42,306 nucleotides of DNA from Streptomyces sp. SPB074. Its GTDB lineage: Bacteria; Actinomycetota; Actinomycetes; Streptomycetales; Streptomycetaceae. Below, piece by piece: positions 1 to 42,306 of the stretch. The notes beneath the pieces were generated by a model. That model was not told where the DNA came from. It did not search any database and was given only the letters and a program-made list of their open reading frames with translations. The position numbers were made by a program, and so were the translations under genes. Location of the stretch: contig NZ_GG770539.1 of NCBI RefSeq assembly GCF_000154905.1, positions 6,766,162-6,808,467 of the forward strand, read 5' to 3'. Position 1 is the stretch's first letter. Each line of letters opens with the position of its first letter.

Positions 1-3000
1 ACGCGCAACGCCCGCGTACGGCCACGCCCCGCGAGGCGCCCCCAGTCCCGGTACGTGATGCCGTCGGCACTGCCCTCCACCCGCAGGCCCGGGATGTCGC
101 CACCGGTCCACTCGGCCTCGACCTCCCGCACCGCGAGCGCCGCGCCGAGGTCCACGACCAGACGGCCGTCCTTCCCCGGCCGCCACGCGCTGTCCGCGTC
201 CCCGTCGACGGCCGCGGCCGGGTCCGACATGCCCGCCGGCAGCGGACTCGTGGGGAACACCGTCCGGCCCAGCGCCAGATCGTCCGCCGGATGGGCGGCC
301 GCCCCGCGCAGCCGCACCACGACCGGCCGGCCGCCGGAACGCACCGAGACCACCGCGGTCCTGCCCTGCGCGCGCACCCGCACCCGGCAGGAGGCCCCCG
401 AGAGCCGCACCGTGGCCCCGTCCTCGACACTCACCCGCAGCCCGGCGGGCAGCGCCCGGCCCGAGACCGGCGCCAGCGTGAACCGGGGCGCCAGCAGCAC
501 CGCCCGCGCGCCGCGCAGCTCGCTCTCGTGGACGACCCCCTCCCGCGTCACCGTCTGCGTTCCCGCGAAGACCAACCGCTCGGCACCGTCCTGCGGCACC
601 GAAACCCGGGTGCGCACGTCCTCGGCCGAGAAGTTGAAGAGGCTCAGGTGCTCCTCCACGTACGCCGCCCGCACCCGCGGGTCCTCCGCCGACGGCGCCT
701 TCCGCGCCGCCAGCGCCCGCAGCCGGGCGGGCGTGGCGGCCGGGTACCCCTCGACCACCACGGGAGCGGCGGGACCGTCGCTCAGGACGATCGCGTCGTC
801 GTACACGGACAGGGGGTGCTCGCGGTCCGCGCCGCGCACCACGAGACCGGCGCGGCCGTCCACGTCGAGCCAGCCGCCATGACTGCGGGCCCGCGCCTCG
901 GGATAGACGGCCAGGTCCTCCCACCGCTCCCCGTCCGCCGAACCCTGCACGCGGTAGCCGCGCCCGGCCGCCGCCTCCCAGCGCAGCGTCACCTCCGCGA
1001 TCTCCCGCGCGGCACCGAGGTCGACAGCGAGCCAGCTGTCCGCCCGCTCGCGGTCCGCGACGGACACAGCCCAGCGCGTCGCCCCGTCACCGTCGACCGC
1101 CCGCTCCGCCCCCATGCCCGGAGCCGACGACGACGCCGTCGCCGTACCCCCGCGCGCGAGGTCCTCGCCACCGGCCGCCGCGCGCGCCTCGAAGGCGAAC
1201 AGCGAGTAGCCGTACGCCGGATCGGGCCGCACCCCCTGCATCCGCAGGTGCCGCACCGCGGTACGCGGCACGTCGAGCGTGTCGACACGCCCGCCGGCCG
1301 CGGGCGCGCTCTCCCCGTCCCGCGCCGCCACCTTCACCGAGCCCTCCGCGAAGCGGAAGGTACGGGAGCCGCCGAGCCCGGCCATCCCCGGCATGGTCAG
1401 GTTGTACACCTCCAGACGCCCCTCGGCCGCCGCCGTGCCGCTGCTCGCGTAGACCACCGCGCCCGAGCCCAGCGTCGTGAACCCGGCCCAGCCGGTGTCG
1501 AGGCGGAACAGCGTCGCGCTGCCGTCGAAACCGTCGCGCACCTTCGTCCAGGTCTCCACCGACCGGCCCGAGACCGTGCCAGCCGTCGAGGGCAGGAACA
1601 TCGGCGTGCCGCCACTCAGCTTGAAGAGCCAGTCGTCGTGCGCCGGCTGCCAGGCGAACTTCACGAACCCCGGCTTGCTCACCGCCGCCGCCCACGCCGC
1701 GGGGGACTGGTGCGAGACGAGCCCGGGGCCGGTGCCGAAGTCCCGCACCCCGGACGCCCGCGCGAAGAACTCCTCGCGGGAGAGCGGCCTCACCGTCGTG
1801 TGCGCCGTCCACACGTGCAGCAGGTAGCTCAGGGCGATCTCGGCGCGCGCCTCGGGCTCGTACTTCGGCTCGCCGGAGAACTTCGCGAGCCGGTAGCGCG
1901 GCGCGTACTGCTGGTACGCCTCAAGACGGGCCGCGAGTTCGGCCTCAGCGCGGGCCGCGGCACGGTCTCCCTTGACCCGCGCGAGGAAGGCGAGCGGGAT
2001 GACGTCGCGCCCGTAGAGATGCTCGCGGTCGTTGACCATCGGCATCAGCGGCTCGCCCGCGTCGCTCATGACACCGAGCAGGGTCTGCCACAGCGGGTCG
2101 CCGTTGGGCTGCTTCGTCAGCACCTCCGGCAGCGGCTTGCCCGCGGCGAGGAAGTGCGAGGAGTTGCGGCCCGAGGTGCGCCACAGCTCCTCCTGGTAGT
2201 GCGGGCCGAAGGAGCCGTGGTTCTCGACGATGAACGTGTCGTAGAGGTTGCGCGCGGTGTTGGCCGAGACCGGCACGCCGTCCACCAGCGCCGGGTTGGC
2301 GAGGTCGGCGGGCGGCAGCCCGGCCTCGTTGCGCGACCAGGTGCCGAAGCGCTCACTCCACGCGGCGTGGCGGGCGTCGTCACCGGCCCAGGCCAGCGCA
2401 GGGGCGAGGGACTGCGTGTAGACGCCCATCTCCTCCAGCTTTGTGTCCCCCACGAAGCCGCCGGTGAGGCCGTGCGGCGTCCAGGAGCCCGAGGCCGGAT
2501 CGTCCCCGGTGCCGAGAGCTTCCGTGTAGGCGGCCTGACCGCGCAGGAGCCCGTCGACATGGCCGCGGGTGGTCTCGTCCAGCTCGGACCACAGGAGCTT
2601 CGCCGCCATGACGAAGTACGACTGGAAGGTGGTGTCGAAGAAGAGCGTGCGGCCCCACTGGTCGCCGCCGTTGAGACGGTTGGACGCGGCGAAGTGGCGC
2701 AGGGTGGCGAGGGTGCGGCTGCGCAGAGTGTCCCGGTCCACGCCGGTCAGCCCGCTGTCGTAGCGGCCGTGGGTGAGGAGCACGGCGTTGCCCAGGACGA
2801 CGGCGAACCCGAAGTCCTTGTCCGTGTAATAGCCGCGGGCCGCGTCCCACTGCGTCTCCGACCAGCGGGTGTGCTGGGCGAGGACACGGAGGTAGGTGGC
2901 GGCGATGTCGTCGGGGGTCGCGGCCGTCCCGGCGCGGGTCCCGGCGGCCGACGCCTGCGCGGCTCCGGCGCCGACGGGCAGAGCGCTCAGCGCGCCTCCG

Positions 3001-3056
3001 GCGGCGAGGAGTTGGAGGAAGCGTCGGCGGCGGACGTGGGTGGGGTCGGGCGACAC
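1..3056 (-). CDS. Tat-exported discoidin-domain carbohydrate-active protein, 3' end outside window
   Basis: About 1018 codons are visible and the reading frame runs off the left edge. The GTG start at 3056 was chosen because GGAAGG lies just upstream and it places a twin-arginine signal (RRRRFLQLL, followed by an Ala/Gly-rich hydrophobic stretch) at the N-terminus. Residues ~45-600 form a helical, Trp-rich catalytic-like region that I cannot assign to a named glycosidase or lyase family. Two F5/8 type C (discoidin, CBM32-like) domains follow, at about residues 629-717 (LARGGTATASS...DLGAAREIAEV) and 925-1010 (LALGRTVFPTS...VVDLGAALAVREV). Such domains bind glycans, so the protein probably acts outside the cell on a polysaccharide. 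It stands alone on its strand, behind a LacI-type palindrome. Family placement of the catalytic part is open. Confidence 0.85.
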   Translation of the reverse strand, partial: MSPDPTHVRRRRFLQLLAAGGALSALPVGAGAAQASAAGTRAGTAATPDDIAATYLRVLAQHTRWSETQWDAARGYYTDKDFGFAVVLGNAVLLTHGRYDSGLTGVDRDTLRSRTLATLRHFAASNRLNGGDQWGRTLFFDTTFQSYFVMAAKLLWSELDETTRGHVDGLLRGQAAYTEALGTGDDPASGSWTPHGLTGGFVGDTKLEEMGVYTQSLAPALAWAGDDARHAAWSERFGTWSRNEAGLPPADLANPALVDGVPVSANTARNLYDTFIVENHGSFGPHYQEELWRTSGRNSSHFLAAGKPLPEVLTKQPNGDPLWQTLLGVMSDAGEPLMPMVNDREHLYGRDVIPLAFLARVKGDRAAARAEAELAARLEAYQQYAPRYRLAKFSGEPKYEPEARAEIALSYLLHVWTAHTTVRPLSREEFFARASGVRDFGTGPGLVSHQSPAAWAAAVSKPGFVKFAWQPAHDDWLFKLSGGTPMFLPSTAGTVSGRSVETWTKVRDGFDGSATLFRLDTGWAGFTTLGSGAVVYASSGTAAAEGRLEVYNLTMPGMAGLGGSRTFRFAEGSVKVAARDGESAPAAGGRVDTLDVPRTAVRHLRMQGVRPDPAYGYSLFAFEARAAAGGEDLARGGTATASSSAPGMGAERAVDGDGATRWAVSVADRERADSWLAVDLGAAREIAEVTLRWEAAAGRGYRVQGSADGERWEDLAVYPEARARSHGGWLDVDGRAGLVVRGADREHPLSVYDDAIVLSDGPAAPVVVEGYPAATPARLRALAARKAPSAEDPRVRAAYVEEHLSLFNFSAEDVRTRVSVPQDGAERLVFAGTQTVTREGVVHESELRGARAVLLAPRFTLAPVSGRALPAGLRVSVEDGATVRLSGASCRVRVRAQGRTAVVSVRSGGRPVVVRLRGAAAHPADDLALGRTVFPTSPLPAGMSDPAAAVDGDADSAWRPGKDGRLVVDLGAALAVREVEAEWTGGDIPGLRVEGSADGITYRDWGRLAGRGRTRALR

Positions 3057-3075
3057 GGCGGGGGCCTTCCGTTTG

Positions 3076-3087
3076 GACAACGTTGTC
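3076..3087. promoter_or_regulatory. Candidate LacI-family operator upstream of the discoidin gene
   Basis: A perfect 12-bp palindrome GACAACGTTGTC with a central CG, 20 bp upstream of the GTG start at 3056. This form is typical of LacI-family operators controlling sugar-use genes in actinomycetes. On the minus strand it reads TTGACAACGTTGTCC, so it may overlap a -35 box. The regulator itself is not in the window. Confidence 0.6.
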
Positions 3088-3105
3088 AAGGCGCATTCTT
3101 GACAC

Positions 3106-3399
3106 GCCTCCTGGCGGGAGTCAACGGGTCTGCCCCGGGACGTAGCGGGGGGTTTCGCGCCGCGAGCCCCCTCCGCGAGTTGGCTGGAAAAGCCTGTGCC
3201 GCGACGTCTATCCCCGAACAAGCTCTGGGCAGCGACGACTTGCCGCCGATGGCCCGCTCATTGGGGGCGCCGGAGCGGTTCGCAGTGGCGCGGGCTGGCA
3301 CGGGCTCCGCGCTGCCCTGGCGTTCACTTCCGGGCGGCTGTGCCTTCGCGGTGTGTGGGCGCTGTCGGTGATGAGGGTTTCGTCGGGGTGCGTGGTGCT
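3106..3399. other. Gene-free stretch left of the first IS
   Basis: About 290 bp between the operator region and the first insertion sequence. Several frames are open because of high GC, but none has a recognisable product or a ribosome binding site. I see nothing further in it. Confidence 0.4.
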
Positions 3400-3433
3400 T
3401 TACGAGTTGGTGCGTGATAGCGGGTGAGGTGTC

Positions 3434-4384
3434 GTGCCACGTGGATGGCATGATCCCGCTGTGGCGATCATGGTCAATCGGGCGGTGCTGGCGCATCGAC
3501 TGTTCACGGGGCTCTCCCGGCGTCATCTTGCGTGCTTGGTCGAAGAGTTGGCCGAGCCGTGGCAGGCCGGGGTCGAGGGTCGCCGCCATGCTGTGCGAGG
3601 CGGGGCCCGCAAGCGGGCCGAAGGCGCCGGCGCCCGCCATCAGCTGGTGTTCGTCGACCGGTTGGTGGCCACACTCATCCACCTGCGGCACGACCTGCCG
3701 CACTCGGTGCTGGGGCTGCTGTCAGGTGTCGACCGATCCACGGTCACCCGGGCGATCGGAGAGGTGCGCACGCTCTTGGCGGAGCGGGGGTGCGCGGTTC
3801 CCGACCGTCCCGGCCTGCGGCTTCGGACTCTGGCGGATGTGTTTGCCTACGCCCAGGCCGAAGGTGTCGAGCTGCGTCTGGACGCCACCGAGATCCAGGT
3901 CCGCCGGCCACCGGCCGGCCGCGGCGGCCGGCGCGCATTCGTCTCGGGCAAGAAGAAGCAGAACACGATGAAGGCCACCGTGATCGCCGGCTGGCGGGGC
4001 CGCACGTTATGGACCGATGCCCTACGACCTGGGCGTATGCACGACGCCACCGCCGCCCGCGACGAAGGCATCGCCATCTGCTTCCAGCACTTCCCCGACG
4101 TCGAGGTCCTGTTGGACGACGGCTACCTGGGGCTGAGCCGCGACCATCGCGGGCAGGCGATCACGCCGCCGAGAAAACCCCGGCCGGGAGCACTGCCCGA
4201 CAGAGTCGAACAACGGGGACGCGACCGCCACGGCCACTCGTCCGACCGCATCACCGTCGAACACGCCCTCGCTGATCACAAACGCTGGAAGCAACTGACC
4301 CGCTGGACACATCGCCGCGACCGCCTGCCCGACACCTACCGCGCCATCGCCGGCCTCGTCTCCGACCGCAACACCAGCATCTGA
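3434..4384 (+). CDS. IS5-family transposase (DDE_Tnp_4 type), copy A
   Basis: Transposase of 316 residues from the first GTG; comparison with copy B makes the GTG at 3461 or ATG at 3470 (MVNRAVLAHRLFTGL) equally likely starts. An N-terminal helix-turn-helix segment (LGLLSGVDRSTVTRAIGEV) precedes the DDE domain, with LDATEIQVRRP, SGKKKQNTMKATV, DALRPGRMHDATAA, LLDDGYLG and the C-terminal VEHALADHKRW. It is about 80% identical by eye to the product at 5762-6733, with most differences near residues 250-265. The ORF is intact, but the right end of its element is separated from it by the IS3 insertion, so this copy should not be able to move alone. Confidence 0.88.
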   Translation: MPRGWHDPAVAIMVNRAVLAHRLFTGLSRRHLACLVEELAEPWQAGVEGRRHAVRGGARKRAEGAGARHQLVFVDRLVATLIHLRHDLPHSVLGLLSGVDRSTVTRAIGEVRTLLAERGCAVPDRPGLRLRTLADVFAYAQAEGVELRLDATEIQVRRPPAGRGGRRAFVSGKKKQNTMKATVIAGWRGRTLWTDALRPGRMHDATAARDEGIAICFQHFPDVEVLLDDGYLGLSRDHRGQAITPPRKPRPGALPDRVEQRGRDRHGHSSDRITVEHALADHKRWKQLTRWTHRRDRLPDTYRAIAGLVSDRNTSI

Positions 4385-4504
4385 AAACGGCCCTGATCAG
4401 GCAAACACACCTCACCCCCTATCACGCACGGGCCCTGACCCTGGAGTTTGGACACCGGAGAGACTTGGATCTTGATGGTCCAGGAGAACGGAGTCCCTGT
4501 GGGG

Positions 4505-4810
4505 ATGAAGCATTACCCCGCCGAGTTCAAGGCGGACGCGGTCGCGTTGTACCGGTCGCGTCCGGGAGCGACGATCAAGTCGGTCGCCGCCGATCTCGGA
4601 GTGAACACCGAGACGCTGCGGAACTGGATCCGGGCCGCCGACGGACGCCGCGCCGGTGCCCATTCCGCCCCCGCAACGGCACCGCAGCCTGCCGGTGACC
4701 CGGTTCAGGCGGAGCTGGCCGCCGCGCGCAAGAGGATCCGCGAGCTGGAGGAAGAACGCGACATCCTCCGCAAGGCGGCCCGGTATTTCGCGACGGAGAC
4801 GCGCTGGTGA
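4505..4810 (+). CDS. IS3-family transposase OrfA
   Basis: Small helix-turn-helix protein of about 101 residues starting MKHYPAEFKADAVALYRSRP, with the HTH segment SVAADLGVNTETLRNWIRAA and a C-terminal leucine-zipper-like coil (ELAAARKRIRELEEERDILRKAA) that in this family mediates oligomerisation. The frame is open further upstream to 4448, but the ATG at 4505 (or GTG at 4499) matches the family N-terminus. Its TGA overlaps the GTG of OrfB in GTGA; in this family OrfB is usually made as an OrfAB fusion by -1 frameshifting, which the overlap would allow. Confidence 0.88.
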   Translation: MKHYPAEFKADAVALYRSRPGATIKSVAADLGVNTETLRNWIRAADGRRAGAHSAPATAPQPAGDPVQAELAAARKRIRELEEERDILRKAARYFATETRW

Positions 4811-5709
4811 ACCGCTGCCAGTTCGTTGAGGATCACCAGCGCCGATACGGCGTGAAGCGGCTCTGCGACATTCTCGGGATCGCCCGCTCGAGTTTCTATT
4901 ACTGGCGTCGCACCGCCCCGGCTCGCATGGCCCGTCAGGCCGCTGACGACCGGCTCGCGGCCCGGATACGCAAGGCCCACAAGGAGTCCGACGGCACCTA
5001 CGGAGTCCCGAGGATCACTGCCGAGCTCCGCGACGAGGGCGGCCAGGCGGTCAACCACAAGCGCGTTGCCAGGATCATGCGGACCATCGGCCTCGAAGGG
5101 GTCCGTCTGCGGCGCCGGCACCGCACCACCATCGCCGACCCGGCCACCGCGAAGGCCCCGGACCTGATCGGCCGCGACTTCACCGCGAAGGAGATCAACA
5201 CCAAGTACGTCGGTGACATCACCTACTTGAGCGTCGGCGGCGGACGGTTCTGCTATCTCGCGACAGTGATCGACCTGTGCTCGCGCCGCCTGGCAGGCTG
5301 GGCGATCGCCGACCACATGCGCACCGAGCTCGTCATCGACGCCCTCGCCGCCGCGGAACGGACCCGCGGCAGTCTGAACGGGGCGATCATGCACACCGAT
5401 CACGGAGCCCAGTACACCAGCGGGGCCTTCGCGGACGCCTGCCGCCGGGCCGGTGTCCTGCAGAGCATGAGCGCCGTCGGGTCCAGCGCGGACAACGCCG
5501 CCGCCGAATCGTTCAACGCCAGCTTTAAAAGGGAGACGTTGAAGGGCCGAAAGGGCTGGTCAAGCGAGCGCGAGGCACGACTCGACGCCTTCCACTGGCT
5601 GTCCCGCTACAACACCCGACGCCGTCATTCCCGGCTCGGCCAGCGAGCCCCGATCACCTACGAGATCACCGTCCACCCAACCTCAACTACCCTGGCCCGA
5701 GCCGCATAG
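4807..5709 (+). CDS. IS3-family transposase OrfB (integrase domain)
   Basis: 300 residues from a GTG overlapping the OrfA stop. The N-terminal HTH_21-type region (YGVKRLCDILGIARSSFYYWRR) is followed by an rve integrase core. The visible DDE triad is D137 (YVGDITYL), D198 (HTDHGAQY) and E234 (NAAAESFNAS), with 35 residues between the last two as expected for D,D(35)E enzymes. The C-terminus (HSRLGQRAPITYE) is complete. This copy is the reference for the damaged copy at 10340-11638. Confidence 0.92.
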   Translation: MNRCQFVEDHQRRYGVKRLCDILGIARSSFYYWRRTAPARMARQAADDRLAARIRKAHKESDGTYGVPRITAELRDEGGQAVNHKRVARIMRTIGLEGVRLRRRHRTTIADPATAKAPDLIGRDFTAKEINTKYVGDITYLSVGGGRFCYLATVIDLCSRRLAGWAIADHMRTELVIDALAAAERTRGSLNGAIMHTDHGAQYTSGAFADACRRAGVLQSMSAVGSSADNAAAESFNASFKRETLKGRKGWSSEREARLDAFHWLSRYNTRRRHSRLGQRAPITYEITVHPTSTTLARAA

Positions 5710-5750
5710 ACGTGTTCAAACTCCAGGGTCAAGGCCCCACCAGTTCGTTA

Positions 5751-6785
5751 CGAGCTGGTGCGTGATTGCGGTTGGGGAGGGATCGCGCGAGGGTGGGATG
5801 ATCCAGTCCGTGGTGATCACGGTCGACCGGAACGTTCTCGCGCATCAGCTGTTCACCGGTGTCTCCCGGCAGCATCTGGCTTGCCTGGTCGAGGAGTTGG
5901 CTGGCCCGTGGCAGGCCATGATTGAGGGGCGTCGTCACGAGGCTCGCGGCGGGGCCAGGAAACGTGAGGCGGGGGCCGGTGCCCGGCATCGGCTGGTGTT
6001 CGTCGACCGGCTGGTCGTCACGCTGATTCACCTGCGGCACGATCTCCCGCACTCCGTCCTGGCCCTGTTGTCCGGTGTCGACCGTTCCACCGTTACCCGC
6101 GCGGTCGGAGAGATGCGCGGGCTCCTGGCCGAACGCGGATGCGCGGTCCCTGACCGTCCTGGCCTGCGGCTTCGGACCCTGGCGGATGTGTTCGCCTACG
6201 CCCAGGCCGAGGGCATCGAGCTGCGGCTGGATGCCACCGAGATCCAGGTCCGCCGGCCCGCAGCCGGCCGCGGCGGACGCCGGGCGTTCGTCTCGGGCAA
6301 GAAGAAGCAGAACACGATGAAGGCCACTGTCGTTGCCGACCATCAGGGCCGCACTCTCTGGACCGACGCCCTGCGGCCAGGCCGGATGCACGATGCGACC
6401 GCCACACGCAACGAAGGTATCGGAACCTGTTTCCAGCACTTCCCGGACGTGGAAGTGCTTCTGGACGACGGCTACCTCGGTCTCCGGCGTGATCACCCCG
6501 GCCAGGCGATCACACCGCCCAGAAAACCAAACAAGATCGCTTTGCCGCACGTGCACGCCGCCAGAGAAGAGGCCCGGCACCGACACTCATCGAAGCGCAT
6601 CACCGTCGAGCACGCGCTTGCCGACCACAAACGCTGGAAACAGCTGACCCGCTGGACGCACCGGCGAGAGGCCCTGCCCGACACCTACCGGGCCATCGCC
6701 GGCCTCGTCTCCGACCGAACCGCCAACGCGTAACCACGCCCCTGATCAGGCAAACACGCCTCAACCGCAATCACGCACCAGTTCG
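5751..6785 (+). mobile_element. IS5-family element copy B (intact, 1035 bp)
   Basis: Left end CGAGCTGGTGCGTGAT, right end ATCACGCACCAGTTCG, flanked by TTA at 5748-5750 and 6786-6788. It directly abuts copy A and shares one TTA with it. The complete ends and intact transposase suggest it could still be mobile. Confidence 0.85.
5762..6733 (+). CDS. IS5-family transposase (DDE_Tnp_4 type), copy B
   Basis: 323 residues from GTG 5762; the homologous start in copy A suggests GTG 5810 (VVITVDRNVLAHQLFTG) may be the true one. The domain order matches copy A: N-terminal HTH (LALLSGVDRSTVTRAVGEM), then the DDE nuclease with LDATEIQVRRP, KKKQNTMKATVVADHQG, ALRPGRMHDATATRNEG, VLLDDGYLG, and VEHALADHKRWKQL. 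No frameshift or internal stop. Confidence 0.88.
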   Translation: MIAVGEGSREGGMIQSVVITVDRNVLAHQLFTGVSRQHLACLVEELAGPWQAMIEGRRHEARGGARKREAGAGARHRLVFVDRLVVTLIHLRHDLPHSVLALLSGVDRSTVTRAVGEMRGLLAERGCAVPDRPGLRLRTLADVFAYAQAEGIELRLDATEIQVRRPAAGRGGRRAFVSGKKKQNTMKATVVADHQGRTLWTDALRPGRMHDATATRNEGIGTCFQHFPDVEVLLDDGYLGLRRDHPGQAITPPRKPNKIALPHVHAAREEARHRHSSKRITVEHALADHKRWKQLTRWTHRREALPDTYRAIAGLVSDRTANA

Positions 6786-6820
6786 TTACCGAGGTTGAAC
6801 TCGGGATGTCGTGTTGCTGG

Positions 6821-6980
6821 TCAGGCGGGTCGGATGGTCAGGCCGGTCTCGATGAGACAGCCGTCTATGAGGTGGCTGCGGTACTGGATGTGCCGTAGGC
6901 CGCGCCGGACGGTCTGGACGAGGTGTTGCGGGGTGCTGAAGGCGACGTTGGAGAGCCAGCCACGTCGCAGGAGTGACCAG
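6821..6980 (-). pseudogene. IS630-family transposase, C-terminal remnant
   Basis: About 52 codons survive, reading PWSLLRRGWLSNVAF...LVQTVRRGLRHIQYR...LIDGCLIETGL before a TGA at 6821-6823. The IQYR-x-HLIDGC motif is the usual C-terminus of IS630-type transposases. The upstream part is gone: at 6981 the sequence changes abruptly into the terminal repeat of an IS256-family element. The right end of the IS630 probably lay near 6789, next to the TTA of IS5-family copy B. Confidence 0.65.
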
Positions 6981-8359
6981 GGGTCTGTCAAACGAGCGGT
7001 GTAAGTAGGGTTGTTGAGGGTTACTGGCGGGCTGCGGAGAGTCGGCCGTCGAAGGTGATGTCGAAGGCGTTGAGAGCGGTTTTCCAGCGCATGGTCCAGC
7101 GGGCCTGGCCCTTGCCGGTCGGGTCGAGCGACATGATCGCCATGTAGACGCACTTCAGGGCGGCCTGTTCGTTCGGGAAGTGCCCCCGGGCTTCACCGCC
7201 CGGCGGATCCTGGCGTTGACGGACTCGATCGCGTTGGTGGTGCAGACGATGCGGCGGATCTCAATGTCGAAGCGCAGGAACGGGGTGAACTTTTCCCACG
7301 CGTTCTCCCAGAGCCTGACGTCGCCGGATACTTCTTGCCCCATGCGTCGGCGAACTCCGCGAACCGATCGAGGGCCGCGTCCTCGGTCGCCGCGGTGTAG
7401 ACGGGCTTGAGGACCTTGGCGATCTTGTCCCAGTCCTGGCGGGCGGCATAGCGGAAGGAGTTCCGCGGCAGATGGACCACGCAGGTCTGCACGACGGTGC
7501 GGGGCCAGACGGTCTCGACCGCGTCGGGCAGGCCCTTGAGCCCGTCGCATACGAGCATGAGGACGTCGTTCACGCCGCGGTTCTTGATCTCGGTGAGGAT
7601 GTGCATCCAGTGCTTGGCGCCCTCGCCGCCGTCGCCGGCCCACAGCCCGAGAATGTCCCGCCGGCCCTCGACGGTGACGGCCAGGGCGACGTAGATGGGC
7701 CGGTTGGCGACCGCGCCGTCGCGGATCTTTACGTGGATGGCGTCGATGAAGACGACCGGGTAGACGGCGTCCAGGGGCCGGTTCTGCCATTCGGCCATGC
7801 CTTCGAGGACCTTGTCGGTGATCGTGGAGATCGTCTGGCGCGACACGTCGGCGCCATAGACCTCGGCCAGGTGGGCCTGGACCTCGCCGGTGGTCAGGCC
7901 CTTCGCCGCGAGTGAGATGACCATCTCGTCGACGCCGGACAAACGCTTCTGGCGCTTCTTGACGATCTTCGGTTCGAAGGAGCCCTCGCGGTCGCGGGGC
8001 ACGGTTGTCTCCACCGGGCCCACGTCGGTCAGTACGGTCTTGGCGCGGGTGCCGTTGCGGGAGTTGCCGCCGTTCTTCCCCGCCGGGTCGTGCTTGTCAT
8101 AGCCGAGGTGGTCGGTGATCTCGCCCTCGAGGGCCGACTCCAGGAGTCGTTTGGTCAGCTGCTGGAGCAGCCCGCCCTCGCCGGTCAGCTGCAGGCCCTC
8201 CGCCTGAGCCCGGCCCACCAACTCGTCGATCAGCCGGTCGTCCACAGACTTCGACGGCACCGTCTCAGACGGCTCGACGGGCTCGGCCTTGGTCACGTTG
8301 TTGCTGGTCATCGATGCATCTTCCATGATCGGGAGTTACACCGAACGTTTTACAGTCCC
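6981..8359 (-). mobile_element. IS256-family element copy A (transposase frameshifted)
   Basis: Imperfect inverted ends: GGGTCTGTCAAACGAGCGGT at 6981 and, reverse complemented from 8359, GGGACTGTAAAACGTTCGGT. The flanks show no matching target duplication, so neighbouring DNA was probably lost or rearranged after insertion. Confidence 0.75.
7021..8326 (-). pseudogene. IS256-family (Mutator-type) transposase, two frameshifts
   Basis: Starts near 8326 with an Asp/Glu-rich N-terminus, then ELVGRAQAEGLQLTGEGGLL, NSRNGTRAKTVLTDVGPVE, VVFIDAIHVKIRDG, LMLVCDGLKGLPDAVE. The frame changes near 7325 (after AWGKKYPA) and continues as RLWENAWEKFTPFLRFDIEI...STNAIESVNA-like CTTNAIESVNARIRRAVK. It changes again near 7180, where one G appears lost before RGHFPNEQAALKCVYMAIMSL, and ends at a TAA at 7021-7023. 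Both breaks are single-base events compared with the intact relative at 9023-10321, so they are either true mutations or sequencing errors. Confidence 0.85.
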
Positions 8360-8362
8360 TCC

Positions 8363-8446
8363 CTCGCGGAACGTCTCGGCCAGCACCGCACCACGCCAGC
8401 CGCCCGCGACTTCATCGACCGCGCACACAGCGTGCTTGCCGCCTGA
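8363..8446 (+). pseudogene. Possible C-terminal remnant of a regulator (LysR-like tail)
   Basis: Right outside the IS256 end an open frame reads SLAERLGQHRTTPAARDFIDRAHSVLAA and stops at 8444-8446. The TPAARDFIDRA pattern resembles the tail of LysR-type substrate-binding domains, but it is too short to be sure. Confidence 0.22.
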
Positions 8447-8579
8447 GAAGCTGTTTTCAAAGGCGAGGGCTGTGAGCGCCGTCTTTGGGGTCACCCGTTT
8501 GGCGGTGCGGAGTGAGCGGATATGCCTGACGGGGGTGACGGTGGCAGTGTCTGCAGATCTCCGTCAGAGGAGTTTGGTC

Positions 8580-8798
8580 ATGATCATCAAGAAGTTGCAC
8601 GAGGCGGGTTTGCGTAGTGATCACGCCTATACGGCTGCTGTGGTCTCGATCGGGCTGTCGTTCCTGTCGTGGACGGCGTCGGTCAAGGGAGAGGCAGCGG
8701 GTACGGACCGTGCTGACCGGTGGGGGATTTTCGTGGGTGAGTGGGCGCCGACGTTCTTCGGCCTGGGACTCGCACTCGCGCAGTACGAGAAGGACTGA
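8580..8798 (+). CDS. Small conserved-looking membrane protein, 72 aa
   Basis: ATG 8580 is preceded by a clear AGAGGAG ribosome binding site 8 bp upstream, which decides this start over the longer open frame from 8289. The protein begins MIIKKLHEAGLRSDHAYTAA, has a hydrophobic helix (AVVSIGLSFLSWTASV) at about residues 20-36 and a second near 53-66 (EWAPTFFGLGLALAQYE). I recall similar short proteins in Streptomyces but know no function. A strong hairpin follows 15 bp after the stop. It is the only complete non-transposase gene in the IS nest and could be a relic of the ancestral locus. Confidence 0.75.
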   Translation: MIIKKLHEAGLRSDHAYTAAVVSIGLSFLSWTASVKGEAAGTDRADRWGIFVGEWAPTFFGLGLALAQYEKD

Positions 8799-8813
8799 CC
8801 GGCAGCTGGTTCC

Positions 8814-8842
8814 GGTGGGGTCGGCCGGTGGCCGGCCCCACC
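8814..8842 (+). terminator. Hairpin terminator after the 72-aa membrane protein gene
   Basis: GGTGGGG-TC-GGCC then GGT loop then GGCC-GG-CCCCACC: a long G+C stem 15 bp after the TGA at 8796-8798. No U-tract, as is common in Streptomyces. Confidence 0.65.
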
Positions 8843-8848
8843 GGCGCG

Positions 8849-8983
8849 TCAGACGTCGGCCGCAGGTCCTGCTGAGTGACGGCGTCGCATGCTCATGGCC
8901 AGGCGTCTGGTCATAAGGGTGATGGCGGCCCAGGTGATGATCGTTTCCGAGTGCTGGATGAGCCGCTCGTAGTCGCGGGAGTG
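8849..8983 (-). pseudogene. IS5-family transposase C-terminal fragment
   Basis: About 44 codons on the minus strand: HSRDYERLIQHSETIITWAAITLMTRRLAM before a TGA at 8849-8851. The RDYERL...H.E..I.WA.I.LM.RRLA pattern is the usual C-terminus of an IS5-type DDE_Tnp_1 transposase. It is cut where the terminal repeat of the next IS256-family element begins (about 8981). Confidence 0.65.
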
Positions 8984-9022
8984 TCCAATAGACGGCGGAT
9001 CCGATGATCAAGGAGTCGCCTG

Positions 9023-10321
9023 ATGAGTGAGACCATCACCGAGCACGGGGCCGTGGAGGAGTCGGTCGTCGAGTCGGCCGCGGAAGCGGTGTCGGACGAG
9101 CAGTTGATTGGCATGCTGGTCGACCGTGCCCGTTCCGATGGGCTTCAGCTGACCGGGGAGGGCGGGCTGCTGCGGCGGCTGACCGAGCGGGTGCTGGAGT
9201 CCGCCCTGGAGGGCGAGATCACCGACCACGTCGGCTGTGAAAAGCACGATGCGGCGGGCCGGAACAGCGGCAACTCCCGTAACGGCACGCGGGTCAAGAC
9301 CGTGTTGACCGATGTCGGGCCGGTAGAGGTGAAGGTGCCCCGCGACACCGCCGGCACCTTCGAGCCGCAGCTGGTCAAGAAGCGGCAGCGCCGTTTGACC
9401 GGTGTGGATGAGATGGTGCTGTCGCTGTCCGCGAAGGGCCTCACCCACGGTGAGATATCGGCTCATCTGGCCGAGGTGTACGGGGCGGAGGTGTCCAAGC
9501 AGACTGTCTCCACGATCACCGACGCGGTGATGGAGGGCATGGCCGAGTGGCAGTCGCGTCCGCTCGATCGCGTCTACCCTGTCGTCTTCGTAGACGCCAT
9601 CAACGTGAGGATTCGCGATGGCAAGGTCGCTAACCGGCCGATCTGCGTGGCGATGGCCGTCACCGTCGAGGGTACCCGTGACATTCTCGGCATCTGGGCC
9701 GGTGACGGTGGCGAGGGTGCCAAGCACTGGCTCCAGGTCTTCACCGAGCTGAAGGATCGCGGAGTTGAGGATGTCCTCATGCTGGTCTGCGACGGACTGA
9801 AAGGCCTGCCGGACGCTGTCGAGACGGTCTGGCCCCGCACGGTCGTCCAGACGTGCATCGTTCACTTGATTCGCAACAGCATCCGCTATCGCGCCCGGCA
9901 GGACTGGGACAGGGTCGCCAAGGACTTGAAGCCCGTTTACACGGCGCCGAGCGAGGCCGCCGCGACCGAGCGGTTCCTGGAGTTCTCCGAGAAGTGGGGC
10001 TCCAAGTATCCGGCTGTGATCAAGCTGTGGTCGGACGCCTGGGCCGAGATGGTGCCCTTCTTGTCCTTCGACGTCGAGATCCGCAAGGTCATCTGCAGCA
10101 CGAATGCGATCGAGAGCGTCAACGCCCGCATCCGCGAGGCCGTCCGGGCCCGCGGTCACTTCCCGTCGGAGGCCGCCGCGTTGAAGTGCGTCTACATGGC
10201 GCTGATGAGCCTGGACCCGACAGGCAAGGGCCGACGCCGCTGGACGATGCGCTGGAAGGCCCCGCTGAACGCCTTCCAGATCGCCTTCGAAGGCCGCCTC
10301 ACCCCCACCACCACCCACTGA
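9023..10321 (+). CDS. IS256-family (Mutator-type) transposase, intact
   Basis: 432 residues from ATG 9023, with AAGGAG 7 bp upstream. The Transposase_mut domain covers almost the whole chain. Likely DDE residues: D191 (VVFVDAINVRI), D257 (MLVCDGLKGLP) and E364 (TNAIESVNARIREA). The C-terminal WTMRWKAPLNAFQIAFEGRL is complete. It is related to, but clearly diverged from, the frameshifted product at 7021-8326 (roughly 70% identity by eye). Positions 10228-10310, coding its C-terminus, recur exactly at 11533-11615. Confidence 0.93.
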   Translation: MSETITEHGAVEESVVESAAEAVSDEQLIGMLVDRARSDGLQLTGEGGLLRRLTERVLESALEGEITDHVGCEKHDAAGRNSGNSRNGTRVKTVLTDVGPVEVKVPRDTAGTFEPQLVKKRQRRLTGVDEMVLSLSAKGLTHGEISAHLAEVYGAEVSKQTVSTITDAVMEGMAEWQSRPLDRVYPVVFVDAINVRIRDGKVANRPICVAMAVTVEGTRDILGIWAGDGGEGAKHWLQVFTELKDRGVEDVLMLVCDGLKGLPDAVETVWPRTVVQTCIVHLIRNSIRYRARQDWDRVAKDLKPVYTAPSEAAATERFLEFSEKWGSKYPAVIKLWSDAWAEMVPFLSFDVEIRKVICSTNAIESVNARIREAVRARGHFPSEAAALKCVYMALMSLDPTGKGRRRWTMRWKAPLNAFQIAFEGRLTPTTTH

Positions 10322-10423
10322 ACCTCAACAACCAAGATCGGGCCTTGACCCTGGAGTTTGAACACGTCTATGCGGCTCGGGCCAGGGTAGTTGAGGTTGG
10401 GTGGACGGTGATCTCGTAGGTGA

Positions 10424-10512
10424 TCGGCGGTATCAGGATCGGCTCAGGCGCAGGGTGGCGAGTGGGGGGGGCGGACCTTCCGGGACGGGCCGTGGTTCGG
10501 GGGCTGTTTCGA
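10424..10512. repeat. 89-bp direct repeat R, copy inside IS3 element B
   Basis: Identical over 89 bp, including a run of eight G, to 11730-11818, which lies outside the element on its right. Inside the IS3 copy it substitutes for 88 bp of OrfB coding sequence. Confidence 0.95.
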
Positions 10513-11265
10513 CCAGCCCTTTCGGCCCTTCAACGTCTCCCTTTTAAAGCTGGCGTTGAACGATTCGGCGGCGGCGTTGTCCGCGCTGGACCCGACGGCG
10601 CTCATGCTCTGCAGGACACCGGCCCGGCGGCAGGCGTCCGCGAAGGCCCCGCTGGTGTACTGGGCTCCGTGATCGGTGTGCATGATCGCCCCGTTCAGAC
10701 TGCCGCGGGTCCGTTCCGCGGCGGCGAGGGCGTCGATGACGAGCTCGGTGCGCATGTGGTCGGCGATCGCCCAGCCTGCCAGGCGGCGCGAGCACAGGTC
10801 GATCACTGTCGCGAGATAGCAGAACCGTCCGCCGCCGACGCTCAAGTAGGTGATGTCACCGACGTACTTGGTGTTGATCTCCTTCGCGGTGAAGTCGCGG
10901 CCGATCAGGTCCGGGGCCTTCGCGGTGGCCGGGTCGGCGATGGTGGTGCGGTGCCGGCGCCGCAGACGGACCCCTTCGAGGCCGATGGTCCGCATGATCC
11001 TGGCAACGCGCTTGTGGTTGACCGCCTGGCCGCCCTCGTCGCGGAGCTCGGCAGTGATCCTCGGGACTCCGTAGGTGCCGTCGGACTCCTTGTGGGCCTT
11101 GCGTATCCGGGCCGCGAGCCGGTCGTCAGCGGCCTGACGGGCCATGCGAGCCGGGGCGGTGCGACGCCAGTAATAGAAACTCGAGCGGGCGATCCCGAGA
11201 ATGTCGCAGAGCCGCTTCACGCCGTATCGGCGCTGGTGATCCTCAACGAACTGGCAGCGGTTCAC
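10428..11265 (-). pseudogene. IS3-family OrfB, C-terminus replaced
   Basis: Identical to OrfB of copy A from the GTG at 11265 through KGRKGWS (residue ~250), including all three DDE residues. The last ~50 residues are then lost: the chain runs into foreign codons (KQPPNHGPSRKVRP...) translated from the copied flank 10424-10512. The true C-terminal coding end (ITYEITVHPT...) survives beyond the patch but out of frame. The catalytic core is complete, but the protein is probably non-functional if the sequence is correct. Confidence 0.85.
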
Positions 11266-11532
11266 CAGCGCGTCTCCGTCGCGAAATACCGGGCCGCCTT
11301 GCGGAGGATGTCGCGTTCTTCCTCCAGCTCGCGGATCCTCTTGCGCGCGGCGGCCAGCTCCGCCTGAACCGGGTCACCGGCAGGCTGCGGTGCCGTTGCG
11401 GGGGCGGAATGGGCACCGGCGCGGCGTCCGTCGGCGGCCCGGATCCAGTTCCGCAGCGTCTCGGTGTTCACTCCGAGATCGGCGGCGACCGACTTGATCG
11501 TCGCTCCCGGACGCGACCGGTACAACGCGACC
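11262..11532 (-). pseudogene. IS3-family OrfA, N-terminus replaced
   Basis: Matches OrfA of copy A from VALYRSRPGATIKS to the stop, but the first ~12 codons (MKHYPAEFKADA) and upstream region are missing, replaced at 11533-11615 by a copy of the 3' end of the IS256-family transposase gene. Translation could only begin from an unrelated upstream start. Confidence 0.8.
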
Positions 11533-11615
11533 GGGCCGACGCCGCTGGACGATGCGCTGGAAGGCCCCGCTGAACGCCTTCCAGATCGCCTTCGAAGGCC
11601 GCCTCACCCCCACCA
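11533..11615. repeat. 83-bp direct repeat L, copy inside IS3 element B
   Basis: Identical over 83 bp to 10228-10310 (the 3' end of the IS256-family transposase gene), which lies outside the element on its left. Inside the IS3 copy it substitutes for 86 bp around the start of OrfA. Confidence 0.95.
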
Positions 11616-11729
11616 TCCAAACTCCAGGGTCAGGGCCCATCAGCCGTTGACTGGACAGACCCGCGTGACTGCCCTGCGGGCTACGCACGCCGGCCCGCGC
11701 CCCAGTGGGCGGTACCCGCAACAGGTCTT

Positions 11730-11818
11730 TCGGCGGTATCAGGATCGGCTCAGGCGCAGGGTGGCGAGTGGGGGGGGCGGACCTTCCGGGACGGGCCGTG
11801 GTTCGGGGGCTGTTTCGA
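11730..11818. repeat. 89-bp direct repeat R, copy right of the IS nest
   Basis: The presumed source of the patch at 10424-10512. No gene is evident here. The unit L-to-R spacing is 113 bp on the left (10311-10423) and 114 bp on the right (11616-11729), although the sequence between L and R differs. Confidence 0.9.
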
Positions 11819-11864
11819 TGCTGACCGCCGCCGCCGGCGCGACGGAGCGGATGCGGCTGGGGCG

Positions 11865-11984
11865 ATGGTGACGTCGGCACCGCATTCACACATCACGGGG
11901 GTGACCTGCGGGAATGGTGATCAGATGTGGATGCCGATGGGTCTGAATCACCTTGGTACGGTATTTAAGCTTGCTACGGGTTAA
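11865..11984 (+). CDS. Small ORF, 39 aa; weak candidate for a precursor peptide
   Basis: ATG 11865 (GGGG 4-7 bp upstream) to TAA at 11982-11984. The peptide has one Cys, one Trp, several His, Met and Thr, and reads MVTSAPHSHITGVTCGNG then DQMWMPMGLNHLG and a C-terminal LATG. G/C use in third positions is only about 58%, unlike neighbouring genes, so it may not be a gene at all. It is listed because it is the only short ORF next to the biosynthetic locus with a peptide-like composition, on the same strand 70 bp before the aldehyde dehydrogenase. No homologue recognised. Confidence 0.25.
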   Translation: MVTSAPHSHITGVTCGNGDQMWMPMGLNHLGTVFKLATG

Positions 11985-12054
11985 TGCCACACGATCAGAT
12001 GAATCGCAGGGCGTACAGGGGTGACACCGCGAAGGACTGCCGAGAATTCGGGGC
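11941..12054 (+). promoter_or_regulatory. AT-richer leader of the aldehyde dehydrogenase gene
   Basis: The stretch around 11941-11990 (TTGGTACGGTATTTAAGC, TTGCTACGGGTTAATG) is markedly lower in GC than everything around it and lies ahead of a same-strand operon, so a promoter is likely here. I could not fix -35 and -10 boxes with good spacing. Confidence 0.35.
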
Positions 12055-13875
12055 GTGGCCCTTTCCCCTTCCTCAGGTTCCGCCGGTTCTTCCGGTTCCG
12101 CCGGTGTGCTCCCGCCCACTTACCCGGTCCTGCTCGGTGGTGTGCCTGAGCTGGGTGAGGGCTGGGTGCACTGGCCGAGGAGCAGCGCGATACTGCGGGA
12201 GCCGTACGACGTGCTGGCGCTCAAGGCGCGTCTCGACCATGGTCGCGCCACCCCGGAGGACCAGGCCGACCCGCGGATCGCAGGGAGGGTTGCGCGGTCC
12301 ACCGGGGCGCAGGCGCTCGCGGCGCTGGCGCTGGCTCGTCAGGCGCAGCCCGTCTGGGCGCGGGTCCCGCTGAGTCGGCGGCTGGAATTCGTCCACGCGG
12401 TTCACCGGCTTCTCCGGGAGCGGGCTGAGGAGTTCGTCGGGGTCCTGGTGTCCGAGGGGCAGCCTGTGCGCGTGGCCCACTGGACCCTGTCGGCGGTTCT
12501 GAACCTGACACATCCGGACTCGCTGGACCATGCGCGGTCCGCCCTGGTGTGGGAGGGCTCGCAGGCGGGCCGGCGGATACGGCTGGTGCGCAAGCCGGAC
12601 GGGGTGGTGTGCCTCGACCCGGCGCGTAACGCCCCGGTGGCCACTGCCCTCGCCGGGATTCCCACCCTTGCGGGCGGCAACGCGCTGATCGTCAACGCCC
12701 CGCCGTCGGTTCCGCTCAGCGTCGCCTATCTCTTCCACGAGCTGGTCGATCCGCTGCTGTCGGAGTACGGAGCGCCGCCCGGCACGCTCAGTGTGCTCTG
12801 CGCGCCGGCCCGGCCCATGCTGCGCACGTGGCTCGACTCGCCCGACTGTGACGACATCTTCTTCTTCGGTGGTTCCCGGCAGGGCGCCGAGCTGACCAGG
12901 TCCTGTCTGGAGCACGACAAGAAGCCCATCATGGAGCTCGCCGGAAACGACGCCCTGGTGGTGTGGCGGGACGCCGATCTCCTGTCGGCTGCCGAAGCCG
13001 CGCTGGAGCGGTACCAAGGATCCGGGCAGCTGTGCCTCGCCCCAAAGTTCGCCCTGGTCCACCCGGCGGTGGCCGACGAGTTCACCGCGCTGCTGCGGAG
13101 CCGGGTGACGGCGTTGCGTGTGGGCCCGCCGGAGGACCCCGACGTCGTCCTCACCCCCGTGGTCAAGCGCGCCGAGTGCAAGGACGTGCTCGACGACGCC
13201 GTGTCCAAGGGCGCCGAACTGTTCTGCGGGGGCGAACTCGTCGATGTGGAGGGCAGGCCGACTTCTCGGGGACCGTTCATCACACCAATTCTGCTGCGGG
13301 TACGCGGGCTGCGGAAGGCCGCGACGATGCGGGCGGTGGCCGAGGAGACGTTTTACCCGCTGATGTGCCTCATCGTGCCCGAGAGCGCTTTGGACGCGTC
13401 GCGGCCCGCAGACCCCGGGCACGGAACAACAGGCGGGGGTCCTGCCGGCCCCGGGGATCGGGAGGACGCCGCGCTACTGGACGCCTTCCTCGCGTTCGTC
13501 AACGCCAACCGGTACGGACTGCGCAACTCCTTGTGGGCCCGGGACCCGGCCGTCATCCACAGGTTCACCGGTGAGGTGACCAACGGAGGCGTGCTGAAGG
13601 TCAACGACAGCCACATCGGCACCCTGCCGGTCCTTCCCATCATCGGCGGCACCGGCCTGTCCGGCGGAGTGTTCGGCGAGGCCAACATCCCGCTGCTACG
13701 CACCACCCGGCTCCAGGGCATCAGCATCGGCACCGGCGCCGAGGACCACTTCGATCACCTCGGAGCGGCCGGCCTCCAGCAGCCTTCCCCGCACCCGGAA
13801 GAAGCCACCCCCCTGCCCGGGACACGAAAGCCCGGCGCCACGAAACCCGACAAGGAAAGCAGGCACACCTCATGA
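12055..13875 (+). CDS. Aldehyde dehydrogenase superfamily protein
   Basis: 606 residues from GTG 12055; no strong ribosome binding site is visible and the Ser/Gly-rich first ~18 residues may not be translated. The ALDH fold is shown by GIPTLAGGNALIVNAPPS (cofactor region, ~residue 205), FFFGGSR, the general-base Glu in MELAGND (E294), the catalytic Cys in GSGQLCLAPK (C327) and AEETFYPLMCL. These enzymes use NAD(P) to oxidise aldehydes, or in some cases reduce acyl donors. It is longer than usual (~490) because of N- and C-terminal extensions; the tail (PGTRKPGATKPDKES) is low-complexity. Its stop overlaps the next start in ATGA, so the two are translationally coupled. It may act on an aldehyde made by the neighbouring radical SAM or oxygenase enzymes (inference). 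Confidence 0.85.
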   Translation: MALSPSSGSAGSSGSAGVLPPTYPVLLGGVPELGEGWVHWPRSSAILREPYDVLALKARLDHGRATPEDQADPRIAGRVARSTGAQALAALALARQAQPVWARVPLSRRLEFVHAVHRLLRERAEEFVGVLVSEGQPVRVAHWTLSAVLNLTHPDSLDHARSALVWEGSQAGRRIRLVRKPDGVVCLDPARNAPVATALAGIPTLAGGNALIVNAPPSVPLSVAYLFHELVDPLLSEYGAPPGTLSVLCAPARPMLRTWLDSPDCDDIFFFGGSRQGAELTRSCLEHDKKPIMELAGNDALVVWRDADLLSAAEAALERYQGSGQLCLAPKFALVHPAVADEFTALLRSRVTALRVGPPEDPDVVLTPVVKRAECKDVLDDAVSKGAELFCGGELVDVEGRPTSRGPFITPILLRVRGLRKAATMRAVAEETFYPLMCLIVPESALDASRPADPGHGTTGGGPAGPGDREDAALLDAFLAFVNANRYGLRNSLWARDPAVIHRFTGEVTNGGVLKVNDSHIGTLPVLPIIGGTGLSGGVFGEANIPLLRTTRLQGISIGTGAEDHFDHLGAAGLQQPSPHPEEATPLPGTRKPGATKPDKESRHTS

Positions 13876-14435
13876 CCACGACCTCCGGCACTCCACTGCT
13901 GCACCGCAAGATCGACGTCTGCTTCGGGCATTTCGACACGGACGGCAGCGGCTCGATCGACCGCGAGGACCTGCTCACCCTCGGTTCGCAGCTCCTGGCG
14001 AAGTTCGGTGAGCCCGCCACCTCCCCCAAGGGCACCACCCTGATGGACGGGCTGGCCCGGTTCTGGGACGCCTTGGTGGCCGCCGCCGACGTGGACGGGA
14101 ACCAGCGGATCTCCCCCGAGGAGTACCGCGCCGGTATGACCGGCGCGTTCGTCACCCCGGCCGGGGGCTTCGACACCTCACTGCTCCCCCTGGCCAAGGC
14201 GATTTGCGCGCTGCTCGACACCGACGGCGACGGAGAGGTCAACGAAAGCGAGTTCCAGGCATGGCAGGAGGTGTTCGGCACCGCGCCCGCCGACCGGGCC
14301 ACCGCGTTCCGGAAACTGGACGGGGACGGGGACGGCCGGCTGAGCGCCGACGAACTTCTCGTCGCCATCCGCCAGTACTACGTCAGCCCCGAGTCCGAGG
14401 CGGCGGGCAACTGGCTCTACGGACCGGTGGCCTGA
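13872..14435 (+). CDS. Four-EF-hand calcium-binding protein
   Basis: 187 residues. Four canonical EF-hand loops are visible: residues 22-33 (DTDGSGSIDRED), 73-84 (DVDGNQRISPEE), 116-127 (DTDGDGEVNESE) and 150-161 (DGDGDGRLSADE). All have Asp at position 1, Gly at 6 and an acidic residue at 12, except that the first ends in Asp, so probably all bind Ca2+. The layout matches calerythrin-type bacterial proteins, thought to be cytosolic calcium buffers or sensors. No signal peptide. Coupled to the aldehyde dehydrogenase by ATGA; its role beside biosynthetic enzymes is unknown. Confidence 0.92.
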   Translation: MTTTSGTPLLHRKIDVCFGHFDTDGSGSIDREDLLTLGSQLLAKFGEPATSPKGTTLMDGLARFWDALVAAADVDGNQRISPEEYRAGMTGAFVTPAGGFDTSLLPLAKAICALLDTDGDGEVNESEFQAWQEVFGTAPADRATAFRKLDGDGDGRLSADELLVAIRQYYVSPESEAAGNWLYGPVA

Positions 14436-14696
14436 ACGCCTGACCGCGCGCCGGGCCGAGCCGACCGCAGCCGCGCCGACCCACGCAAGGGGCTTGCGCT
14501 CCCGGCCGGCGGAAGCCGGCGTGCGGACCTCGGAACACCCCGTGCGAGCGGCGCCCGCCTCGCCCTTCGGCTGCTCGCCGACGGCGGCCCCCGCCCGGCT
14601 CTCCGCGCGCACACATGGCCACCTGTGCTGACGGAATGTCCAGGACCGGACATGGTCCGGCGTGATCCCTACACGCACGGCCACCGCCGCGGCCAC
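14436..14696. other. Convergent intergenic region with a possible hairpin
   Basis: Gap of 261 bp between convergent genes. GCCGGC-GGAA-GCCGGC at 14505-14520 can form a short hairpin and may terminate the EF-hand transcript. No believable gene seen. Confidence 0.35.
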
Positions 14697-15314
14697 TCAG
14701 TCGGCGGTATCGGGCTCCTGGCCGCCCGCCCGCTTCGGCTGTGGGGGTCCAGGAGTCAGCATTTCCAGGAGCAGCGCGCTCAATCGCTCGTCCGATACGT
14801 CGGGGAGGTGGTCGAAGGCACCGGAACCACGGGCCAGGACGACGCCGATGAAGGCGGCGGAGATGAGTTCGGCGCGCAGCTCCGGCTGGTCCGCGCCTTC
14901 CGCCGAAAGGCGGCGGCGCAGCGGTTCGACCACACGGCGGTGGAGCTCGGCGCGGGTGGCCAGCTGGCCCGCCGGGTCCTCGTGGGGACGGACGGCGACT
15001 TGGTAGATGGGGTTGGGACCGTGCCGCCGGGTGAGGTCGAGAATGACCGCGATCCGGCCGGGGTGGAGCAGATCGACGATTTCGAGGGAGCCGTCGCCCA
15101 TACGTAGCGTGGCGATGTAGAGCTGCGCCTTGCCACCGAAGTAGCGGGCGATCATCGCCGGGTCGACACCGGCGCGCCTGCCGATGGCCCGCGCGGTGGT
15201 GCGGTCGTAGCCGTGCTCGGCGAACAGTTCGCTCGCGGCCTTCAGCAGCCTGTCGCGGCTGCCTGCGGAGTCCCGTCTCGGCTGGCCCGCTTCAGTCGGG
15301 TTCGTCGCGCTCAT
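14697..15314 (-). CDS. TetR/AcrR-family transcriptional regulator
   Basis: 205 residues from ATG 15314, which overlaps the stop of the upstream MFS gene in ATGA. N-terminal HTH at about residues 18-64: SRDRLLKAASELFAEHGYDRTTARAIGRRAGVDPAMIARYFGGKAQLY, the classic TetR_N pattern. The ligand-binding half ends DVSDERLSALLLEML. Since it is the second gene of an exporter-regulator operon, it most likely represses that operon in response to the exported compound or an intermediate; an imperfect palindrome at 16845-16863 is a candidate operator. Confidence 0.9.
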   Translation of the reverse strand: MSATNPTEAGQPRRDSAGSRDRLLKAASELFAEHGYDRTTARAIGRRAGVDPAMIARYFGGKAQLYIATLRMGDGSLEIVDLLHPGRIAVILDLTRRHGPNPIYQVAVRPHEDPAGQLATRAELHRRVVEPLRRRLSAEGADQPELRAELISAAFIGVVLARGSGAFDHLPDVSDERLSALLLEMLTPGPPQPKRAGGQEPDTAD

Positions 15315-16804
15315 TCCGCAGGCCTTTCGTCGAGTCCGCTCAGTACCGGCCCCGGCTCCAACGACGGCGGTGTGGCCTCCGCCACCGACCCTACGTGTTC
15401 CGGGGACGGGACGGTCGTTATTGTCCGCTTGCCGCCGCGGCGCAGCGGCACGAGCACGGCCACCACAGCGCTGGCGAGCCACACGACGCAGCTGAGCAGT
15501 CCCACGGTGGTGTAGCCGCTGGAAGTGGGGTACGCCGCCCCCGCGTGGGTGTGCCCCTCCAGCACGGCTGCGCTCAACGCGCTGCCGACCGCGTAACCGA
15601 TGTACCGCAGCACCTGGTTGAAGCTCATCGCGCTGCCGGTCTCGTGGGACGGAACCGCGCGGACGAGGAAACCGGGAATCACCGCGAAAATGATCCCGAC
15701 GCCCAGGCCGGCGACGAACATGACCACCACGATCTGCGTCATGTTCTCCCGCCACAAGGTGAACATCGCCATCGCGGCGAGCAGGATCAGGCAGCTCATC
15801 GGAAGCACGGTCCGCGGCGAGGTCCGGCGCACCAGTACCGGGGTGAGCCGGTTGGCCAGGAAGCTGCCCACAGAGAAGGGGGTCAGCGCCAAACCGGCCA
15901 CGACCACCGTCTGCCCCAGCCCGTAGCCCGTCGAGGAGGGCGTCTGCACCAGCCTGGTCACGGTGGACAGCAGCAGGTACATGCCCACGCCTGCCAGGAC
16001 CGCCGCCGCGCTCGCGGTCATCACCGATCTGTCACGCACCAAGCGCAGCGCGACCAGCGGATGAGCGGTTCGCAGTTCCCACACCACCCACACGGTGAAC
16101 AGCAGCAGGGACGCGACGATCATGCCATCGACACGCGGGGAGATCCAGCCCCAGCTCTCGCCTTCGCTGATCGCCACCAGCAGCGACGCGGTGCCAGCGG
16201 TCAGCAGCACCGCTCCGAGGACGTCCAGCGGAGCGGGGGCCCGGTGCCGTGGGGCCGGCACGGCCCACGCCGCGGCGGCCAGGCCCAGTGCGCTGGCCAC
16301 CGCCCCGAGCCAGTAGGCAGCCCGCACGCCTCCCCACTGGGCCACCAGACCGGTGAGCGGATAGCCCAGGCCCACACCTGTCACCGCTGTTATGGAAAGC
16401 AGCGCTATTACCGGCACGGCCCGCCCGATGGGCAGCACGTCCCGGGCCACGGCGATGGTCAGCGGTGTGAGTCCCAGCCCGACGCCCTGAAGCGCACGGC
16501 CCACCAGCAGCGTCGCAAAGCCCAGCGGTAGCGCGGCCAGGACGCAGCCGACGACAACCAGCGCGAGTGCGCCGACGATCACGGTCCTGCGGTGCGGTCC
16601 GTCGCCGAACCTCCCCATCACCGGAGTCGCCACCGCCGCCACCAGTTGTGTGATCGTCAGTGACCACTGCGCGTCGGTCACCGACACGTGGTCCATCGCC
16701 GCGATGGAGGGGATCAGTGGGGCTCCGAGGCTGCCGATCACCGCCGTGACCAGGCAGATGAATGTCAAGCAGGGCACCAGCGCCCGCAGCCGTGCCGGCT
16801 CCAT
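15311..16804 (-). CDS. MFS drug/proton antiporter, probably 14 membrane helices (DHA2 type)
   Basis: 497 residues. ATG 16804 was chosen over GTG 16816 because GAGGAG lies 5 bp upstream of it. MFS motif A appears as GRFGDGPHRRTVIVG after helix 2, and motif C-like glycine-rich sequence as GVGLGLTPLTIAVARD and SITAVTGVGLGYPLTGLVA. Length and the spread of hydrophobic segments suit a 14-helix transporter. It probably exports the product of the neighbouring pathway or gives self-resistance. It is divergent from the oxygenase operon and forms an operon with the TetR gene. Confidence 0.9.
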   Translation of the reverse strand: MEPARLRALVPCLTFICLVTAVIGSLGAPLIPSIAAMDHVSVTDAQWSLTITQLVAAVATPVMGRFGDGPHRRTVIVGALALVVVGCVLAALPLGFATLLVGRALQGVGLGLTPLTIAVARDVLPIGRAVPVIALLSITAVTGVGLGYPLTGLVAQWGGVRAAYWLGAVASALGLAAAAWAVPAPRHRAPAPLDVLGAVLLTAGTASLLVAISEGESWGWISPRVDGMIVASLLLFTVWVVWELRTAHPLVALRLVRDRSVMTASAAAVLAGVGMYLLLSTVTRLVQTPSSTGYGLGQTVVVAGLALTPFSVGSFLANRLTPVLVRRTSPRTVLPMSCLILLAAMAMFTLWRENMTQIVVVMFVAGLGVGIIFAVIPGFLVRAVPSHETGSAMSFNQVLRYIGYAVGSALSAAVLEGHTHAGAAYPTSSGYTTVGLLSCVVWLASAVVAVLVPLRRGGKRTITTVPSPEHVGSVAEATPPSLEPGPVLSGLDERPAE

Positions 16805-16844
16805 CTCGCTCCTCACTTGGCGGCCCGAAGGATCACCACCCGAC

Positions 16845-16863
16845 GTCTACATGCGATGTCTAC
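16845..16863. promoter_or_regulatory. Imperfect palindrome, candidate TetR operator
   Basis: GTCTACATGCGATGTCTAC: arms of 8 bp with 6 matches around a GCG centre, 41 bp upstream of the MFS start and between divergent transcription units. Size and position suit a TetR-family site. Confidence 0.4.
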
Positions 16864-16972
16864 GCTTGATGATAATCCCTCCTCGCGCGTCCGTCGTAGG
16901 AACGCCTCAGCATCGAGGGAGCGGATCATCGCGGCGTCCCGCGCGCCCGCGAGATCCAGGTGGGCGGTGTGA
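16856..16972 (+). other. Short ORF resembling the start of a TetR-type protein
   Basis: 38 codons from ATG 16856: contains RRRNASASRERIIAASRA, similar to the first helix of TetR regulators, then ends at a TGA. It could be a remnant of a divergently placed regulator or mere chance; it does not resemble a modified-peptide precursor (no Cys, Arg-rich). Confidence 0.2.
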
Positions 16973-17093
16973 GGGTCCGAAACGACGGTCACACAGCCTT
17001 GGGCACGGCCCGCTGCACGTCACGGGAGCGACCGGTCAGGGCGGGCACCTCGGGCGTGGTTTTGTTCGCGCCGGAGCCCATCAGAATCTCCCC

Positions 17094-17729
17094 GTGTGCT
17101 CAGCGCGGCCGGATGCGAAGCCGGTCGCCGATGACGGAGGCTCCGGGGCGCGGTTCGTTCTCGTGGTACCAGGCTTGCGTCGGAACCCGGACCGGCTCGC
17201 CACCCGGCCGGTGACACCGCAGGAGTGGCAGGCCGCGGCCCCGCAGGAGCGGGCCGCCGTCCGTGACGTGGCGCGGGACATCCCGGCACTGTTCGACGAG
17301 GGCTCGGCCTACCCGGCCAAGCACCGTGCCCGGCTCTCGGACTTCTTCGTCTTCGCCGGCATGGGCCCGGCCCTACGCGATCTGCTGAAGAGGTGGACGG
17401 CCCCGGGGCGGCCGCTGACCACCAACGTCGAGTTCGCGCGCTACCGGCGCGGCGACACGCTCGGCGAGCACTCCGACGCCGAGTCGGACACCTTGTTCGT
17501 CCTCAACTTGTACCTGGACCCGGGCTACCGAGAGGGCGACGGTGGTGTCCTCGGCTTCCGGGACGAGGAGGGCCGTGAGCATCTGATGCCGCCCCGATTC
17601 AACAGCGTTTCCGTGATGCCGATCCGGCCGGGCTGCGTGCACTGGGTCACCTCCTGGCGGGCCGACCACGCCGGTCGCCACACGGTCAGCATTGCCGTCG
17701 TTCCCGCGTCCGCCGGTGAGGTGAAGTGA
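17094..17729 (+). CDS. 2-oxoglutarate/Fe(II)-dependent oxygenase (SM-20/PHD type), first copy
   Basis: The frame is open from before 16650, so the start is uncertain; GTG 17094 gives 211 residues and GTG 17163 is also possible. Domain features: HSD (H126, D128) and H183 (GCVHWV) as the iron-binding facial triad and R195 for the 2-oxoglutarate carboxylate, followed by HTVSIAV. It is a paralogue of the product at 19785-20543: shared DIxALxDEG, FFVFxxxxxALRDxL, NxYLD, FNSVSxMPIRxxCxHWV. The N-terminal ~95 residues of that paralogue have no equivalent here, so this gene is either N-terminally short or frameshifted upstream. One base separates its stop from the radical SAM start. It probably hydroxylates or desaturates a substrate of the pathway. 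Confidence 0.8.
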   Translation: MCSARPDAKPVADDGGSGARFVLVVPGLRRNPDRLATRPVTPQEWQAAAPQERAAVRDVARDIPALFDEGSAYPAKHRARLSDFFVFAGMGPALRDLLKRWTAPGRPLTTNVEFARYRRGDTLGEHSDAESDTLFVLNLYLDPGYREGDGGVLGFRDEEGREHLMPPRFNSVSVMPIRPGCVHWVTSWRADHAGRHTVSIAVVPASAGEVK

Positions 17730-17730
17730 C

Positions 17731-19701
17731 ATGCCGTGCAGCAACGAGAGCGGCCCTGCAGAGCCCGTGGCGGCCCGCGGCGACGGCTGCGTCGTCCTCG
17801 CCTTCCCCCCGCTCGTCGAGTCCAGCTTTGGCCGCTACTTCCCGTCGACGACCGTCCTCGCCGGTTTTCTACACAGCCGGGGGGTCCGCACCCACCAGTG
17901 GGACCTCAACGAGGAGTTCGCCCTGCACCTGCTCGACTCCGGCCACCTGACGGAGGCGGGCGCGGGCCGACTCGTCGGCCTGGACGGCTGCCATCCCGAA
18001 GAGATGAGCGCCGTGGCGGGCCGTTGGCTCGCCCGCCGTCGCGACGCCCTCTTCGACGAGGACGGCCGGCATACCTTCGCCGCCGAGTCCGGTCCGGCGT
18101 TCCTGCTGTCGGCGCTGGCGCAGCCGTACCTAATCGACCCAGAGGCCGAGTGGCTGACCGACGCGGCACTGATGCGCTCGGAGCGGACGCTGATCTATCG
18201 CGCGTACTACGCCTCGCTCGACCTGGCCTCTCGGCTTCCCGCGGAGGCCCGGCCGCTGGGGATCTCCGTCCCTATGGGACCGCAGCTCGTGCCCGCGCTC
18301 CTGCTCGCCGAGGCCGTCAAACGCATCCGGCCTGACGTGCGGACGGTGCTCGGCGGTCCGACGTTGTCCCTGATGAACGAGTCCGACCTGGCCCGTCTGC
18401 TGGAGGTCCACCATCAGGTCGACGCGGTCGTGCGCTTCGACGGTGAGGCGCCCCTGCTCGCCCTGTACCAGCAGGCCGCCGCGGGCGAGTGGCGGCCGAC
18501 CGAGGTCAGGGGGGTGTCCGCCATGGCCGACGGGGAGACCGTCCACGCCTTGCCTGCACCCGGGCTGCATCCCAATACGCTGCCGCCTGCCGCGTACGAC
18601 CCCGCGCTGATGGCCCGGCTGGTCGGTCACGAGATGGGCATCGTGCAGGCGCGCGGCTGCTACTGGGGCAAGTGCGACTACTGCGACTTCGTCGAGCTGT
18701 ACGACGGGTCCCCGCCCTACAGGGGACGTTCCGTGCAGAGCTTCATGGCCGAGCTGGAGCACCAAGTGAGGACGCACGATGTGCGCCATTTCGAGCTGAT
18801 CACCGAGTCGATCCCGCCCGCGTTTGCCCGCCGGTTCTCCCAGGCGGTTCTCGACCGCGGGATGGACATCACGTGGAACTCGTTCGCCATGGTGGACCGA
18901 CGTTTCGACGCCGAGCTGCTTCAGCTAATGGTCCGGGCCGGCTGCGAGTACCTGATCATCGGCATGGAGACGACGAACTCCCGGGTGCTGAAACTGGTGC
19001 ACAAGTCCGCGGACCGCCAGGAGAACCTGCGATTCATCCGCGAGGCCCACCGGGCCGGCATGAAGCTGCGGATCAACCTGATCCCCGATCTGCCCTCCAC
19101 CACGCTGGAGGAGGCCATGGAGTCCCTTCGAGACGTGGCCGAACTCGCCGACTGCGTCGAGTCGTTCACAGTCTTCCCGTTCGAGGCGACCCGCTCCTCC
19201 GAGGTGGGCCGCCACCCCGAGCGATTCGGCCTGGTCGTCCGGGACGGCGGCAGCGTGCTCGCCAACCAGGCGCAGTACGCGCTCAACCACCTCGGCAACA
19301 TCGACCCGGCGATGACCCGTGAGGAACGCATCGGTGTCCACCGCGCCTTCAAGGACTTCGCGATCGGTCACGGCTCCGCGCACATGCGCCGCACCGGCGA
19401 CGAGTTCCTCGACCGGCTGCCCGGCGAAGACGAGGCGTTCCGGCTGGCCGTTGCATCGCTGGACGTCCTCCCCCGCGGCGACGAGTTGGTCGTCACACAC
19501 ATCCTGCGCCGTGAGCGCACGGTCCTGCCCGCCGTCGTGGCCCGAGGCCTCGGCCCCTGGCTGGACGGGACGCCGCTGACCCGCCGCGAGCTGACGGACG
19601 TCTACGGCCCGGCCGGCGGGGCTGCGGTCCTGCGGCAGCTGGTCGGGGCCCAGATGCTGACCGCCGCCACCGCCGGGCGTCCGGAGCCGGCCCTGGCCTG
19701 A
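17731..19701 (+). CDS. B12-binding-domain radical SAM enzyme
   Basis: 656 residues. The N-terminal part (~20-290) has the layout of a B12-binding Rossmann domain (VVLAFPPLVESSFG, GISVPMGPQLVPALLLAEAVKR, VLGGPT, VVRFDGEAPLLAL). The radical SAM core starts with ARGCYWGKCDYCDF, cluster cysteines C310, C315 and C318, a CX4CX2C spacing rather than CX3CX2C. Then come FELITESIPP, YLIIGMETTNSRVL and LRINLIPDLPSTT, matching the glycyl/SAM-contact strands. A ~150-residue C-terminal extension follows. Cobalamin-dependent radical SAM enzymes often methylate unactivated carbons or rearrange rings, some on RiPP precursors. It lies between two 2OG oxygenase genes in a tight operon. Confidence 0.88.
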   Translation: MPCSNESGPAEPVAARGDGCVVLAFPPLVESSFGRYFPSTTVLAGFLHSRGVRTHQWDLNEEFALHLLDSGHLTEAGAGRLVGLDGCHPEEMSAVAGRWLARRRDALFDEDGRHTFAAESGPAFLLSALAQPYLIDPEAEWLTDAALMRSERTLIYRAYYASLDLASRLPAEARPLGISVPMGPQLVPALLLAEAVKRIRPDVRTVLGGPTLSLMNESDLARLLEVHHQVDAVVRFDGEAPLLALYQQAAAGEWRPTEVRGVSAMADGETVHALPAPGLHPNTLPPAAYDPALMARLVGHEMGIVQARGCYWGKCDYCDFVELYDGSPPYRGRSVQSFMAELEHQVRTHDVRHFELITESIPPAFARRFSQAVLDRGMDITWNSFAMVDRRFDAELLQLMVRAGCEYLIIGMETTNSRVLKLVHKSADRQENLRFIREAHRAGMKLRINLIPDLPSTTLEEAMESLRDVAELADCVESFTVFPFEATRSSEVGRHPERFGLVVRDGGSVLANQAQYALNHLGNIDPAMTREERIGVHRAFKDFAIGHGSAHMRRTGDEFLDRLPGEDEAFRLAVASLDVLPRGDELVVTHILRRERTVLPAVVARGLGPWLDGTPLTRRELTDVYGPAGGAAVLRQLVGAQMLTAATAGRPEPALA

Positions 19702-19784
19702 CCCCGCCGGCCCACCCCGCCGGCCGTTCGCCGCCGCGCCGCGCACCGACCCCCGCCCCGTCCACTCCCTTCGTGAGGAGAACC

Positions 19785-20543
19785 ATGTCCAGCACCACGA
19801 CACCGCCGCCGTCGCCAGTTCCGCCGGCCCTGACCGGCGCCGCTCCCTACGTCGCGCCGCAGTACCTGACCGAGTCCACGGTCGAGATGCTGCGCGACTG
19901 GTACCACGGGGGACCGGTCCGCCCGCTGCAGCTGCGGGATTTCCTGCGCCCCGAGTTCGCCACGGATCTGGCCGCCGCGATGCGCGCCATCCCCACGTGG
20001 TCGCGGCACGCCGCCAAGTACGAGGGGCGCCTGGGCAAGACCGAGTACTGGGACGATGCCGTCGACGAACAGGACGAGGTCACCATCGCCCAGTTCGTTG
20101 TCAAGGACATCCACGCCCTGCTTGACGAGGGCGCCATGGACGCCGCGCATCAGCGCACGCTTCAGGAGTTCTTCGTCTTCTCCGTGCTCTCCGACGCCCT
20201 GCGCGACTGGATCTCCTCCGGCACGGACCTCGTCCTGCGCAAGCACACCACCATGGAGCTGGCCGCGTACCGCCGCTCCGACGCTCTGGGAGCCCACCAG
20301 GACCTGGTGCCTGGCCGGGTCCTCGCGGTCAACTTCTACCTCGACGAGGTGTACACCCCGCAGGCCGGCGGACGACTCGCCTTCCGCAACGGCGAGGACA
20401 CGGAGTTCTTCGTCGAACCCCTCTTCAACAGCGTCTCGCTGATGCCCATCCGGGAGGACTGCTGGCACTGGGTCGAGCCGTTCACCCGGGACGACGTCGG
20501 CCGCTACACCATCGCCATGGGCCAGCACCTGGAGGGGAGCTGA
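19785..20543 (+). CDS. 2-oxoglutarate/Fe(II)-dependent oxygenase (SM-20/PHD type), second copy
   Basis: 252 residues from ATG 19785, with GTGAGGAG 4 bp upstream deciding the start. Iron ligands H171 and D173 (GAHQDL) and H228 (CWHWVEP), with R240 (GRYTIAMG) for 2-oxoglutarate; the jelly-roll strands VLAVNFYLDEVY, GGRLAFRNG and FNSVSLMPIRE are clear. The first ~30 residues are Pro/Thr-rich. Residues 45-140 (LQLRDFLRPEFATDL...AIPTWSRH) carry the usual helical N-terminal part. Such enzymes hydroxylate aliphatic carbons, including Pro, Asp or Asn side chains in peptides. It overlaps the next gene by 4 bp if that gene starts at CTG 20540. Confidence 0.88.
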   Translation: MSSTTTPPPSPVPPALTGAAPYVAPQYLTESTVEMLRDWYHGGPVRPLQLRDFLRPEFATDLAAAMRAIPTWSRHAAKYEGRLGKTEYWDDAVDEQDEVTIAQFVVKDIHALLDEGAMDAAHQRTLQEFFVFSVLSDALRDWISSGTDLVLRKHTTMELAAYRRSDALGAHQDLVPGRVLAVNFYLDEVYTPQAGGRLAFRNGEDTEFFVEPLFNSVSLMPIREDCWHWVEPFTRDDVGRYTIAMGQHLEGS

Positions 20544-21571
20544 ACACCGTCCGCCTGCTACCCGCCGTCGCCGTCCACGAGAGCGCGGACGAGACGCTGC
20601 TGACCCTCGGCCACCGGCTGCTGCGCATCGGCGGAGCCCGGCCGGGCCTCGGCGAGGCGCTGACGCGGCTGCGGGAGGGCACCACGCGGGAGGCACTCGG
20701 GACACTGTGGCGCCCCGGCGCGGCGACCGCGCTCCTCACCGAACTCACCGAGCTGGGCTGGATCACGGCCGAACCGGCGGCAGCGGCACAGGACTTCACC
20801 GGCGAGTCGTACGAACGGCAGGTGGACTACCTCGGCCTGTTCACCCCGGACACCGGCACGGCGCAGCAGCGGCTGCTCACCGCCCGGATCGGGGTGATCG
20901 GCCTCGGCGGCATCGGTTGCATCGTCGCCCAGCATCTCGCGGCGGCCGGCGTGGGTCTGTTCTGGCTCGTCGACGACGACCGCGTGGCCGTGCACAACCT
21001 CAACCGGCAGTTCACGTACACCCGTTCTGACCTGGGGCGGCCCAAGACCGAGGCGCTGGCCGGCTACCTGCAGGCGGTGCGGGCCGGTGCAGTGAGCGTC
21101 GGCGTGCGGAGGCGGGTCACGACCGTGGGCGACCTCGCCGCGTCCCTGCCCCACGACCTGGATCTGGTGGTGGCGGCGGCCGACACGCCGCCCGGGCTGC
21201 CCGCCGTGGTCGCGGACTGGGCAGCCCTCACCGGCACCCCGACAGCGTTCGGCGCGGTCGGCGTTGGCGTGGGCCTGTGGGGCCCGGTGGTCGACCCGGC
21301 CCGGGGCGGCTGCTGGAGCTGTTTCGAACGCGCCCGGCGCGCCCGGCTCACCGACCGCGAACGGGAGATCGAGGACCACTCCGCCGAACCCGCCCCCTTC
21401 TCCTTCGGTCCCGCCAATACAGTGGTCGCGGCCATGCTCGCGCACGACATCGTCGAGTACCTGTGCAGCGGAACATGCCCGACGCTGGGGCGGCGGGCGG
21501 CCTTGGACTTCACCCGACAGCAGATCACCCACGGCGAAGAGAGCACGTGCACGTGTCCGACGACCTCATGA
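20540..21571 (+). CDS. ThiF/E1-like adenylating enzyme with an RRE-like N-terminal domain
   Basis: The E1 core is clear: GVIGLGGIG (121-126 in this numbering) for ATP, DDDRVAVHNLNRQF, LGRPKTEA and a distal FGPANTVVAAMLAHDIVEYL. CWSC near residue 257 and CTC near the C-terminus suggest a zinc site. The first ATG/GTG in frame is GTG 20822, but 94 in-frame codons before it encode VRLLPAVAVHESADETLLTLG...GEALTRLREGTTREAL...LLTELTELGWI, a winged-helix pattern like PqqD/RRE domains fused to RiPP ThiF proteins. I therefore place the start at CTG 20540, directly after GGAGGGGAG. Family role: AMP activation of a carboxylate, as in MccB or the ThiF partners of YcaO. Its stop overlaps the MFS start (ATGA). 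Confidence 0.8.
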   Translation: MNTVRLLPAVAVHESADETLLTLGHRLLRIGGARPGLGEALTRLREGTTREALGTLWRPGAATALLTELTELGWITAEPAAAAQDFTGESYERQVDYLGLFTPDTGTAQQRLLTARIGVIGLGGIGCIVAQHLAAAGVGLFWLVDDDRVAVHNLNRQFTYTRSDLGRPKTEALAGYLQAVRAGAVSVGVRRRVTTVGDLAASLPHDLDLVVAAADTPPGLPAVVADWAALTGTPTAFGAVGVGVGLWGPVVDPARGGCWSCFERARRARLTDREREIEDHSAEPAPFSFGPANTVVAAMLAHDIVEYLCSGTCPTLGRRAALDFTRQQITHGEESTCTCPTTS

Positions 21572-23097
21572 GCGATCGACAACAGGTATCAGACCAGCAG
21601 ACGGTCGCACCACCGGAGTTGGGGAAGCAGCTCCAGGAGAAGGACCCGGGGCGCAAGCCGAAGAAGGCCCCGTTCCGCGGGACCGGCTTCCTGCGGTTGT
21701 GGACCGGCGAGACCCTGTCCCTCGCCGGCACAGAGATCACCTTCATGGCGATTGGCATCACCGCCGTGACCACTCTCGCGGCCACTCCATGGCAGATGGG
21801 CGTGCTGGAGGCCGCCGAATCCGCCGCAGTCCTGCTGCTCGGGCTGTCGGCGGGTGTCTGGGCGGACCGGTACGAGCGGCGTGCCCTCATGCTGGTGTCC
21901 AACGTGGCGCGGGGGCTGCTGCTCTTCACGATCCCGCTGCTGTTCTGGCTTGACGCGCTCACCATGCCGGTCCTGTACGGGGTCGTGTTCCTCGTCGGCG
22001 CCTTCACCCTGCTCTTCGACAGCGCCACGTCGGCCTACCTGCCCCGGCTGCTGCCGCGCGGGCAACTGGAGCGCGCCAACTCGTGGATGGAGGCCAGCAC
22101 CTCCGTCGGCACCGTCGCCGGGCCGGGTCTGGCCGGTCTGCTCATCCAGGTCATGAGCGCACCCGTCGCCCTGGCCGTGGACTGCTTCTCCTACCTGGTC
22201 AGCTGCTTCACACTGGCCGGCCTGCCCAAGGCCGCGCCGTCCGGCGGCCCCCCTAACGAGGAGGCCACGACGGACGGCGGATCCGGGGCGGACACCAGCG
22301 GCACTCCCGGCGAGGGGAAAGCCGAAGACGAAGGCGCCGGAGCGCGGAAGAAGCGAGAGTCGCATCGCAAGGCCGTGCTCAAGGGTCTGCGGGTGCTGCG
22401 CGACGACCGCATCCAGCGTCCGATGATCCTCGCCGCCACCCACTTCAACATCTTCCACGCGATGTTCTTCGCGGTTCACACCCTCTTCGTGCTCCGCGTC
22501 CTCGGCTTCAGCCCGGGCCTGCTCGGCGCCACCAGCATGGCGGGCGGTGTAGCCGGTCTGCTCGGCGCGTCCTGCACCCCCTTCCTGACCCGGCTGCTCG
22601 GCCAGGGCCGGGCCCTGGTGGCGGCCTACGCGGCCCCCGGCTTCTCGGCGGTGCTGGTCCCGCTCACCCAGCAGTGGGACAACCGCCCGCTGGCCATCGC
22701 CTTGGTGTCGGCGTCCACGTTCACTTGGACGTTCGCGGTCGTGGTCAACCTGGTCATCAGCGAGACCGTGAAGCAGAGCCTGGTCCCCAACCACCTGCTC
22801 GGCCGGGTCACCGCCACCACCCGCTTCGTCAGCTGGGGCTGCCAGCCGGTGGGTGCGCTGCTCGGCGGCTGGTTCGGCGGGCACTTCGGGTTGGCCGAGG
22901 TCATGTACGTGTCGGCGGCCGGTCTCCTCACATCGGCGCTGTGGCCGCTCCTCAGCCCGGTCCGCGCCCTGCGGGGCCCCGAGGACGAGGTGGATAGCCG
23001 GAACGAGACGGACGTCTCGCCGGGCGCGGCGCTCCCCGTCGGCGACGTACCCCTGCCGCAGTCCGCGCCGCCCACCGAGCCGCCCACCGAGCCCTAG
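21568..23097 (+). CDS. MFS exporter, 12-helix type
   Basis: 509 residues from ATG 21568 (ATGA overlap with the E1-like gene); GTG 21553 is an alternative. The charged N-terminal tail (QLQEKDPGRKPKKAPF) precedes RLWTGETLSLAGTEITFMAI, the usual first helix of MFS_3/enterobactin-exporter-like proteins. Motif A reads GVWADRYERRALML. A long hydrophilic loop (~residues 225-275, Gly/Glu/Asp-rich) splits two six-helix halves, and the second half carries LLGRVTATTRFVSWGCQPVGALLGG. It most likely exports the mature product. The C-terminus is a Pro-rich tail (PPTEPPTEP). Confidence 0.88.
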   Translation: MSDRQQVSDQQTVAPPELGKQLQEKDPGRKPKKAPFRGTGFLRLWTGETLSLAGTEITFMAIGITAVTTLAATPWQMGVLEAAESAAVLLLGLSAGVWADRYERRALMLVSNVARGLLLFTIPLLFWLDALTMPVLYGVVFLVGAFTLLFDSATSAYLPRLLPRGQLERANSWMEASTSVGTVAGPGLAGLLIQVMSAPVALAVDCFSYLVSCFTLAGLPKAAPSGGPPNEEATTDGGSGADTSGTPGEGKAEDEGAGARKKRESHRKAVLKGLRVLRDDRIQRPMILAATHFNIFHAMFFAVHTLFVLRVLGFSPGLLGATSMAGGVAGLLGASCTPFLTRLLGQGRALVAAYAAPGFSAVLVPLTQQWDNRPLAIALVSASTFTWTFAVVVNLVISETVKQSLVPNHLLGRVTATTRFVSWGCQPVGALLGGWFGGHFGLAEVMYVSAAGLLTSALWPLLSPVRALRGPEDEVDSRNETDVSPGAALPVGDVPLPQSAPPTEPPTEP

Positions 23098-23104
23098 GAG
23101 CACC

Positions 23105-24445
23105 GTGCCCGTCCTCAGCCCCGTCCGTCACACCCTCTCCAACGGTCTGCGGGTGGTCGTCTCCCAGGATCCCACCGTGCCGGTGGCCGCGGTCTGCCTC
23201 GGGTACACGGTGGGTTCCTGTGACGAACCGCACAGCCGGACCGGGCTTGCGCACCTGGTCGAACACCTAATGTTCCAGGGCTCGACGCAGGTGCCCGCCG
23301 GCAGGCACACCGCGGCGATCGAGGACGCCGGGGGGTACACCAACGCCGCCACCGGTTTCGAGCGCACCACCTTCCACAGCATCGTCCCGGTCGGTCAGCT
23401 CGAGCTCGTCCTGTGGCTGGAGGCCGACCGCATGGGGGGCCTGCTGGACGCGCTGACCGCCGAGAGCCTGGCCACCCAGCGGGATGTGGTGCTGAACGAG
23501 CGCCGCGAACGGTACGACAACGTGCCCTACGGCACAGGCTGGGAACAGTTGGTCGCCATGTCCTTCCCGGCCGGACACCCCTTCCGCGCGATGCCAGCCG
23601 GCAGCCCCGAAGACCTGCGGGCGGTGACTCTCGACGACTGCCGCTCCTTCTTCAGCCGCCACTACACGCCGGACGGAGCGATCCTCTCCGTGGTCGGCGA
23701 CGTCCGGCCCGAAACGGTCTTCGACGTGGCCGAACGGCACTTCGGGCACATCCCGCCGTCCGGCGCGGCAGCCAGCCCAGCGGCGCGCTGCGTCGCGCCG
23801 CTCACGCCCACGGGGCCGAACGAGTCGCGGCGGCACGTGGTGGAACCCGTGCCGGGTCCCGCTTTCATGGCCACGTACCAGCTCCCCCCGTACGGCGAAC
23901 CCGGGTGCGCGGCCGCCGACCTGGCCGTGACGCTGCTTGGCGGCATGAGCAGCCGCGGGCTGCACGACCGGCTGGTGCGCCGCGGCCGGCGCGCCCACAC
24001 GGCTCGCGCGTCGCTGACGCCCCTGCGCCGGGCGCCGTCTCTCGGCCAGCTCAATGTGCGGGCCCCGGCCGGGGTCGCGCTCGCCGACGTGGAGCGTGCG
24101 GTGGATGAGGAGATCGAGTATCTCGCCGGTGGCGGGGCCACCGAGGCCGCCCTGGCGGGGGCCCGGGCGCAAATCCGCCGGGACTGGTATGACCGGCTCG
24201 CCCACCCGGCCAGCCGCGCCGACGAACTGTGCGCGCAGGAGGCGTACTTCGGCGACGCCACCCGCTGCGACCGGCACCTGGCGAGCGTCCTCGACGTCCA
24301 GGCGTCGGACGTCAGTGCGGCGGCCGACGAACTGCTCACCCCGGCGCGCCGCGCGGTCCTCACCTACGAGCCTGGGCCCGCGCGGAGCCCGTTCGCGCAG
24401 GCCACGCCGGCACAGGCCCGCCCGGCCCTCTCCCCGACGTCGTAA
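23105..24445 (+). CDS. M16-family zinc metallopeptidase, catalytic subunit
   Basis: 446 residues from GTG 23105, with AGGAG 4 bp upstream. The inverted zinc motif HxxEH is H50-L-V-E53-H54 (LAHLVEHLMFQGS), and the third ligand is E132 (VLNERRERYDN), 78 residues on, as expected for M16. GGYTNAATGFERTTFHSIVP matches the strand lining the active site. The second half (PGPAFMATYQLPPYG...LLGGMSSRGLHDRLVR) is the inactive M16_C domain. No signal peptide, so cytosolic. In RiPP pathways M16 enzymes (such as the Alb and Pqq types) cut leaders or mature peptides. It pairs with the next gene. Confidence 0.92.
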   Translation: MPVLSPVRHTLSNGLRVVVSQDPTVPVAAVCLGYTVGSCDEPHSRTGLAHLVEHLMFQGSTQVPAGRHTAAIEDAGGYTNAATGFERTTFHSIVPVGQLELVLWLEADRMGGLLDALTAESLATQRDVVLNERRERYDNVPYGTGWEQLVAMSFPAGHPFRAMPAGSPEDLRAVTLDDCRSFFSRHYTPDGAILSVVGDVRPETVFDVAERHFGHIPPSGAAASPAARCVAPLTPTGPNESRRHVVEPVPGPAFMATYQLPPYGEPGCAAADLAVTLLGGMSSRGLHDRLVRRGRRAHTARASLTPLRRAPSLGQLNVRAPAGVALADVERAVDEEIEYLAGGGATEAALAGARAQIRRDWYDRLAHPASRADELCAQEAYFGDATRCDRHLASVLDVQASDVSAAADELLTPARRAVLTYEPGPARSPFAQATPAQARPALSPTS

Positions 24446-24486
24446 CCGATCGTGCCGCCCGCCGGTCTTTCGCGAAGGGTTTCCGC

Positions 24487-25890
24487 ATGACTGCACCCGT
24501 CTCCGCTTCCTCTCTCCACCCGGCCGCCGTGGGCCGGCGGGCCGCCAGGCCGCGGCCGCAGCGGCCCGTGCCGGTTCCCGTCAAGCCGTGGCTCTTCCCC
24601 GCACTGCGCGAAGAGGTACTGGCCAACGGCGTGACCCTGCTGACCTGCGACCGTCCCGGTCAGGAGGTGCTGAGCGTCGAGATCGTCGTGGCCGCGCCGC
24701 TCGTCCTGGAACCCCGTGACGTGGAGGGTGTCCTCGGCATCACCACCAGCGCCCTCGTCGAAGGCGTACCGGGGCTGAGTTCGCTCGACTTCATCCGGGA
24801 GCTGGAGAACTACGGTGCGACCCTGGGAGTGGGCGCAGAGCACGCGGGGCTGCGCATCACTTTGGACGTTCCGGGCACCCATCTGGTCCACGCCCTGGCG
24901 CTGCTGGTCCGTGCCATGCGTGAACCACTGCTGTCGGCCACTGCGGTGGACCGGCTGGTCCGCGCGCGCATCCATGCCCTGGTCCGTCATGAGGCGGAGC
25001 CGGAGCGCCGGGCCGCGCTGGAACTGCACGCCGCTGTGTTCGACTCCGCCGACCGGCGCAGTCGTCCCGCGCGCGGCACGCAGGAGACAGTCCGCAACAT
25101 CGACCGGGACGCGGTCGTCGCCTGCCACCGGAGCTTCCTGCGTCCCGCCGTCACCACCGTGGTGGTCGCGGGCGATCTGTCGGGGAACGGCGTCGAGGCG
25201 GCGCTGCACCGCGTGCTGTCTTCGTGGGAAGGGGAAAGCGGCACGCTGCAGGCGCCGCCCTCGCCACCCGCGCGGGACAAACCGGCAGTAATCGTGGTCG
25301 ACCGGCCCGGGGCCGTGCAGACGCGGCTGGTCCTCGGCCGGGCCGCCACCGCGCGCACGGCGCCGGGCTGGGATGCGCTGCTCATCGGCAATCACAGTCT
25401 CGGCGGCTCCGTCAACGCCCGCCTCGACCGGGAACTGCGGGAGGCCAAGGGCTACACCTACGGCTTCCACAGCCGGCTGCTCGCGGTGGTGCAGCATTCG
25501 CTCGCAGTGGTGACCGGCGCGGTGGAAACATCGGTGACGGGCGACGCGCTCGGCGACGTCCGGCGCATCTTGCAAGACGTCGCCGAGCGTGGGATCGACG
25601 AGCGGGAGCGGTCGGCGGCGGTGGCGCAGATCGTGGACGCGGCGCCGCTGCGCTACCTCACGGCCGCCACCGTCGCGGACGAGATCGCCGTGCTGGTGCT
25701 CGACGGGCGCGCCCCCGCGACGCTGCCGGGCGCGTTCCGGCGGGCGGCGGCCGTCACCGTCGAGGAGGCGTCGGCGGCGCTGCGGGAGGCGTTCGCACCG
25801 GACCGCCTGGTGACAGTGGCGGTCGGCGACGCCTCGCGAATCGCCGAGGCCATCGCAGAGGTGACGTCCTCGCCGGTCCATAGGGTCTGA
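24487..25890 (+). CDS. M16-family peptidase-like partner without the zinc motif
   Basis: 467 residues from ATG 24487, with GAAGGG about 10 bp upstream. It has the M16 two-domain fold (LANGVTLLTCDRP...VEIVVAAPLVLEPRDVEGV; second domain TRLVLGRAATART..GWDALLIGNHSLGGSVNARLDRELRE) but no HxxEH; the equivalent region reads GVLGITTSALVEG. The AKGYTYGFHSR segment (~residues 318-328) is the R/Y substrate-tail motif that non-catalytic M16 subunits contribute in heterodimers. A basic Arg/Pro-rich stretch precedes the fold (residues 15-35). It is the last gene of the operon. Confidence 0.9.
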   Translation: MTAPVSASSLHPAAVGRRAARPRPQRPVPVPVKPWLFPALREEVLANGVTLLTCDRPGQEVLSVEIVVAAPLVLEPRDVEGVLGITTSALVEGVPGLSSLDFIRELENYGATLGVGAEHAGLRITLDVPGTHLVHALALLVRAMREPLLSATAVDRLVRARIHALVRHEAEPERRAALELHAAVFDSADRRSRPARGTQETVRNIDRDAVVACHRSFLRPAVTTVVVAGDLSGNGVEAALHRVLSSWEGESGTLQAPPSPPARDKPAVIVVDRPGAVQTRLVLGRAATARTAPGWDALLIGNHSLGGSVNARLDRELREAKGYTYGFHSRLLAVVQHSLAVVTGAVETSVTGDALGDVRRILQDVAERGIDERERSAAVAQIVDAAPLRYLTAATVADEIAVLVLDGRAPATLPGAFRRAAAVTVEEASAALREAFAPDRLVTVAVGDASRIAEAIAEVTSSPVHRV

Positions 25891-26144
25891 GGGGCCCCAG
25901 GGCGGCGCCATCGCTCTGGTCCCCTACCCGGTGCAGCCGCGATTACCCAGGCCGAGGCCGCCTGGCCTGGGATTTCCCTTCGCCGCCGCGTCACAGGCGG
26001 CTATCAGCAGCTCAGTCTGTTCGCCTCCTTCAGATCAGTTCACGGAGCCGTCGCCGGGACGCGGCCGGTAGGGAACGAGCGAGGACGCCGTCGTGTGTAC
26101 ATAGACCGTCCACATGGACTTTCGGCGCCTGCGGACGAGCGTCG
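25891..26144. other. Gene-free region after the M16 pair
   Basis: 254 bp. GGGGCCCCAGGGC near 25891-25905 and GGCCGAGGCCGCCTGGCC near 25950 are G+C-rich and could form weak hairpins that end the operon. No small ORF with a good ribosome binding site was found, so no precursor gene here. Confidence 0.3.
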
Positions 26145-26440
26145 AGCGGGTTCGCCGCCGTGCTCCAGGGCCTGATGGCCGAGCGGACCTGGGACCTTCC
26201 GGCCGCCAACGGCACCGTGATGGACCTCTGGCCCGACATCGCGGCCGCCATCTCGCCGCGGCTGCCCGACCACGCCGCCGCCGTCGCGTTCCACCCGGAG
26301 ACCGCACCTGCGGGTCCTCACCCCCGGGGCCGCGCCTGCGCCCCCCCGGGACCGCGCCGGAGGCCCCGGCCTCGGGTCGGGCGCCCGCAGGCGTGGGATC
26401 GCGCCGCACCCGCAACGCCTCAAGAGCCCGCCGCGCCGGT
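26145..26440 (+). pseudogene. DUF721-type gene remnant, frameshifted
   Basis: One frame reads SGFAAVLQGLMAERTWDLPAANGTVMDLWPDIAAAISPRLPDHAAAVAFHPET, typical of the DUF721 fold found in actinomycete accessory DNA. It then shifts frame near 26300 into LRVLTPGAA and loses all similarity. The upstream Arg-rich part is in a third frame. A decayed gene; DUF721 proteins are related to DciA, a helicase-loading factor. Confidence 0.45.
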
Positions 26441-26915
26441 GCCCACCACGTTCACCAGCGCGCCAGGCCCGGCAGTGAGATACCGACGGTGCCCAGACAC
26501 TGCGATCGACGAAATGGGCGCAAGCCTTACGAAGCCAACTTTCGCTCCGGCAGGGACACTGCCGCCTTTCCGGACGCCATTGACCAGATGTTCCCTGTAT
26601 GGCCCGCCGGGGCGTCGCGGCGCCCGGCAAGCACCACCAAGAGCACGCCAACGTCACGCTGTCCCGGCGCATGAAAGGCAGCTCCGGCCGGAACCCTGGA
26701 GGGGGCGACACCGCTCCGCAGTTCGATAGCTGTCCGCTGGCGGTAGTCGATGTCGAGGACGAGCAGGTGCTGGCGTACTGCACCGGTGGCCTGGTTTTGG
26801 ACGTGCCCGCCAAGAGCATCCCGGCCCTAGGCTCCGTCTCCTTGACTATCTGCCGGCCTGGGCGCTTGCGGATGGTCCATGGTGGTGCCGTCAGGATTCC
26901 GCCCGAAGGTGGCCT
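26441..26915. other. Degenerate stretch between DUF721 remnant and IS
   Basis: About 475 bp with no recognisable intact gene. One plus-strand frame (26657-26919) encodes VTLSRRMKGSSGRNPGGG and CPLAVVDVEDEQVLAYCTGG, which looks partly protein-like, but it has no clear start and its stop lies in the IS end. Lower GC around 26480-26600 suggests old or foreign DNA. Confidence 0.3.
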
Positions 26916-26916
26916 C

Positions 26917-28018
26917 TAGGGAGCGTATCGAGTCGTGATCAATCTGCGGGATGTGCCTTCGTGGCACGGTCTGGTCCGGTAGACCGTCGTACGTGACGCG
27001 AGTGCAACTGACCGACCCGGAGTGGGATTTCATTGAGCCGTACCTGCCGATCGGCGAGTACGGCCCGTACCCCGAGCGGCTGCGGCAGCAGTTCGAGGGC
27101 GTGATCTGGCGGTTCAAGACGGGCGGGCAGTGGCGGGAGATGCCGGCAGAGTTCGGCGCCTGGTCGACCGTCCACAACCGCTTCCGGCAGTGGCGTGACG
27201 CCGGGGTCTTCGAGGCCCTGCTGGAGGGCCTGATCGCGGAAGCCGCGAAGCGCGGTGAGGTGGACCTGTCCCTGGTCAGCATCGACTCCACCACCGCCCG
27301 TGCCCACCACGACGCGGCCGGCATGCACCTGGACGAGGAGGTCCTCACCGCTCTGGAGAAGGCTGCCGCCGAGGCGGAGAAGGCCAGGTCAAAGGGGGCG
27401 GCTGCGACGAACAAACCGGGCAGGAGGCCGGGAGCGATCCCGGGCGGGAAGAACGACGGCGCGTCCGGCGCCGACGCAAACTCCGGCTGAAGGCCGCCCT
27501 GCTCGGACGCTCCAGGGGCGGGCAGACCAGCAAGATCCATGTCGCCGGCGACCGGAGGTGCCGCCCGCTGGCGTTCATCCTGACCGAGGGGCAGGCCGCC
27601 GACAGTCCGCAGTTCATCCCAGTGCTGGGGAAGGTACGGGTCCGCGGGCTCGTCGGCCGTCCCCGCACCCGGCCGGACGCGGTCGCCGCAGACAAGGCGT
27701 ACTCGTCCCGCGGCAACCGTGCCCACCTGCGCAAACGCCGTATCAAAGCGGTCATCCCGGAGAAGAAGGACCAGGCCGCCAACCGGAACAAGAAGGGCTC
27801 CCACGGCGGCCGGCCCGTCAGCCACAACGCAGACCTCTACAAGGAGCGGAACACCGTCGAGCGTCTGATCAACAAGCTCAAGGCATGGCGAGGCATCGCC
27901 ACGCGCTACGACAAGACCCCCGACAGCTACCTCGCCGGACTCTACCTACGCGCCTCGATGATCTGGATCAAGGACCTCACACGAGCAGCCTCTTGATCAC
28001 AACCGAATACGCTCCCTA
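26917..28018 (+). mobile_element. IS5-family (IS427-like) element
   Basis: 26-bp imperfect inverted ends: CTAGGGAGCGTATCGAGTCG at 26916 and, reverse complemented from 28019, CTAGGGAGCGTATTCGGTTG. TA within CTAG at both ends suits the 2-bp duplication of this group. Confidence 0.8.
26993..27996 (+). CDS. IS5-family transposase in two overlapping frames
   Basis: ORF A starts at GTG 26993 (VTRVQLTDPEWDFIEPYLP), carries the DUF4096-type N-terminal region and the first catalytic Asp (LVSIDSTTARAHHDAAG), and ends at 27490. ORF B continues in another frame from about 27450 (LKAALLGRSRGGQTSKIHVAGD) through AADKAYSSRGNRAHLRKR and ERNTVERLINKLKAWRGIATRYDK to TGA 27996. In IS427-group elements the two parts are joined by programmed frameshifting, which the overlap here allows; a mutation cannot be excluded. 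Confidence 0.8.
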
Positions 28019-28019
28019 G

Positions 28020-28469
<450 letters not shown>

Positions 28470-28481
28470 CCCACCACCCAC

Positions 28482-28513
28482 GAAGGCCCCGGGGGAGCAC
28501 CCCCGGGGCCTTC
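28482..28513. terminator. Strong bidirectional hairpin terminator
   Basis: GAAGGCCCCGGGGG - AGCA - CCCCCGGGGCCTTC: a perfect 14-bp stem between the convergent katG fragment and DUF4232 remnant. Confidence 0.9.
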
Positions 28514-28516
28514 GCC

Positions 28517-29022
28517 TCACCCCGCCCGCAGGGGCCCGACGACCGGCCCGCGCGCCACTTTCAGGCTCCCGTCGGCGAAGGAGGTCCCCGGGATCTGTCC
28601 CCCGGGCGCCCGCAGGGTGTACGCGACCTCGTCGGCGGCGACCTGCCGGCCCTGGCTCGGCACCTGGATGTCGAAGTGGACCGGGTGCCCGTACCGGAGC
28701 ACCACCTCGCGCCCTGCGACCCGTACCGTCCGGCCCGGAGCCCGCTGTCCTTCCCGCCGTGCGAGAACCGCACGTCGACGGGTGACCCGGCGAGCGTGCA
28801 GGGGGCGTAACCGCGCGGCGCGGTCAGCGTCACCCGGTAGTGGTGATGCCCCGCGCTGTGCGGCGCGGGGGTGATCTTCGCGAGGTGATTGGCGGGCCGG
28901 CACGCGGAGGGCCGCGGCCCGGCCCCCGAAGCGGCGGCCGCGGGCAGCGCCGCGAAAACCCCGGAGGCGGCCACCCCGAAGGCCAGAGCGACAGCGGTCC
29001 CGCGCAGACGCGCGAATCCCAT
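28517..29022 (-). pseudogene. DUF4232-type secreted protein, one frameshift
   Basis: ATG 29022 opens a protein with a signal peptide (ARLRGTAVALAFGVAASGVFA, then AAAASG). The DUF4232 region follows: PSACRPANHLAKI..., YRVTLTAPRGYAPCTLAGSPVDVRFSHGG. Near 28740-28750 the frame shifts by one and continues as GRTVRVAGREVVLRYGHPVHFDIQVPS to the stop at 28517. The interval is not a multiple of three, so the break is real in this sequence, though it could be an error in a G/C run. Members are secreted or lipid-anchored with unknown function. Confidence 0.65.
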
Positions 29023-29179
29023 GAACGTTCCCGGTTCTGTGGATCGAATACGAACAGCCGATCCCTGCCCTACCCGACCACCCCCACGCCACCCCCATCC
29101 CGGACCACACGACCGAAGGACCTCCCCACACCCGATTGACCACGCCCCACCCCAATTTTTCGCGGAGTGGTACGGAGGG

Positions 29180-29767
29180 TCACAATTCAGGGGCCATGCG
29201 ATGACGGTCCTGACGGGCACGGAGCTGAGGTGAAGTGAGTTCGAGGGCCCGGTCGTCGCGTCCGGCGATCATGTGGTTGAGCCAGCGTTCGTACCAGTCG
29301 AGGAAGTCGGTAGCGGAGGAGACGTCGGGGCCCCAAAAACCATCGCTGTTGCCAATCAGAATGCGACCGGTGAGGGGACCAGTCACTGCGATGAGGCATA
29401 CGTCGGTGCAGCCCATCTCAATAATATGGAGGAAGAGACCGCGTTGGTGATCCCCGGTTCCGGCGACGTCGAAGCCACGGGGCGTTCCTGGCCCTCCGCC
29501 CGAATGCATGACCATCAGGGAACATCGCTCCAGCGGCATGAGCCCGTAGAACGGCCCCGCGCCAGAGCCGCCGACGTGCGTGAGGAACTGCCGATAGGCG
29601 CCGGGCAGGAGGATTCCATGCTCGGCCTCAAACGCGGCGACGCGTGTTTCCGCCAGCTTCGGACCAAGGCAGAACTGGTGCTGCTCCTCACCGAAGGAGT
29701 GGCTACGCAGTGGTTGAAACGGGACCGCTGCCAGCTTGCGACGCAGACGGGATATGCGGGCATCCAT
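29180..29767 (-). CDS. SMI1/KNR4-family protein, possible immunity protein
   Basis: 195 residues from ATG 29767. The SMI1/KNR4 (SUKH) fold is indicated by FCLGPKLAETRVAAFEAEHGILLPGAYRQFLTHVGGSGAGPFYGLMPL and, later, IGNSDGFWGPDVSSATDFLDWYERWLN. In bacteria this superfamily often supplies immunity to polymorphic toxins in contact-dependent or secreted systems; others are housekeeping-like. No toxin gene is adjacent, so it may be an orphan. The ORF is intact among pseudogenes. Confidence 0.8.
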   Translation of the reverse strand: MDARISRLRRKLAAVPFQPLRSHSFGEEQHQFCLGPKLAETRVAAFEAEHGILLPGAYRQFLTHVGGSGAGPFYGLMPLERCSLMVMHSGGGPGTPRGFDVAGTGDHQRGLFLHIIEMGCTDVCLIAVTGPLTGRILIGNSDGFWGPDVSSATDFLDWYERWLNHMIAGRDDRALELTSPQLRARQDRHRMAPEL

Positions 29768-30065
29768 GATGCATCTTCTCTCGTCCCCGTCACCCTACGG
29801 CTGGGTGCGGTCAGCTGCCCAGGAGAATCCTTTCCCGCAGGAAAGCGAAGCTGGTGCGGCTATGGCGGCGTCGCGTTCACGGTCGGTTTGGGAATCGTCG
29901 CACCTGGCGGCACCAGCGAGGCCTTTGCCGGTGCGACGGGCCGTGTGGAGCAGGCAGCCGATGGAGCGGCGGCTGTGACCGGTGTTCGGCATCGCGTGGA
30001 CGGTGGTGTGCCTGGCCCGGACGCGGTTGACGCCCCGGCCGCCCTTTGAAGGTGAGGTCGCGGCC
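29768..30065. other. Upstream region of the SMI1 gene; no gene recognised
   Basis: 298 bp. It must hold the promoter of the minus-strand SMI1 gene. Open frames on both strands give Arg-rich or unrelated products; I see no recognisable gene. Confidence 0.35.
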
Positions 30066-30320
30066 GTGGCCGCGGTGGCGTATGTGAGGCGCTGGTGGGT
30101 GCTGACCGCTATCGCGCTGGCCCAGTTGATGCTGATTCTCGACAACACCCACAGGATGTAGGGGTGGTTTCTGCGGTGGTGAGTTCGGTGCAGCCGGTGG
30201 GTGCTTCGTTGGGGACTGTGTTGCTGAATTCTGTCGCTACGGGGGTGGGCGGTCGTTATCTTCGCGCGCACGACGGCGTCACTGCCGGTGAGGGCATGGT
30301 GGAGGGCTTTTCCGTGGCTT
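30066..30320 (+). pseudogene. MFS transporter with its middle deleted
   Basis: GTG 30066 opens RRWWVLTAIALAQLMLILDNT, the first helix of a DHA2-type MFS protein. Within about 15 bp (30145-30155) this joins, in another frame, to VGVVSAVVSSVQPVGASLGTVLLNSVATG...VEGFSVA, which matches the region of the penultimate helices of the same family. About 1.2 kb must be missing between them. The right end is cut by the IS701-family element, whose first bases provide the TAG stop. Confidence 0.7.
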
Positions 30321-31643
30321 AGTACTCCAGCAGCGGTTCGTGTCCTGAGCTGCGTTTTTGGTAGTGGCAGCGGCGGGCGGTGGCTTGGTGGTGTCTTCTC
30401 CAGGCTGACCACTTCAGTGCGTGGGTGACTGGGTCGGGGTGGGGTCGGGGGCGGGGAAGGAGAGTGTCCAGGAGGCGTCTGATTTCTGCCACGGTGAGCG
30501 GGGCGAGAGAGGTTCGTTTCCAAAGCCCCCTTTTTCGGGCTCGTCGGCGGCTTGGGCTGCGAGTGAGGTCAGGACGGCGTGGGCGAGCATGGCCAGGGTG
30601 ATGTGCCGGTACCAGCCGACGTAGCGGCGGACCTCGTACTCGTCCAGGCCGCACTCGTTCTTCGCCGCCTGGAAGCATTCCTCGATCGCCCAGCGTGTGC
30701 CGGCCGCCCGCACCAGGTCGGCGACAGTGGTGCTCGTGGGCGCGTAGGCGAAGTAGTAGGCGGTCTCCTCGGGCCGTGCCACGCTGCGCCGGGCCAGCAC
30801 CCATCGGTGGTGGGCTGACTCGTCGCCGTCGAAGAGGGCGATCGACGGCAGTCTCGCGCTCGCCCAGTCGTAGACCCTGGGGCCCTTGGCCCCGTTGCCG
30901 CAGGACAGCCGCTGCCAGGCATCCTGGGGCGCCTGGGCGATGAGCTCGTCGATCCGCCAGAACCCCGTCAAGCTCTTGACCTGCTGAGACTTCGGAACAG
31001 CGACGACGTAACCGACATCGAGTTCCTCCAGCAGGCGGCGGAACTTCCAGTCCTGCCCATAGGCCTCGTCCGCCGTCACCCACCGCGCCGGCAGACCGGC
31101 GGCCAGCGTCCGGGTAACCATCGCCCTCGCGAGTTCACCCTTGGTCGCGAACTCCCGCTCGTCGGGAACCTTCGCCGCCCGGCAGCGTTCCCGATCCCCT
31201 GTCCACGCCTTCGGGAGATACAGCTCCCGGTCGACCAGGGCACGTCCGCGAGACGTGGCGTAGGCGGCGAAGACCCCGACCTGACAATTGTCGATCTTGC
31301 CCGAGGTGCCGGTGTACTGCCTGCCCACACCCGCCGACGTGATCCCCTTCTTGATGAAACCGGTGTCATCGATGATCAGGACCCCGTCATCACCGAGCAC
31401 CTCGGCCACATACTCGCGGACATCGTCCCGCACCGCGTCCGCATCCCAGACGCTGGAGTTCAGCAGCCGCTGGAACCCGTCAGGACTACGGTGCCCCGCC
31501 CACTCCGCGAGCTGCCAGCCGTTCTTACGCGCCACACGAGCCAGCAGACCCCGAACGTAATCCCGCATCCGCCACCGCAGATCCGCCCGAGCAAACCGAC
31601 CCGCGACCCGAGCGAACGCAGCCTCCAACTCCGCGCGGACCAT
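30319..31643 (-). pseudogene. IS701-family transposase, frameshifted near its C-terminus
   Basis: From GTG/ATG near 31643 the protein reads MRDYVRGLLARVARKNGWQL, VLIIDDTGFIKKG (first catalytic Asp), KIDNCQVGVFAAYAT, WVTADEAYGQD, RWAIEECFQAAKNECGLDEYEVRRY. All are IS701-type motifs. At 30522-30536 a run of five A and five G shifts the frame: as written the chain ends SPTH at 30414. Restoring the frame gives LAPLTVAEIRRLL...LKWSAWRRHHQATARRCHY, the expected C-terminus, ending at 30319. The error lies in a homopolymer, so a sequencing cause is possible. Confidence 0.8.
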
Positions 31644-31721
31644 ACAGCTACTTCACCCAGCTCCCTCATACCAGGAGAACGACAAAGACCAGCTCAGGAC
31701 ACGAACCGCTGCTGGAGTACT
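30321..31721 (-). mobile_element. IS701-family element with perfect 31-bp inverted ends
   Basis: AGTACTCCAGCAGCGGTTCG... at 30321-30351 is the exact reverse complement of 31691-31721. The flanks fit the YTAR target form (TTAG left, CTAG right), but they are not identical, so the original duplication is not visible. Confidence 0.85.
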
Positions 31722-31722
31722 A

Positions 31723-32614
31723 GGCGGTGTCTTCAAATGTCACGCCCACATCAGGAGCGAGGCGAGGGTGACGGCTGCGTGATAGGACTCGGCGGTCTTG
31801 TCGTAGCGGGTTGCGATGCCGCGCCACTGCTTCAAGCGGTTGAAGCACCGTTCGACCACGTTGCGCTGCTTGTAGAGCTGCTTGTCGAAGATCGGCGGGC
31901 GGCCGCCCCGGCTGCCGCGCCGGAGCCGGTTGCGTATCTGGTCGGCACGCTCGGGGATGGTGTGGCTGATGCCTCGGTGTCGCAGCCAGGCGCGTATCGC
32001 GCGGGAGCTGTAGCCCTTGTCGCCCAGCACGTGCGCGGGCCTCGTCCGGGGGCGGCCCGGGCCGACGCGCGGCACCCTGATCGCTTCCATCACGGCGGCG
32101 AACTGGGTGCAGTCGTTGGTGTTGCCACTCGTGAGGACAAAGGCGAGCGGGCGTCCGAAGGCGTCGCAGACCAGGTGGATCTTGCTGGTCAGCCCACCTC
32201 GGGAGCGTCCGAGTGCCCGGTCGCGGTGCCCCCTTTTCGGGCCCCGGCCGCATGCTGGTGGGCGCGTACGACGGTGGAGTCGACCGACACCAGCCAGCCG
32301 ACCTCTCCTGCCGCGTCCGAGCGGGCCTGTGCGGCCTGGAGCATCCGTTCGAAGGTGCCGTCCAGGGCCCACCGGCGGAAACGGGTGTGCAAGGTGTGCC
32401 AGGAGCCGTACCGCTCGGGCACATCTCGCCAGGCCGTGCCCGTCCGGAACTTCCACACGATCCCGTTGAGCACGGTCCGGTCGTCCAAGCGCTTCCGCCC
32501 ACGAGAAGCCCCGGGCAACAGCGGACGGAGGAACTCCCACTCCGCATCGGACAATTCATGACGACGTATCATCCGACCATGATCCACCACTCAAGATCAA
32601 TTGAAGACAGGCCC
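31723..32614 (-). mobile_element. IS5-family (IS427-like) element beside the IS701 copy
   Basis: Ends GGCGGTGTCTTCAAATG (31723) and, reverse complemented, GGGCCTGTCTTCAATTG (to 32614), flanked by TA at 31721-31722 and 32615-32616. It directly abuts the IS701-family element and interrupts the signal peptide of the gene beginning at 32617. Confidence 0.82.
31740..32590 (-). CDS. IS5-family transposase in two overlapping frames
   Basis: ORF A (32590 to 32189) contains RHELSDAEWEFLRPLLP, a DUF4096-type start, and VSVDSTVVRAHQHAAGA with the first catalytic Asp. ORF B, in the next frame, has LGRSRGGLTSKIHLVCDAFG, HVLGDKGYSSRAIRAWLR and ERCFNRLKQWRGIATRYDKTAESYH, ending at 31740. The overlap contains GAAAAGGGGG, a plausible slippery site for programmed -1 frameshifting, the normal expression mode in this group. 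ATG 32572 (MIRRHELSD) is a likely alternative start. Confidence 0.8.
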
Positions 32615-32616
32615 TA

Positions 32617-33033
32617 GCACTGATATCGGTGGGGGCCTCGCCTGCGCAGGCTGCCGGGGAGAACTGGAAGGTGTATTCGACCCACTTCTCCCCCAAGGGC
32701 TACGACCTTCCGCTGCGGTACGGTCGCCACGACAACACTGCCGGCCATACGACAGGTTTCGGCGCCTACCACATCGACGACAGGAACCACCGGCTCGGCG
32801 TCATCAGCTGGAGCGACTTCAAGGACGACATCGACCAGGTTCTGGACAGTCCCAGCACCAAGTGCAGTAAGAACGGCACCAAGTGGGAATGCGTCTCGAA
32901 GCTTTCCAGCGGGGTCAGCCAGTTCGGCAACATGAAGGTCGTCTACACCCACAGCGACAGCGGTACCCCGGACGGGCGCCCGAAGGGCATCATCACTGCG
33001 TTCTACCTTCATGACTGTGGCTGTCTGAAGTAG
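32617..33033 (+). pseudogene. Secreted protein cut by an IS in its signal peptide
   Basis: Directly after the IS end the frame reads ALISVGASPAQAAGENWKVYS, the hydrophobic end and AQA-type cleavage site of a signal peptide whose start is missing. The ~125-residue mature part is complete: KGYDLPLRYGRHDNTAGHTTG, WSDFKDDIDQVLD, four Cys (CSKNGTKWEC, CGC near the end). I do not recognise the family. A GTG at 32629 could still start a version without export signal. With the small cytosolic gene 22 bp downstream it looks like a secreted effector and its protector (inference). Confidence 0.65.
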
Positions 33034-33054
33034 CAAGCGAAGAAGGCGGGAAGC

Positions 33055-33375
33055 ATGAGCCTGAGAGACCACTACGCCGACTATCTCACCCAGTTCAGCG
33101 AGAGCGCCGAAACCCAGATCGCCCACCAGGTGAGCCGGGACGGCTACGGAACACTGCGCGGCTTCGAGATCGGCGAGGACGAGCAAGGCGTATGGGCGGA
33201 AGCCACTGTCGCACTGCGCGGTGAAGTAGTGCGGCGATGGGGAGCCGAAATCTATAAGCGCCGCAACCACATCATCACCGAGGACGGACCCCTCGACGAC
33301 GCGGCTTTCGGCGCGGATCTGTTCTCCACCGCGGTGATGGAAGATCTCGACACCTGCGGACGGCCAGTCGGCTAA
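33055..33375 (+). CDS. Small acidic cytosolic protein, possible immunity partner
   Basis: 106 residues from ATG 33055 with GGCGGGAAG upstream. It starts MSLRDHYADYLTQFSES and includes LRGFEIGEDEQGVWAEATVALRGEVVRRWGAEIYKRRN. No signal peptide, no membrane segment, no known motif. Placement right behind a secreted-protein gene, and its small acidic nature, are typical of immunity proteins, but this is inference only. A long palindrome lies 55 bp downstream. Confidence 0.6.
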   Translation: MSLRDHYADYLTQFSESAETQIAHQVSRDGYGTLRGFEIGEDEQGVWAEATVALRGEVVRRWGAEIYKRRNHIITEDGPLDDAAFGADLFSTAVMEDLDTCGRPVG

Positions 33376-33429
33376 CTGCCGTAGCAGGTCTGCGCGGCAC
33401 GCTACAGCTACACCCCGTACTACGGGCAA

Positions 33430-33503
33430 GGACAACCCTGAGAACGCGCAGCGGCCTCCGCGATCCGGATCGCGGAGGCCGCTGCGCGTTCTCAGGGTTG
33501 TCC
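33430..33503. terminator. Perfect 74-bp palindrome without spacer; likely terminator
   Basis: Arms 33430-33466 and 33467-33503 are exact reverse complements over 37 bp, centred on GATCCGGATC. As RNA it would fold into an extremely stable hairpin and could stop transcripts from both sides (33055-33375 on plus, the parA fragment on minus). The length and lack of a loop are unusual. Confidence 0.8.
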
Positions 33504-33504
33504 C

Positions 33505-33655
33505 TCACGACGCCGCACGTAGTACAGGGCGGTCGGTGTCCATGTTCAGCCCTAGGCTCGGCGGCCCGTCGATGACGATGATGTCCGGCTCTGCCCCACC
33601 CTCCTTGATGCGCGTCGGGTCCGCTGATGGTGCCGCTGTCTGTGGCGCTGGTCAC
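33505..33655 (-). pseudogene. ParA-type ATPase fragment
   Basis: The minus strand reads ADPTRIKEGGAEPDIIVIDGPPSLGLNMDTD and stops at 33505-33507. PDIIVIDGPPSLGL is the Walker B / A' region characteristic of ParA/Soj plasmid and chromosome partition ATPases. The P-loop part upstream and the C-terminal half are missing. It suggests that a partition locus once stood here. Confidence 0.6.
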
Positions 33656-33831
33656 GGACAAATCCGCACGGCCAGGGGCCTAGTCAAGGAGGAAACGGAC
33701 ACCAGTCGGCGGGGAGCGTCAGACGACGGTCAAGGGGGTCCTTCCGACGGTGGCTCCGGCCCGCGCGCACCTCCGCGTACGGGCCGGACGCTCACCGACC
33801 CGGCCCGCAGGCCGGAGAATCCGAGGACACT

Positions 33832-35316
33832 GTGCCCGCCGACCTCACTCCCGACCTCGCCTTCGAGCCGCACGAGCCGGCCGACCGCAGCCCTGCTGAC
33901 GGCGTCGACCAGGTCCCGCCGGCCCCCTCCATGGGCCCCTCCACCGCCCCCTCCATGACGCCTTCGGCCGACGGCCGCATCGGTGCAGGTCAGCCCAGGA
34001 AACCGGGGGACTTCGGCACGTTCGACAACCCTTCTAAGCCTTTGAAGCAGACATGGAAGCCAACCCACACCAGGAAGAAGGAAGTGCTGAAGGCTCTGGG
34101 GATCTTCCAGAGGGCTACCGCTGACCACCTGTGGCGGATGCTCCGGCCCGGCGACCGGCACGACCGGTGCACGAGGGACACCCTCAACGCCCTCAAGGAA
34201 GAGGGGAAGGTCCGGGTGGAGACACGACTGGAGTCGAACCACCAGCTGTGGGTGCTCACCGAGCGAGGACACAAGGAAGCCAAGCAGCTGCTCCCGAAGA
34301 ACGTGCGGATGTCCGTGCTGCGCAAGCTCCAGTACGACGACGACGGAGAGCCGGTCGACGGCGACGGCTACGACGAACACGCCGCCGCCGTCACCTCGAC
34401 CGCTGCCGTGCTCACCGGGGCCGGGTACGGCACCCCGCTGTCCTGGCAGACCGAGATCGCCCACCGCCTGCCGTACGGGTACACCCAGTACGCCGACCTG
34501 ACGATGCGCGCCCCGGACGCCGGGGTGCCCGCGATGCTCCTGGAGGTCGACCGCGTCAACGAGCCCGTCGACGACCTGACGGCGAAGCTGCGCCGCTACA
34601 ACGACTGGTTCGAACTCCTGGCGCCGAAGGCCGACAAGGACAGGGAGAAGGCCGCCCGGCGACAAGGTGCGGCGGTGCACGACTTCCGGCTGTGGTCGCG
34701 GATCTACCCGGCGACCGGCCGGGAGGGCTACGTGCCAGTGGCGTTCGTGTTCACGGGCAAGACCGCCGCGCAGCGCGAGAGCCGAATGCGGCGCCTGGAG
34801 CAGGCCGCCCGCCGCTACTTCGCCGGCACCCCGTACCCGTGGGCCGGGTTCACGGCCGTCGACTACCACCAGGCGGTGCCCGTGGTCGTCACCGAGCTGG
34901 AGCGGATCACCGCCGACCCGGCCGGGGCAGCGGGCCCGGTGTGGCGGCGGCTCGGGCGCGAGGAGTGGCAGACGCTGAGCGAGGCCCTGGACAACCCGGA
35001 CGGCGAGCGGCTCTACCGGATGGAGGAAGAGCAGAACCGTCGGCGGCAGGCAGAACGCAAAGCCGCCGAGCGGGAGGCGCAGCGCCCGGTGTGCACGCAG
35101 TGCGGCACCAAGTTCACCGATGAGCGCTGGCAGTCGACCCGGCAGTCCTCCTGGCACAGCGAGACGGACGGCTTGTGCGGCCCGTGCGCGGCGGAGCACT
35201 TCGGCCGGATCGAAGCCGAACGCGTCGCGCAGCGCGAGGCGGAGGAAGCCGCGGCGCGGGAGGCGACCGAAGCGGAGGCGAAGAAGAACCGCGGCCTGTT
35301 CGGTCGCCGCCGGTAG
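33832..35316 (+). CDS. Replication-relaxation family protein
   Basis: 494 residues from GTG 33832 with GAGGA 7 bp upstream. After a Pro-rich leader (1-60), residues ~80-145 form a winged helix (KKEVLKALGIFQRATADHLWRML...CTRDTLNALKEEGKV). Residues ~180-330 resemble the nuclease-like part of the Replic_Relax family (TEIAHRLPYGYTQYADLTMRAPD, MLLEVDRVNEPVDDLTAKLRRYNDWF). A zinc-ribbon follows (CTQCG near 421-424 and CGPC near 448-451), then a charged Ala/Glu coil. The family is found on actinomycete plasmids and integrative elements and is linked to replication or mobilisation. It is the best evidence that this end of the window is element-derived. Confidence 0.82.
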   Translation: MPADLTPDLAFEPHEPADRSPADGVDQVPPAPSMGPSTAPSMTPSADGRIGAGQPRKPGDFGTFDNPSKPLKQTWKPTHTRKKEVLKALGIFQRATADHLWRMLRPGDRHDRCTRDTLNALKEEGKVRVETRLESNHQLWVLTERGHKEAKQLLPKNVRMSVLRKLQYDDDGEPVDGDGYDEHAAAVTSTAAVLTGAGYGTPLSWQTEIAHRLPYGYTQYADLTMRAPDAGVPAMLLEVDRVNEPVDDLTAKLRRYNDWFELLAPKADKDREKAARRQGAAVHDFRLWSRIYPATGREGYVPVAFVFTGKTAAQRESRMRRLEQAARRYFAGTPYPWAGFTAVDYHQAVPVVVTELERITADPAGAAGPVWRRLGREEWQTLSEALDNPDGERLYRMEEEQNRRRQAERKAAEREAQRPVCTQCGTKFTDERWQSTRQSSWHSETDGLCGPCAAEHFGRIEAERVAQREAEEAAAREATEAEAKKNRGLFGRRR

Positions 35317-35381
35317 CCGCAGGCAGGCCCACGCGGCCGGAGAGCGTCTTGCCCACGGTCACCGCCGGGCGAAAGGATCGA

Positions 35382-35399
35382 CATGACACGGACGTCATG
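35382..35399. promoter_or_regulatory. Small inverted repeat before the 175-aa gene
   Basis: CATGAC-ACGGAC-GTCATG, 20 bp upstream of the GTG at 35419. It could be an operator or merely part of the leader. Confidence 0.25.
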
Positions 35400-35418
35400 A
35401 CCGAGGGGGAAGTACACG

Positions 35419-35946
35419 GTGAGCAACAAGCTGCTGGAGCCGGACGGATGGCTCGTGCTGGGACTGCCCTGGCCGGAGCAGACCCGCGACGGCTGGGGCG
35501 AGTGCGCGGTGGCCATCGCCCCGACGATGATCCCGCGCGACCTCGTCAGCAAGAGCGCCGGCATCGCGCTCGATCTCGCGACCGGCCTGGCCCGCGACCC
35601 GAATGACGGGCCGGGCAAAGCCGTCTTCTTCTCCGACGTCACCCTCTGGCTCGACAAGCAGGGCAAGGACTGGGCGGACTTCGGCGCCGACTACGAAGCC
35701 GTCATCGACGAACTCGTCAAAGCACCGGTCCCGCAGCTCTACATGACGCTCGTGCAGAAGGCCCACGCCATCCTGTGCGACGCCAGCCGCGAGGGGGTGC
35801 GCCTGTACTACCCGGGCGGCGACGTCGAACACGTCACCCCGCAGGTACGCGCCGACGTCCACGCCGCCATCACCACCAGCCTGGAACGGGACTGGCCGCC
35901 CTACATCCAGGGCCTCATCGACCGCGGCGCCTTCCAGACCCGATAG
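35419..35946 (+). CDS. Uncharacterised protein, 175 aa
   Basis: GTG 35419 follows GAGGGGGAAG. The protein begins MSNKLLEPDGWLVLGLPWPEQ and includes a mixed alpha/beta region (CAVAIAPTMIPRDLVSKSAGIALDLATGLARD) and AVFFSDVTLWLDKQGKDWADFGADYEAVIDELV. No transmembrane segment, signal or known motif. It lies 100 bp after the replication-relaxation gene on the same strand and probably belongs to the same element. Function unknown. Confidence 0.65.
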   Translation: MSNKLLEPDGWLVLGLPWPEQTRDGWGECAVAIAPTMIPRDLVSKSAGIALDLATGLARDPNDGPGKAVFFSDVTLWLDKQGKDWADFGADYEAVIDELVKAPVPQLYMTLVQKAHAILCDASREGVRLYYPGGDVEHVTPQVRADVHAAITTSLERDWPPYIQGLIDRGAFQTR

Positions 35947-36042
35947 CCGCACCGCACCCAGCGGCGGGCCCGGCCTCCACCCAGGCCGGACCCGTCGGCC
36001 ATCACGGCCCGCGCTGTCGGTGGCGGCTGGGAGGCTGGTCGG

Positions 36043-36342
36043 ATGAACGATGGTGACGAGCAGCTGCTGCGTGGCCGGGTGTACGGCCACGACCACGACG
36101 ACCCCAACCCGGGCCCGCTGCCGCACCAGACGTACGCCGCGCTGGTCGGCGGTCCCCTGGACGGTCTGCTGCTCGACATCACCGGCTGGCGGCCGGAAGA
36201 CATCGAGGACGGCGTCGCCCTGATGACCGAGCTGTCCCGGTGGCCAGGCGGCCGGGCGCTGTACGACCCGCAGCCTGGCGAGCCCCGCACTTCCGGCCCC
36301 AGCGTCAGCTGCCGCTTCTACTACTCCGGCGACACGCCCTGA
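36043..36342 (+). CDS. Uncharacterised small protein, 99 aa
   Basis: ATG 36043; the upstream sequence GGCTGGGAGGCTGGTCGG supplies GGGAGG about 10 bp before it. His/Asp-rich N-terminus (GHDHDDPNPGP) then TYAALVGGPLDGLLLDITGWRPEDIEDGVAL and VSCRFYYSGD. The LVGGPLDG stretch recalls short proteins on actinomycete plasmids and phages, but I can give no function. Confidence 0.6.
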   Translation: MNDGDEQLLRGRVYGHDHDDPNPGPLPHQTYAALVGGPLDGLLLDITGWRPEDIEDGVALMTELSRWPGGRALYDPQPGEPRTSGPSVSCRFYYSGDTP

Positions 36343-36407
36343 CCCCAGCCGCCGGCCCCGGCGCCCGGGGTGCCCTTGGTCAGCTGGGCGGAGGTGCCGC
36401 CCCGATC

Positions 36408-36530
36408 GTGGACACAGCGCGATGCGTCCAGGCCCGAGCGCGCCTGATCCGCGCGCTCCACGAGTACCTCGACCGCCTGGACGCCGCTCGCGCTCAGGCG
36501 GTCGGCGAACCGGGCGAGCAACTGGCGTGA
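36408..36530 (+). CDS. Possible very small protein, 40 aa
   Basis: GTG 36408 to TGA 36530: VDTARCVQARARLIRALHEYLDRLDAARAQAVGE. One amphipathic helix with regular Leu/Ala spacing. No strong ribosome binding site at proper distance; it may be spurious. Confidence 0.3.
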   Translation: MDTARCVQARARLIRALHEYLDRLDAARAQAVGEPGEQLA

Positions 36531-36700
36531 CCGCGACCGCCGAAACGCGACGTACGGCCTTGATCGGCAAGGTTTCGGCCACCGTGTTCCATTCGGCGGC
36601 GAGGCCTGGACGGCGGTGGATACGGTCGGCCGGTTCGGTGTTTGCCAGCCGGGGAAGTGTCCGGTCGGCGTGTCGTCGCATGGCGGGTGGGGGTGGTTCG

Positions 36701-37246
36701 GTGGACAGCACCGAGCAGCAGATCACGGAGCATCTGGCGAAACTTCAGCGGGAGATCGGCGTGCGCCGGGCCGAGGCCTTGGAGTACGACGTCGACGCCG
36801 ATGAGTTCACGGTGGAGTACGCCCGCCTGGTGGAGGCCACCAGCGAGCTGGTGGAGTTCGAGGAAACGATCCCTGCGCGGCTTGCCGAGCCGGAGCGCCG
36901 GCGCAGTGAGCGCATCGTGACGTGGTCCTGGCGGGGCGAGGCCGTCGTCGGCGCCGTGCTGATCGCGCTGGTCTTCGTCCTCGACCACTCTGCCTGGTGG
37001 CTCGTTCTGCTGGTCCCGCACTTCGCTCTCACGGCTGCCGGCTGCTACCAGAAGGTCGACACCGAACAGCACCGGGACCGCCGCTTCGCAGCCCTCACCC
37101 TGCACATGGTCGCGCTCCTGATAGCCCTCATCAGCCTCAGCGTGATCACCCGATGGTGCATCCTCGCCGCCGCCGCGGGCTGGCTGCTCATCGCTGGACT
37201 CTCAATGGACAGTACGGGCGCCGATCCGAAGGGGGCGCGGCGGTGA
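36701..37246 (+). CDS. Four-helix membrane protein with N-terminal coil
   Basis: 181 residues from GTG 36701 (G-rich sequence just upstream; ATG 36680 would add a Gly-rich leader). Residues 1-75 are charged and helical (QQITEHLAKLQREIGVRRAEAL...LVEFEETIPARLAEPERRR). Then come two helices (VVGAVLIALVFVL, WWLVLLVPHFALTAAGCY) and two more (LHMVALLIALISLSVI, WCILAAAAGWLLIAGLS). Its stop overlaps the next start (GTGA), so both are co-translated and may form a complex. Unknown function. Confidence 0.7.
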   Translation: MDSTEQQITEHLAKLQREIGVRRAEALEYDVDADEFTVEYARLVEATSELVEFEETIPARLAEPERRRSERIVTWSWRGEAVVGAVLIALVFVLDHSAWWLVLLVPHFALTAAGCYQKVDTEQHRDRRFAALTLHMVALLIALISLSVITRWCILAAAAGWLLIAGLSMDSTGADPKGARR

Positions 37247-38205
37247 ACGAGGACTACGGCTACCAGGTCCGCCGCCTGGAGACGCAGGCCGGCGGGATGG
37301 AGAGCGAACTGCGCGCGCTGCGCTCGAAGCTGGAAGAGGCCGAAGACCTCGAGCACGAACTGCACCGTGTCCGAGACGACCTCCGCTCCTTCGAGGACGA
37401 CCTCGGCACCGTCCGTGGCGAACTCAGCGAGCTGGACGACGACGTACGCAGCGACATCCGGGACACCGAGCAGGCCCTCAAGCGGCTGACCGGCCGCGTC
37501 CAGGCCCTCGAAGCACACCTGCTCGCCGCGGGCGGCGCCCCGCTCGCCGACCTCGACACCGTCGACCCGCAGTGGAAACAGCTCGCCCAGAGCGCCGCCC
37601 GCGGCTGGAACGCACGCTCCGGCCTGCTCACCGAGTACCAGCGCGACGCCCACCGCCTCAAGGCCCGCCAGTACGAAGCAGCGCTCGCCGAGCGCGACGA
37701 GCACCGCGACAAGGTGATGCAGGCCGCCGGGATCCTGGCCAGCACGCCGCGCTCCTCCCGCGAGTTCAAGCAGGCCGCCACGGACTTCGCCGTCTCCCGC
37801 CCCCTCGCCGAGAAACACGACCAGCGGGCACGGAAGCTGGCCGACACCGCTGAGAGCGCCCAGGCCGCACTCGACCAGGACGACGCCCTGAGGAAGACGA
37901 AGACTTCACTGATCGAGCAGGGCGAGAAGGCGGAGCGGAAGCTGAACTGGCTGCTGCGCGGCCGCCTGGCCGACGCGATCCGCGACCGCGCCGTGCTGCC
38001 CATGTGGTTCGTGACCGCGCTCGGCCCCGTACCGCCAGCGCGCAAGACCCAGGAGTGGATGGAACTCGCCGCCCAGGTCCTGGCCTACCGGGTCACCTAC
38101 GAGATCACCGATCAGGTCGTCGCGCTCGGGGCGAAGCCCGGCACGTACGTCCAACGCCGTACCGAGTGGCACCGCGAACTCACCGAAGGCCTGCGCCGCT
38201 GGTAG
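37243..38205 (+). CDS. Coiled-coil protein, 320 aa
   Basis: GTG 37243 in a GTGA overlap with the membrane-protein gene. Residues 1-90 have heptad repeats (YQVRRLETQAGGMESELRAL, LEHELHRVRDDLRSFEDDLG, ALKRLTGRVQALEAHL). A second helical region (~residues 145-250: RHRLKARQYEAALAERDEHR, EKHDQRARKLADTAESAQ) and a C-terminal alpha/beta part (LPMWFVTALGPVPPARKTQEWMELAAQVLAYRV) follow. The gene pair recalls conserved hypothetical pairs of Streptomyces mobile elements. Function unknown; a scaffold tied to the membrane partner is a guess. Confidence 0.75.
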   Translation: MNEDYGYQVRRLETQAGGMESELRALRSKLEEAEDLEHELHRVRDDLRSFEDDLGTVRGELSELDDDVRSDIRDTEQALKRLTGRVQALEAHLLAAGGAPLADLDTVDPQWKQLAQSAARGWNARSGLLTEYQRDAHRLKARQYEAALAERDEHRDKVMQAAGILASTPRSSREFKQAATDFAVSRPLAEKHDQRARKLADTAESAQAALDQDDALRKTKTSLIEQGEKAERKLNWLLRGRLADAIRDRAVLPMWFVTALGPVPPARKTQEWMELAAQVLAYRVTYEITDQVVALGAKPGTYVQRRTEWHRELTEGLRRW

Positions 38206-38285
38206 CCCGGACCGCCAACAGGTCGCCCCCCGCACACCGTTCAAATCACCAGCGCGGGAGGTCAGCCGGATGAAACTCTGGTCGC

Positions 38286-39074
38286 ATGAGTACGCGCAGC
38301 CACATCACGATCGGAGCCATCGACACACCGATGCCGACTGGCGAATGTCCCAACTGCGAACTGAACGTGGCATTTACGCACGTCAGCCGCCGTGATGTCT
38401 GGCCGGTCCTGAAGGACAGGCCGTTCGCTGCCCCCCGCTCGGGCGGCGACTTCAGCGGCGTCCCCAGCTCAGCCCAGCAGCCCAAGGACGATGTCTTCCG
38501 CGTTGTCGAGCACATCCTGTCCTGCCAGAGCTGTAAGAAGACCGCCGTGGTACATCAGCACTGGGGGCCGGACCTGCCCCAAGGCGACGATGAAGAGGCT
38601 CTCGCGACAGCTCTCAAGAACAAGGCAGCCAAACCGCGGCTCCTGGTCCTGGTGCATCCTCGACGCTCGGCACAGACCCTCGACGAAGCTGCTCCGCAGG
38701 AGGTTCGCGACCTCTTCGGCGAAGGCACCAAATGCCAGGAGGCTGGTGCGCTGCGGGCCGCAGCAGGGATGTACCGGGCGGCTGTGGAAGAGCTCTGCAA
38801 AGATCGCGGCGCCACCGGCCGGAACCTCAAGGAAAAGATCGCTGACCTGACCGACAGGGGCGTACCGGCCGACGTCGTCCGTGACCTCGATGAAGCCCGC
38901 ACCCTGGGGAACTGGAGCCTCTATGACGGGCTGGCCTTCTCCTACGCGGAGGTGGACGACGTGGCTTCGCTGATCCAGGAAGCCGTATTCGTCGTCTACG
39001 TTCAGCCCGAACAGCGCGCTGCACTACGCGCGGCGCGCCAACAGCGGCGCAAACAAGCCCGCCCGGGAGCATGA
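38286..39074 (+). CDS. DUF4145-domain protein with zinc-binding cysteines
   Basis: 262 residues from ATG 38286 (no clear ribosome binding site). The N-terminal half holds CPNC (~21-24) and CQSC (~79-82), probably one zinc site. The C-terminal half matches DUF4145: EVRDLFGEGTKCQEAGALRAAAGMYRAAVEELCKDRGATGRNLKEKIADLTDRGV, then a variant of the usual LGN.AAH motif reading LGNWSLYD. DUF4145 occurs alone or fused to restriction-type nucleases in defence islands. Here there is no nuclease domain, so its role is open. Confidence 0.78.
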   Translation: MSTRSHITIGAIDTPMPTGECPNCELNVAFTHVSRRDVWPVLKDRPFAAPRSGGDFSGVPSSAQQPKDDVFRVVEHILSCQSCKKTAVVHQHWGPDLPQGDDEEALATALKNKAAKPRLLVLVHPRRSAQTLDEAAPQEVRDLFGEGTKCQEAGALRAAAGMYRAAVEELCKDRGATGRNLKEKIADLTDRGVPADVVRDLDEARTLGNWSLYDGLAFSYAEVDDVASLIQEAVFVVYVQPEQRAALRAARQQRRKQARPGA

Positions 39075-39313
39075 AGCCACCGGCACGGGGGCGCCCAACT
39101 TGGACGTGCGAGACCCGGAACCTTCCATGCCCTCTTGCATCGGCGCGGACCGGAAGTGCCGAGCCGCCCCGGGCGCTCCGGCACAGGACCATGGACCGCG
39201 ACGGCCGTCGCGGGAGGCCTCGATGGCAGCGAGGCGCGCACGCAGGCTCAGCTTTTCCTCAACGCTTTCGCGAACCGGTGGCCGTGGTCGGCGCGGGCGG
39301 CCAGGGTGCGGAT

Positions 39314-40150
39314 ATGGACATTTCCATCGTCGCCTCGGTCGGTACGGCCTTCGTGACCGCTTTGGTCACTGCCTCTGTCGCCTCCTGGGCTGCCCTGCGC
39401 ACCTCGGGCACGACCTGGCTTGCCACTCACGCCAACCGCACGTTCGCCGCTCTCGCCGCTCTCCACGAAGCAACCGGCCCCGGCTCGCACTCAGAAGCCC
39501 TCGACGAAGCCGTCACCAACGCCCGCCTCGCCACCCGCGGCTTCCCGATCGGGGCTCCGGTCGATGCCGTCATCACCAGCGCCGACGCCTTCCGCTCTGC
39601 CGCCACCGCCCTCAAGGTCAGCAGGAACGTGCCGTACTTCCAGGCTTTCGATGCCCTGGCCCGTCACGTGCGCCATGAGGAGGGGGAGCAGTGCAAGGCC
39701 GAGGAGCGCGGGGAGAACTGGGGGTACTCGGAGACGGTGTTTGGCGAAGCACATCGCGCGCTGACCGACTACTACGCCTGTCAGGACAGGGGGGAAGACC
39801 CCGGCCCTGAAAAGGTCAAGAACCAGTTCGAGGACATCGAGCACCTCTTCCCCGACCTCTTTCCCCGGGCGTATGTCGAGCTGCTCCTGATCCCCAAGAG
39901 CCAGCGGCAGGCCTGCTACGAGAAGGTCGAGGAGCGGAAGCGGAAGCGCGATCAGGCCGCACGAGTCCTCGATGAGGACCGGGACCACCTCGCGAAGGCC
40001 TTGAGCCTGTGGAGTGGCACTCATCCCAGCCAGCTCGCTGGCGCACTCGACGCCGCCCAGCTGACTGGTGCCGGCTCATCGGGCCGCGGCAGCGGCGCGT
40101 CGTCCCTCCGCGCCCTCCTGCGCCTTCGCCGTCCGCCTCACCGCGGGTAA
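39314..40150 (+). CDS. Membrane-anchored protein of unknown function, 278 aa
   Basis: ATG 39314 chosen because the following residues form a signal-anchor helix (SIVASVGTAFVTALVTASVASWAAL). The frame is open further upstream to 39071, but that part is Arg/Pro-rich and unconvincing. The soluble part is helical: NRTFAALAALHEATGPGSHSEALDEAVTNARLA, YSETVFGEAHRALTDYYACQDRG, PKSQRQACYEKVEERKRKRDQAARVLDEDRDHLAKAL. No known motif. The general form, one helix plus a helical cytosolic domain, resembles membrane-tethered hypothetical proteins near phage defence genes, but that is only a likeness. Confidence 0.6.
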   Translation: MDISIVASVGTAFVTALVTASVASWAALRTSGTTWLATHANRTFAALAALHEATGPGSHSEALDEAVTNARLATRGFPIGAPVDAVITSADAFRSAATALKVSRNVPYFQAFDALARHVRHEEGEQCKAEERGENWGYSETVFGEAHRALTDYYACQDRGEDPGPEKVKNQFEDIEHLFPDLFPRAYVELLLIPKSQRQACYEKVEERKRKRDQAARVLDEDRDHLAKALSLWSGTHPSQLAGALDAAQLTGAGSSGRGSGASSLRALLRLRRPPHRG

Positions 40151-40179
40151 GTGCGCTTCGGTGGCACAAAATCGCGTCC

Positions 40180-40210
40180 GTCAAGGTTCATTGGCAAACG
40201 GTCAAGGTTC
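40180..40210. repeat. Two 10-bp direct repeats 21 bp apart
   Basis: GTCAAGGTTC at 40180-40189 and 40201-40210. A 21-bp step equals two helical turns, a common arrangement for regulator sites or for -35-like elements. It lies in the 287-bp gap before the gene at 40438, which otherwise shows no gene. Confidence 0.45.
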
Positions 40211-40437
40211 GATACCTGGCTCACCGACCCCGTCACGGCCGTCCCGTAGTTCGCCGGGGGACCTATTGACCCCGAAGCCGCCCCGGACCGAACGCCCCGA
40301 TGCCCCAATTACGCCCTCGTGCGGGGATTCGGCAGCGGCTTCCCCTGCCTCACGCGGCCGGGCCAGTGCTCAGATCGAGCCGCCCGGTGTCGGTACCCCT
40401 CCTTACGCTTGTGCCAGTACGTCGTGAAGGGGACGAA

Positions 40438-41484
40438 ATGGCTGGCACCAAGATTGATCAGCGCGCGATCGAGAAGCACGTGAAGGAGATCAACAAGGCC
40501 TACGAGCGGGCCTTCAAGAAGTACCCGATCACCGTGCCCCTGGGCGGCAGGAGTTTCACCGCCTCCGCCGGAGCCACCGGCCTGGGTGTGGGCATCGAAC
40601 AGGACCCACAGCTGGTCCGCTACCTGATCTGGCTCGGCCAGCTGCCTGAACGCCGGTTCGGAAGACAAGCCGACTACGCCGAGCACTCCGACACACCTCT
40701 GAACGACGTTGCGGTCCTCGCCGCCGAACTGGAGCGGGACGGCCTCATCGACGCCATGGGAGCCTTCGGCTCACCCGACTCCCACCGGATCACCGACGAC
40801 GGACGCGTAGAACTGCGCCGGCTCTCCCAACTGCGCAGCGCACCCGCCGCCCGGCACCGCTATGCCACCGACGGCTTCCTGCGCTGGCTCTACGCCACCG
40901 CGCACGACCAGCGCCCCACCGACCCGGCCGTCTTCCTGGACACCACCGCGGCGTGCTTCGCCGGCAGCACCCTGTCGGAAACCGAACTCGACTACGCGCT
41001 GGCACGCCTGACCAACTCCGGACTCGTCACTGACGCCGACACCCAGCCCAAGACCGTGGCCATCACCCTCGACGGCATCGACTGCGTACTTTCTGGAGCA
41101 ACAGTGAGCGACTACCTCAACCGCACCCGCCCTGGTGACTACTACAGCATCACCGGCACCAACGTGGTCGCCGGTTCCCAGGCCAAGGTCGAGCAGCACA
41201 ACCACAACAACGCCTTCGACCCCAGCGCCATGCGCGAGTTCGCGGCCCTGGTTCAGCAGCTCGCCCCGACCTACGGACTCGAACCCGCACAGCAGGCCGA
41301 CCTCATCCACGACGCCGAAATTCTCGGTGAGGAATCCGACAGCGAGACCGTCCAGCCCGGACGCCTCCGGTCCGCGTACGACACCGTCATGGGCCGACTG
41401 ACCCAGATCGGCGCCGCATCGGCCGCCCTGACCACGACCATCCAGCAAGGCCAGCAGGCGTACAGCACGGTCTTCGGCGGATAG
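40438..41484 (+). CDS. Uncharacterised protein with possible winged-helix segments, 348 aa
   Basis: ATG 40438 with AAGGGGACG just upstream decides the start. Residues ~70-130 (LPERRFGRQADYAEHSDTPLNDVAVLAAELERDGLI...RITDDGRVELRRL) look like a winged helix with a wing at DSHRITDDG. A second, similar unit is at ~140-225 (LRWLYATAHDQRPTD...LDYALARLTNSGLVTD). The C-terminal part (SGATVSDYLNR, NVVAGSQAKVEQHNHNN, REFAALVQQLAPTYGL, AATTTIQQGQQ-like end) resembles tails of hypothetical proteins in actinomycete defence or mobile loci. I cannot name a family. Confidence 0.65.
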   Translation: MAGTKIDQRAIEKHVKEINKAYERAFKKYPITVPLGGRSFTASAGATGLGVGIEQDPQLVRYLIWLGQLPERRFGRQADYAEHSDTPLNDVAVLAAELERDGLIDAMGAFGSPDSHRITDDGRVELRRLSQLRSAPAARHRYATDGFLRWLYATAHDQRPTDPAVFLDTTAACFAGSTLSETELDYALARLTNSGLVTDADTQPKTVAITLDGIDCVLSGATVSDYLNRTRPGDYYSITGTNVVAGSQAKVEQHNHNNAFDPSAMREFAALVQQLAPTYGLEPAQQADLIHDAEILGEESDSETVQPGRLRSAYDTVMGRLTQIGAASAALTTTIQQGQQAYSTVFGG

Positions 41485-41676
41485 AGGCCGCAGCTGCCGA
41501 CTGCGTCCTCCGACCAGCTCGCCCGCCCGCGCCCTCCACGCTCGCCCCGATCGCGACCGAGGACCGGGCACGAACCTCAGGCCCTACACGCACACCTGTG
41601 CGATACCGCAGCTCAACCCCGGGCATCGCACCCCGGATGGTGCAGGGCCCGAGGACCGCGCCACTGGCTCCGGACC

Positions 41677-41718
41677 GTGCAGAGTCCCGGGGCCACCCCT
41701 CGCCCCGGGACTCTGCAC
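41677..41718. terminator. Hairpin terminator between convergent genes
   Basis: GTGCAGAGTCCCGGGG, a 10-nt loop, then CCCCGGGACTCTGCAC: a perfect 16-bp stem between the plus-strand gene ending at 41484 and the minus-strand gene ending at 41744. Confidence 0.9.
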
Positions 41719-41743
41719 CGCTCTGGCCGCGGCTTACCAGTCG

Positions 41744-41884
41744 TCAGGCGCGCTGCCCCCCCCGCCCCGCGATCGGCCGCCCCTCGCCGTTGTGGCCGCA
41801 GTGCGGCTGCTCCACCGAGGTCTTGTGCCCCTCGGGCAGGGCACAGATCCGACCCCAGCGGCCGTGCTTGCCCGCCGCGCTCAT
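41744..41884 (-). CDS. Very small Cys/His-containing protein, 46 aa
   Basis: ATG at 41884 shares its A with the upstream stop (TGATG), so it is translationally coupled to the helicase-associated gene. It reads MSAAGKHGRWGRICALPEGH then TSVEQPHCGHNGEGRP; C and H residues (C14, H20, C30, H32) could bind a metal. Placement behind such genes suggests an accessory protein of the same element. Function unknown. Confidence 0.55.
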   Translation of the reverse strand: MSAAGKHGRWGRICALPEGHKTSVEQPHCGHNGEGRPIAGRGGQRA

Positions 41885-42306
41885 CACGCCGCTCCTTCCG
41901 TGGCCGCCCACTCCAGCCCGAGGCCGGCGAGCGCGGCGAGCTTGTCGGCGGTCAGCTTGGCCCGGCGGCTCTTGTGGTTGGACAGGAACACCCCGAGCTT
42001 GACCTCCGTACCGTCCGGCAGCGCCTCTACGTGTGCCCTGGGTACCGTCACAGAGCCTGTGCGGGCCTTGTACTGCGCCAGGGCCGCGACGCCCCGCTGG
42101 AAGGCGCTCACGGGCGCCGTGGACGGCTCCGTCGGCGCGGCCTGCTCCACCGGGGCCGGAGCGGTGAGAGGGGTGACGCCGACGGCCTCCAGTCGCTCGC
42201 GCTGCCCGTCGGCCAGGGCCGCCCACACCTCGGGCCGCCTCTGTCGGGACAGCCACTTCCCCACGTCCATGCCGTGCACGGTGAAGCCGAGCAGGACCTC
42301 CGCCGC
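41884..42306 (-). CDS. Helicase-associated-domain protein, C-terminal part; start outside window
   Basis: 141 codons are visible, entering from the right edge. The segment FTVHGMDVGKWLSRQRRPEVWAALADGQRERLEAVGV and, after a Pro/Ala-rich linker, FQRGVAALAQYKARTGSVTVPRAHVEALPDG...LGVFLSNHKSRRAKLTADKLAALAGLGLEW are repeats of the helicase-associated (HA, PF03457) domain with its W/F-L...R-K-L...L-GLEW pattern. In Streptomyces such repeats follow DEAD/DEAH helicase domains in large proteins, often on plasmids or near chromosome ends. The helicase part is presumed upstream but is not seen. Confidence 0.82.
   Translation of the reverse strand, partial: AAEVLLGFTVHGMDVGKWLSRQRRPEVWAALADGQRERLEAVGVTPLTAPAPVEQAAPTEPSTAPVSAFQRGVAALAQYKARTGSVTVPRAHVEALPDGTEVKLGVFLSNHKSRRAKLTADKLAALAGLGLEWAATEGAA

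What the first reader, a model, noticed from the sequence alone, without database searches (positions are those of the whole stretch)
12055..25890. Compact RiPP-like locus combining B12 radical SAM, two 2OG oxygenases, an E1-like enzyme and an M16 pair
Seen: six tightly packed genes on one strand (17094-25890) plus a coupled ALDH and EF-hand pair and an exporter-regulator pair. Known: radical SAM, ThiF/E1-like and M16 proteins recur in RiPP maturation, and 2OG oxygenases tailor peptides. Inference: this is a peptide-modifying pathway. I do not know a described class with exactly this enzyme set, and no YcaO, lanthipeptide synthetase, NRPS or PKS gene is present.
Basis: partly seen in the sequence, partly recalled or inferred. 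Interest (0 to 1): 0.82.

Follow-up and report, generated by a model that had tools for sequence, protein, structure and literature searches.

The report
Truncated gene cluster for modified peptides
The genes look like what remains of a bacterial pathway that cuts and chemically remodels the tail of a small ribosome-made peptide, possibly into an antibiotic; related bacteria carry the peptide gene that is missing here, and the literature we could search did not describe this kind of pathway.

Summary
The operon is 17182-25890: a 2OG-oxygenase remnant, B12 radical SAM, 2OG oxygenase, E1-like enzyme, MFS exporter, M16 pair. The ALDH/EF-hand and TetR/MFS genes have no orthologue in 12 related loci. 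Ten of 12 related loci, nine in the window's genus, keep radical SAM, E1, MFS and an SBP_bac_5-like gene; each has one short ORF with a shared ending (F-x3-5-L-[N/G]-[E/D]-x-L ... R-[S/C/T]-stop), a candidate precursor family. The window lacks it: homology starts abruptly at 17182, so precursor, SBP gene, ABC-F gene and 68 residues of the first oxygenase are absent, and searches of the genome found no precursor. Sub-types with V, H or N before the terminal Arg carry different tailoring genes. Seven of ten loci hold an ABC-F gene, hinting at a ribosome target. Product and chemistry are untested; eight searches of open-licence papers found no description.

The parts
17181..17182 (.). Junction: left limit of similarity to related loci
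   Evidence: blastn against L013 starts at window 17182; 16791-17181 matches none of 12 related loci; of 199 genomes searched with 15800-17300, 23 others matched and none of their matches passes window 16790
17182..17729 (+). OG1, 2OG-Fe(II)/prolyl-4-hydroxylase-like oxygenase remnant, N-terminus (68 residues in L009, L014, L017) missing; HxD and later His kept
   Evidence: Pfam 2OG-FeII_Oxy_3 6.6e-05, below cut-off; alignment with relatives; HSD motif
17731..19701 (+). B12-binding radical SAM enzyme; three Cys at 310, 315, 318 invariant in 14 of 14 rows (spacing C-x4-C-x2-C)
   Evidence: (nearest NCBIfam TIGR03975, 85 bits, below its cut-off of 281.85)
19785..20543 (+). OG2, 2OG-Fe(II) oxygenase with HQD motif (ATG 19785 or GTG 19773)
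   Evidence: Pfam 3.3e-07, above cut-off
20540..21571 (+). E1/ThiF-like adenylating enzyme, MccB-like, probable CTG start overlapping the OG2 stop
20540..20764 (+). N-terminal RRE-like domain of the E1 (four strands then three helices in the model)
   Evidence: AlphaFold2 model, block pLDDT 81-91 for residues 1-80; MccB alignments start at model residue 2
21568..23097 (+). MFS2, major facilitator exporter
   Evidence: Pfam MFS_1 2.9e-31; orthologue in 10 of 12 related loci
23105..24445 (+). M16a, catalytic M16 peptidase subunit (HLVEH)
24487..25890 (+). M16b, non-catalytic M16 subunit (no HxxEH)

Best explanation
A RiPP pathway of an apparently undescribed class, present here as a left-truncated copy. 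In intact relatives a precursor of about 37-53 residues is made. Its conserved segment (F-x3-5-L-[N/G]-[E/D]-x-L) would act as the leader, bound by the RRE-like N-terminal domain of an MccB-type E1 enzyme; the last few residues, always ending x-Arg-[Ser/Cys/Thr/Ala], would be the core. The enzymes common to all sub-types, B12 radical SAM and E1, should act on the common part: radical SAM methylation or another radical change near the Arg, and E1 adenylation of a carboxylate (C-terminus or the conserved Asp/Glu) captured by a nucleophile, for instance the terminal Ser/Cys/Thr. In the window's sub-type two 2OG oxygenases would hydroxylate or desaturate the Val-Arg-Ser core, the M16 catalytic/non-catalytic pair would remove the leader, and the MFS protein would export the product. 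The cytosolic-looking SBP_bac_5-like protein may hold precursor or product, and the ABC-F protein may protect the ribosome. Shown here: gene content, linkage, precursor conservation, E1 fold, truncation. Inferred: every reaction, the leader/core border, the target, and that the window copy no longer makes the product.
For: Ten of 12 related loci keep rSAM, E1 and MFS2 and the SBP gene; each of the ten has exactly one stop-terminated frame matching the precursor motif, out of 7143 frames in 13 loci, against 0.2 expected from shuffled tails (the regex was written after seeing the ORFs, so the control is partly circular). Type A precursors show pN/pS 0.22 in the last 24 codons. An ATG with a purine-rich stretch upstream is present in all 11 precursors, by eye. 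E1: profile nearest MccB (1.5e-39; ThiF 2.4e-25, PaaA 1.4e-22), model pLDDT 85, MccB Z 30.2, rmsd 3.0, 312 aligned, from residue 2. Adenylation-site residues invariant in 11 rows. M16a HLVEH, M16b none. Truncation. No precursor in the window's genome; SBP gene only a weak generic hit. Expression, M16 and ThiF precedents in RiPPs: passages of PMC12150305 and PMC10885120.
Against: No chemistry is tested. The window itself has no precursor, so the pathway reading rests on relatives. Two of 12 related loci (L021, L022) have the radical SAM without E1, MFS2 or precursor motif in the DNA held. Genes left in the window show dN/dS 0.20-0.32 against L013, no looser than L009 against L013 in five of six genes, so they do not look like old pseudogenes; this averages over the whole divergence and says little about time since truncation. 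The assembly has 2 contigs and is rated 93.57% complete, so a missing piece cannot be excluded. The ABC-F (L009) scores 268.7 bits, below the 380 cut-off of the ribosome-protection model, and the window's genome has a 64% identical ABC-F elsewhere, so it may be an ordinary paralogue. The E1 CTG start is inferred.
Confidence: 0.78

Rival explanations
1. The window copy is still active: the precursor and the other missing genes lie elsewhere in the strain, in unassembled DNA or in a form that my searches missed, and the left junction is an assembly fault or a rearrangement.
For: Retained genes show dN/dS 0.20-0.32 against L013; genome rated 93.57% complete.
Against: Protein search of the genome found only E 0.26 and 0.85 matches inside longer frames; a degenerate DNA pattern with up to 3 mismatches found none; the SBP search gave only E 0.001 over 107 residues. 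The first oxygenase has lost its N-terminus and native start in any case.
Confidence: 0.13
2. The short peptide is a carrier scaffold: a small amino-acid-like product is built or modified at its C-terminal x-Arg-Ser/Cys and released (as in pearlins), so the product is a modified one- to three-residue molecule.
For: The variable part is tiny and the last two residues are nearly fixed. M16 proteins include PqqF-like ones (TIGR02110, 59 bits, below cut-off 320).
Against: No PEARL-type amino-acid ligase was identified among the proteins scanned; the leader/core border is unknown. It overlaps the best explanation and differs only in the size of the product.
Confidence: 0.3
3. Microcin-C-like Trojan horse: the E1 joins a nucleotide to the peptide C-terminus, and the product is imported and processed in target cells.
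For: E1 is closest to MccB by profile and fold; an MFS exporter follows, as MccC is an MFS exporter (family recalled; exporter role in PMC7136475 passage).
Against: MccA is the heptapeptide MRTGNAN, modified on its C-terminal Asn (passage); none of the 11 precursors here ends in Asn, all are far longer, and the radical SAM and ABC-F have no place in that scheme.
Confidence: 0.1
4. The short ORF is a regulatory leader (a stalling peptide that senses a ribosome-targeting antibiotic), not the substrate, and the enzymes modify something else.
For: It sits just upstream of another gene, and an ABC-F gene lies near it in 7 of 10 loci; stalling leaders of ABC-F genes are known (recalled).
Against: It precedes the SBP gene, not the ABC-F gene, which is divergent in six loci and downstream in L019; an E1 with an RRE-like domain needs a peptide substrate, and no other conserved small ORF was found in the four type A loci compared.
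Confidence: 0.06

Closest known systems
Microcin C pathway (MccB, MccC)
   Same: E1 with N-terminal peptide-binding domain, full-length fold match Z 30.2; exporter in the cluster
   Different: No C-terminal Asn, no heptapeptide; radical SAM, 2OG oxygenases, M16 pair, SBP-like and ABC-F genes in addition
Pantocin A pathway (PaaA)
   Same: E1-like enzyme; profile 1.4e-22, fold Z 26.2 over 272 residues
   Different: Weaker match than MccB; no Glu-Glu-Asn in the 11 precursors listed (core sequence recalled)
ThiF-like RiPP pathways Grc and Ind of streptococci
   Same: ThiF-like enzyme with RRE; radical SAM in Grc, M16 protease in Ind (passages of PMC12150305)
   Different: Neither combines ThiF with both; the B12 radical SAM, 2OG oxygenases and the R-[S/C/T] precursor ending are not in the passages seen
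TIGR03975 RiPP maturation radical SAM C-methyltransferases; ApyD
   Same: Nearest named radical SAM models (85 and 70 bits)
   Different: Far below cut-offs (281.85 and 750); Cys spacing C-x4-C-x2-C
M16 heterodimers of lanthipeptide pathways (PttP1/PttP2)
   Same: Heteromeric M16 protease for leader removal (passage of PMC10885120)
   Different: No lanthipeptide synthetase found among proteins scanned

Membership tests
RiPP (superclass) | Genetically encoded precursor peptide next to modifying enzymes | tested here: met
   In 10 of 12 related loci; not met in the window itself
RiPP (superclass) | Peptide-binding (RRE-like) domain on a modifying enzyme | tested here: met
   By predicted structure and MccB match only; no RRE-specific model was run
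RiPP (superclass) | Precursor shown to be modified | not testable with these tools
   Needs expression and mass spectrometry
Microcin C family | MccB-type E1 | tested here: met
   (20% identity)
Microcin C family | Precursor ending in Asn | tested here: not met
   0 of 11 precursors
Pantocin family | Glu-Glu-Asn core in the precursor (recalled) | tested here: not met
   absent from the 11 C-terminal stretches printed
TOMM/azole peptides, bottromycin | YcaO enzyme | tested here: inconclusive
   none among the window proteins scanned; not every ORF or locus was scanned
TIGR03975 radical SAM | Score above the curated cut-off | tested here: not met
   85 bits against 281.85
Ribosome-protection ABC-F (NF000355), in relatives | Score above the curated cut-off | tested here: not met
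   L009: 268.7 against 380, E 1.1e-79; ABC-F superfamily yes

The most novel reading that the evidence does not exclude
A new RiPP class of very small ribosome-targeting antibiotics: an MccB-type E1 and a B12 radical SAM enzyme with unusual Cys spacing jointly remodel a fixed C-terminal x-Arg-Ser/Cys/Thr of the precursor, interchangeable tailoring sets (two 2OG oxygenases with an M16 pair; one 2OG oxygenase with an unknown 480-residue protein; carbamoyltransferase with a GDSL protein) follow the residue before the Arg, and an ABC-F protein protects the producer.
Probability: 0.35. Interest if true: 0.82.

Novelty: new variant of a known kind. Interest (0 to 1): 0.62.

Why it matters
It gives a handle (precursor motif plus E1/radical SAM pair) on a RiPP group that I could not find described, with three natural sub-types that allow the roles of tailoring enzymes to be read from the core residue, and a possible ribosome target suggested by the linked ABC-F gene. 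Caveat: a published survey (PMC12150305, passages seen) collected 27,400 RRE-ThiF fusions, and this family may sit among its uncharacterised groups.

Tried and rejected
Rejected: ALDH/EF-hand and TetR/MFS1 as pathway genes (no orthologue in relatives). Considered as hidden precursors in the window: short ORFs of 16813-17214 on both strands; none matches the motif and their region matches no relative. Plasmid carriage: no tblastn match of the radical SAM at 1e-30 in the plasmid collection. Wider spread of the radical SAM: own family sample 4 others of 393 (E 1e-40), genus sample 7 others of 391 (E 1e-80), phylum sample 0 others of 395, class sample 0 others of 393 (E 1e-60); the samples overlap, the sets are drawn evenly from larger groups, and only three first-look candidates per genome were scored. 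By position and contig length the extra genus hits appear to be loci already held. The genome-contig scan used patterns from a single sequence, so distant relatives may be missed.

Led nowhere: the 480-residue protein of the HRS loci has no Pfam, NCBIfam (L015 copy) or PDB match, and its model is useless (pLDDT 35); an ATP-grasp guess by eye stays untested. The MFS2 rows of the dN/dS script are a frame error of mine and are not used. Gene calls of relatives are a rough GC-frame heuristic. In the radical SAM tree the three HRS loci are not one clade (32% of bootstrap trees), though in the E1 tree they are (84/86); so the link between core residue and tailoring genes rests on about three lineages, not on ten independent cases. 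L019 (NRS) has an oxygenase-like gene (29% to OG1) beyond its ABC-F gene, a partial exception to 'no oxygenase with N'. L016b (YRA ending) was found by eye and does not fit the regex. Literature: eight searches of the open-licence PMC library; subscription papers are not held. Of papers I saw only listings and passages, none in full.
Full report
What is in the window. Gene calling and Pfam/NCBIfam scans give, on the + strand, a 2OG oxygenase-like ORF ending at 17729, a B12-binding radical SAM protein (17731-19701), a 2OG oxygenase (to 20543), a ThiF/E1-like protein (to 21571), an MFS exporter (to 23097) and two M16 proteins (to 24445 and 25890). Junctions are tight: 1, 71, -4, -4, 7 and 41 bases. 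M16a has HLVEH; M16b has no HxxEH, as in catalytic/non-catalytic M16 pairs. Both oxygenase ORFs keep an HxD motif.

The E1 is longer than it looked. The frame is open upstream of the first ATG/GTG/TTG and conserved in relatives. In the five type A loci (window, L013, L009, L014, L017) the oxygenase stop lies in GGAGGG[G/A]AGCTGA, so that a CTG overlapping the TGA is the likely E1 start (inferred). A profile of nine E1s finds MccB first among solved structures (1.5e-39), ahead of ThiF (2.4e-25) and PaaA (1.4e-22). The AlphaFold2 model (pLDDT 85, nine sequences) has four strands and three helices in its first 72 residues, and aligns with MccB from residue 2 at Z 30.2, rmsd 3.0, 312 residues, 20% identity; MoeB and ThiF (27.1, 26.8) align from residue 85 only, PaaA (26.2) from residue 2 (Foldseek agrees). 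I call the N-terminal part RRE-like from this; no RRE-specific model was run.

Relatives. A family-level genome sample (4 others of 393) and one scan of 84,980 species genomes (10 loci) gave 12 distinct related loci: L009, L012 and L013-L022 (two of the four genomes are the same contigs as L013 and L018 by length). Rows: 10 of 12 encode radical SAM, E1 and MFS2 together and an SBP_bac_5-like protein; L021 (Acidobacteria MAG) and L022 (Amycolatopsis) encode only the radical SAM of this set in the DNA held. Nine of the ten belong to the window's genus (L009 and L012 by the tool's kinship label, seven by Streptomyces record titles); L019 is an uncultured Corynebacteriales MAG. None has the window's ALDH, EF-hand or MFS1 gene; TetR gave one 52-residue hit in L009.

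The precursor family. Comparing ORFs across L009, L013, L014 and L017 showed a short ORF conserved before the SBP gene. Looking at the same place in the other loci gave matching short ORFs. A regex of the shared ending (F-x3-5-L-[NGD]-[EDN]-x-[LI]-x2-7-stop) matches 10 of 7143 stop-terminated frames in 13 loci: one in each of the ten loci, none in the window, L021 or L022; shuffled tails give 4 in 142,860, or 0.2 per scan. The regex was written after seeing the ORFs, so the position and one-per-locus pattern weigh more than the number. An eleventh, divergent precursor (ending HNYRA) precedes a second radical SAM gene in L016. Eleven of 11 have Arg next to last; the last residue is Ser in seven, Cys in two, Thr in one, Ala in one. 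Type A endings show 33.7 synonymous differences over 110 sites against 21.3 non-synonymous over 322, pN/pS 0.22.

Three sub-types. Type A (V-R-S/T: L009, L013, L014, L017): two oxygenases and M16 genes (M16b not seen in L014, whose contig ends there). Type B (H-R-S: L012, L015, L020): one oxygenase and a 480-residue protein of unknown family. Type C (N-R-C/S: L016, L018, L019): carbamoyltransferase and GDSL-like genes between E1 and MFS2. The window's radical SAM and E1 fall in type A with full support, next to L013. Type B is not one clade in the radical SAM tree. L019 has a distant oxygenase-like gene. An ABC-F gene is within the held DNA of 7 of 10 loci (divergent in six, downstream in L019); its L009 member is nearest to ribosome-protection models but below their cut-off.

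The window copy is cut. Similarity to L013 begins at 17182 and not before (no earlier match). OG1 of L009, L014 and L017 has 68 residues before that point (from the tblastn and ORF coordinates). The precursor, SBP and ABC-F genes that stand there in type A relatives are absent; a TetR/MFS pair stands there instead. A protein search of the whole genome for the precursor gave only E 0.26 and 0.85 matches inside longer frames; a DNA pattern gave none; the SBP search gave one weak generic hit; an ABC-F of 64% identity lies 6 Mb away. Both flanks of the window are rich in transposase genes, which could have caused the loss; no transposase abuts the junction. The remaining genes have dN/dS 0.20-0.32 against L013 (six genes; MFS2 not measured), so the loss may be recent or the genes may still serve; I cannot tell.

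How it most likely works. Marked as inference throughout: the RRE-like domain of the E1 binds the conserved F...LN[E/D]xL stretch; the E1 adenylates a carboxylate of the precursor; the B12 radical SAM changes a residue of the common ending; oxygenases or carbamoyltransferase tailor the sub-type-specific part; M16 proteins (type A) remove the leader; MFS2 exports. ThiF-like enzymes with RREs are known to make thiolactone, indolylamide and N-P linkages (passages of PMC12150305), heteromeric M16 proteases remove leaders in lanthipeptide pathways (passage of PMC10885120), and MccB modifies a C-terminal Asn (passage of PMC7136475), which no precursor here has.

Novelty. Eight full-text searches of the open-licence PMC library returned no paper that describes this gene set; the ThiF review and the RRE papers were seen as passages only. 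Subscription literature and cluster databases were not searched. I file it as a new variant of a known kind: a RiPP pathway, closest in its E1 to microcin C but not a member.

Noticed in passing
17731-19701 and 13 related sequences: Radical SAM cysteines are spaced C-x4-C-x2-C (C310, C315, C318), invariant in 14 of 14 rows; the usual spacing is C-x3-C-x2-C (recalled).
   Followed up: no
20530-20545; L013, L009, L014, L017: The E1 gene in five of five type A loci seems to start at CTG inside the oxygenase stop (CTGA) behind a strong Shine-Dalgarno-like sequence.
   Followed up: partly
L016 9456-11950: A second, divergent precursor and a second radical SAM gene stand head to head with the main operon.
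   Followed up: partly
L015 14334-15776; L020 14690-16120; L012 4925-6229: A conserved protein of about 480 residues without any Pfam or PDB match follows the exporter in the HRS loci.
   Followed up: partly
L021 5513-7483; L022 9719-11614: The radical SAM family also occurs without E1, MFS2 or the precursor motif in the DNA held, in an Acidobacteria MAG and an Amycolatopsis.
   Followed up: no
3434-11265 and 26951-31643: Dense transposase genes on both sides of the operon (DDE_Tnp_4, rve integrase cores, Mutator, IS4/5-like, DDE_5).
   Followed up: partly
33832-35316: Replic_Relax (replication-relaxation) protein, suggesting a plasmid-like or integrative element to the right.
   Followed up: no
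12055-14435: ALDH gene overlapping by four bases an EF-hand gene; the EF-hand protein resembles XopAW-family models below the cut-off (64 against 120 bits).
   Followed up: no
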